This document shows, piece after piece, positions 1 through 40,822 of a stretch of 40,822 nucleotides of DNA (its first letter is position 1; each line of letters begins with the position of its first letter). The position numbers and the translations under genes were made by a program. Origin of the DNA: Treponema sp. (GTDB lineage: Bacteria > Spirochaetota > Spirochaetia > Treponematales > Breznakiellaceae). Location: the NCBI GenBank assembly GCA_031278815.1, contig JAITJS010000123.1, positions 1 to 40,822 on the forward strand, written 5' to 3'. The notes beneath the pieces are model-generated. The model searched no databases, was not told where the DNA came from, and worked only from the letters and a program-made list of their open reading frames with translations.

Positions 1-643
1 CCACCAGAAACTTATCGAGGAAAGCCCCTCCCCTGGGGTGAGCTCGGTCATGCGCAAGAAAATGGCCCAGGGCGCGGTACGGCTTTTTCAGGAACTGGAC
101 TACCGGGGCGCGGGAACCATTGAATTCTTGGTACAGGGAGAGGAATTTTATTTTATGGAGGTAAACGCCCGGCTACAGGTGGAACACCCGGTGAGCGAAT
201 GGGTTACGGGCACGGATATGGTGCGGGAACAGATTCTCGCCTGCACTGAAGGCCGGCTGGAACTGGATCCCCGGGCGGTATCCCTTCAGGGTTGGGCCAT
301 GGAGTGCCGCATTAATGCCCTGAGTCCTGGCCGGGTTACAGCGCTGCACCTACCGGGCGGGCCGGGGGTGCGTTTCGACACCTGCTTGTATCCGGGTTGT
401 ATGGTGCCTCCCTACTACGACGCCCTGGTGGGCAAACTCATTGTCCATGCCCCGAACCGGGAACAGGTCTTAGCCCGGATGGATCGCGCCTTGGGGGAAC
501 TGCGTATCCAGGGGATCGCCACTAACCAGGACGAACAGATGGGGATTCTTCGAGATAGCCGGTTCCGTTCCGGCCAATTCGGCACCGCCTATTACGTCGA
601 ATGGGAAGCCGCACGCCCTAAGGAGACGAAGCATGAAGGATGA
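1..643 (+). CDS. accC: Acetyl-CoA carboxylase biotin carboxylase subunit, C-terminal part
   Basis: This is the 3' part of the biotin carboxylase gene; the reading frame is open from base 2 and the start lies outside the window. AccC carboxylates the biotin carried on AccB using ATP and bicarbonate, the first half-reaction of malonyl-CoA formation in the cytoplasm. The visible part contains the ATP-grasp segment with YFMEVNARLQVEHPVSE, the family's signature for metal and bicarbonate/biotin binding, followed by the C-terminal biotin carboxylase domain (CRINAL, YDALVGKLIVH). An internal GTG at 38 is not the real start, because the upstream codons (HQKLIEESPSP) also match the family. The stop overlaps accD by 11 bases, so the two are probably translationally coupled. 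accB is expected upstream but cannot be seen. Confidence 0.95.
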   Translation, partial: HQKLIEESPSPGVSSVMRKKMAQGAVRLFQELDYRGAGTIEFLVQGEEFYFMEVNARLQVEHPVSEWVTGTDMVREQILACTEGRLELDPRAVSLQGWAMECRINALSPGRVTALHLPGGPGVRFDTCLYPGCMVPPYYDALVGKLIVHAPNREQVLARMDRALGELRIQGIATNQDEQMGILRDSRFRSGQFGTAYYVEWEAARPKETKHEG

Positions 644-1427
644 ACTGTGTCCTCGCTGCAAAGCTGCGTATAGCCGGGAAGCCATTGACGCGGCCCTGAA
701 AACCTGCCCGGGTTGTGGCCATCATTACCGCATGGAACCCTTGGAACGGATCGCCTACCTCACGGATGGCGGGACCTTTACGGAGTTTTCCGGGAATTTA
801 CGGTCCTTGAACCCCATCGAGCTTGCGGGGTATGAGGAAAAGCTCTCCGAAGCAGAGGCCAAGTCCCGGATGAAAGACGCGGTCATCACCGGAACCTGCC
901 TAATTGAAGGGCGGTCCCTCATCCTAGGGCTTATGTCTTTTGCTTTTATGGGGGGGTCTATGGGTTCGGTGGTGGGAGAAAAGGTCAGCCGGGCCTTGTA
1001 CAGGGCCGTGGAGGAGCGGCTGCCCGTGGTGATCTTCACTAACTCCGGGGGGGCCCGGATGCAGGAAGGGATTTTTTCCCTCCTCCAGATGGCTAAGACC
1101 TCAAGCGCCGTGGCGGAACTGGATAAAGCGGGGCTGCCCTTCTTCATCGTACTCTGCGATCCCACTACCGGGGGGGTTACTGCCTCGTTCGCTATGCTGG
1201 CGGACATTACCCTGGCGGAACCCGGGGCCCTTATCGGCTTTGCAGGTCCCCGGGTGATCGAAGGCACTATCGGGGCGAGTTTGCCTGAAGGGTTTCAGCG
1301 GGCGGAATTTCAGCAAGAGCGGGGCTTTGTGGATCTCATTGTGCCCCGGTCGGAGCAGAAGCGGACCATCGCCCATTTGCTGGATCTGCATAACTGCCTT
1401 CCGGGACAAAAAGGGGAGGAGGTTTAA
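633..1427 (+). CDS. accD: Acetyl-CoA carboxylase carboxyltransferase subunit beta
   Basis: AccD is the beta half of the carboxyltransferase that moves the carboxyl group from carboxybiotin to acetyl-CoA. The protein (264 residues) starts with the four-cysteine zinc ribbon typical of bacterial AccD: C6, C9, C25 and C28. The crotonase-like fold follows, with the oxyanion segment NSGGARMQEG and the GGVTASFAMLADI segment. It is somewhat shorter than the E. coli protein (about 304 residues), mostly at the C-terminus. The ATG sits inside the end of accC. accA follows after two bases, so accC-accD-accA form one transcription unit. Confidence 0.95.
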   Translation: MKDELCPRCKAAYSREAIDAALKTCPGCGHHYRMEPLERIAYLTDGGTFTEFSGNLRSLNPIELAGYEEKLSEAEAKSRMKDAVITGTCLIEGRSLILGLMSFAFMGGSMGSVVGEKVSRALYRAVEERLPVVIFTNSGGARMQEGIFSLLQMAKTSSAVAELDKAGLPFFIVLCDPTTGGVTASFAMLADITLAEPGALIGFAGPRVIEGTIGASLPEGFQRAEFQQERGFVDLIVPRSEQKRTIAHLLDLHNCLPGQKGEEV

Positions 1428-1429
1428 GG

Positions 1430-2359
1430 ATGTATACCCCGCCTATAACGACCCTGCAAGAAAAGGTCGAAGAATTACGCAAGCTCGTTAAGGAGTCGGG
1501 GATTGACGCCGCCGAAGCCTTGCAAGAGCTGGAAGGGAAAATACAGGCCGGCTCCAAAACTGAAGCGGCCTGGAAGCGGGTGGAACTGGCCCGACACCCC
1601 CAGCGGCCCTACGCCCTGGATTACATCGAGCGGATTTTCACCGATTTCACGGAACTGCACGGGGATCGCTGTTTTGGGGATGATCCGGCCCTAATCGGGG
1701 GTCTGGGGTTCCTTGAGGGGCGGCCCGTTACGATCCTGGCCAACCAGAAAGGCCGTACCTTGAAAGAAAACCGCTACCGCAATTATGGCATGGCTAACCC
1801 GGAAGGCTACCGCAAGGCCTTGCGTCTGGCCAATCAGGCGGAGAAATTCAGGCGGCCCATTGTTACCCTGGTGGATACCTCCGGGGCATACCCGGGGCTC
1901 GGCGCGGAAGAACGGGGCATCGGCGAAGCCATTGCCCGGAACCTCCGGGATTTCAGCCAGTTGAAAACCCCCATCGTTTGTATCATTATTGGGGAAGGGG
2001 GCTCAGGCGGGGCCTTAGGGCTCTGTGTGGGGGATAAAATCTATATGCTGGAAAACGCCATCTATTCGGTGATTAGCCCTGAAGGGTGCGCTTCCATACT
2101 GCTGCGGGACGCAGCCAGGGCAAAAGATGCCGCGGCCATGTTGCGGATCACCAGCGGGGATCTGTTGGATTTCAAGGTGATCAACGGTATCATACCGGAA
2201 CCTCCGGGAGGGGCGCATCAGGATCCGGATGCTGCCGCAGGGGCTATCAAGCAGATCCTGGTGAAAGAGCTGCAAGACTTGGGAGATCGGAACCCCTCGG
2301 TGCTGGTCCGGTACCGGAATCAGAAGATCCGCAAAATCGGTCATTGGAACGAAAGTTGA
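1430..2359 (+). CDS. accA: Acetyl-CoA carboxylase carboxyltransferase subunit alpha
   Basis: AccA pairs with AccD as an alpha2-beta2 carboxyltransferase in fatty acid synthesis. The 309-residue protein has the expected layout: an N-terminal helical segment (LQEKVEELRKLVKESG), the HGDRCFGDDPALIGGL segment, the QKGRTLKENRYRNYGM segment and the glycine-rich GEGGSGGALGL oxyanion region. Length is close to the usual 315-320. It lies two bases after accD. A small inverted repeat follows before the convergent ThiF-family gene. Confidence 0.95.
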   Translation: MYTPPITTLQEKVEELRKLVKESGIDAAEALQELEGKIQAGSKTEAAWKRVELARHPQRPYALDYIERIFTDFTELHGDRCFGDDPALIGGLGFLEGRPVTILANQKGRTLKENRYRNYGMANPEGYRKALRLANQAEKFRRPIVTLVDTSGAYPGLGAEERGIGEAIARNLRDFSQLKTPIVCIIIGEGGSGGALGLCVGDKIYMLENAIYSVISPEGCASILLRDAARAKDAAAMLRITSGDLLDFKVINGIIPEPPGGAHQDPDAAAGAIKQILVKELQDLGDRNPSVLVRYRNQKIRKIGHWNES

Positions 2360-2379
2360 GGAAAGCTTCCGGTGGGGTT

Positions 2380-2416
2380 GCAGGGCCTTTCAGCCCTCCA
2401 TACGCATGAGCCCTGC
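2380..2416. terminator. Inverted repeat between convergent genes
   Basis: A 7-base perfect inverted repeat, GCAGGGC (2380-2386) and GCCCTGC (2410-2416), fills the gap between accA and the convergent ThiF-family gene. A smaller AGGGC/GCCCT hairpin is nested inside it. There is no T-run on either side, so it is at best a weak or Rho-assisted terminator. The position is the main support. Confidence 0.3.
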
Positions 2417-2419
2417 CTT

Positions 2420-3253
2420 TCACCTATCCCCTGTAGTATGGTCCGTTCGTAAGTCGCATACCCTCTGTTCATAATCGATCAGGGTGGTGATGCTTGGTGC
2501 AGTACCGCATATCGGGCAATGAGGATTGACCGCAAGTTTTACCTTTCGAAACTCCATGGTGAGGGCGTCGTAGGTTAGGATGAAGCCATTGAGGAGTCCT
2601 TCCAGACTCAGGAGGTATTTCAGGGCTTCAGTGGCTTGCAAGGTACCGATGACCCCGCCCATTACCCCCAGAACCCCTGCCTGACGGCAGGTAGGAACCG
2701 CATCCGGAGGGGGCGGGTTTTGAAAGACACAACGGTAGCAAGGGCCTTTTCCCGGAATATAGGTCAAAAGCTGCCCTCGGAACCGGATGATCCCTGCATG
2801 GACAAAAGGTGTTCCCCGCATTACACAGGCGTCGTTGATGAGAAATTTGATGGGAAAATTATCGGTTCCGTCAATGATAAAATCGTAGTTTTTATCATTG
2901 ATAATATCCGTGATGTTGGTGGCATTGATCCATTCGTGGTAGCTTACGACCTCCACATCGTGGTTCATCTCTTGCATGGTTTCTTTAGCAGACTGGACCT
3001 TGGGCTTTCCTATGTCCCTGGTGGAGTGGATGATCTGCCGTTGCAGATTGGAGAGATCCACCACATCCGCATCGGCAATACCAATCGTGCCGACCCCTGC
3101 AGCAGCCAGGTACATCGCCGCGGGTGCTCCAAGGCCCCCTGCGCCGATGATAAGCACCCGGCCTTCCATGAGTTTTTTCTGTCCCTGAACACCCACCTCT
3201 TTCAAGATGATATGCCGGGAATACCGTTCCAGTTGTGCATCGGTAAAAGCCAT
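2420..3253 (-). CDS. ThiF/MoeB/HesA-family sulfur-carrier adenylyltransferase
   Basis: This is an E1-like enzyme that adenylates the C-terminal Gly-Gly of a ThiS- or MoaD-type sulfur carrier. The 277-residue protein starts with the family hallmark RYSRHIILKEVG. It then has the Rossmann motif GAGGLGAPAAMYLAAAG, the NLQRQIIH segment (ATP-binding Arg), DGTDNF, a zinc site made of CYRC and CPIC, and a Cys in VPTCRQAGVLG where MoeB/ThiF proteins carry a conserved cysteine. A good AAGGAG ribosome site precedes the ATG. No ThiS, MoaD or other thiamine or molybdopterin gene is beside it, so sequence and context do not decide between ThiF and MoeB. Both names are in use for such proteins. Confidence 0.9.
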   Translation of the reverse strand: MAFTDAQLERYSRHIILKEVGVQGQKKLMEGRVLIIGAGGLGAPAAMYLAAAGVGTIGIADADVVDLSNLQRQIIHSTRDIGKPKVQSAKETMQEMNHDVEVVSYHEWINATNITDIINDKNYDFIIDGTDNFPIKFLINDACVMRGTPFVHAGIIRFRGQLLTYIPGKGPCYRCVFQNPPPPDAVPTCRQAGVLGVMGGVIGTLQATEALKYLLSLEGLLNGFILTYDALTMEFRKVKLAVNPHCPICGTAPSITTLIDYEQRVCDLRTDHTTGDR

Positions 3254-3539
3254 CGTGTCTCCTTATGCCAGTATATTCCAGCGGTTTCTGATATGGTGAC
3301 CGCCACTAGGCCGACAAAACAGGGCGCCTGTGGCCCGCTTTTGCGGGGCTTGCCTTGCTCTATATTCTATGTTTTTTAGCTTCCAATCAAGACTCATTGG
3401 GGTCATGGAGAGCGGCAATCGGGTCTTTAAGAATGGATCTCGACTCTTTAACCATGCATACCGGAGTTCAAAACACCAAAACCGATAGAAAAAGGAACGT
3501 ATATTCTTCTTTCAGCAAACCTTATAAACCAGACAGGCT

Positions 3540-3851
3540 TTAGACAAGGTATTTTTTGGAAATTGTACTCAAAGAATGTTCAAACGTAACCGATATATCC
3601 TTTACCAAACTCTTTACCGCCTCTTTTATCTCATCATTTGGGGCCTCTTCCGGTCTAAATAGCGCATAAACCTCAATACCAAAACAATTTGCCAGTTTTA
3701 CCAGCGTTAAAGATGATACCCACCTCTTTCCGGTCTCAATATCAGCCAAAAAATTGGTGGAAATGTCAATTTTTTCCACTAATTTTACCTGCGACCACCC
3801 CAAGACCGCGGTAATACTTAATATTGGAACTTAAAATTCGTCTTCTTCCAT
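3540..3851 (-). pseudogene. Xre-family helix-turn-helix regulator with two indels
   Basis: The intact-looking frame from a TTG at 3803 encodes the end of a Cro/CI-type DNA-binding domain (GWSQVKLVEKIDIS, NFLADIETGKRW, LVKLANCFGIEVYALF) and a short tail. The start of the domain is present just upstream but out of frame. An ATG at 3851 opens MEEDEF and then meets TAA. The shifted frame reads LSSNIKYYRGLG, which is what the N-terminus of this family looks like. One missing T in the T4 run and one extra G in the G4 run near 3800 would explain both breaks, and the two cancel. A TTG-start protein would lack helix 1 of the HTH, so this is probably a pseudogene. A sequencing error cannot be excluded. 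Confidence 0.65.
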
Positions 3852-3906
3852 AAAAAAACTCTAGCCAATTGCTCGATCTTCTTTGAAATGGATAATAGTA
3901 CATTAT

Positions 3907-3951
3907 TAGGCGTAAGCCTATTATGGTTAATACCCCGCCGCTCTGCGGCGG
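3907..3951 (+). repeat. Paired hairpins at the left side of the IS200-like element
   Basis: Two stem-loops lie just before the transposase remnant. The first is TAGGC-GTAA-GCCTA (3907-3920). The second is CCGCCGC-TCT-GCGGCGG (3935-3951), a perfect 7-base stem with a 3-base loop. IS200/IS605 elements have no terminal inverted repeats; their transposase recognises subterminal hairpins, and the left one also dampens translation of tnpA. This arrangement fits such a left end. The exact cleavage sites are not defined. Confidence 0.55.
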
Positions 3952-3975
3952 CTGAAATTGGAGTTTACTTGAAGG

Positions 3976-4448
3976 ATGCGTGAGATCATCCGAAAAGAGC
4001 ATAATGTAAGCACGCTTTGTACCACATAGTCTGTCCAGCAAAATACCGGAGGGCAGTAATAGATAAAGAGGTAGACAAGAAAGTACGAGAAGTGTGTCTA
4101 GGGATAGAGGCGCGATATGAGATAAGGTTTGTGGAGATAGAGAAAGAAATGGATCAAGTGCATTTTCTAGTTCAGTCAGTGCCGAAGTACAGTCCCGAGC
4201 AGATAGTACGGACAATAAAGAGTATAAGGGCAAAGAAGATATTTGAATTGTGCCCGAAAGTAAAAAAGATGCTATGGGGAGGGGAATTCTGGACTAGGGG
4301 ATATTATGTTGGGGGACAGGAGGAGAACAGGGAGATTGAGAAAGTAATACAGCAGTATATAATGAATCAGGGGAGAAATCCTGAAAATTATCAAAAAACA
4401 CATGAAGGAAAACAGCTAGGAGTACTTTCGTATCAGAATAAAGCATGA
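3976..4448 (+). pseudogene. tnpA: IS200/IS605-type Y1 transposase, frameshifted
   Basis: Translation from the ATG at 3976 gives MREIIRKEHNVSTL and then runs into TAG. The rest of the protein continues in another frame from about 4017: YHIVCPAKYRR, VHFLVQSVPKYSP, LWGGEFWTRGYYV, VIQQYIMNQG. One missing base around 4015-4018 accounts for this. The family uses a single tyrosine nucleophile (here probably the Tyr of QQYIMNQ) and an HUH metal site. Where HUH elements normally read D-H-V-H, this copy reads D-Q-V-H, so the first metal-binding histidine appears lost as well. Both changes point to a dead copy. Confidence 0.75.
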
Positions 4449-4573
4449 AGGTTATAACGGCGATTTTCGATGAGATAAGAGCCAGAACGTATAAAAGCTG
4501 CTATACGGGTCAGCACAGTTTTTGTCAAAAGGAGAAAGAGCTGGAGATTCGGGCTTGGGCAGGGGTGGTGCCG

Positions 4574-6259
4574 CTATAGTTTGGCCGGTCTATAGAGCCG
4601 CCAGTTAATGCCGTAATGCCGAACCCGTAGCCCCATCTGTCTATCCGTGATACCCAGGCGCCGGGCTGCCGCAGCCATGTTACCTTCGCTTATCTTCAGG
4701 GCCTCGATGATGAGTTCCTTTTCCAGCCGGGAAAGGGCCGCTTCCAGGGTCGTGATAGGCTCGGTTTTGGTGGATACCGCAGATTGGAGGCTGGGAGGCA
4801 GGTTATAGGAATGGATCACCTGATCGTTAGAAAGGATCACCGCCCGTTCGATACAGTTCTCCAATTCCCGGACATTACCAGGCCAGGAATAACTGGTGAG
4901 TAAATCCAGTGCCGGGGTGGATATCCGCTTGATGAGTTTGCCGTTCTTTTCCGCGTATTTTTCCGTAAAATGATCCGCTAAAAGGACAATGTCGCTCTTC
5001 CGTTCTCGTAAGGGGGGGACGTGCAAGGGGAATACGTTGAGGCGATAGTACAGATCCTCCCGAAACCGGCCCTCCTTAACCGCTTCCTCCAGATTCCGGT
5101 TGGTCGCGGCAATGAGTCGGACATTGACCTTGATGGTAGTGGTGCCGCCGACCCGTTCCAGTTCCCGTTCTTGGAGAACCCGCAGGAGTTTGACCTGGAT
5201 CTGGGGGGATAGTTCACCGATTTCATCCAGAAAAATCGTCCCCTGATGGGCCAACTCAAAGCGGCCTTTACGCTGGCTGGTGGCTCCGGTAAAGGCCCCC
5301 TTTTCATGGCCAAACAGTTCACTTTCAATGATCGACTCAGGCAGGGCCGCACAGTTTATCTTGACAAGAGCCGCCTCTGCCCGCTTTGAAAGCCGGTGTA
5401 ACTCCAGGGCTACCAGTTCCTTACCAGTACCGCTTTCTCCGGTGATGAGTACCGTGGCATCGCTGGGAGCCACTTGTGCGAGCATTTGGTAAACCCTCCG
5501 CATGGCCTTCCCGGTCCCCAGGATGGCGCTCCCTTTCGCGATTCGTCCCCCGGAGCCTTGCATCCCTAGCCCATCCCTTGCAAGATTCCGGTCTCTGAGG
5601 CGCTCCTCCTGAACATCCCATTCTTGCCGAAGCCGAAACTGCTCTTCGAGGATCCGCTCTCGGAGCTTTGCGGAATCCGCAATAATAGCGGAAACTTTTT
5701 CCAGCAAGACCCGATCCCGGAGCATCTGTACTTCTAAAGTGACATGGTAGGGATCGCGCTGAATGCGGCGTTCTGCGCTGAGGGTACCGATAAGCCCCCC
5801 GCCGGATCTGATGGGGACACAGTAATAGGTAAGCCCCGCCATATCTGCCCTGGTCCGGTTCTTTGCCCGGTTGAGGAAACGGGCCTCCTGAGAAAGATCC
5901 TCCACCATGATCGGCTGCCCAGATTCAAACACCCGGCCCACCAAACCTTCCCCCAGGCGGTAGCGGCCCCGCTCCTTTTCTTCTGGGGAAAGCCCGTAGG
6001 CTTCTTCTATTTTCAGGAGCCCCGTGGACCGGTCCAAGAGGGTTACCATACCCCAGGTGAGACCTGCCCGGATTTCCAGGAGACTCAAGAGGGGCCCTAA
6101 GGCGCTTCGTAGTTCCACATACTTATCAAAGGTCCGGGCTATCTCAAAGAGTAATTCCAATTCAACCCATTCCCAATCCGCTGTAGCGGCTTGGGATACC
6201 TCACGCTGCAACACACCATGCATGGGAGCATGATACTCGTTTTTGCCCCAAGGTTCCAC
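4574..6259 (-). CDS. NifA-like sigma-54-dependent transcriptional activator
   Basis: A 561-residue enhancer-binding protein of the NifA/NtrC class. Residues about 35-190 form a GAF sensory domain. Residues 245-485 form the AAA+ domain with Walker A GESGTGKE (274-281), the sigma-54 contact loop GAFTGA (321-326), Walker B FLDEIG (343-348) and SWPGNVREL. Residues 527-550 form a Fis-type HTH (NMAAAARRLGITDRQ). The GAF-AAA-Fis layout and the LGITDRQMGLRVRHYGI ending resemble NifA. The interdomain cysteine motif of oxygen-sensitive NifA is not seen. Such proteins activate RpoN promoters by ATP hydrolysis. No nif genes are in the window, so the target is unknown. The start is a GTG at 6259 without a clear ribosome site; an ATG 12 codons in is an alternative. 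Confidence 0.88.
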   Translation of the reverse strand: MEPWGKNEYHAPMHGVLQREVSQAATADWEWVELELLFEIARTFDKYVELRSALGPLLSLLEIRAGLTWGMVTLLDRSTGLLKIEEAYGLSPEEKERGRYRLGEGLVGRVFESGQPIMVEDLSQEARFLNRAKNRTRADMAGLTYYCVPIRSGGGLIGTLSAERRIQRDPYHVTLEVQMLRDRVLLEKVSAIIADSAKLRERILEEQFRLRQEWDVQEERLRDRNLARDGLGMQGSGGRIAKGSAILGTGKAMRRVYQMLAQVAPSDATVLITGESGTGKELVALELHRLSKRAEAALVKINCAALPESIIESELFGHEKGAFTGATSQRKGRFELAHQGTIFLDEIGELSPQIQVKLLRVLQERELERVGGTTTIKVNVRLIAATNRNLEEAVKEGRFREDLYYRLNVFPLHVPPLRERKSDIVLLADHFTEKYAEKNGKLIKRISTPALDLLTSYSWPGNVRELENCIERAVILSNDQVIHSYNLPPSLQSAVSTKTEPITTLEAALSRLEKELIIEALKISEGNMAAAARRLGITDRQMGLRVRHYGINWRLYRPAKL

Positions 6260-6383
6260 CGGCTTGCGAGGGAGGATGGGCTCTTAGAGGGAAAATCCTA
6301 CCTTAAGTTTCATGGCAAATTGGGGTGGAGGATGCCATACACAAGCCTTTTAGTTTTGGGAAAGCCTCGTTGCAATAGACCGC

Positions 6384-8789
6384 TTACAGGGCATTTACCA
6401 ACAAGGACGTAATCTGCTCAAGGACCACATCGTAATCCAAGGAAGACACCAGGGCGCAAATCACATCAAGCCGTTCGTCCACTTCCCCATTGAAGGTAAG
6501 CCCCCCAAGCTCCATTGCCAATGCATCCGCCAGGCTGCTCTCTCCAGAGGCACAGGCCTTGGCTAAGGCATTGAGCTTTTCCCTCAAGGCCCCCTCAGCC
6601 ACCGGTTCTTTTTCTTTGGCCTCTGCTTTATCCATGAGCGAGGTGGTCCGCAGTTTTTCCCGGAACTGCAACATCTCTTCACAAATAGCCGCTGTTTCCT
6701 CAATACATTTGGCGTAATTGCCGTTCTTGGAAGCGTATTCAAGGGTATATGCCCATTTGGATAAGGCCTCTACCCCCATGTTGGCGAATACCCCTTTCAT
6801 CGCATGCAGCCGTATGGAGTACTCTTTCCAGTTCTCCTCGGCCATAAACAAGCGGATCTCCTTGACATAGGTATCAAGCTCCACACAGAACTGCCGCAAT
6901 ATCTTGGCATAGGTGCTATGGTCGTTTCCCACATGGGAAAGTCCCACGGTAATATCCATAATCCCTAACTGGCTGAGCTCATTTGCCAAAGCCGTAAACT
7001 GCTCATTCACCGCTACCGCAGCCTCAGGGCCTTCCTGCACCACTGAGCCGAGTTTCTCCTTGGGCAGCCATCTGGCCAGCATCAGGTTCAACTGGGAAGC
7101 ATCTATGGGTTTGGCGATGAAGTCGTTCATCCCTGATTCAAGGAAAGCCTCCCGGGCGCCGCTTACCGCATTGGCGCTGAGAGCCACTATGGGCATCTGC
7201 TTGAGCCAGGCATCCCCTGCATTCCGGATACACCTGGTTGCCTCAGTACCGTCCATGCCGGGCATCATGTGATCCATAAACACCAGGTCATAGCGTTTTG
7301 CCGTTACCTTTTCTATGGCCTCAAGTCCGCTTTGCGCGGTATCCGGGTGTATATTATGGGTGGCAAGAAAGCCCAATGCTACGGTGAGATTGATGGAATT
7401 GTCATCCACCACCAGGACCTGCACATCATCCCGGGCAATTACCCGCTCAAGGGCCTTGGCCTTCTCGGTCTTCAGGGGATCCCCCTCAATGAGGGGCAGA
7501 TACAGGGTAAACACCGATCCTATGCCGTATTCACTGGCAAAATCTATGGTACCCCCCATCATAGTAACCAAGTTACGGGTTATGGAAAGCCCTAAACCTG
7601 TACCGACTATACCTCGATTCTTACTACGGTCAAACTGCTGGAAGGTACTGAAAAGTTTGGAAAAGTTTTCCTGCTTGATGCCTATCCCCGTATCCTTCAC
7701 GCTGAAGGCGATAAAGTCCTGGTCGTTCTTGTAGGTCCGCTGTACCTTGAAATGGACATAGCCCTCCTTGGTGTACTTAATGGCGTTGTTGACGATATTG
7801 GTAATCACCTGCCGTATCCGCGTCTTGTCCCCATAAATCACCTCAGGAACCTGGGGATCAAAGGTATGGCGGAACTCAAGTTCCTTGGTCATGGCGGTGA
7901 ATTTGCTCATGGAACAAATGTGGTCATACAGCTCTAGGAGGTTGAAATGGACCGGGGTAAGTTCGAGCTTTCCCGCTTCGATCTTGGAGAAATCCAGGAT
8001 ATCGTTGATGATTTGCAGGAGGGCCTTAGACATTTTCTTGATATCCGTGAAGTAGCCCTGCTGGACCACGTCCAGGTTATCAGTGCGTATGAGATCGCTC
8101 ATGCCAATGATGGCGTTCATGGGTGTGCGGATCTCGTGGCTCATGGAAGCCAGGAATTGGCTTTTTGCCTTGGATGCGTCTTCTGCCTGGCGCTTGGCCT
8201 TGAGTAGTTCCGTCATATCATGGAAGAAGATCATAAACCCATTGCCCCCAGCCTCATGGTCGATTATCGGGGAAATGAATATGGTATAGTTCCTGGGATC
8301 ACCCTCATAGCCTATATCCAGGACCTCCTCTAGCTCAATGGCCTTGTTCTCCTTGAGGGCCTGTTGCAAGACCTGGTTCATCCTCAGGGCAAAGGCCCTA
8401 TTCCCGGTACGCTCCAGGACTTCCTGAAAGGGCCGGCCCTTGATAAGCTCGAAATGCTGAATCCGAGCATGGGTGAGGAAGATGTGCGTACCATAGGCAA
8501 CACAGCCGTTCTTATCAAGCAATATGAGGCTATTCGGGCTGTTTTCGAGGAGCAGGTGGAGGTATTTCTCCTGCTGTGATTGTTCAGCCGTCACTGCCGC
8601 ACTGAACTTTGCCCCGGCTGCGGCGGTTTTCTCAGCTCGGCTAATGACCCGCTGCATGGTCTCAAGCTGCATATTCAGTCGTTTGATCTCTCCCTGCAAA
8701 GCCAGGTTTTCTTTGATGAGTCCTTCATTCAGTTTTTTTAGATCTTCGTAAACAGATAATTCTAGTGCTGCGGAAGCGTCATATTCCAT
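6384..8789 (-). CDS. Hybrid sensor histidine kinase (coiled coil, PAS, HisKA, HATPase, REC, HPt)
   Basis: An 801-residue soluble hybrid kinase with no membrane segment. Residues 15-75 look like a coiled coil and about 76-195 form a PAS-type domain ([14 protein letters not shown]). The HisKA domain follows with phospho-acceptor H218 in [13 protein letters not shown]. The HATPase has its N box ([10 protein letters not shown]), DTGIG and GTGLGLS. A receiver domain has D506 in [10 protein letters not shown], and the C-terminal HPt domain has H662 in RLHAMKGV. This is a full internal phosphorelay; the final partner is not identified. A good GAAGGG ribosome site precedes the ATG. It is a paralogue of the next kinase upstream, with near-identical motifs from HisKA to HPt. 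The NifA-like gene follows 124 bases downstream on the same strand and may be co-transcribed. Confidence 0.92.
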
Positions 8790-8822
8790 AGTCCCTTCTT
8801 CCTTTGTACTACTAAAACATAT

Positions 8823-8866
8823 AAAAAAGGGATCTCCTTACCCGTTCACCCAAGGAGCTTTCCCTT
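8823..8866 (-). terminator. Rho-independent terminator after the kinase/FIST unit
   Basis: On the minus strand the stop codon of the FIST remnant runs directly into a hairpin. Its arms are AAGGGA-CTCCTT and AAGGAG-TCCCTT, with a small bulge (arms at 8852-8866 and 8827-8839). A run of Ts follows (complement of the A-run 8823-8828). The strong stem plus T-run is a classic intrinsic terminator, and it separates this unit from the downstream kinase gene. Confidence 0.8.
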
Positions 8867-9076
8867 ATAACATGCAAACAATCAACGTATCATTATGAAA
8901 TCGGTTCACCAGTTTTCCCCTGCGGTCCAGCATAGGACATATTTCTCCCCCAGAATAGCTGAAAAGATAGGCCGTGCTTCCCGGGATACAGTCCACCACC
9001 TGGGGGGCCAAATTGCGGTACACCCCGCTTCGGTATCCACTACTTCTTCGGTATAGGCAGTCAATATCCGAATCAT
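8865..9076 (-). pseudogene. Remnant of a FIST-domain sensory protein gene
   Basis: The ATG at 9076 overlaps the stop codon of the upstream kinase (ATGA), and the first codons read MIRILTAYTEEVVDTEAG, like the N-terminus of FIST-domain proteins. A second frame then encodes the very end of a FIST C-terminal domain: AYLFSYSGGEICPML followed by LVNRFHNDTLIVCML and a stop. The several hundred residues between the two are missing and the halves are out of frame. An internal deletion has therefore removed almost the whole gene while keeping both ends. FIST domains are predicted small-ligand sensors often linked to two-component proteins, and the ATGA overlap says this one was translated with the kinase. 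The assignment rests on recalled family sequence features. Confidence 0.6.
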
Positions 9077-11853
9077 GCTAAAGCCCTCCGTAAGCCTGTA
9101 ATTTTCTCGATCACCACATCATAATCCAAAGAGGCCATAAGTCCACTTATCTCCCTCAACTCCTCATCCCTAACCCCCTCATGCCTCATCCTATCAAGCT
9201 CCCCCGCTAACCTATCCGCCTCCCCGCTATCCCCCACCTTGCACGCCTCCACTATGGCTTCCAGCTTCTCCACTAATACCTCCCGACTCACCTCCGCCCG
9301 TTCCTCCTCACCCTCACCAGTCCCTAAACGCTGCTCCAACGCCTCCCTAAACCAGTACAACTCTTCACAGATCCCTTCCGTCTCCCCTTCACATACCCCA
9401 TACGCCCCCTCCTTCGATGCCCGCTCCAACTTGTACGCCCACTGAGCTAACGCTTCCATCCCCAGATTCGCCAATACCCCCTTTATCCCATGCAGCCGTA
9501 TCGTATACGCTTTCCAATCCCCCTCAGCCATATACCGCCGTATCTCCTCCAGATACCCCGCACATTCCTTGCAGAATTGCCTCAGTATCGCTAGATACGT
9601 CCCCCCTTCATTCCCCACATGGGATATGCCTACCCCTATATCTAAACCCTCTATCCCCTGCAGTTCCCTCAGTATCCCTTCATACCCCTCCCCTTCACCA
9701 CGCTTCCCCACCTCTTCCGTCCCCAGGATCTTCTCCTTCGGCAGCCACTTCAGTAATATCCCGTTCAACTGCTCCCCATCTATCGGTTTCGAGATAAAAT
9801 CATTCATACCCCCCTCAAGAAACGCCTCCCGGGCCCCACTCACCGCATTCGCACTCAACGCGATAATCGGCATCTCCTGGTACCTCACCCCAGCCAGTCC
9901 CCGAATGTATCCTACCGCCTCTATCCCGTCCATCTCAGGCATCATGTGATCCATGAACACCAGATCGTAGGCCTGCGCCTTCACCAGCTCTATCGCCTCC
10001 CGTCCGCTCAACGCCGTGTCCGCACTAATCTTATGGGTCGCCAAAAAACCCAGCGCTACCGTTAGGTTTATCGAGTTGTCATCTACCACCAACACCTTCA
10101 CATCCTCCCGGGCTATTACCCGGCCCACTACCCCTACCTGCTCAATCTTCCCCCCGTCCCCTTCCACCAGCGGCAGATAAAGGCTGAATACCGACCCCTT
10201 CTCGTATTCACTGGTTACCTCTATCTCCCCTCCCATCATCTCTACCAGGTTCTTCGTGATGGATAACCCCAAGCCCGTCCCCACAATCCCCCGGTTCTTC
10301 CGACTGTCAAACTGTTGAAACTTCCCAAACAGCTTCGGTATATCCTCACCCTTGATCCCTATCCCCGAATCTTCCACGATAAACCCTACATACTCCTTCC
10401 CCTCCCGATTCACCCGTTCCGCTTTGAGATAAACATACCCCTTCCGGGTGTATTTGATCGCATTATTCACGATGTTCGTTATCACCTGCCTCACCCGTAC
10501 CTCATCCCCGTACAAGGCTTGGGGAATACGGGGGTCAAAGCTATGGCGGAACTCCAGATTCTTGGCCATGGCCGTGAAGGTACTCATGGAACAGATGTTA
10601 TCATAGAGGCTTAGGATATGGTAATGCACGGGGATAATTTCCATTTTACCGGCTTCGATTTTGGAGAAGTCCAGGATATCGTTGATGATCTGGAGGAGGG
10701 CCTTGGCCATTTTCTTAATATCGGTGAAGTAGCTGAGTTGGACCGGATCGAGGTTATCGGTACACATGAGGTCGCTCATACCAATGATGGCGTTCATGGG
10801 GGTACGGATTTCGTGGCTCATGGAGGCGAGGAACTGGCTTTTGGCCTGGGAAGCGGCTTCGGCCAACTTGGTTTGTACTTCCAGTTCCGCGGTTCGCAGG
10901 GCATTGGCAATAATAGGGGCTGCAGCAGACAAAAAAAGGTCCAGGTTTTCACCGATAACCGGCGAGAAATAGTCTTTAATCGAGTTGGCTATATGGACCG
11001 TAGCAAACTGTTCTCCTCCTATGGCCAGGGGACGGGCTAGGTAAGATTCGATCCGTTTCTGATTGGTTCCCGGTGGATGCAGATCCATCCTTTGCCGATC
11101 TTGGACGGTAAAGTCAGGGAAAAGGGCGTCGAAATCCTTTTGTGCCATTCCGGTGAAGCCATCGACAATCTCGGAGGCATACCATCGGGCATTACAGGTA
11201 TAGACCAAGCAGGTATTATGGTGGCTCTTAATCATGATAGAGGCGATCCCGGCCTCGCAAATATAGGTCAATAATTCAAAAAAACCTTTAATGATATCCT
11301 CAAGAGACTCCAGGTTGCTGGATAATTCCGTAAGCCTGCTGATAATGGTCATTTGGAAGAGCTTCGTATCCAAGAGGCTATTAACCATCTCGATGAGGGT
11401 GGCATCGTTGATCCGCCGGCCTTCTTTTTCAATCGCCCCATAATCAATCGTCACAGCTGCGGCAAGCAAGCGCTCAATGTGCTCTTTCAGCTTCCCGAAA
11501 TGATCCGGCGACTTTTCAATATAGCAATCCACCCCTGCCTGTTCTGCCCAGAAACGGTCTTTAGTTTCACTGAGGGCGGTAAACATGATGATAGGAATCA
11601 TCTTGGTATGCTTGCGGGATTTTAAAAAACGGGTGGCTTGATAACCCTTAAAAAGGGGCATCTCTATATCGGTAATGATAAGATGGGGAAGAAATTGATA
11701 GACTTGTTTGATTCCCTCTAAACCATCTGCAGCCCGCCGGGTGTGGTACCCTGCTTCCTGTAATACTTCCAAAAGGATATCCGCAAATATATCAGAATCT
11801 TCAAGCAGCAATATTCGTTTTTGTTCGACCCCTTCTTGGGTAAGCTTGGTCAT
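9073..11853 (-). CDS. Hybrid histidine kinase with N-terminal receiver (REC, GAF-like, HisKA, HATPase, REC, HPt)
   Basis: A 926-residue soluble phosphorelay protein. It starts with a receiver domain (D62 in IITDIEMPLFKG). A poorly conserved region that may be GAF-like follows (about 150-320), then HisKA (H347 in [13 protein letters not shown]), HATPase (DSGIGI, GTGLGLS), a second receiver (D635 in MDHMMPEMDG) and an HPt domain (H788 in RLHGIKG). The ATG at 11853 is chosen over a GTG at 11874 because GGAGG lies five bases before it. From HisKA onward it is closely similar to the kinase downstream. The coding strand of roughly the last 1.4 kb is unusually purine-rich, unlike the first half. Its stop overlaps the start of the FIST remnant. 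Confidence 0.92.
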   Translation of the reverse strand: MTKLTQEGVEQKRILLLEDSDIFADILLEVLQEAGYHTRRAADGLEGIKQVYQFLPHLIITDIEMPLFKGYQATRFLKSRKHTKMIPIIMFTALSETKDRFWAEQAGVDCYIEKSPDHFGKLKEHIERLLAAAVTIDYGAIEKEGRRINDATLIEMVNSLLDTKLFQMTIISRLTELSSNLESLEDIIKGFFELLTYICEAGIASIMIKSHHNTCLVYTCNARWYASEIVDGFTGMAQKDFDALFPDFTVQDRQRMDLHPPGTNQKRIESYLARPLAIGGEQFATVHIANSIKDYFSPVIGENLDLFLSAAAPIIANALRTAELEVQTKLAEAASQAKSQFLASMSHEIRTPMNAIIGMSDLMCTDNLDPVQLSYFTDIKKMAKALLQIINDILDFSKIEAGKMEIIPVHYHILSLYDNICSMSTFTAMAKNLEFRHSFDPRIPQALYGDEVRVRQVITNIVNNAIKYTRKGYVYLKAERVNREGKEYVGFIVEDSGIGIKGEDIPKLFGKFQQFDSRKNRGIVGTGLGLSITKNLVEMMGGEIEVTSEYEKGSVFSLYLPLVEGDGGKIEQVGVVGRVIAREDVKVLVVDDNSINLTVALGFLATHKISADTALSGREAIELVKAQAYDLVFMDHMMPEMDGIEAVGYIRGLAGVRYQEMPIIALSANAVSGAREAFLEGGMNDFISKPIDGEQLNGILLKWLPKEKILGTEEVGKRGEGEGYEGILRELQGIEGLDIGVGISHVGNEGGTYLAILRQFCKECAGYLEEIRRYMAEGDWKAYTIRLHGIKGVLANLGMEALAQWAYKLERASKEGAYGVCEGETEGICEELYWFREALEQRLGTGEGEEERAEVSREVLVEKLEAIVEACKVGDSGEADRLAGELDRMRHEGVRDEELREISGLMASLDYDVVIEKITGLRRALA

Positions 11854-11924
11854 AAGAGCCTCCGATACAGGCACGTACTAGGATAAAGATACACCATTTC
11901 TCTTACCGGTCTCAATATTACCCC

Positions 11925-12100
11925 ATCATAATCCAAAGCGGTCATAAGTCCATTTATCTCCCTAATTCCTCCCCACTCACCACTACCCGCTCGATCCCTT
12001 CCATCTCCTCTTCACATACCCCATACGCCCCCTCCTTTGATGCCCGCTCCAACTTGCACGCCCACTGAGCTAACGCTTCCATACCTATTCGCACTTCAAT
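11925..12100 (-). pseudogene. Remnant of a third hybrid kinase (HPt end only)
   Basis: Two blocks here match the 3' end of the neighbouring kinase gene. The block near 11931-11980 encodes REINGLMTALDYD, corresponding to REISGLMASLDYD in the intact kinase. The block near 12010-12086 is almost base-for-base the same as 9380-9455. The sequence between them (about 190 bases in the intact gene) is missing, and there is no 5' part. This is a leftover of a paralogous kinase gene, either a tandem duplicate or a recombination product. It has the same purine-rich coding style as the 3' half of the intact copy. Confidence 0.75.
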
Positions 12101-12184
12101 GAGAAAGAGTAGCTCCTAAGAAGATACAAAAAACAGCCCTCTTCTGCTCAGCATCCGAGGCGCGCCGCATCTGCCCGGCATGCC

Positions 12185-12949
12185 TTAAGAACGTAAGAAT
12201 ACATCCCCGGAATGGAATTTCCGTATGCCTGTATCGGCACAGGTCAAGATGATATGCCCGTTTTCATCAATACCCTCATAACGTCCGGTAACATACTCCG
12301 CTTTATCCGGGCTTAATCCTAGGGATATTTCTTTATGCAGCTTGAAGGCTCTTGCGAGATAGGCAGCGCGTAGGGCGCCGAATCCCTGGTGCAGCCAATC
12401 GGCTATTTGATGAGAGAGATGGGTCTGTAATGCGGCTATGAGCGCTTCGGCGCTTACCGCATAGCCCATTTCCTGTAAGGAAGCAGGAGGATAGCGCATG
12501 GATGGATCCGTACCGGGGCTGACTGCCGCATTGATTCCGGTTCCTATGACTATCCACCCGGGTTTTCCCCGCCCATCAATGGCGCCGCACTCCAGCAAAG
12601 AACCGGCTATCTTCTTTTCACGGAAGAGCATATCGTTGGGCCACTTAATAGCTATCTGGCTTTCGTCAGTATACTGGGCAATGGTATGATACACAGCCAA
12701 GGCGTTGACATACACCAGATCGCTAAAGCGGGCTGCTCCGATATCCTTCGCTTGTATGATACCGGACCAATAGACATTCCCTTCAGGAGATACCCAGGTC
12801 CGGTTTCGGGTCCCTTTTCCCTTGGTCTGACGCTGAGCCCGGACCACGGTTCCGCTTGGGGCTCCTCCCTGGGCCAGGGTTTTTGCATACTCATTGGTAC
12901 TGTCCACTTCAACGAGGGTATAGGTTTTGTCTTTCCCGCCAAACTGCAT
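12185..12949 (-). CDS. birA: Biotin--[acetyl-CoA-carboxylase] ligase, catalytic form
   Basis: BirA makes biotinyl-AMP and transfers biotin to the lysine of AccB. The 254-residue protein has the substrate-binding segments VDSTNEYAK, QTKGKGTRNRTWVSPEGNVYWS (read here as KGKGTRNRTW plus the following SPEGN) and IKWPNDM, then a C-terminal BPL_C-like stretch (GRYEGIDENGHIIL). It lacks the N-terminal HTH of E. coli BirA, so it should not act as a biotin repressor. An AGGAGG site precedes the ATG. It is divergent from rpmH. Its substrate complex, AccABCD, is encoded in part about 10 kb away in this window. Confidence 0.93.
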   Translation of the reverse strand: MQFGGKDKTYTLVEVDSTNEYAKTLAQGGAPSGTVVRAQRQTKGKGTRNRTWVSPEGNVYWSGIIQAKDIGAARFSDLVYVNALAVYHTIAQYTDESQIAIKWPNDMLFREKKIAGSLLECGAIDGRGKPGWIVIGTGINAAVSPGTDPSMRYPPASLQEMGYAVSAEALIAALQTHLSHQIADWLHQGFGALRAAYLARAFKLHKEISLGLSPDKAEYVTGRYEGIDENGHIILTCADTGIRKFHSGDVFLRS

Positions 12950-13088
12950 GGATAGGGCCTCCTTATGCTAGAATACCATATCTGGATCCAGCGGGTACAG
13001 AGGACGTACTTAGCGGACTTTTTCTGAGGCTTGAGCGTTACAAAATAGCTCCAGGACCCCTCCCCTGCCTGATGTGCTCCACAGCCAT

Positions 13089-13117
13089 ATTGACCTAATG
13101 AGTCCCTTCCTCTATGA
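13089..13117 (+). promoter_or_regulatory. Sigma-70-type promoter for rpmH operon
   Basis: TTGACC (13089-13094) and TATGAT (13112-13117) are separated by 17 bases. They lie about 35 bases before rpmH in the intergenic region divergent from birA. Position and spacing fit a vegetative promoter for rpmH-rnpA-yidD. Confidence 0.65.
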
Positions 13118-13151
13118 TAAATCTTTAATATTGAAGTAAGGAGCTGTTTCA

Positions 13152-13307
13152 ATGAAACGGACGTATCAACCCAGTAAAGTGAAGCGCAACCGGAAATTCG
13201 GATTCCGGGCTCGGATGAAAACCCGGGGAGGTAGACTTATCTTAAAGCGCCGGCGGGCTAAGGGCCGGTTTAAATTGAGTATTTCTGACGAAAAAAAGCC
13301 TTATTAA
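13152..13307 (+). CDS. rpmH: 50S ribosomal protein L34
   Basis: A 51-residue, strongly basic protein starting [21 protein letters not shown] and continuing [18 protein letters not shown]. This is the conserved L34 sequence; the canonical protein ends near residue 45. The present protein has a short extra C-terminal tail ([10 protein letters not shown]). AAGGAG lies eight bases before the ATG. It is followed 13 bases later by rnpA, the usual bacterial order. Confidence 0.97.
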
Positions 13308-13320
13308 GGAGGATGCACCC

Positions 13321-13716
13321 TTGGGACTTGTCCCTGTTCAGAAGGAAGGTATGTGCAACGGGAAAGAGAAGGTATCGTTTCGATTTCAACGGGCAGAACG
13401 CTTAAAGGGAAGGCGGGATATCCGGAAAGTATTTAACCAGGGTCACCATGTTACGTGTTCCGGTGCGAAGTTGTTTGTTTTAACCAATGGCTTGTCCCAT
13501 AATCGGATTGCTTTTACTTTTTCTCGTAAATTTGGGACCGCAGTAGCGCGGAATCGGGCCAGGCGGCTTGGTCGGGAAGCATACCGTCATATAGGGTATG
13601 CCCTCAAGCCGGGGTATGACGTGGTGTTGCTGGTGTATCCGGGTCAAGATACCTTGGTAGCCCGGATGGAACAGGTAAAGCGTTTGTTTTCTAAAGCCGA
13701 TTTATATGGAAAATAA
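13321..13716 (+). CDS. rnpA: Ribonuclease P protein component
   Basis: RnpA is the protein subunit that helps the RNase P ribozyme trim tRNA 5' leaders. The 131-residue basic protein has the family's central motif with [20 protein letters not shown] and the preceding [14 protein letters not shown] segment. A TTG at 13321 is taken as the start because AAGGAGG lies eight bases upstream; an ATG ten codons in (13351) is the alternative. It overlaps yidD by 11 bases, so these genes are translationally coupled. Confidence 0.93.
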
Positions 13717-13972
13717 ATCATGGCCCCTGTATGAGCGGGAATTTTCCCAGGTAGGTAGTAGGGTGCGGAGGCTGGTGTTGTGGGGGATCCGGTTTTATCA
13801 GGGATCTATTTCCCCTTATTTTCTTCCCTGTTGTCGGTATGCCCCAAGCTGTTCTGCCTATGCTTATGAAGCGGTCCAGAAATACGGGCTATGCCGGGGT
13901 TGTGTATTGACCCTTAAACGGCTCCTGCGCTGTCATCCCTTCTGTCCAGGGGGCTATGATCCGGTACCCTAG
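13706..13972 (+). CDS. yidD: Membrane protein insertion efficiency factor YidD
   Basis: YidD is a small inner-membrane-associated protein that helps YidC-dependent insertion. The 88-residue product has the hallmark segments [20 protein letters not shown] and the conserved cysteine-rich C-terminal part ([26 protein letters not shown], of which [12 protein letters not shown] is the family's ending). It starts inside rnpA and lies in the standard rpmH-rnpA-yidD-yidC order. Confidence 0.95.
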
Positions 13973-14039
13973 GAAGCCTGAGAGGAAGGACTTAGATCTT
14001 GGGATTTTGTAGGGATGCGCAAAAAGACCGCGCAGGTTT

Positions 14040-14165
14040 AATAAAAAATCCCCGCCCGCAAAGCAGCGGGGTATTGAAGATTTCTCCTTGAAAGCGTATC
14101 GTATGCGGGGGAATAAATCCCCCGTGCCCCCGTTGTACGCCCAGGGGCGGGGTATTAAACCCCAC
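14040..14165. repeat. Hairpin-rich intergenic repeat between yidD and yidC
   Basis: Three GC-rich stem-loops lie in the 300-base gap between yidD and yidC: CCCCGC/GCGGGG (14050-14071), CGGGGG-N7-CCCCCG (14106-14124) and GCCCC/GGGGC (14126-14148). GTATTAAACCCC and GGGGTATT motifs flank the set and resemble the sequence beside the hairpin at 3930. The region is not coding; a minus-strand frame exists only because of the palindromes. It could be a REP-like repeat, a miniature element derived from an IS200-type end, or an RNA structure that adjusts yidC expression. The remainder of the gap (14166-14278) is AT-rich and probably carries a promoter for yidC. Confidence 0.6.
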
Positions 14166-14278
14166 GGTAAGGGCGCTGTTGCGCTTCATGTGAGCGCGTA
14201 GATTGAAACAATAAAAAACAGTTACAAAAGTGTGTTTTTAGTTAAAGCATAAAAATTAAAAAGTGCTTGAGGAGTTGC

Positions 14279-16063
14279 ATGGAAAAGCGAACATTGCTGG
14301 CGGTGGTGCTTTCAGTTCTTGTTATATCAGGTTATTATGTGGTGCAGGGCATTTTTTTCCCGCCTCCGACTCCTGTGGCCACCACAGAGGCTGTACAGGA
14401 TCCTGCCCGCCCGGTAAAGTCCCGGGAAGAGCCGGTTTCCCGGGTGGAAGTAGGGGCGGATAGTACGGAAGCCGTGGAGGAAGGCCTGGTTTTAGAGCAG
14501 CGGGTAACCATAGACACGGACCTGTTGCGGGTAACCCTCACCAATGCCGGGGGAGACGTGGTTTCCTATAAGCTCAAGGAACATACCGAAGGGGATGCGT
14601 TTGTAGAGATGATCCTTCCGGGTACCGAGGAGCCCCATGCTTTTACCCTGGCCTTTGGGGATGCCACGGCCCAGCCGATACAGTCCTACTTTACGGTGGA
14701 GCGCCTGTCTGAGTATACCCTGGCATTTTACCGGGATTTTACCCTGGGAACCGCTGCCGATGAAGCGGAGGGTCGGTTTCGCTTGACCAAAACCTATACC
14801 TTTAAGCCCCATGAATACATGTTTGAGTTGACCATACAGTTGGAGGGTGGGCACTCGATCCCGGGGTTTAATTTCTCTGGCGCCGCCTATACCTTGACTT
14901 TTGGGCCCCAGATCGGCCCCTATTTTGAAAAACTGGACCAACGCTATGAGTACCGCCACTATTATACCTATACCAACGGTAAACAGAAACAGGAAAAGGT
15001 AAGTGATCATGGGCCCCTGAGAATTCTGACCCGTCCGAGTTGGGCGGCAATTGCGGGGAAATACTTCACGTTTATCGCCCTCCCCTATATTAACCAGTAT
15101 GAGATGGAATTCTCCACCAGGCCTGAGCCGGGTATTTCCAGCGCTTCCCGGTTTTCCCTGGTCCGCTTGCCGGTGAACAGCTCCCGTACCGAGGATACCT
15201 ACCGGTTTTACTTAGGCCCCAAGAACCAGAATTCCCTGGTGGTGTATACCAATGGAAACAACGACTTCAATCTCCGGGACATGGATTTAATCAAGGTGGC
15301 CAATACCAGCGGCTTCCTAGGGCCTTTGGAAACGGTCCTCAAGTGGGTTTTGAGCTTCTTCTACCGGATTATTCCGAACTATGGGGTGGCGATTCTGTTT
15401 CTTACCCTCCTGGTGAAGGTCCTCTTGTTCCCCCTTACCAAGAAAGGGTCTGAATCGACCCTGAGGATGCAGGTTCTTTCCCCCAAGATCAAAGAGATCC
15501 AGATCAAATACAAGGACAATCCCGCCAAGATAAACACGGAAATGGCGGAATTGTACAAGAAGGAAGGGTATAACCCCCTTGCAGGTTGCCTCCCCATGCT
15601 CCTGCAACTGCCGATTTTCATAGCCATGTACAATCTCTTTAACAACCATTTCGATCTCCGGGGGGCCATGTTCATTCCTGGCTGGATTCCCGACCTGTCC
15701 CTGCCTGAATCGATCGTTAACTTTGCCCCTTTCCGCTTACCCTTGCTGGGGTGGAGTGCTATTCGCCTGTTACCCTTTATTTATGTGGGTTCCCAACTGC
15801 TTTATGGTAAGATAACCCAGACTCCGGATCAGCAGGCCAATGCCCAGATGAAGATGATGCTCTATATCATGCCTATCGTGCTCTTTTTTGTACTCTACGA
15901 TGTGCCTTCAGGCTTACTCTTGTACTGGATCATCTCTAATCTCTTGTCCCTGGTGCAGCAAGTGGCTATCAACAAATATCTGGCAAAGAAGCGGGCAACT
16001 CTGGTTATGGCTAATCCTGAACCGGTGATTGCACCGAAAAAGAAGAAGGGGAAAAGGGGATAA
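14279..16063 (+). CDS. yidC: Membrane protein insertase YidC
   Basis: YidC inserts and folds inner-membrane proteins, alone or with SecYEG. The 594-residue protein has the long Gram-negative form: an N-terminal anchor (RTLLAVVLSVLVISGYYVV), a large periplasmic domain (about 60-340), and the conserved C-terminal insertase core with its cluster of membrane segments, including YGVAILFLTLLVKVLLFPLT, GCLPMLLQLPIFIAMYNLF and a basic tail ending KKKKGKRG. The ATG at 14279 is chosen because GAGGAG precedes it; an in-frame TTG four codons upstream overlaps that ribosome site. jag follows. Confidence 0.96.
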   Translation: MEKRTLLAVVLSVLVISGYYVVQGIFFPPPTPVATTEAVQDPARPVKSREEPVSRVEVGADSTEAVEEGLVLEQRVTIDTDLLRVTLTNAGGDVVSYKLKEHTEGDAFVEMILPGTEEPHAFTLAFGDATAQPIQSYFTVERLSEYTLAFYRDFTLGTAADEAEGRFRLTKTYTFKPHEYMFELTIQLEGGHSIPGFNFSGAAYTLTFGPQIGPYFEKLDQRYEYRHYYTYTNGKQKQEKVSDHGPLRILTRPSWAAIAGKYFTFIALPYINQYEMEFSTRPEPGISSASRFSLVRLPVNSSRTEDTYRFYLGPKNQNSLVVYTNGNNDFNLRDMDLIKVANTSGFLGPLETVLKWVLSFFYRIIPNYGVAILFLTLLVKVLLFPLTKKGSESTLRMQVLSPKIKEIQIKYKDNPAKINTEMAELYKKEGYNPLAGCLPMLLQLPIFIAMYNLFNNHFDLRGAMFIPGWIPDLSLPESIVNFAPFRLPLLGWSAIRLLPFIYVGSQLLYGKITQTPDQQANAQMKMMLYIMPIVLFFVLYDVPSGLLLYWIISNLLSLVQQVAINKYLAKKRATLVMANPEPVIAPKKKKGKRG

Positions 16064-16161
16064 GCGTTTTTTTCAAAGGTAGCTGACCCTAAGCCCATGG
16101 GGAAACTACCTCAGAAATGAAAAAAGTAAAAAACGCAATTTCTTTCACAAGGAGTCTATAT

Positions 16162-16890
16162 ATGGTATATGAATTTGAAGGCCGTACCGAGAAAGAGGCA
16201 ATCGATCGGGCGGCAGCAGCCCTTGGCCTGGGCAAGGACGATTTTGATGTAGAGATTCTTGAAGTCCAGCGTGCAGGTCTATTCAAGATCAAGAAAGGGT
16301 ATGTTAAGATCCGGGTGCACCTGAACCAGAGTGCCTTAGCAGACCCCAAACATGCCGCGGAAGGGGATGAACAGCGTACCCTTCCTAATGAGCCGCCCCG
16401 TGAGAAAAGATTCGAGGACCCTGAAGCCAAAAATGATTTTGAACAAAAGATAATTGATTTTATAGAAGGTATTGTCCGGCGGATGGGGTATGCGGGAAAG
16501 GCATCGGTCCTCTTCAGGGAAGATCGGAAGATCGGATTCAAGATCGATTCGGAACATTCTTCTATATTAATAGGAAAGAAAGGCAAAAATCTGGATGCGC
16601 TGCAGCTCTTGGTCAATATTTACGCGGGGAGACAGGGGCGAGAGGATATACGGGTGATCTTGGATACCGAGAATTACCGGATTCGCCGGGAGGAGTCTTT
16701 AGTCCGCTTGGCCTTTACCGTGGCCGATCGGGTACGGGAGCATCATGGTTCAGTGCTCCTGGAACCGATGAACCCTTTTGACCGCCGGCTCATCCATACC
16801 ACCCTGAACGACCTTGAGGATGTAGAAACCAAGAGTGAAGGGGAAGGGCTTTACAAACAGGTCCGGGTATATTATCGGGGAGGCCATTAG
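16162..16890 (+). CDS. jag: RNA-binding protein Jag/KhpB (SpoIIIJ-associated)
   Basis: Jag/KhpB is an RNA-binding protein found next to yidC in many bacteria; in Gram-positives it affects cell elongation and division. The 242-residue product has the Jag_N domain (MVYEFEGRTEKEAI to about 55), an acidic linker, a KH domain with the GKKGKNLDALQ motif, and a C-terminal R3H domain (RREESLVRLAFTVADRV, NPFDRRLIHTTL). The ATG at 16162 is preferred over an ATG 15 codons earlier because AAGGAG sits just before it and family members start at this point. Confidence 0.93.
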   Translation: MVYEFEGRTEKEAIDRAAAALGLGKDDFDVEILEVQRAGLFKIKKGYVKIRVHLNQSALADPKHAAEGDEQRTLPNEPPREKRFEDPEAKNDFEQKIIDFIEGIVRRMGYAGKASVLFREDRKIGFKIDSEHSSILIGKKGKNLDALQLLVNIYAGRQGREDIRVILDTENYRIRREESLVRLAFTVADRVREHHGSVLLEPMNPFDRRLIHTTLNDLEDVETKSEGEGLYKQVRVYYRGGH

Positions 16891-16962
16891 GAACCACGGG
16901 CCCGGGCGGTTGCAACTAGGCCCCGCTATATGGTTACCGTACCGGGCACTAAGGCTGCGGCC

Positions 16963-16992
16963 TTGACAGGTTTCGGCTTTATCGGATAATCT
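16963..16992 (+). promoter_or_regulatory. Sigma-70-type promoter for the cobalamin operon
   Basis: TTGACA (16963-16968) and TAATCT (16987-16992) are 18 bases apart, and transcription would begin near 16999, right at the 5' edge of the riboswitch. The second riboswitch has a TTGACA box at the same relative position. Confidence 0.7.
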
Positions 16993-16998
16993 GAACCT

Positions 16999-17101
16999 GT
17001 TATTGATTTTGGGGAAGCAGGGTGCAATTCCCTCGCAAGCGCGTTACCGTAAAGCCGGGATACCACTATCATATACCTGCTGCGCACACCGGAGGATATG
17101 A
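16999..17101 (+). promoter_or_regulatory. Compact cobalamin riboswitch, copy 1
   Basis: The leader holds the corrinoid-aptamer core in recognisable form: a GGGAA...GGGTGCAATTCCC segment, then GCGCGTTACCGT and AGCCGGGATACC, a variant of the B12 box. The whole element is about 100 bases, much shorter than the classic 200-base form. After the core, TCATAT (17069-17074) can pair with ATATGA (17096-17101). The ribosome-binding GGAGG (17091-17095) lies in the resulting loop/stem edge, and the loop sequence TGCGCA could pair with the GCGC of the core. This would close the start site of the btuB-like gene when ligand binds. No T-run follows, so translational control is more likely than termination. 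Confidence 0.8.
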
Positions 17102-17104
17102 GTT

Positions 17105-19141
17105 ATGAAAAAAGTACAAAAATGGGTTCTTGTTACGGTTGTTTTTATCTTAAGGGTTTTAAGCGCCCTATCTGGAGAAGAAGCAGGGGATAACCCCTAT
17201 CGCTTGCTTCAGGAAGACCAGGGCCTTACCATTACCGGCACCAGGACTGAAAAGCGCCTGCAAGATACCCCGCAGCTTACCGAAATCATAAGCAAAGAAG
17301 AGATAGATGCTTCCGGGGCCGATTCGGTCCATGATGTGCTCTCAGAGTACGGGATCCTCTTTGCCAGTAACGGCATGGGCGATTACGTTGCCTTGCAAGG
17401 CTTGGGGGAAGGGCGCATACTCTACCTGGTAAACGGAAGGCGGATTGCCGGCAGGATCGCCCAGCGCTTAAACGGGGAGACCCTGCCCCTGGGTAACATA
17501 GAACGTATAGAAATTGTGCGGGGGCCCCAATCTGCCCTGTACGGTTCTGAAGGGATAGGGGGCGTCATCAACATTATCACCAAAGAACCGGAAGCGGCCT
17601 TTTCGTTTAAGGCCGCGCTTACAAACGCCTTTCATTTTGCCTATGATGATCCTGATACGGATGCTTCGCCTCAGCCTTTTGATGACCTTATGCCCTTTAG
17701 AACGCAACATGCCCTGGTCAACACGAATTTTAAGCTGGGCCCGCTGCTTAATACCCTCACCCTTACCGGCAATAGAGCTTCTTTCTACTACAATGAAGAT
17801 AAAAGCCGTTCCATCTTGCCCTTACAGTACCAGGGGAGCGCGGGATGGGAAACGGCCTTTTCGCCCCGCTCATGGCTCAACATAGGCGTCGGCGGTTCCT
17901 TTATGGGTATGCAAAGCGACGATAGAACCAGCGCCTCCGGTGATACTACCCGGTATCGCCACTCCCGTGCCGACGGGCATATACAGGCGGACGTATCCCT
18001 GGCAGACAACACCCAATTCCTCATCAATCTCTACGATAACTTTTACCAGCGGGATAAAGATGGCTATACTGCGCTTGATGCTGTTTGGCGGAGCGGAGAG
18101 AATTATGAAAACGAAAACCTTATTTCCCTTGAGGCCCAAGGGGTATGGAGCGCTTTTACGCACTGGACCTTATTGGGAGGCCTTGAAGTTGCCTATACCA
18201 GTATGGATAAATACAATTTTGATAATAATGGTTCTTCCCAGGTGGGGGTGGATAAAGAAGCGGTTTTTTTGCAAGCAGAACGCGCTGGAGCTACCTATTC
18301 GGTCATAGGGGGTATCCGGTTAGAGCGAAACGCCCAATTCGGCCTTTTCGCAGCCCCAAAAATTTCAGCCATGTATTATATACTCCCGGCCCTGCGTATT
18401 TTAGGCGGAGCAGGGATAGGCTACCGGGCTCCTTCATTCAGTGATCTGTATCAGATAACCGACTCGACCCGCTACATTATTTATCCCAATCCTGCTATGA
18501 AACCTGAGTATGCCCTTTCCTTTAACGCAGGAGCTGAGTTTGCCGGCCCTGCGTATTTTGCCCAGGTGCATTATTTCTACAGTGAGATGTTTGATGAGAT
18601 CCATTATTTTTACCGGGACACCCAAACGAATGAGCCTGTTTCTTTTGATACTGGGCAGGTTGAGCAAAATGAGGATAACAAGCCCATACGGTTTCGGGAT
18701 AACCTTTCCCGTTCCCGGCGCTTTGGGTTTGACGCGGAGGGACGGGTTCGTTTTGCCACGTATTTTTTCGTATCCGCCGGGGAGAGCTTTGTCTTTGCCT
18801 ATAATGTAAGCGACAAGGAGGTATTGCACGATACTCCGGCAAACACCGTGAAGTTCAAGGTGGGGTTTAGCAGCGAAAAGCTGAACAAGAACCCTATATA
18901 TACCTATCTGGGGGCACGGTTTATAACGCCCCTGGAAGACGGTTCAGAAGCGGACCGGCATCAGTTGATTTTGGATTATTTTTTTAATCTTCGTCTCGCC
19001 TCCCATTGGACGATTCATGTTTCAATTACCAATATAACTGGGGTGATCCATTACTATTATAGCAGAGAACAGAAGAAATGGACAGGGCACGGTGAAAAAG
19101 TCGGTCAAACCGTACAGCTAGGGGTAAGCTTTGAATGGTGA
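17105..19141 (+). CDS. btuB: TonB-dependent outer-membrane receptor, probable cobalamin/corrinoid receptor
   Basis: A 678-residue beta-barrel receptor. An N-terminal export signal (MKKVQKWVLVTVVFILRVLSALSG) precedes a TonB-box-like stretch (QGLTITGTR). The plug domain (about 45-165) has RILYLVNGRRIAGR, IERIEIVRGPQSALYGSEGI and GGVINIITK. The barrel follows and ends in an aromatic residue (GVSFEW), as outer-membrane proteins do. Placement directly behind a cobalamin riboswitch and ahead of corrin genes makes a corrinoid substrate very likely; the exact ligand is not shown. GGAGG lies nine bases before the ATG, within the riboswitch hairpin. TonB/ExbB/ExbD are not in the window. Confidence 0.9.
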   Translation: MKKVQKWVLVTVVFILRVLSALSGEEAGDNPYRLLQEDQGLTITGTRTEKRLQDTPQLTEIISKEEIDASGADSVHDVLSEYGILFASNGMGDYVALQGLGEGRILYLVNGRRIAGRIAQRLNGETLPLGNIERIEIVRGPQSALYGSEGIGGVINIITKEPEAAFSFKAALTNAFHFAYDDPDTDASPQPFDDLMPFRTQHALVNTNFKLGPLLNTLTLTGNRASFYYNEDKSRSILPLQYQGSAGWETAFSPRSWLNIGVGGSFMGMQSDDRTSASGDTTRYRHSRADGHIQADVSLADNTQFLINLYDNFYQRDKDGYTALDAVWRSGENYENENLISLEAQGVWSAFTHWTLLGGLEVAYTSMDKYNFDNNGSSQVGVDKEAVFLQAERAGATYSVIGGIRLERNAQFGLFAAPKISAMYYILPALRILGGAGIGYRAPSFSDLYQITDSTRYIIYPNPAMKPEYALSFNAGAEFAGPAYFAQVHYFYSEMFDEIHYFYRDTQTNEPVSFDTGQVEQNEDNKPIRFRDNLSRSRRFGFDAEGRVRFATYFFVSAGESFVFAYNVSDKEVLHDTPANTVKFKVGFSSEKLNKNPIYTYLGARFITPLEDGSEADRHQLILDYFFNLRLASHWTIHVSITNITGVIHYYYSREQKKWTGHGEKVGQTVQLGVSFEW

Positions 19142-20306
19142 AGCGCAAACATTACACCGCTTGGTAAACGGGCGCTTGCTGCGGCGGGGTTACACCACCG
19201 GAACCTGTGCGGCTGCTGCGGCAGGGGCTGCGGCATGGATGCTGTTGCATCAATCCCCCTGTGGGACATGGCAGTTTACGACACAAAAAGGCATTGCCCT
19301 TACCCTTGCTATAGTGGACGCTTCTTTTTCTGCTCATACTGCTTCGTGCGGGGTCCGCAAAGACGCTGGGGATGATCCGGATGTTACGAACGGTATGGTG
19401 GTGTATGCCACGGTGTGCAAGACCGGCAAAGCTGGTATCTTTATTGAGGGCGGCCAAGGCGTGGGACGGGTAACCAAACCTGGGCTTGACCAGCCCGTAG
19501 GGGAAGCGGCTATTAATGCAGGCCCTCGCAAGATGATACAACGGGAATGTCAATCGGTTTGTGCTGATTGGGCTTACCACGGGGGCCTTCTGGTAACTAT
19601 CAGCATTCCTGGGGGAGCGGATCTAGCGGCCCGTACCTTCAACCCCCGGGTGGGGATCATCGGGGGTATTTCTGTACTGGGGACCAGCGGTATTGTGGAG
19701 CCCATGAGCGAAAAGGCCTATGCAGACACAATCCGAGTGGAACTCAATCAAATTCGTAGCGCCGATACACAGCATAAAAGGGAGGTGATCTTCACCATTG
19801 GTAATATGGGAGAGACCTTTGTGCGTGATACCTTGGGACTTTCCCTGTACCCCCGCGTTAAATGCTCGAATTTTATTGGAGAAGCCCTTGCTTCAGCAGC
19901 AGAGCTTAGTTTCAAACGGATACTGCTGGTTGGGCATATCGGAAAGCTCGTTAAGCTGGGCATGGGTATAGTCAATACCCATTCATCCCACGGAGACGCA
20001 CGGATTGAAACCTTGATCTGCTGTGCCCTTGAAGCCGACGCTTCCCTTGCCTTGCTCCATGCTATACAAGATTGTGTTACTACTGATGCGGCGCTTGATG
20101 TCTTGCGCCGGGGCTCGCTATTGCCACAGACCATGCACATACTGGGTAAACGCATTGATGCTACGCTCAGGCGCCGCCTCCCCCCTGAAATGGAAAGTGC
20201 CTTTATCTGTTTTGATAAAAAGCTCTCCCTCCCTGATAGACAGGGAGAAATCATTTGCCAAAGCCCTCATGCGGATACGCTGGTGGAGGTTTTTAAACAT
20301 GGGTGA
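19131..20306 (+). CDS. cbiD: Cobalt-precorrin-5B C1-methyltransferase CbiD
   Basis: CbiD methylates C-1 of the corrin ring in the anaerobic cobalamin route after loss of the C-20 fragment. The 391-residue protein has the family's N-terminal signature LRRGYTTGTCAAAA (residues about 16-30), the central PGGADLAARTFNPRVGIIGG and GTSGIVEPMSEKA segments, and the VGHIGKLVKLGMG segment. The start is a TTG at 19131, overlapping the receptor gene by 11 bases with an AGGGG five bases upstream. CbiD is diagnostic for the anaerobic (early cobalt) route. Confidence 0.93.
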   Translation: MNGEAQTLHRLVNGRLLRRGYTTGTCAAAAAGAAAWMLLHQSPCGTWQFTTQKGIALTLAIVDASFSAHTASCGVRKDAGDDPDVTNGMVVYATVCKTGKAGIFIEGGQGVGRVTKPGLDQPVGEAAINAGPRKMIQRECQSVCADWAYHGGLLVTISIPGGADLAARTFNPRVGIIGGISVLGTSGIVEPMSEKAYADTIRVELNQIRSADTQHKREVIFTIGNMGETFVRDTLGLSLYPRVKCSNFIGEALASAAELSFKRILLVGHIGKLVKLGMGIVNTHSSHGDARIETLICCALEADASLALLHAIQDCVTTDAALDVLRRGSLLPQTMHILGKRIDATLRRRLPPEMESAFICFDKKLSLPDRQGEIICQSPHADTLVEVFKHG

Positions 20307-21096
20307 AGTTCACTTTGTTGGAGCCGGCCCTGGAGCAGTGGATCTTATTACGCTGCGGGGTAAAATGCTGCTTGAAAGAGCTGATGTGATTATCTATACC
20401 GGCTCACTGGTCAACCCTTTGATCCTTGATGTTGCCAAAGAAACCTGTGTTACCCATAATAGCGCCTACCTTACGCTGGATGAAGTGATTACGCTTATGG
20501 TGGAAGCGGTGAATCGGGGCTTTGAAGTGGTCCGGCTTCATACCGGGGATCCCAGTCTCTACGGGGCCATACGGGAACAGATTGACCGTCTCAACAGGCT
20601 TGGCATTGCTTGGGATATTTGTCCGGGAGTGTCAAGTTTCTGCGCCGCCGCCGCCGCCCTGGGGGTGGAATTAACCCTTCCTTCAGTAAGCCAATCGGTC
20701 ATCATCACCAGATACCAAGGTCGGACCGAGGTGCCTGCTGCAGAGTCCCTTGCCTCCCTTGCGGTACATGGGGCCACTATGGTGTTTTTTTTAAGCGCCG
20801 GAATGGTAGATACCATTACCGCGGATCTTATATCCTCTGGAAGCTATTCGGCGGATACCCCCGCAGCGATTGTTTATAAGGTAACTTGGGCAGAGCAAAA
20901 AGTGGTCCGCGGTACCGTGGGAACTTTGAACGAAATGGCCCAGGCTGCGGGCATTACAAAGACAGCTCTGGTGGTGGTGGGTAAGGTCTTAGGTACCGAG
21001 TATGAGCTTTCCCGGCTGTATGCCCCTGATTTCTCTACAGCATACCGTCAAGGGTCTTCGGTTCCAAGGGCGGATACTGAAAAAGGGGACTTATGA
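20299..21096 (+). CDS. cbiF: Cobalt-precorrin-4 C11-methyltransferase
   Basis: CbiF (CobM in the aerobic route) adds the C-11 methyl group using S-adenosylmethionine. The 265-residue protein begins MGEVHFVGAGPGAVDLITL, the usual tetrapyrrole methylase start, followed by RADVIIYTGSLVNP, RLHTGDPSLYGAI and CPGVSSFCAAAAALG. The ATG at 20299 overlaps cbiD by eight bases. The same frame stays open for 92 codons upstream, but those residues are cbiD read in another frame. Confidence 0.94.
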   Translation: MGEVHFVGAGPGAVDLITLRGKMLLERADVIIYTGSLVNPLILDVAKETCVTHNSAYLTLDEVITLMVEAVNRGFEVVRLHTGDPSLYGAIREQIDRLNRLGIAWDICPGVSSFCAAAAALGVELTLPSVSQSVIITRYQGRTEVPAAESLASLAVHGATMVFFLSAGMVDTITADLISSGSYSADTPAAIVYKVTWAEQKVVRGTVGTLNEMAQAAGITKTALVVVGKVLGTEYELSRLYAPDFSTAYRQGSSVPRADTEKGDL

Positions 21097-21902
21097 AAGT
21101 TGCCCTGATTGCCGTATCAAAACAGGGAGCCGCTCTGGCCGCGGACTTACAAGCGCGTTTACTGGATTCAACTGTTTATAGCTACGCAGCCTATGCCTTA
21201 CCGGCGCACAGACCTTTTGAAAAATTAAGTTGTATTATCCAGGATTTATGGGAAAACTACGAAGGGCTGGTGTTTTTGTGTGCCGCAGGAATTGCCCTTC
21301 GCACCATCGCCCCCTTCATTACCTCCAAGTACCGCGACCCTGCAGTGGTCATGTGTCCTGAAACCGGTTCTTTTGCCGTTTCCCTGCTTTCAGGGCACGA
21401 AGGAGGAGCAAATGCTTTAGCCCAAAGCATAGCCGGATATATTGATGCCATCCCGGTAATAAGTACCGGAAGTGAAGCATCCCCGCGCATTATACCGCGT
21501 AACCTGGTACTTGGAATCGGCTGTAAGCGCGGTACCGAAAGCAGCCGAATCAAGGTAGCGGTAGAAGCGGTCTTTAAAAACCATGCGCTCTCGTCTTTGC
21601 GGATACAGAGCATCTGTACTATTGATATAAAAAAGAACGAACCGGGATTAATCTGCTTTGCTGAAGATTGTGGACTGCCTCTCTATTTTTTTACCGCCCA
21701 AGAACTGAACGCCCTCTGTGGTAATTTCAGCGCGTCTGATTTTGTGCGGGAAATAACCGGTACGGATACTGTCTGTGAACGGGCAGCCCTTGCCGGATGC
21801 AGCGTCAGCCTTAGGGGTATGAGTAGGGGGAAATTAATCGTTCAAAAAACTAGGCTGGATGGCGTTACCGTGGCGGTAGCAGAAAGAGCGATCAATGCAT
21901 AG
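21093..21902 (+). CDS. cbiG: Cobalt-precorrin-5A hydrolase CbiG, lacking the central domain
   Basis: CbiG opens the delta-lactone and releases the C-20 carbon as acetaldehyde in the anaerobic route. At 269 residues it is much shorter than the usual 330-360. The N-terminal domain is intact (LVFLCAAGIALRTIAPF, GSFAVSLLSGHEGGANALA), and the C-terminal domain begins at LVLGIGCKRGT. The central domain that normally lies between them, roughly 70-90 residues, is missing: VISTGSEA is followed almost directly by RNLVLGIG. The gene is in frame and overlaps both neighbours, so this looks like a real domain loss, not decay. Confidence 0.88.
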   Translation: MKVALIAVSKQGAALAADLQARLLDSTVYSYAAYALPAHRPFEKLSCIIQDLWENYEGLVFLCAAGIALRTIAPFITSKYRDPAVVMCPETGSFAVSLLSGHEGGANALAQSIAGYIDAIPVISTGSEASPRIIPRNLVLGIGCKRGTESSRIKVAVEAVFKNHALSSLRIQSICTIDIKKNEPGLICFAEDCGLPLYFFTAQELNALCGNFSASDFVREITGTDTVCERAALAGCSVSLRGMSRGKLIVQKTRLDGVTVAVAERAINA

Positions 21903-22626
21903 ACTCATGGTTGTCGGTATAGGACCGGGCAATGCGGTGAATATGACGGAAGCATGCCGTAATGCCCTTCTTGGTGCGGATGCTATCTTTGGTTATACCC
22001 CATACCTACAATTGCTCAAACCCTTGTTCCCCCATAAAACGTTTTTTGGAACAGGCATGAAAGGTGAAGTAGCCCGTTGCCGTGCAGCTTTGGGTCTTGC
22101 CGCAGAAGGCAAGGTCGTCTCTCTTGTTTCCAGCGGTGATGCGGGGATTTATGGTATGGCCTCTTTAGTTTATGAACTGTCCCCTGAATTCCCTTCCGTA
22201 ACCATTGAAGTAGTTCCCGGCATTACCGCTGCCATAAGCGGGGCTGCCCTGCTGGGATCACCACTGGGACACGATTTTGCGGTAATCAGTCTTTCGGATC
22301 TGCTTACTTCCTGGGACCTGATTGAAAAAAGACTCAGGGCCGTAGCAGCAGGGGACCTGGCAATCTGTATTTACAATCCTGCCAGTCACGGCAGAAGAGA
22401 CCACCTCAAACGGGCTTGTGATATATTACTTGAAATCCTGCCTCCTGACCGGGTTTGTGCCCTTGTTCGCAACATCGGACGTACCGAAGAAACCTATGCC
22501 CTTACAACCCTTGGAGCATTACGCACCAGGCAAGTCGATATGCTCACTACGGTCTTCATCGGTAATGCCAAGACACGGGTACTTAACGGTAAAATGATAA
22601 CACCCCGAGGTTACCGCCATGCATAG
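21895..22626 (+). CDS. cbiH: Cobalt-precorrin-3 C17-methyltransferase
   Basis: CbiH (CobJ homologue) methylates C-17 and contracts the ring in the anaerobic route. The 243-residue protein is a tetrapyrrole methylase: VVGIGPGNAVNMTEA at the N-terminus, VSSGDAGIYGMASLVYE, VVPGITAAISGAALLGSPLGHDF and YNPASHGRRDHL, all typical of the CobJ/CbiH group. It overlaps cbiG and cbiJ by eight bases each. Confidence 0.93.
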   Translation: MHRLMVVGIGPGNAVNMTEACRNALLGADAIFGYTPYLQLLKPLFPHKTFFGTGMKGEVARCRAALGLAAEGKVVSLVSSGDAGIYGMASLVYELSPEFPSVTIEVVPGITAAISGAALLGSPLGHDFAVISLSDLLTSWDLIEKRLRAVAAGDLAICIYNPASHGRRDHLKRACDILLEILPPDRVCALVRNIGRTEETYALTTLGALRTRQVDMLTTVFIGNAKTRVLNGKMITPRGYRHA

Positions 22627-23371
22627 ACTCATCATTTTTGGTGGAACCACTGAAGGACGCAGAATATGCCAATGGTGTACGAAACAGGGCATTGATTTTC
22701 TTTACTGCACCGCTACGGATCTGGGAGTTGAGCAACTCGATACGAATCGGGTGCGGGTAGGTCGCATTAAAGTTAAGGAAATGCGGGAGTTCTTAAAAGA
22801 AGAAGCCCCTGAACTGGTGATCGATGCCACACATCCTTACGCCGATAAAGTGAGCGCCCATATTGCTGCGGCTTGTTCTGCCGAAGGGATTGAGCGCTTG
22901 AGTGTGTTACGCCAGGCTTCTGATACATCCGGTTGTGAAATTTTCTTAAATGAAGATAGTCTTATTGCGTGGCTTACCAGCAAGAGCGGTGTCATTTTTT
23001 CTGCTACCGGGGTAAAAGAAGCGGCCCTGTTTACCCGTTTACCCGATTTTAAGGAACGGGTCTGGTTTAGACTGCTGCCTACGCTTGAAGGGCTCAAAAC
23101 CTGCCTTGAGGCGGGTTATCCCCGGGAACATCTGATTCTCATGTGGGGGCCCTTTTCAGATGAATTAAACAAGGCCATGTTTGCTGCGGTAGGCGCTTCA
23201 ATTTTGGTTACCAAAGATTCAGGGCACGAAGGAGGATTCCCCCAGAAGAAAAAAGCAGCCTTAGAACGGGGAATGCAAATCGCCGTAATGCAACGTCCTT
23301 TACAAGAGACCGGCTTTTCCTGTAATGAGGCAATTTTGGAAATTGAGAAAAAATTGGGACTCAGGCTATGA
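22619..23371 (+). CDS. cbiJ: Cobalt-precorrin-6A reductase
   Basis: CbiJ (CobK in the aerobic route) reduces the precorrin-6A macrocycle with a nicotinamide cofactor. The 250-residue protein has the family features IIFGGTTEGRRICQW near the N-terminus, ELVIDATHPYADKVSAHI, and the C-terminal VTKDSGHEGGFPQKKKAAL. It overlaps cbiH (eight bases) and the next gene (four bases, ATGA). Confidence 0.92.
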   Translation: MHRLIIFGGTTEGRRICQWCTKQGIDFLYCTATDLGVEQLDTNRVRVGRIKVKEMREFLKEEAPELVIDATHPYADKVSAHIAAACSAEGIERLSVLRQASDTSGCEIFLNEDSLIAWLTSKSGVIFSATGVKEAALFTRLPDFKERVWFRLLPTLEGLKTCLEAGYPREHLILMWGPFSDELNKAMFAAVGASILVTKDSGHEGGFPQKKKAALERGMQIAVMQRPLQETGFSCNEAILEIEKKLGLRL

Positions 23372-24564
23372 AAAAGATTATGATAATCGGTACTGGTCTT
23401 GGGCCAGATACGATTACTGCTGCAGGATGGAAGGCTCTTGATGAGGCGGAAGTCTGGTTCGGCTCTGAACGGTTGCTGGAATTATTCAAAAGTGCGGTGA
23501 AGCAAGAGAAGATTACCCTTCCCTTTTATACGAAAGACCGGATTATACAGAAGATAGATCAAAGTAACGCGCAGCAATTTGCGGTCCTGGTTTCCGGGGA
23601 TCCTGGTTTTTACAGCGCTGCCCACGAGCTTTACCCGGCCTTGTCTAAACTACAGGATTGTTCGGTTGCAATAATTCCGGGTATTTCTACGGCAAGCGCT
23701 TTTTTTGCACGCCTTGGTTTGCCCTGGCAAGATGCCTGTCTTTTCAGCGCCCACGGCCGGGACATCACCGGACTGGTTTCATTGGTAAGGCGGAATAGAA
23801 GGGTCTTTTGTATTACCGGAGGCAATACAAAAGACATAAGCGCCGTACTTGAAGATGCCGGATTTTCGTCCCTGGAGGTTTATGTGGGTGAGAATCTGGG
23901 ATTGGAACATGAGCGGGTTTCTCTCACGAACGTCAAAAAGCTTAGTTCCTTATGTCTTTCCTCCTTATCGGTGCTGGTTTTTGAAAACAAGCATCCTGAT
24001 GACCGGATTCGTTTCGGTATAGAGGATGAAGCCTTCAGCCGCCTAGAGGGTATACCCATGACCAAGGCAGCGGTGCGTGCAGTAGCGCTTGCAAAACTGG
24101 AACTAAGATCCGAAGATACCTGCTATGATATAGGCGCTGGGACCGGTTCTGTTTCGGTGGAAATGGCGTTGGCAGCCCATAAAGGACAGGTGTTTGCCAT
24201 TGAAAAGAACCCCGAAGCCTTACCGCTTATCCATAAAAACCGTAAACAATTCAACCTTGGAAATGTTATGGTTATTGGAGGGGAGGCCCCTGGCGCTTTG
24301 GCAAAGATACCGAATCCTGATGCTGTTTTTATTGGAGGAAGCAAGGGAAACATACAAGAAATTATCCAATGGGTAACTAAAAAAAATCCTGAAGTCCGCA
24401 TGGTCATTACGGCTATAACCATAGAAACTGTGCAAAGGGTCTTATCCTACCTGCCGGTGGAATTGATACAAGTTGCAGTAGCACGTTCAAAAAAAGCGGG
24501 ATCCCAGCATCTTTTAATAGCGCAGAATCCTGTTTTTATCATGTCGGTACAAGGGGGACGGTAA
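23368..24564 (+). CDS. cbiET: Fused cobalt-precorrin-7 C5-methyltransferase / C15-methyltransferase (decarboxylating)
   Basis: A 398-residue bifunctional enzyme. Residues 1 to about 200 are the CbiE tetrapyrrole methylase (MIIGTGLGPDTITAAGWKAL, LVSGDPGFYSAA, IPGISTASAFFARLGLPW). Residues about 215-398 are the CbiT class I methyltransferase (YDIGAGTGSVSVEMALAAH, VFAIEKNPEALPLIHKNRKQF, PDAVFIGGSKGNI). Together they methylate C-5 and C-15 and decarboxylate the C-12 side chain. The fusion is the same arrangement as CobL of the aerobic route, while the neighbouring cbiD and cbiG mark this pathway as anaerobic. Confidence 0.93.
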   Translation: MKKIMIIGTGLGPDTITAAGWKALDEAEVWFGSERLLELFKSAVKQEKITLPFYTKDRIIQKIDQSNAQQFAVLVSGDPGFYSAAHELYPALSKLQDCSVAIIPGISTASAFFARLGLPWQDACLFSAHGRDITGLVSLVRRNRRVFCITGGNTKDISAVLEDAGFSSLEVYVGENLGLEHERVSLTNVKKLSSLCLSSLSVLVFENKHPDDRIRFGIEDEAFSRLEGIPMTKAAVRAVALAKLELRSEDTCYDIGAGTGSVSVEMALAAHKGQVFAIEKNPEALPLIHKNRKQFNLGNVMVIGGEAPGALAKIPNPDAVFIGGSKGNIQEIIQWVTKKNPEVRMVITAITIETVQRVLSYLPVELIQVAVARSKKAGSQHLLIAQNPVFIMSVQGGR

Positions 24565-24570
24565 CCATAC

Positions 24571-25965
24571 ATGGGGAAGAGCATGGAGACAGAACACCAG
24601 GGTATGGCCCGTATGTTAATCACCGGAACCCATACGGGTTGCGGAAAAACCACCGTAAGTTGTGCCTTGCTGTGGGCATTCAAAGCGCGAGGTGTGCATA
24701 TTACGGCTTTTAAATGCGGACCTGATTATATTGACCCCATGTTTCACCGCTCGGTAACAGGAGTGCGGGCTTACAACCTAGACCCCTTCTTTGTGCAAGG
24801 TGAGGCTTTAAGGGTATATTTTGCCACGAAAATGCAGCGCAGGGGTCCTCTTGAAAACCCGTCCCTGGCAGTGTTGGAAGGCGCTATGGGGTATTATGAC
24901 GGTATCGGCGCAAGCTGCCAAGCCTCATCTTACGAGGTTGCCCGGATTACGGAAACGCCGGTCATTCTGGTGGTGGATATGCGTAGGTTAGGTAATTCTG
25001 CGTTTGCCTTGATTGAAGGTTTTGTGCATTACAAAGCAGATAACGGTATAGGCGGGATCATCTGTAACGGAATGAACAAAACCCGTTACCTGCAATTTAA
25101 GGTGGAACTGGAAAAACAGCAGGTACCCGTCTTTGGCTACCTTCCCCATAACCCAGCATGGCAGATAGAAAGCCGTCATCTTGGACTTACGACTACAACA
25201 GACATTCCGTTTTTACAAGAAAAACTTGCGGCTTTAGGCAAGCAGGCTGCGGAAACCATTGATGTAGAGGGTTTACTGGAATTGGCGAGGAGGGCGCCGG
25301 ATGTATCCAAGGGATCGGTACAAGGAGTAAGCAAAGTAACCGGCCCTAGGGTACGGCTTGCCGTTGCTTCTGATGAGAGTTTCTGTTTTCTGTATCATGA
25401 GAACCTTGAATTACTGGAAGACTTAGGCTGTGACCTGGCATTTTTTAGCCCTATGCGTGATACCAAGCTGCCGGAAGGTTCCTGCGGACTATTACTCTGT
25501 GGGGGATACCCGGAACTGTATGCACGTACATTAACCCAAAATGTCAGTATGCGCAGGGCAGTGCACAAGGCGATCTCAGGGCTTTTACCTACGATTGCCG
25601 AGTGCGGTGGTTTTTTGTATTTACATACCATGCTTGATGGACTGCCCATGGTCGGCGTGCTTGAAGCCCAGGCATTCAAGACAAAACAACTACAGCGTTT
25701 TGGGTATGTAACGTTACGGGCAGAAAAAGATACGCTCCTCTGTAAGGCAGGGGATTCCATAGGGGCCCATGAATTTCATTATTGGGAGAGTACGGACCCC
25801 GGCGGTGATTTTACCGCAAGCAAAAGCAGCGGAATCACGTACCCCTGTATTCATGCAAGTGACAGTCTTTATATGGGTTTTCCCCATCTCTATTTTCCGG
25901 CCAATCCTGATTTTGCCAAGGGTTTTGTTCAGAAAATGCAAGCATATCAAAAGGGGCAGGTATGA
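24571..25965 (+). CDS. cbiA: Cobyrinic acid a,c-diamide synthase
   Basis: CbiA (CobB) amidates the a and c side chains using glutamine and ATP. The 464-residue protein has the P-loop GTHTGCGKTTVSCALLWAF, KCGPDYIDPMFHR, the middle segment LEGAMGYYDG, and a C-terminal glutamine amidotransferase domain with LLCGGYPELYARTL and the nucleophile Cys in TIAECGGFLYL. Its start is six bases after cbiET, the first small gap in the run of overlapping genes; later in-frame ATGs are possible starts, since the P-loop begins only at residue 17. Confidence 0.93.
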   Translation: MGKSMETEHQGMARMLITGTHTGCGKTTVSCALLWAFKARGVHITAFKCGPDYIDPMFHRSVTGVRAYNLDPFFVQGEALRVYFATKMQRRGPLENPSLAVLEGAMGYYDGIGASCQASSYEVARITETPVILVVDMRRLGNSAFALIEGFVHYKADNGIGGIICNGMNKTRYLQFKVELEKQQVPVFGYLPHNPAWQIESRHLGLTTTTDIPFLQEKLAALGKQAAETIDVEGLLELARRAPDVSKGSVQGVSKVTGPRVRLAVASDESFCFLYHENLELLEDLGCDLAFFSPMRDTKLPEGSCGLLLCGGYPELYARTLTQNVSMRRAVHKAISGLLPTIAECGGFLYLHTMLDGLPMVGVLEAQAFKTKQLQRFGYVTLRAEKDTLLCKAGDSIGAHEFHYWESTDPGGDFTASKSSGITYPCIHASDSLYMGFPHLYFPANPDFAKGFVQKMQAYQKGQV

Positions 25966-26939
25966 TTTTTTTATATTCTACCGTAGCGCTGGGATTAGGA
26001 TTCATGCTTGATTTAATTTTTGGCGACCCCCAGGGATTTCCGCATATAGTAAGGCTCTTTGGTTTTTTAATTTCGACTTTGGAGCGGCTTCTTTGGAATG
26101 AAAAGGGTAATAACCGGCTCAATGGCCTTGTTTTTACCCTTCTGGTGTTGTTCCTTTGTTCGGGAATTCCTTTTTTGCTGCTCTTTTTTGCATATAGGTT
26201 CCACCCGGTGCTTGGTTTCTTCACAGAGACCTTCTTTTGTTATCAATGTATCTCGGTAAAAGATCTACGTGTGGAAAGCGAAAGGGTTTATAACGCGCTC
26301 AAGGCAGGAGATTTAGAGGGCGCCCGTTTTGCAGTTTCGCGGATTGTAGGCCGGGATACGGAAAGGCTGGACGAGGCAGGAGTTACTCGAGCGACCGTAG
26401 AGACCGTGGCTGAAAATACTTCAGACGGCGTCGGAGCTCCACTTTTCTACATGGCTTTAGGCGGAGGTGCTGCCGCTTGTTTTTATAAAGCTGCCAACAC
26501 GATGGATTCGATGGTTGGCTACAAGAATAATCGGTATATTCATTTTGGTTGTGCTGCCGCCCGTCTCGATGATGTGCTCAACTTTTTACCCTCCCGCCTT
26601 TCTGCGCTGGCCATGATTGCCGCAGCCTTTATGGTTCGTTATGACGGTAAAGGGGCCTTCCGTATTTGGAGACGGGACAGGCGCAAACATCCAAGCCCTA
26701 ATGCCGCACAAACAGAAGCTGCCTGTGCCGGAGCTTTAGGTTTGCGGCTTTCAGGTCCCGCTTACTACCATGGGGTTTGTGAAGGCAAGCCTGAAATCGG
26801 CGATCCTATCCATAGAATAGAGGAGAAGGATATCAAAAGAAGCATCACCTTACTCTATGGGGTGGCTTTTATCATATTTATTTTGTTAATGGGGTTACGT
26901 TTATGCCTTTACATGGCGGCGACATATACCGGTTTATAA
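25962..26939 (+). CDS. cbiB: Adenosylcobinamide-phosphate synthase CbiB
   Basis: CbiB is an inner-membrane enzyme that attaches the (R)-1-amino-2-propanol phosphate arm to adenosylcobyric acid. The 325-residue protein has hydrophobic segments at both ends and in the middle, the N-terminal LGFMLDLIFGDPQGFPH and the family core AENTSDGVGAPLFYMALGGG, KAANTMDSMVGYKNNRY and FGCAAARLDDVLNFLP. It overlaps cbiA by four bases and cobD by 37 bases. Confidence 0.94.
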   Translation: MIFLYSTVALGLGFMLDLIFGDPQGFPHIVRLFGFLISTLERLLWNEKGNNRLNGLVFTLLVLFLCSGIPFLLLFFAYRFHPVLGFFTETFFCYQCISVKDLRVESERVYNALKAGDLEGARFAVSRIVGRDTERLDEAGVTRATVETVAENTSDGVGAPLFYMALGGGAAACFYKAANTMDSMVGYKNNRYIHFGCAAARLDDVLNFLPSRLSALAMIAAAFMVRYDGKGAFRIWRRDRRKHPSPNAAQTEAACAGALGLRLSGPAYYHGVCEGKPEIGDPIHRIEEKDIKRSITLLYGVAFIIFILLMGLRLCLYMAATYTGL

Positions 26940-27973
26940 GGTCCGGGGGGATACAACTTGATTTTTCTGTAAATACCAATCCCCTGGGAATTCCTGATAC
27001 GGTTTTAGCAGCGCTTAAAAAACAGGTTTCTGATTTTGCCCTTTATCCTGATCCCTACTGCCGTACGCTTCGAACAGCCCTTGCCGCTTATGAAGGCATA
27101 AGTGAAAACGATATACTGTGCGGTGCCGGAGCATCTGATTTGATTTATCGCATTTGTTTATCCTGCCGTCCCCGCCGAGTTCTCATCGGGAATCCAACAT
27201 TTTCAGACTACGCTCTTGCTTCACAACTTGCAGGAGCAGAAGTGGTATCATATAGGTTATCAGAACACAATAATTTTCGTCTAACTGATACTGTTCTTGA
27301 AAAGATTAGCAAAGATCGTACCAATAAAATCGATATGGTTTTTCTCTGTAATCCTAATAATCCCACAGGGGTTTTGGTTGATCCTGTTCTGCTGGCAGAA
27401 ATTGTGCAGGAGTGTGAAAAATTAGATATTTTACTTGTGGTGGATGAATGTTTTTTACCCTTTACCAAGGCAAATTCCCTTGTTTTATCAAAGATGCCTA
27501 AAAATCTTGCGGTTCTCAAAGCCTTTACCAAAACCTTTGCCTTGGCGGGATTGCGTTTTGGTTATCTTCTTTCATCTAATAGAGCTTTGCTTAACATGGC
27601 GGCCCGTGCGGGATCCTGCTGGAATGTTTCGGTCCCCGCACAGACTGCCGCCCTTGCCGCGTTGGACTGTAGGCATCACCTACAAAAGGCAAACAAGCTT
27701 ATTGAAATAGAGCGGTCTTTTCTTTCACAGGGTTTACGTGCTCTCGGTGTTACGGTCTTTGACAGTGATGTCAATTTCTTGTTGTTTAAGATTGACCCTG
27801 CTATTGCTTTATATGACGCCCTTGTGGGAAAAGGAATTTTGATTCGTTCTTGCGAAAATTTTCGCGGTTTAGACCGGCGATACTATCGTATTGGGGTAAA
27901 AAACCATGAAGACAATGAACGGCTGCTTGCTGCTATCCAGGAAGTAGTAAACAAGTTACAAGAGGTAACATGA
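26903..27973 (+). CDS. cobD: L-threonine-O-3-phosphate decarboxylase, PLP enzyme
   Basis: CobD makes the aminopropanol phosphate linker that CbiB uses. It is a fold type I PLP enzyme of 356 residues. The start HGGDIYRF followed by LDFSVNTNPLGIP is typical of CobD. FLCNPNNPTGVLV and the PLP lysine region KAFTKTFALAGLRFGYLL follow. The start at 26903 lies 37 bases inside cbiB; it is kept because the conserved HGGDIYR would otherwise be lost. It overlaps cbiP by four bases. Confidence 0.92.
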   Translation: MPLHGGDIYRFIRSGGIQLDFSVNTNPLGIPDTVLAALKKQVSDFALYPDPYCRTLRTALAAYEGISENDILCGAGASDLIYRICLSCRPRRVLIGNPTFSDYALASQLAGAEVVSYRLSEHNNFRLTDTVLEKISKDRTNKIDMVFLCNPNNPTGVLVDPVLLAEIVQECEKLDILLVVDECFLPFTKANSLVLSKMPKNLAVLKAFTKTFALAGLRFGYLLSSNRALLNMAARAGSCWNVSVPAQTAALAALDCRHHLQKANKLIEIERSFLSQGLRALGVTVFDSDVNFLLFKIDPAIALYDALVGKGILIRSCENFRGLDRRYYRIGVKNHEDNERLLAAIQEVVNKLQEVT

Positions 27974-29436
27974 AAGCAAAACCGCTTATGATTCAAGGTA
28001 CCATGTCTAATGTGGGAAAGAGTCTTTTAACCGCGGGGTTATGCCGGATCTTGTGGCAAGACGGTTATAAGGTAGCTCCTTTCAAGGCGCAGAATATGGC
28101 CCTGAATTCATGGGTTACTGAAGAGGGACTAGAAATGGGGCGAGCCCAAGTTGTACAAGCAGCAGCGTGCTGTATTAAACCGACGGTATTGATGAACCCG
28201 ATCTTGTTAAAACCCACAACCGATATGGGATCCCAGGTAATTGTAAAGGGTGAAGTTTACGGGAATATGGAAGCCGGGGAATACTTTGCCCAAAAAAAAC
28301 TGCACAGGGCAGTAGCTTTTGAAGCCTACGAAAAGTTGGCTGAAGAATATGAAATCATTCTGCTTGAAGGGGCTGGAAGTCCTGCAGAAATTAACTTGCG
28401 CAAAGATGATTTTGTAAATATGGGGCTTGCAGAACAAGTGCGTACGCCTGTACTCCTTGTAGGGGACATTGATCGAGGTGGCGTATTTGCCCAACTGTAC
28501 GGAACCTTGCTGCTCCTTTCTGAAGATGAGCGGGATTTGGTAAAAGGGCTTATCATCAATAAATTCCGCGGCAACCGAGACTTATTGCAAGAGGGTCTTT
28601 CGATGATCGAGGAGCGCAGCGCTAAACCGGTACTGGGGGTAGTGCCTATGCTTGATGTAGATATTGAAGATGAAGATAGTCTTTCGAATCGATTTACCCA
28701 TAAAAGACAGGATGCTACCCTTGATATTGCCGTGATCCGATTGCCTAAAATTGCTAATTTCACGGATTTTTACGCGCTGGAAGCTACTGAGGGCCTTAGT
28801 ATCCGGTATATAGATGACGTCCAGGATTTACAAAAACCGGATATGCTCGTTATACCGGGCACCAAAAATACCATTTCTGACCTTAAATGGCTTCGTGAAA
28901 GTGGTATGGAGGCTGCAATTCTCCAGTTAGCATCCAAGCATACTCCTGTCTTTGGTATTTGTGGCGGATACCAGATGCTTGGTAAAGAGGTTATTGACGG
29001 CGAGGGCGTAGAGCTTGCAGGCGGCGGCAGTATCGCCGGTTTAGGGCTTCTTTCTATGAGTACGGTATTTACGAGAGAAAAAAAACGTTCTTTGGTAACG
29101 GGTACGGTTTCTATATTCGGCAGTAACCAGGTGTATGTGGAAGGTTACGAAATACACATGGGACACAGTCAATTTTCTTGTAGCGAAGCAGATAAGGCTT
29201 TGTTTATCCAACAGGGCAATGTATACGGTACCTATCTACACGGTTTTTTTGATACTCATGAATGCCGAAAGGCATTGATTGCAATGCTCTGCAAAAACAA
29301 AGGAATTCCGATCCCGAAGAGTAATTTTTTTGATTTAAAGCAGTACCGGGAAGAGCAATTTAATAGGCTTGCCGTAGCGCTGAGAAGGCATCTGGATATG
29401 GATTTTATATACAAAATAGTAGCAGAGGGTGTATGA
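27970..29436 (+). CDS. cbiP: Cobyric acid synthase CbiP
   Basis: CbiP (CobQ) amidates side chains b, d, e and g. The 488-residue protein has the N-terminal P-loop-like GTMSNVGKSLLTAGLCRI, KAQNMALNSWVT, LVGDIDRGGVFAQLYGT and LIINKFRG segments. Its C-terminal amidotransferase domain has LVIPGTKNTISDL, the nucleophile in FGICGGYQMLG and the catalytic histidine in GTYLHGFFD. Length is normal for the family. ATGA overlaps occur at both ends. Confidence 0.95.
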   Translation: MKAKPLMIQGTMSNVGKSLLTAGLCRILWQDGYKVAPFKAQNMALNSWVTEEGLEMGRAQVVQAAACCIKPTVLMNPILLKPTTDMGSQVIVKGEVYGNMEAGEYFAQKKLHRAVAFEAYEKLAEEYEIILLEGAGSPAEINLRKDDFVNMGLAEQVRTPVLLVGDIDRGGVFAQLYGTLLLLSEDERDLVKGLIINKFRGNRDLLQEGLSMIEERSAKPVLGVVPMLDVDIEDEDSLSNRFTHKRQDATLDIAVIRLPKIANFTDFYALEATEGLSIRYIDDVQDLQKPDMLVIPGTKNTISDLKWLRESGMEAAILQLASKHTPVFGICGGYQMLGKEVIDGEGVELAGGGSIAGLGLLSMSTVFTREKKRSLVTGTVSIFGSNQVYVEGYEIHMGHSQFSCSEADKALFIQQGNVYGTYLHGFFDTHECRKALIAMLCKNKGIPIPKSNFFDLKQYREEQFNRLAVALRRHLDMDFIYKIVAEGV

Positions 29437-30098
29437 ATTGGCAAGTAGTAAAACCAGCAGAAATTGAAGCAAAAAGTTTTGAAATTATTGCGCATACATT
29501 ACAGAGGCAAAAATTTTCCGACTCTTTAAGGTCATTAAAAACGCACGGGGGTGTAGAAATTATGCCGCTGCTACTTCGTATTATTCATACCACCGCAGAC
29601 TTCAGCATGGTGAAAAATTTGTCTCTATCCTATGGTGCTATTACCCAGGGGATAGATTCCCTGCGTACTGGCGCTACGATTGTTACCGATACAGAAATGA
29701 TAAAAGCAGGCATAGATAAAACAAGGCTTGCGAGCTGGGGAGGCAGATGTGTCTGTTTTATGACAGACCCGGAAGTAGTGGAAAATGCGAAAAAAAACAA
29801 CACCACCCGCGCCTATGCAGCCATGGATAAGGCTGTTTCCCTCAGTAAACCGCTTATCTTTGCCATAGGAAACGCCCCAACCGCGCTGGGACATTTATGT
29901 GAATTAGTAAGCTGCAGGGCGGTTCAACCATCCCTCATAATCGGGGTCCCTGTGGGATTTGTAAATGTTATCGAATCTAAAGAAATGCTTGAAAGTACCG
30001 GCGTACCCTTTATCACCATACGAGGCAGAAAAGGGGGGAGTACTGTGGCCGTATCAATCTGTAATGCCCTGCTTCGTTTAGCAGCAGCAGGAGCATAA
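29433..30098 (+). CDS. cbiC: Cobalt-precorrin-8 methylmutase CbiC
   Basis: CbiC (CobH) moves a methyl group from C-11 to C-12 to give cobyrinic acid. The 221-residue protein has the family's catalytic-histidine region LLRIIHTTADFSMVKNL, GATIVTDTEMIKAGIDK and AIGNAPTALGHL, and ends in GRKGGSTVAVSICNALLRLA. In reaction order it acts before CbiA, although it is encoded near the end of the biosynthetic run. Confidence 0.94.
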   Translation: MNWQVVKPAEIEAKSFEIIAHTLQRQKFSDSLRSLKTHGGVEIMPLLLRIIHTTADFSMVKNLSLSYGAITQGIDSLRTGATIVTDTEMIKAGIDKTRLASWGGRCVCFMTDPEVVENAKKNNTTRAYAAMDKAVSLSKPLIFAIGNAPTALGHLCELVSCRAVQPSLIIGVPVGFVNVIESKEMLESTGVPFITIRGRKGGSTVAVSICNALLRLAAAGA

Positions 30099-31157
30099 AT
30101 GCAGATTCAGGAACGAGATGCAATCGGTGAACATACCGTAAAACACAGACGCTGTATCATCATCGCTATCACCTTGGCGGTCCTATTGGTGCTTGCCTTG
30201 ACCGTGACCCTTACCTTAGGGGCGGTAAAACTTTCTATTATAGAAATAGGTAGCATAATTGTAGGAAAATGCAGCGGAAGCCCCCAGCTCTATGCCGGTA
30301 TTCCCCAGGGCCTCGTAGCGGTAATATGGGAACTCCGGTTACCCCGTATTATAAGCGGTATGCTTTGCGGTGCAGGACTTGCGGTAAGCGGTGTCATTTT
30401 TCAAGCTATATTGCAAAATCCCCTTGCTGATCCCTACACCCTGGGGATATCCACTGGCGCGGCCTTTGGCGCTTCCTTTGCCATATTCCTCAGTGTCAGC
30501 ACCGGTATGGTCCTATCAGTGCCATTTTTTGCCTTGGCCTTTGCGGCGCTTACCTTGGTCCTAGTTTTGCTGATTGCTGCCCGTGGGGGTGGTATGGAAA
30601 GCGGAGCCCTTATTATGTCAGGAATTATCGTAAGCGCGATCTTATCCGCCGGTATCAGTTTTATGAAAATGCTATCCGGTGAAAATGTGGGGGCCATTGT
30701 TTTCTGGCTTATGGGCAGTCTCTCGGCAAGAACCTGGAGTGATACAGCGCTGCTTATGATGATAATCCCGCCGGCTAGTATAGGGGCGGCATTTTTCTCA
30801 GCCCATCTGAACATACTTGCCTTGGGCAGCCGGGACGCACAGGCTCTGGGCGTTCAGGTTAAACCCACTCGCTTTCTCTATCTATTACTGGCCGCAGGCA
30901 TCATTGCCGCTTGTGTATCGGTCTGCGGAATTATCGGCTTTGTAGGGCTCATTGTCCCCCACCTTCTGCGCATGTCTTGTACGGCGGATAACCGCGTGCT
31001 TATTCCGCTGTCTGCCCTGGCAGGGGGACTGTTACTGTGTATGGCCGATAACGGCGCTCGGCTTCTTGGAACCGGTGAAATCCCGGTAGGGGTCCTTACC
31101 ACTTTACTGGGGGGACCTTTCTTTATTTTTATTTTCATGAGTCGAAGGAACCGGTAA
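30099..31157 (+). CDS. btuC: FecCD-family ABC permease, probable corrinoid importer
   Basis: A 352-residue polytopic permease of the BtuC/FecCD family with about ten hydrophobic segments. Recognisable parts are LRLPRIISGMLCGAGLAVSG, the QNPLADPYTLGISTGAAFGA loop, FWLMGSLSARTWSD and the C-terminal GFVGLIVPHLLRM. It begins on the base after the cbiC stop. Its ATPase partner follows three bases later, and a BtuF-like binding protein is encoded 2 kb downstream under a second cobalamin riboswitch. The substrate is inferred from this context. Confidence 0.9.
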   Translation: MQIQERDAIGEHTVKHRRCIIIAITLAVLLVLALTVTLTLGAVKLSIIEIGSIIVGKCSGSPQLYAGIPQGLVAVIWELRLPRIISGMLCGAGLAVSGVIFQAILQNPLADPYTLGISTGAAFGASFAIFLSVSTGMVLSVPFFALAFAALTLVLVLLIAARGGGMESGALIMSGIIVSAILSAGISFMKMLSGENVGAIVFWLMGSLSARTWSDTALLMMIIPPASIGAAFFSAHLNILALGSRDAQALGVQVKPTRFLYLLLAAGIIAACVSVCGIIGFVGLIVPHLLRMSCTADNRVLIPLSALAGGLLLCMADNGARLLGTGEIPVGVLTTLLGGPFFIFIFMSRRNR

Positions 31158-31160
31158 GGG

Positions 31161-31973
31161 ATGAGCCTTGTATCCGTAGAAAAGGCGTCATTCGCTTATA
31201 AAAAAGGAGTCTGTGCCCTTAACAACATCAGTTTTACGGTTGAAACCGGTGAACATATAGCCTTAATCGGTCCCAATGGCAGCGGAAAAACAACCCTTTT
31301 TAATCTCCTTGCCGGTTTTACCCGGGCCAAAACCGGGAGCATCACCTTCGCCGGTGTGGATATACAGGCCTATAGCCCCCCTGAACTGGCGAAACACCTC
31401 GCCTTGGTACCGCAACGGGTCTACCTCAATTTCCCCTATACCTGCCTTGAGACCGTTTTAATGGGACTGCACCCCTATCACCGGCATATACAAACAGAAA
31501 GCGCTCAAGCGCTGCAAAGCGCCCAGACCCTTATGGAACAAACCGAGGTCTGGCATCTGGCCGCCCAATTCGTTACTGAAATTTCCGGCGGAGAATTGCA
31601 GCGGGTCCTGCTGGCCCGTGCACTGCTCCAAGTGCTCCCCCAGGGCTTGGCCAGTACAGATCCGCCGTGCCATCGGGTCCTGTTGCTGGATGAAGCCTTC
31701 AGTTCCTTAGATATTGCGGCCCGTATCACCATGATGAAACTCCTCAATACCTTACGGGCAGTGTACGGCCTTACCATAATCGGTATCCACCACGATATAC
31801 CTATAGCCTTTGGTTTTACCCAGCGTATTCTTGCCCTCAGTCACGGTTCCCTGGTGGCCGATGGCAAGCCCGAGGTGATAGGTACCGAGGCTTTCTTTGC
31901 CCAGGTCTTTTCGGTACATGTGGAAATAATACCTGGTAAAGGGTTCTTGTTTGTAGACACCCTCACCGCCTGA
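31161..31973 (+). CDS. btuD: ABC transporter ATPase, probable corrinoid importer
   Basis: A 270-residue ATPase with Walker A GPNGSGKTTLFNLL (near residue 37), Q-loop region LALVPQRVYLN, signature motif SGGELQR, Walker B VLLLDEAFSSLD and the switch histidine in IGIHHD. It belongs to the FecE/BtuD group. It is the last gene of the first cobalamin operon. A 7-base inverted repeat (GGCGTGG at 31974-31980 with CCACGCC at 32007-32013) follows the stop, but without a T-run. Confidence 0.9.
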   Translation: MSLVSVEKASFAYKKGVCALNNISFTVETGEHIALIGPNGSGKTTLFNLLAGFTRAKTGSITFAGVDIQAYSPPELAKHLALVPQRVYLNFPYTCLETVLMGLHPYHRHIQTESAQALQSAQTLMEQTEVWHLAAQFVTEISGGELQRVLLARALLQVLPQGLASTDPPCHRVLLLDEAFSSLDIAARITMMKLLNTLRAVYGLTIIGIHHDIPIAFGFTQRILALSHGSLVADGKPEVIGTEAFFAQVFSVHVEIIPGKGFLFVDTLTA

Positions 31974-32044
31974 GGCGTGGGAAGGAGCGGGCGCCATCTT
32001 TAGGAACCACGCCGCCCTCTCCCGGTCCCTTGCGGGGACTACCC

Positions 32045-32073
32045 TTGACAAGGCTTCTGAGTAATGCTATGTT
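32045..32073 (+). promoter_or_regulatory. Sigma-70-type promoter for cbiK-btuF
   Basis: TTGACA (32045-32050) and TATGTT (32068-32073) are 17 bases apart. Transcription would start near 32080, at the 5' edge of the second riboswitch, as with copy 1. Confidence 0.7.
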
Positions 32074-32079
32074 GTATCT

Positions 32080-32182
32080 AACAGTTTTGAATTTGGGGAA
32101 GTAGGGTGCAATTCCCTCGCAAGTGCGTTACCGTATAGCCGGGATACCAAGATCATATATCTGCGCATACCGGAGGATATGA
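32080..32182 (+). promoter_or_regulatory. Compact cobalamin riboswitch, copy 2
   Basis: From about 32086 to 32182 this leader is nearly the same as the one before the btuB-like gene: GGGGAAGTAGGGTGCAATTC, GTGCGTTACCGT and AGCCGGGATACC. It carries the same closing stem, TCATAT (32153-32158) with ATATGA (32177-32182), around GGAGG (32172-32176). The core has UGCG where copy 1 has GCGC, and either could pair with the loop UGCGCA. The first start codons lie directly after the hairpin, so ligand binding should block translation initiation. Confidence 0.8.
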
Positions 32183-32257
32183 ATGAATTTCTTAGGACTC
32201 TGCAACGTATTTTGCCCCCTGTCAATGCTGAAACTATTTCAGGAGGCAGAATTATGA
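32183..32257 (+). CDS. Possible 24-codon leader peptide ahead of cbiK
   Basis: The riboswitch ribosome site GGAGG (32172-32176) is six bases from an ATG at 32183. That ATG opens a 24-codon frame starting MNFLGLCNVF and ending in TGA at 32255-32257, which overlaps the cbiK ATG (ATGA). cbiK has its own AGGAGG inside this frame. Riboswitch-controlled translation of the short frame could thus be coupled to cbiK. The alternative is an in-frame ATG at 32179, only two bases from GGAGG, that would add 25 residues in front of the CbiK signal peptide. No peptide homology is claimed. Confidence 0.3.
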   Translation: MNFLGLCNVFCPLSMLKLFQEAEL

Positions 32258-33132
32258 ATAATCTGCAAAAAATAGGAGGGGCCCTCATGTTGCTTCTCCT
32301 GGTACTTTCCTTTTTGAATTGTCGCAGTGTGGCTACCCAGTCGGTGAACCCAGAGAAACCGGTCATTCTGGTGGTAAGCTTTGGTACCAGCTACAATGAG
32401 TCAAGACAAAAAACCATAGGCGCCATAGAGGAAGCGATTGCCCATGCGTATCCCGCCTATTCGGTACGCCGTGCTTTTACCAGTCAAATCGTCATCGATC
32501 ACATTTACCAGCGAGATGGAGAGAAAATTGATAATGTTACTGAAGGGATGAACCGTCTGGTAGCAGAGGGGGTGAAGGACGTTATCATACAGCCTACCCA
32601 TCTTATGCAGGGCATAGAAGAAAACGAAATGCTATCCCAGGTAAAGCCCTTTGAAAGCAAGTTCAGGAGTATCAAATATGGCAAGCCGGTCCTTGCTTCT
32701 GAGGCGGATTATACCGCCCTGGTTACCATACTCAAGGACGGGACCAAAGCCTATGATACCCCTGATACGGCTCTGGTGTTTATGGGCCATGGGACCGAAG
32801 CTGCGTCTAATGCGGATTATACCAAACTGATAGCGCTTTTTAGAGAAAAGGGGTTCTCCAATTATTTCATAGGCACGGTTGAGGCGAGCCCTTCATTAGA
32901 TGATGTGATAGACGAGCTTCAGGATGCAGGTCTTGAAAAGGTCATCCTCTTCCCCCTTATGATTGTAGCTGGGGATCATGCCAATAACGATATGGCCGGA
33001 GACGAAGAGGATTCATGGAAATCTATACTCACCGCTGCAGGCTTTTCGGTGCAAACCGTTCTTCGGGGGCTAGGGGAATATCCTGATTTACAAGCCCATA
33101 TCGTGCAGCACGTAGCTGATGCCATGCAATAA
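32254..33132 (+). CDS. cbiK: Exported, predicted lipoprotein form of anaerobic cobaltochelatase CbiK
   Basis: CbiK inserts cobalt into sirohydrochlorin at the start of the anaerobic route. From the ATG at 32254 (AGGAGG seven bases before) the product has 292 residues. Residues 1-23 are a signal sequence: a short basic start, the hydrophobic core GGALMLLLLVLSFLN, then Cys23, an acceptable spirochaete-type lipobox. The mature part is a normal CbiK: VVSFGTSYNESRQ, H179 in FMGHGT, GTVEASP and H242 in GDHANNDMAGDE. These correspond to the metal-handling histidines of the family. The enzyme would therefore sit in the periplasm, like the known periplasmic CbiK of Desulfovibrio. No cytoplasmic CbiK or CbiX is in the window. 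Confidence 0.88.
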   Translation: MNNLQKIGGALMLLLLVLSFLNCRSVATQSVNPEKPVILVVSFGTSYNESRQKTIGAIEEAIAHAYPAYSVRRAFTSQIVIDHIYQRDGEKIDNVTEGMNRLVAEGVKDVIIQPTHLMQGIEENEMLSQVKPFESKFRSIKYGKPVLASEADYTALVTILKDGTKAYDTPDTALVFMGHGTEAASNADYTKLIALFREKGFSNYFIGTVEASPSLDDVIDELQDAGLEKVILFPLMIVAGDHANNDMAGDEEDSWKSILTAAGFSVQTVLRGLGEYPDLQAHIVQHVADAMQ

Positions 33133-33206
33133 AGCATGCCCTAACCCCGGGGTACCGGTATTCCCCCCCTGGGGTTATGCTGCATCATGGAAAGGGTCCA
33201 ACCACT

Positions 33207-34148
33207 ATGGGAAGAATCCTTTGTATTATAGGGGCAAGCCTCTTACTGCTGGGTGCTTGTGTAAAACAAGGGCAAAAACAGGTACAAACCAGAGAGGGTA
33301 TTACTTTCATTGATGATGATGGAAATACCGTTACGATAGAGCAGCCCTTTCGTCGTATTATTGCATTGTATTCTGCCCATACGGAGAATCTTTTTTCAAT
33401 CGGGGCTGGGGACTTCGTCATAGGGGGGCATAAAACCTGTACATACCCGGCCCAAGCAGATGTACTGCCGAAATTCGATTACACCGGAGACCCTGAATAT
33501 ATCATTGCCGAGGCCCCAGACCTGGTACTCATCCGTCCCTTTATCCGGCGTTCCCACCCGGCGTACATTGCAGAGCTTGAAAAAGCGGGGATCTTGGTGG
33601 TTTCTTTATACCCTGACAGCATGGCAGACTTCGATGGTTATATACGCGTTCTGGCCCTCCTTACCGGTAAGGAAAAGGAAGCAAACGAAAAACTCCTCGC
33701 CTTTCATGATACCTTGCAGAGGCTGAGCACTCATACCGCGGGCGTAGAGAACAAACAAACCGTCTTTTTTGAGTCCACTGCGGCAGAAAACCGCACCGTA
33801 TCTGCAGCTTCTTTTCCTGCTTATGCTATTGAAATCGTCAACGCGAGTAATATAGCGGCCAACGCAGAACCAATAAGCAAAGGAAGTTCGATCGCCCTCT
33901 ATGGTACGGAAAAAATTCTGCAAAATGCCGACCGCATAGACGCCTACATTGTGCAACAAGGGGCCATGAATCGGGCAAAAACCATAGAAGATCTGCTTAA
34001 ACGGCCCGGTTTCAGTACGATAAAAGCCCTTCGGGAAAAGCGGGTTCTTTTTATAGATGAAAAACTGATTTCTTCTCCCACCTTTCGGTATATTGAAGGG
34101 GTTTCCCAAATCGCGGCCTTCCTGTACCCAGAGGTTTTTATCCCCTAG
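33207..34148 (+). CDS. btuF: BtuF-like periplasmic corrinoid-binding lipoprotein
   Basis: The binding-protein partner expected for the BtuCD-type importer. From the ATG at 33207 the product has 313 residues: a lipoprotein signal (MGRILCIIGASLLLLGAC) and then a class III periplasmic-binding fold with IEQPFRRIIALYSAHTENLF, DPEYIIAEAPDLVLIRP and a C-terminal YIEGVSQIAAFLYPEVF. An ATG at 33177 in the same frame would put ten residues before the signal, so the later start is preferred. It follows cbiK under riboswitch 2, separate from its transporter genes. Substrate is inferred from context; other metal-chelate ligands are possible. Confidence 0.82.
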   Translation: MGRILCIIGASLLLLGACVKQGQKQVQTREGITFIDDDGNTVTIEQPFRRIIALYSAHTENLFSIGAGDFVIGGHKTCTYPAQADVLPKFDYTGDPEYIIAEAPDLVLIRPFIRRSHPAYIAELEKAGILVVSLYPDSMADFDGYIRVLALLTGKEKEANEKLLAFHDTLQRLSTHTAGVENKQTVFFESTAAENRTVSAASFPAYAIEIVNASNIAANAEPISKGSSIALYGTEKILQNADRIDAYIVQQGAMNRAKTIEDLLKRPGFSTIKALREKRVLFIDEKLISSPTFRYIEGVSQIAAFLYPEVFIP

Positions 34149-34150
34149 CG

Positions 34151-34936
34151 GGCGCGGCAATGCTGCATCAATTTATGTCAGTTTGAACCATAATGGCTTG
34201 ATTGTCATTTTTCATGGACTTGGTTGTACTGCTGATCACTATTTACCACTGATTATTTATTTTGCCGATAAATGTTGGCGTATTTTTACTTTTAACAATA
34301 CAGGCGTTACCGGGAGCGACGGGGAGAGCATGCGTGGTCTTACTCAATCAGTTATTGATCTAGAGTCTGCACTTGCTTTTGTAAAAAATTCAAGTAAATT
34401 TGACGATTTATCTGTCATGCTTGTCGGTCATAGTTTAGGTGGTTATGCGGTATGTACCGTACTAAATTTAAATCAAAATGTAAATGCTGTTGTAAGTTTT
34501 GCAGGTTTTAACAGCAGTAAAGAAATATTTGAAGAACAAGGAATAACAACGCTCGGTGAATTATTCTATATATTATCACCCCAAACATGGGCAATAGAAA
34601 AACAACTTTTCGGTGATAGAGTAAAACTTACCGCTGTTGACGGAATCAATAAAGCTGGTATTCCGGTAATGATTGTGCATAGTTCAGACGATGAAATTAT
34701 TCCGGTAAGAACAACTTCAATTTATGCTCACCGTAATAAAATAACCAATCATAATGTGGAAATTATCTTTTTTGAAGGAGAAAATGCTTCAGGGCATGGG
34801 GGGGGTGTATTACTCGAAAGAAGGGATAGAGTATTCTCAATGGACGGGAGAAGTCAATTTTGATAAAACTAAAGCAAATAAACTGAATGCTGAATTAATG
34901 GAACGGATTAATGCTTTATTTACTAATGCAAGATAA
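34151..34936 (+). pseudogene. Alpha/beta hydrolase, 5'-truncated and frameshifted in a G8 tract
   Basis: The frame encodes an alpha/beta hydrolase: LIVIFHGLGCTADHYLPL, the nucleophile elbow VGHSLGGYAV, and PVMIVHSSDDEIIPV with the acid residue. At a run of eight Gs (34798-34805) the frame breaks. Reading seven Gs restores HGGVYYSKEGIEYSQWTGEV and continues to a proper stop at 34936. The 5' side has no good start codon or ribosome site and begins right after the btuF stop. The gene is distinctly AT-richer than the cobalamin genes, suggesting foreign origin. It is either a pseudogene or a slippage-prone gene; a sequencing error in the G run is also possible. Confidence 0.7.
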
Positions 34937-35248
34937 CAAGTGCCCAATTTTATCTTAACCTATTCACCGCCCACCGTCCATAGCATGCGCCACGTAAAGG
35001 GTTTTACTTCGCATAACGAGGCTGTCGAATGAGTCGGGTTGGACAGGGATATATCCCCGACCAGTGGACCGGGACATACATCCTGTATAGAATCACCAGC
35101 TCAGCCCGTTTCTTTGCCGTTCTCTTCAATTTTTCCGCCCAGGGCCCAGGGTGTAGGAGAACGGTTTGATATAGGTACTTCAGGCTCCCTTACGGGGAAA
35201 TCAATAGGCCTCCACCAGGGGTTGACGGGTCCCCAGAGAAACTACTCC
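34937..35248. other. Intergenic stretch without a recognised gene
   Basis: I see no gene, tRNA or clear element here. A short inverted repeat, AAGATAA/TTATCTT (34930-34956), spans the stop of the hydrolase remnant. On the minus strand a frame of about 40 codons around 35100-35215 has coding-like residue use (RPIDFPVREPEVPISNRSPT) but no start or recognised family; it may be a gene remnant. Confidence 0.4.
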
Positions 35249-36295
35249 TTAATGTTCATGTAAATGGTGTGAATCCGGCGTATGGGCATGAGTATGCTCA
35301 ATCATATTATGAATATGCAGATGGCTGTGTTCACCCATTAGTGGAATTGCATGTATATGATTATGATGTCTATCACTATGATTATGCCTGTGTTCATGTT
35401 CGATAAGTTGGTGGATATGTAGATGCTCATGTTTTTCAAATGCGGTGAAGTATACTCCTATAATCATACTACTTAACGCAATTACATATGAACCCCTTGG
35501 GATTTCTTGAAATATTGCGAATGACACCCCTGCTCCTATAAATGGCGCAAGAGCATAATAGGCGCTTGTCCTTGAGGCTCCCAGGATCCGTTGTGCATAT
35601 ATATAAAAATAAATACTAAGCCCGTAGGCAATGAATCCCAACATTAATGTTATTATAATATATTGTATATTCAAAATATATTGTTTTACAATAAATGCGA
35701 TAATCAATGAAGTTAATCCTGAACCAATACCTTTTATAGTTACAATTTGCAGAGGATCTTTAAGTGAAAGTCTGCTTGTGCAATTATTTTCAAACCCCCA
35801 ACAAGCACAGGCAAGTAATACAAATATCGAGCCGAATGAAAACGAAACATCTACAATATCATCTGCCGACAAAATTATACTTGCAATTGTTATAAATACT
35901 ATGGCAATCCATGTCCTTTTTCCAATTGATTCCTTAAATATTATCAAGGCTATTGTTGATGTTGCCACAATTTCAAAATTATTTAACAAAGACACTGTCG
36001 CCGATGTAGATTTTGATAATCCAATCATTAGAAAAACAGGGGCAAGAATATCAAGAACGACCATTGCGATAGTATACGGCAATTCTTGAATGGTTATTTT
36101 GGCCTCCTTTTTATGAACAGCTTTATTTCCAAATATTTTTATAAAAAACATACCGAAACCAGCCCCGCAATAAATAAGTCCCGCCATAAATACCGGTGGA
36201 ACATTGGTGAGTAATAATTTTGAAACCGGCGTGCTTATACTATAACATAATGCCGCTATAATTGCATAAAATATGGCAATAAATTTATTGGACAA
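35249..36295 (-). CDS. EamA/DMT-family transporter with a histidine-rich C-terminal tail
   Basis: A 348-residue inner-membrane protein with about ten hydrophobic segments in the two-repeat EamA layout. The first begins FIAIFYAIIAALCYSISTPV, and the second half begins SIFVLLACACWGFENNCTS. After the last membrane segment (residues about 265-285) comes a tail of some 60 residues packed with histidines in HxH patterns (HEHLHIHQL, EHRHNHSDRHHNHIH, HSHLHIHNMIEHTHAH). Such tails usually bind transition metals. Direction and substrate cannot be told. The start is a TTG at 36295 with AAGGAG before it and a TATAAT-like box further up. The gene is AT-rich relative to the core genes and lies alone on its strand. 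Confidence 0.85.
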   Translation of the reverse strand: MSNKFIAIFYAIIAALCYSISTPVSKLLLTNVPPVFMAGLIYCGAGFGMFFIKIFGNKAVHKKEAKITIQELPYTIAMVVLDILAPVFLMIGLSKSTSATVSLLNNFEIVATSTIALIIFKESIGKRTWIAIVFITIASIILSADDIVDVSFSFGSIFVLLACACWGFENNCTSRLSLKDPLQIVTIKGIGSGLTSLIIAFIVKQYILNIQYIIITLMLGFIAYGLSIYFYIYAQRILGASRTSAYYALAPFIGAGVSFAIFQEIPRGSYVIALSSMIIGVYFTAFEKHEHLHIHQLIEHEHRHNHSDRHHNHIHAIPLMGEHSHLHIHNMIEHTHAHTPDSHHLHEH

Positions 36296-36394
36296 AATAT
36301 TTTCTCCTTCATTATATTATCTCATAACATATTATGAATTTCCAGCTACGGATGACGCTTTCGACAGAAAATTTTAGGGTATATTTGGCGTATC

Positions 36395-36496
36395 ATGTTG
36401 GAAACCGCCCAAATCATGACCAAACCGGATGGGGAGGCCGAAATCATCGTAACCCTGGCCCAAAACGGCGACTTGCAGATAAAAAGCCGCCCCTAA
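36395..36496 (+). CDS. Small ORF of unknown function, first of a three-gene set
   Basis: A 33-codon frame starting MLETAQIMTKPDGEAEIIVT and ending LQIKSRP. I do not recognise it. It lies 52 bases before a second small ORF and the broken acetyltransferase gene on the same strand, and residue use looks coding. It may be the C-terminal piece of a longer gene, since no strong ribosome site precedes it. Confidence 0.35.
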   Translation: MLETAQIMTKPDGEAEIIVTLAQNGDLQIKSRP

Positions 36497-36548
36497 AAGC
36501 CCCTTGTCCAAGTCGCTGATTGGTGATATATTAAAAGAAAGGTGAAAC

Positions 36549-36701
36549 ATGGGAGCCAAGGTCAAACCAGTACAGCTAACGCTCATAAAGGACAAAAAGA
36601 TAGTCCGGAAAGTCATTGAACAGATCCGTAAACCCATTTCCGCCAAGGTCATCAAGCGGAACGAAAAGGTAGTCGATTATATCAAACCATTTGAGCAATA
36701 G
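36549..36701 (+). CDS. Small basic protein of unknown function upstream of the GNAT gene
   Basis: A 50-residue, lysine-rich protein starting MGAKVKPVQLTLIKDKKIVR and ending YIKPFEQ, with AAAGGTG before its ATG. No family is recognised. The acetyltransferase gene starts five bases after its stop, so the two were co-transcribed. Small genes directly before GNAT genes are often antitoxins of GNAT toxin pairs, but no ribbon-helix-helix pattern is obvious, so that role is only a guess. Confidence 0.5.
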   Translation: MGAKVKPVQLTLIKDKKIVRKVIEQIRKPISAKVIKRNEKVVDYIKPFEQ

Positions 36702-36706
36702 CCGAA

Positions 36707-37263
36707 ATGCGTATCCAATTCGGCAAACAAAAGGATATTTCCGCTTTTCAGCTGGAACCGCTTACCCCCACCACACCCGTATCCGGTCTATCTGTTCCAT
36801 TGAAGAATACAACGAATACTTTCATCATGAGCCTCTCCATGCTCAGACCGATCACATAGCCCGAACATGGTTATTACGGGAACGAGATACCAGCGCAATA
36901 GCCGCTTATATATGTCCCTTATCGCCAATGCCATTAAACTTTCGGCCACCGAGAAGGAACTCCATGTTCTGAACTATCCTTTTAGAACCATAGCTGCCAT
37001 AAAAATAGCAAAACTTGCCGTAGCGCAGTTATTTTCTGAAAAATACAAGGGCATAGGCTCTTTTATGATAACCGCCGGCAATGAGGAAAGCCATCGGCTG
37101 TTACGATGATTATTGCGCCTGCCGTTTCCTTACCGTTGACGCCGATATAGAACACGACCCCACTGTAACCGCCTTTTATACCAAAAACGGGTTTATCCCT
37201 AATGCGGAGATGGGTAACAAGCGGAGTAAGACAATCAGCATGATGAAGGATATTTGGGTGTAA
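36707..37263 (+). pseudogene. GNAT-family N-acetyltransferase with about three frameshifts
   Basis: The gene starts at the ATG at 36707 (MRIQFGKQKDISAFQLEPL). The rest of a GNAT protein is spread over other frames: SIEEYNEYFHHEPLHAQTDH and ARTWLLRE, then MSLIANAIKLSATEKELH and KIAKLAVAQLFSEKYKGIGS, then CACRFLTVDADIEHDP and AFYTKNGFIPNAEMGN, with a stop at 37263. The breaks fall near 36780, near the TATATATG at about 36908, and near 37085. KGIGS and the Asp-Ala-Tyr-rich C-terminal half are where acetyl-CoA binds in this fold. With three shifts the gene cannot make the full protein. Confidence 0.7.
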
Positions 37264-37285
37264 GGAAAGCTTTAGCAGGCTGATT

Positions 37286-37329
37286 AAAAACAACCCGAAG
37301 GTCCGGTAAGACACGATGTACCTTCGGGT
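37286..37329 (-). terminator. Intrinsic terminator for the small lipoprotein gene
   Basis: A perfect 10-base inverted repeat, ACCCGAAGGT (37293-37302) and ACCTTCGGGT (37320-37329), has a run of As on its left (37286-37290), that is, Ts on the minus strand. It starts nine bases after the stop of the minus-strand lipoprotein gene. It also ends transcription space for the convergent GNAT remnant. Confidence 0.75.
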
Positions 37330-37338
37330 AAAAAGTCA

Positions 37339-37743
37339 TTAATTATTCCTTGTGTACGTGAAGGTTCCATCGTAAGCGGTTACTTCTAATTTTCCGTCAT
37401 CCTGTATTTCCGCAGTTACGGTGATAACATTGGTAGGCTGCCCTTCTGTACTCATCCATGCCGTCCCCGTGTAGAGCTCCGAAGAAATGGCGGTCGCCGT
37501 TTTACCGTTATAAGTATAGATGCCTCTGGTATCACCTTGTGCGTCTCCGCTTGCACTTTGATGAAATTCCCAGGTTAAATCATTGTTCATAATGATTTTA
37601 CGGGATACCCCATCCGTAACGGTACTTTCCCATGTCCCTGCAAAAGGATTAGTATCATCGTCATCATCGTCAGTGCCCATGGAACATGAGAAAAAGCCTA
37701 CTGATACCAAAATTACCGGTATCATCCACAAAATTTTTTTCAT
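37339..37743 (-). CDS. Small predicted lipoprotein of unknown function
   Basis: A 134-residue protein with a lipoprotein signal (MKKILWMIPVILVSVGFFSC, Cys20 as lipid site). A run of six aspartates follows, then a compact domain beginning PFAGTWESTVTDG with alternating beta-strand-like segments (KIIMNNDLTWEF, TRGIYTYNGKTA, NVITVTAEIQDDGKLEVTA). This pattern resembles small lipocalin-like lipoproteins, but no family is assigned. It has its own terminator, and the palindrome TAGTTAG-N6-CTAACTA lies 20 bases before its ATG. Confidence 0.75.
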   Translation of the reverse strand: MKKILWMIPVILVSVGFFSCSMGTDDDDDDTNPFAGTWESTVTDGVSRKIIMNNDLTWEFHQSASGDAQGDTRGIYTYNGKTATAISSELYTGTAWMSTEGQPTNVITVTAEIQDDGKLEVTAYDGTFTYTRNN

Positions 37744-37763
37744 AAGAACCCCCTAAATATATT

Positions 37764-37783
37764 TAGTTAGTAAAACCTAACTA
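37764..37783. promoter_or_regulatory. Palindromic operator candidate upstream of the lipoprotein gene
   Basis: A perfect 7-base inverted repeat with a 6-base spacer, TAGTTAG-TAAAAC-CTAACTA on the plus strand. It lies 20 bases before the minus-strand ATG at 37743. On that strand it reads TATAGTTAG..., so it may overlap a -10 box. The same palindrome with the same spacer length occurs at 39373-39392. Confidence 0.6.
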
Positions 37784-37829
37784 TAAAGCCTTTATCGAAG
37801 GATAAAAATTGCCCTGTTTCAAAAACATA

Positions 37830-38810
37830 TCAACGGGAACCTCTGTACTTACGGCGATATTCCAAGGGACTTTCGCCCTTGGCTAATTTGAACGCCGATG
37901 AAAATTTGCTGGCGTTTTCGTATCCCATCAACAGGGCTATGTCCGCAACCGGGCGGGCGCTTTTTTCAAGGTATTCCGCTGCCTTGTCCATACGTTTGTC
38001 CCGCAGATACGCGGATATACTTTGCCCGTACACGCCATGAAAATAATTTTTTAATGATGTGGGGCTTATGCAGAAATTTTTCGCCAATGTATCAACCCGG
38101 TGATGCGCGCTCAAGTCCTGGGTGATAATTTTCATAACCTGTTTTGCGATATTTACCTGGCCGGTGGTAAAAACAGATCGGCGTTCATTCTCCACCGGTT
38201 TTTCCATGTACATCAACAGAAATAATAGTTCGGTGATTTGCAGTCGGAAGTAACTCAATTCATATTCGGGAAGTGATTCGGCAATCTTCAAAAAAACCGA
38301 TCTTACCTTATCACCAGCCTTTGCGATAAAACTCTGTTCATCAGGACAATACCGTCTGCGGATATGATCTATATCAATACCTACTTCCCTAAATATGACC
38401 GGCATCGGTTGTTCTAAGGCCGAATCATGAATAAACAATTCAATCCCATAAAAGCGATCATAGGGAAAAGTAAATTTACCTCCCGCTGTACGAGTGTCAA
38501 TGCTTAGATCTCCCATTTCCAGGAATAGATATCTGCCGTCAGACATTTTAATCTCGCATCGGCCATCAATACAAAAATTGATTTTTATTCCGTGGGCAAC
38601 TTTTCCCTGGTATGATGGAAAAGAACCACCGGAAATTTCATTGAATCCAAGAAGAATACCGGGAAACAGAACATAGACCCGTACCGTTCCCCTACCATCC
38701 TCATAATCAATTTGAACGGCGATACGGTCCCTGGTCCGGTTTGTAATGCGGACAAAATTTAATTCCTTCGCCGCCTGCTCGTATGCGAAAAAGACCTTCG
38801 TTGCGTCCAT
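37830..38810 (-). CDS. AraC-family transcriptional regulator
   Basis: A 326-residue regulator. Residues 1 to about 215 are a variable sensing region (with a beta-rich stretch around GISGGSF-like and ISGGSFPSYQGKV). Residues about 225-326 are the double-HTH AraC domain: LAKNFCISPTSLKNYFHGVY for the first HTH, then VADIALLMGYENASKFSSAF and the family ending SPLEYRRKYR. The ATG overlaps the stop of the upstream ABC transporter remnant (TGATG), so the two formed one operon. This group is often found with ABC exporters or siderophore systems; the effector is unknown. Confidence 0.88.
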   Translation of the reverse strand: MDATKVFFAYEQAAKELNFVRITNRTRDRIAVQIDYEDGRGTVRVYVLFPGILLGFNEISGGSFPSYQGKVAHGIKINFCIDGRCEIKMSDGRYLFLEMGDLSIDTRTAGGKFTFPYDRFYGIELFIHDSALEQPMPVIFREVGIDIDHIRRRYCPDEQSFIAKAGDKVRSVFLKIAESLPEYELSYFRLQITELLFLLMYMEKPVENERRSVFTTGQVNIAKQVMKIITQDLSAHHRVDTLAKNFCISPTSLKNYFHGVYGQSISAYLRDKRMDKAAEYLEKSARPVADIALLMGYENASKFSSAFKLAKGESPLEYRRKYRGSR

Positions 38811-39348
38811 CAGGCGGTTCCGGTTTCCGTCATGCCCTGCTGGAGGCGGTATAGTTTCTCATATAGCTTGTTCCAGGCTATAAGTTCCTCATGCCTTCCT
38901 TCCCCGGATATCCGCCCTTTGTCCAGTACAATGATCTTATCCATGATTTTTCGCAGCGCCCCGCTTCCCGTCCCGATATGAAAGCCCAGGGGCAGGCGGG
39001 TTAATATGGGCGACAAAGTTAATTTTAAGTTCATACAAGGTTCCGTATGCCGCGATATTGGGAAAGAACAAGGGTGGCGAAATAGAACAGTACATTTGCG
39101 GCTCCCCCAATGAGCGCCAGCAAGCCATAGTTCATTACCCGCGCAGCGTCCACATAAGCGCAATTTGGGAATACCGCTATAATCTCCCGGATAAGAAAAT
39201 AGATAGCCAGGTAGGGAACAAATGAGGCCGCTGACGAAAGAACAGCAAGAATACCGGAAAAAACAACAAGCCCCTTATGCATTCCCGCAAGTTCAAACAG
39301 GCTGGGCATACCCTTTTTCGGTATGGCCTCTGTTTTATTTTTAGGCAT
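38810..39348 (-). pseudogene. ABC exporter (membrane + ATPase type) with frameshifts and a large internal deletion
   Basis: The 5' end is a normal start (AAGGAGG then ATG at 39348) of a fused ABC exporter: PSLFELAGMHKGLVVFSGIL and YLAIYFLIREIIAVFP in the first membrane segments. The frame then shifts twice (NIAAYGTLYELKINFVAHI, then RLPLGFHIGTGSGALRKIMD). At about 38938 the sequence jumps straight to the end of the ATPase domain: DKIIVLDKGRISGEGRHEEL and KLYEKLYRLQQ. Most of the membrane part and nearly all of the ATPase, including Walker A and B, are gone. The junction reads ATGGATAAGATC, with short local similarity that may have promoted the deletion. Its stop still overlaps the AraC start. 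Confidence 0.75.
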
Positions 39349-39372
39349 AACGGGGACCTCCTTATATACTAC

Positions 39373-39392
39373 TAGTTAGGTGGTACTAACTA
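39373..39392. promoter_or_regulatory. Palindromic operator candidate upstream of the ABC-AraC operon
   Basis: The same 7-base inverted repeat as at 37764, with a different 6-base spacer: TAGTTAG-GTGGTA-CTAACTA. It ends 24 bases before the ATG at 39348. On the minus strand both sites read TATAGTTAG-N6-CTAACTA, so the arms are conserved and the spacer is not, as expected for a protein-binding site. Confidence 0.6.
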
Positions 39393-39692
39393 TAATAATA
39401 ATCTCTATTTTTCCTGCCCCTGTCTACTCCGATTAATCAAAAATACTCCCTGTGTCATCGAGTTTATACAATTCAGATAATTAGGGGTAAGAAAGAGGCC
39501 GGACCCATGAACCGAAAAATATTCGGTAATCCATGGACTTTCCGCCTCTGCGGATTTGTACCTCGTAACGATTCAAGGCGGGTTCCCCCGGACGGATACA
39601 GGCCAGAGAAGCGGGGTTTCCGGCGGCTGCCTTCACCCTCTGTTTCGCCATCTTAATAACATCATAGTCAAAGACAGGGAGGGATTATAAGG
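39393..39692. other. Intergenic stretch between the ABC-AraC promoter and an IS1-type fragment
   Basis: The first part is AT-rich and should hold the promoter of the ABC-AraC operon on the minus strand. From about 39490 on the sequence is GC-richer and holds no recognised gene. It may include the flank or end of the insertion sequence whose transposase fragment follows, but no terminal repeat could be defined. Confidence 0.4.
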
Positions 39693-39839
39693 GTAGTAAC
39701 GCCGGTGAAATGCCCCCATTGCGGAAGCGACAAGGTAAAGAAGAACGGAACATCCAGGAACGGCAAACAACGCTTTTTGTGCGGTAATGAAAAGTGCCGA
39801 CATAAGCTGTTTGTTGAGCATTATATCGACAACCCATAG
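39693..39839 (+). pseudogene. N-terminal fragment of an IS1-family transposase (InsA-like zinc ribbon)
   Basis: The frame encodes VKCPHCGSDKVKKNGTSRNG, KQRFLCGNEKCRHKLFVEHY and then a stop. This is the zinc-ribbon start of IS1-type transposases: CPxC...C...C, with a KNG/RNG-KQRF core. The helix-turn-helix and DDE parts are absent, so only the first 50 or so codons remain. The fragment ends exactly where a minus-strand membrane-protein gene is cut off, which suggests that the insertion truncated it. Confidence 0.65.
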
Positions 39840-40061
39840 GATCCAAATATCCGATCCCGCATATTTTTCGATAGTAAATGGAAGCGGAACGCGGGCAACG
39901 GCCAGAACACTCATGATAGCCCAGGATAGGGTTACCGAAACGCTGAGGAGTATTGAAGCGTGGTATGGTATGTCAATTAGGTACGCAAAGGCATTCGTTT
40001 TTCCAAAGACTCCGTATGCACAAACCGTTGTCACTCTCGTTATTAACGTAATGACGGCCAT
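39840..40061 (-). pseudogene. 5' fragment of a membrane-protein gene
   Basis: A GGAGGGG site precedes an ATG at 40061. About 74 codons follow with two hydrophobic stretches (MAVITLITRVTTVCAYGVFG, and SILLSVSVTLSWAIMSVLAV). The frame then passes into the IS1-type fragment at about 39840. The family is not recognised. A good start with a missing 3' end points to truncation by the insertion. Confidence 0.45.
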
Positions 40062-40185
40062 GCGCTTTTCCCCTCCGGTTGAGGTCGGGATCCGGACAGG
40101 GGTTAAATATTTATACAAAAAATATGCAGATTTCCGGTGTTTATGCAAAAACACCCTTGAATATAATAAGACAAGTATATTATTG

Positions 40186-40213
40186 TATAATCACTCCAGG
40201 GATAACGCCCTGG
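40186..40213 (+). promoter_or_regulatory. -10 box and leader hairpin before the solute-binding protein gene
   Basis: TATAAT lies at 40186-40191 in an AT-rich stretch, though no clear -35 at the right distance is seen. It is followed by a perfect 6-base stem-loop, CCAGGG-ATAACG-CCCTGG (40196-40213). The hairpin would be at the very 5' end of the transcript and could be an operator or an RNA-stabilising element. Confidence 0.5.
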
Positions 40214-40246
40214 GACAAATCACCCTGCATTAAAGGAGACATCACC

Positions 40247-40822
40247 ATGAAAAAAACGGTATTTTTGTTTTTAGTCTTGCTTTTGGCGATCCTGTCCGCC
40301 TGTAAGGGCAAGTCCGCCCCTGCAGAAGCGGCGGTCAGTTCCGGTGAAGGGGAAAAACACCTTATCATCGCCGCCAACCCCGATTACGAGAGTTTTGATC
40401 CCGGCATTACCTATGAACCCTACGGGTCCACCGTCATCCACGCCTGTTATGACAACCTCTTTGAATTTCAGGGGAGCCTGGATAACCTCGTCCCCGCAGC
40501 GGCGGAACGGTATGAAATATCCGCCGACGGCTTGACCTACACCTTTACGCTGCACCCCAACATACGTTTTATCAGCGGCAACCCCCTTACTTCCGCAGAC
40601 GTAAAATGGAGTTTTGAGCGGGCCATTAACCTCAAGGGCAACGCCGCGTTTATGGCGGAGGGGATCACCGGCATCGAAACCCCGGACGATTCCACCGTGA
40701 TCCTCCGTCTACGGGAGCCGGACCCTTCCTTCCCCATTGAGCTTGCCTTTGTGTTCTTTTCTATCCTGGACAGCAAAGCCGCCGCCGAACAGGGAGCGAC
40801 CAATGCCCCGGACGCTGATGTT
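40247..40822 (+). CDS. Family 5 extracellular solute-binding lipoprotein (oligopeptide/dipeptide type), 5' part
   Basis: The first 192 codons of a DppA/OppA-type binding protein; the gene runs past the window edge. AAAGGAG precedes the ATG. A lipoprotein signal (MKKTVFLFLVLLLAILSAC, Cys19) is followed by the conserved start of the family: LIIAANPDYESFDPGITYEP, VIHACYDNLFEF, LVPAAAERYEISADGLTYTF and LTSADVKWSFERAI. It should deliver a peptide or similar solute to an ABC importer encoded downstream, outside the window. It shows no decay. Confidence 0.92.
   Translation, partial: MKKTVFLFLVLLLAILSACKGKSAPAEAAVSSGEGEKHLIIAANPDYESFDPGITYEPYGSTVIHACYDNLFEFQGSLDNLVPAAAERYEISADGLTYTFTLHPNIRFISGNPLTSADVKWSFERAINLKGNAAFMAEGITGIETPDDSTVILRLREPDPSFPIELAFVFFSILDSKAAAEQGATNAPDADV

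Follow-up and report, generated by a model that had tools for sequence, protein, structure and literature searches.

Anaerobic B12 synthesis is usually drawn as a wholly cytoplasmic pathway, and the locus described here raises the question of where cobalt is inserted when the chelatase that would insert it seems to be sent out of the cytoplasm. The locus is part of a 40,822-nucleotide stretch of a Treponema sp. contig (JAITJS010000123.1), referred to as the window. An earlier note, made from the sequence alone, had described there a CbiK with a lipoprotein signal, beside a BtuF-like lipoprotein and behind a cobalamin riboswitch, and had proposed a role in corrinoid uptake. The features of the window used in this analysis are:

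17000..17071, plus strand: second AdoCbl-II-type riboswitch (32.0 bits, E 1.1e-5), before the TonB receptor/cbi operon
17105..19141, plus strand: TonB-dependent receptor (BtuB-like)
19131..30098, plus strand: cbi operon with cbiD, cbiF, cbiG, cbiH, cbiJ, cbiET, cbiA, cbiB, cobD, cbiP and cbiC (no cbiL)
30099..31157, plus strand: BtuC-like FecCD permease
31161..31973, plus strand: BtuD-like ATPase
32045..32073, plus strand: promoter-like site TTGACA-17-TATGTT with TG before the second hexamer (10/12; shuffle mean 0.6), directly 5' of the aptamer
32084..32153, plus strand: AdoCbl-II-type cobalamin riboswitch aptamer (RF01689; 31.3 bits, E 1.4e-5 in 401 nt)
32183..32257, plus strand: putative 24-codon leader ORF whose TGA overlaps the cbiK ATG (ATGA), with Shine-Dalgarno GGAGG at 32172-32176
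32254..33132, plus strand: CbiK, predicted exported lipoprotein sirohydrochlorin cobaltochelatase (292 aa; signal residues 1-22, lipid Cys23)
33177..34148, plus strand: BtuF-like substrate-binding lipoprotein (Peripla_BP_2, 65.5 bits; LLGAC lipobox), directly after cbiK

Family and active site

The ORF at 32254-33132 matches the CbiK family over its full length (PF06180, 4.1e-82, 275.9 bits against a cut-off of 26.2, profile positions 3-261 of 262), as a class II cobaltochelatase should. Its score with the NCBIfam equivalog SiroCoChCbiK is 243 bits, below the cut-off of 400, so the protein is a homologue beyond the narrow equivalog, and that model does not certify its exact function or substrate. 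The catalytic residues H179, E210 and H242 in the C-terminal half are intact. They align with H145/E175/H207 of Salmonella CbiK and with H154/E184/H216 of Desulfovibrio vulgaris CbiKP, which bears out the two conserved histidines named in the earlier note. Across 110 related CbiK loci both catalytic histidines and E122 are present in every one, and E210 in 108. From these residues, the prediction that the window CbiK is catalytically competent is well supported.

Salmonella CbiK (1QGO/2XWP) is the best sequence match among solved structures (4.2e-49) and shares the catalytic His, Glu and His. It begins at the catalytic core and has no signal, whereas the window CbiK carries a lipoprotein signal and is partnered by BtuF.

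The start codon was assigned using the Shine-Dalgarno sequence AGGAGG at 32241-32246, which is well spaced from 32254. An alternative start at 32179 (317 aa) was rejected, as its Shine-Dalgarno is only 2 nt away from it. The signal region is retained with either start.

Export signal in the window and its relatives

The N-terminus, MNNLQKIGGALMLLLLVLSFLNC23, is a lipoprotein-type signal by our in-house rule: it has the lipobox FLNC23, K6 as the basic n-region and a hydrophobic core. The signal sequence ending at Cys23 that had been read earlier therefore passes this rule. The rule made zero lipoprotein calls when run on BtuD and the cytosolic Cbi proteins nearby; its looser SPI/TM class made false calls on CbiA.

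No well-placed start was found downstream of the signal in the window ORF. A survey of export signals covered 110 CbiK loci, 30 from Spirochaetota (the window included) and 80 from named genomes; the latter, being the best matches to the window protein, bias the sample towards the window's own clade. An export signal was found in 101 loci, including four (L020, L026, L058, L096) judged to be lipoproteins by eye because the rule chose a weak start; 8 loci have none and 1 is ambiguous. This retention rules out both a chance signal or annotation slip and an anomaly confined to the window genome. In many relatives a long, acidic linker separates the lipid Cys from the CbiK domain, which rules out a simple downstream start in them. 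Export of CbiK, as predicted for the window and its relatives, is well supported by these signals.

Two variations in architecture were seen in the survey. Five loci (L048, L056, L063, L109, L111) have a tandem pair of CbiK domains, apparently in one exported polypeptide. Nine treponeme and related loci (L019-L021, L023, L025, L028-L030, L032) have an additional N-terminal segment ahead of the CbiK domain, 'LIDAIY...KAWDKLSDAQKELVEGENADP'.

A tree of CbiK sequences has a main exported clade with support 97/87 that holds 98 of the 113 rows, 95 of them exported, and covers Bacillota, Spirochaetota and Actinomycetota. With midpoint rooting the window CbiK is nested among Bacillota sequences, which suggests horizontal transfer, in a direction that depends on that rooting. 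Salmonella CbiK, CbiKP and FetB all lie outside the main exported clade on long branches, so the window CbiK is not of the CbiKP clade; FetB is joined with CbiKP and shares no clade with the window protein, again on long branches.

Known exported relatives

Exported class II chelatases are already known, namely FetB/IhtB and CbiKP. CbiKP of Desulfovibrio vulgaris (2XVX-2XVZ) is a class II chelatase with the same catalytic residues as the window CbiK. Desulfovibrio has a second, cytoplasmic CbiK, for which there is no counterpart in the window's own genome. CbiKP itself is reportedly periplasmic, a result attributed to Lobo et al. in 2008. Desulfovibrio was the precedent named in the earlier note; it stands as one, but closer or more abundant examples come from FetB/IhtB of Porphyromonas and the large clade in Bacillota.

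FetB/IhtB of Porphyromonas gingivalis (9B86) is a lipoprotein of the CbiK family whose gene shares a locus with those for a TonB receptor and an ABC importer (PMC10913741). A review, in its passages on this protein, describes FetB as inserting Mn into protoporphyrin and assigns FetB/IhtB to haem and Mn-porphyrin handling, not to B12 synthesis (PMC13402209).

Riboswitches and operon layout

Both window aptamers score below the RF01689 gathering score of 36.5. A whole-window Rfam scan with the gathering score as cut-off detected no riboswitch; focused searches recovered both, and the one at 17000-17071 closely resembles the one ahead of cbiK. Aptamers of the AdoCbl-II type at the same position in L039, L041 and G212 do reach the gathering score, so the earlier reading of a cobalamin riboswitch ahead of cbiK is upheld by relatives. 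A cobalamin riboswitch was found near CbiK at 10 of the 11 loci scanned.

TTGACA sites stand at the equivalent position in G212 and L039, and both have terminator-like hairpins behind the aptamer; no terminator was found behind the cbiK aptamer in the window. Neither free folding of the window cbiK leader (z -0.07) nor the hairpin between cbiK and btuF (z -0.80) was informative. The overlap of the leader ORF with cbiK recurs in two close relatives, as ATGA in G366 and TAATG in L038, and suggests translational coupling with cbiK.

The Peripla_BP_2 match confirms the BtuF-like neighbour of the earlier note. A survey of this adjacency, also called for there, found the cbiK-btuF pair again in G366, G212, L038, L039, L040, L041 and L043. 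The unit made up of cbiK and btuF is probably transcribed apart from the upstream cbi operon.

CbiK as the only recognisable cobaltochelatase

The window's own genome (90% complete) has one CbiK, and the search for a second cbiK or a cbiX that had been proposed found none; CobN is also absent. All three families were searched in 31 exported-CbiK genomes, and 26 have no CbiX, CobN or second CbiK. The exceptions are G131 (CobN), G405 and G406 (CbiX), and G348 and G149 (short CbiK/CbiX-like). Several of the absences in metagenome-assembled genomes could be assembly gaps; the genomes with no other known cobaltochelatase include G212, a single contig of 4,059,867 bases. Without catalysis, cobalt is inserted to a negligible extent at the buffered Co(II) level inside cells (PMC7689651), so a chelatase is needed.

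One way to supply it would be cobalt insertion in the cytoplasm, by a Met8/CysG-type dehydrogenase, by CbiK before its export or by a minor unprocessed form, with the lipoprotein as an auxiliary. Met8-type enzymes can have chelatase activity, which makes internal insertion possible where Met8 exists, and a Met8 homologue is present in the own genome, G212, G191 and G131. No clear Met8/SirC precorrin-2 dehydrogenase was found in the ring-makers G366, G312, G274, G377, G074 and G351, and its lack in G312, G274, G377 and G074, all exported-CbiK ring-makers, argues against this route. CbiK acting before export or unprocessed is hard to reconcile with an ORF that offers no good start beyond the signal, and with the long linkers of many relatives. 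We consider cytoplasmic insertion unlikely.

Corrin-ring synthesis or corrinoid uptake

The earlier note had proposed that CbiK is a partner of corrinoid uptake at the surface, remetallating corrinoids or loading BtuF; ring synthesis would then use another cobalt route. The operon with BtuF, the nearby BtuCD and TonB receptor and the AdoCbl riboswitches all agree with such a role, and outside Spirochaetota an ABC importer is the commonest CbiK neighbour (of the 71 exported loci there, 58 have importer genes close to CbiK).

The distribution of CbiK argues for ring synthesis. Among 393 Spirochaetota genomes, the ring-synthesis gene CbiD is found in 33 of the 35 with a strong CbiK (E below 1e-20) vs 16 of the 358 others (Fisher p 1.5e-33, with no adjustment for relatedness), and in 23 of the 24 classified as exported-CbiK. 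A pure uptake helper would be expected also in B12 importers that have no ring genes. This hardly occurs: a strong CbiK is found in 2 of the 344 Spirochaetota genomes that have no CbiD, so transport alone fails as an explanation. The active site is also of the sirohydrochlorin chelatase type, and most exported-CbiK ring-makers have no other cobaltochelatase family that could serve the ring. The uptake role is thus less supported than it had seemed, and we think it improbable. The other suggestion of the earlier note, that with this as the cell's only CbiK a periplasmic step would be required, appears to fit better, and far beyond the own genome.

In some Bacillota loci (L047, L054, L065, L090) the exported CbiK is accompanied by a protein with weak similarity to NEAT (E 0.005 to 6e-8), together with a Peripla_BP_2 lipoprotein, a FecCD permease and an ATPase. 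This set is possibly a tetrapyrrole-binding surface system. The NEAT domain is known for haem binding. It is quite unlikely that the exported CbiK is a FetB/IhtB-like enzyme exchanging or removing metal on haem or porphyrins for iron or porphyrin supply, with an incidental riboswitch link, because the NEAT-like protein and the precedent of a CbiK-family lipoprotein in a TonB-receptor/ABC locus are set against a usual context of cobalamin riboswitches and cbi genes, a strong CbiD association and the placement of FetB with CbiKP outside the main exported clade (on long branches).

Tetrapyrrole supply

HemC is absent from 56 of 80 CbiK genomes. Of the 23 Spirochaetota genomes that have an exported CbiK and a completeness of 90% or more, 16 have no HemC, and 15 of those 16 are CbiD-positive. 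G377 (100% complete) has CbiD, CbiL and the exported CbiK, but HemC is absent, there is no clear Met8, and nothing CobA-like was found outside its cbi cluster. Ring-makers that have no HemC must acquire a tetrapyrrole externally, and that their sole chelatase is outside too is the main ground for the explanation we prefer. Lack of HemC may simply be common among treponemes. A cytosolic CbiK is found in three other ring-making treponemes that have no HemC (G019, G031, G165), so this lifestyle does not depend on export of CbiK.

HemC is present in the window's own clade (G000, G366, G212). The own genome has HemA, a HemC-CobA-HemD fusion and Met8, and in G212 hemB, cobA-hemD, hemC and met8 lie in one group from which hemA is missing. 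G212 is possibly Treponema primitia ZAS-2, and its missing hemA fits the reported need for ALA. Feeding ALA to T. primitia is reported to raise its corrinoid output (PMC6461909). Should G212 be that strain, the pathway is completed by a genome with a solely exported cobaltochelatase, and corrinoid made from fed ALA would also agree with cytoplasmic insertion.

Shelton et al. (2018) described tetrapyrrole precursor salvagers, which keep the corrin-ring genes and have no early tetrapyrrole genes; the parts of the paper on this lifestyle name it and show ALA use, and give no late-tetrapyrrole uptake route or exported chelatase (PMC6461909). With its hemA and hemC-cobA-hemD the own genome is not such a salvager, and relatives such as G377 and G371 fit the description for HemC.

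The pathway of the own clade lacks one expected enzyme. CbiL, the C20 methyltransferase, is absent from the whole genomes of G000, G366 and the single-contig G212 by PF00590 and TIGR01467. PF00590 finds just five methylases in each genome, assigned in the own genome to CobA, CbiF, CbiH, CbiE and RsmI, and TIGR01467 gives only weak cross-matches. A CbiL hidden in gaps of the G212 operon was rejected by sequence inspection, as the gaps encode CobO/BtuR-like and TonB-like proteins. The missing CbiL is either a pathway gap right after the chelatase step or a sign of an unknown replacement.

Proposed route of cobalt insertion

By combining these results, we are led to suspect that the one enzyme of the cell recognisable as inserting cobalt for corrin synthesis is a lipid-anchored, exported class II cobaltochelatase, and that it acts outside the cytoplasm. 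We put this at a little short of an even chance, with the site of catalysis, the substrate and the import of the cobalt product being what we infer. A sirohydrochlorin-type tetrapyrrole would be present outside the inner membrane, either leaked or exported by the cell or scavenged from neighbours. The anchored CbiK would insert Co2+, the BtuF-like lipoprotein would bind the cobalt product for import by BtuCD, and cytoplasmic Cbi enzymes would complete the ring. The AdoCbl-II riboswitch would reduce expression whenever the cell has ample B12.

The own genome and G212 have HemC, CobA and Met8 and can make sirohydrochlorin inside; for them the proposed route needs its exit from the cell, and no exporter for sirohydrochlorin was identified. 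As a general statement about a large group of gut and termite-gut anaerobes, that cobalt insertion of anaerobic B12 synthesis takes place on an anchored CbiK outside the inner membrane, followed by ABC import of the cobalt tetrapyrrole, is a tentative proposal that we hold to be somewhat doubtful. If it is true, the B12 pathway is intercompartmental, and organisms that have no HemC could start from scavenged sirohydrochlorin.

Implications

No description of exported class II chelatases as the only B12 cobaltochelatase across phyla was found among the open-access papers retrieved, which is weak evidence. Treponema primitia and Ruminococcus flavefaciens are cultured, so the proposal is directly testable; R. 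flavefaciens FD-1 has an exported CbiK and no HemC. If true, it would give a mechanism to the precursor salvagers already described, and one step would be mis-assigned wherever a genome survey takes 'cbiK present' to mean that synthesis in the cytoplasm is complete. Should many gut ring-makers have their sole cobaltochelatase outside, the pathway crosses the membrane and tetrapyrroles would be shared goods in the gut.
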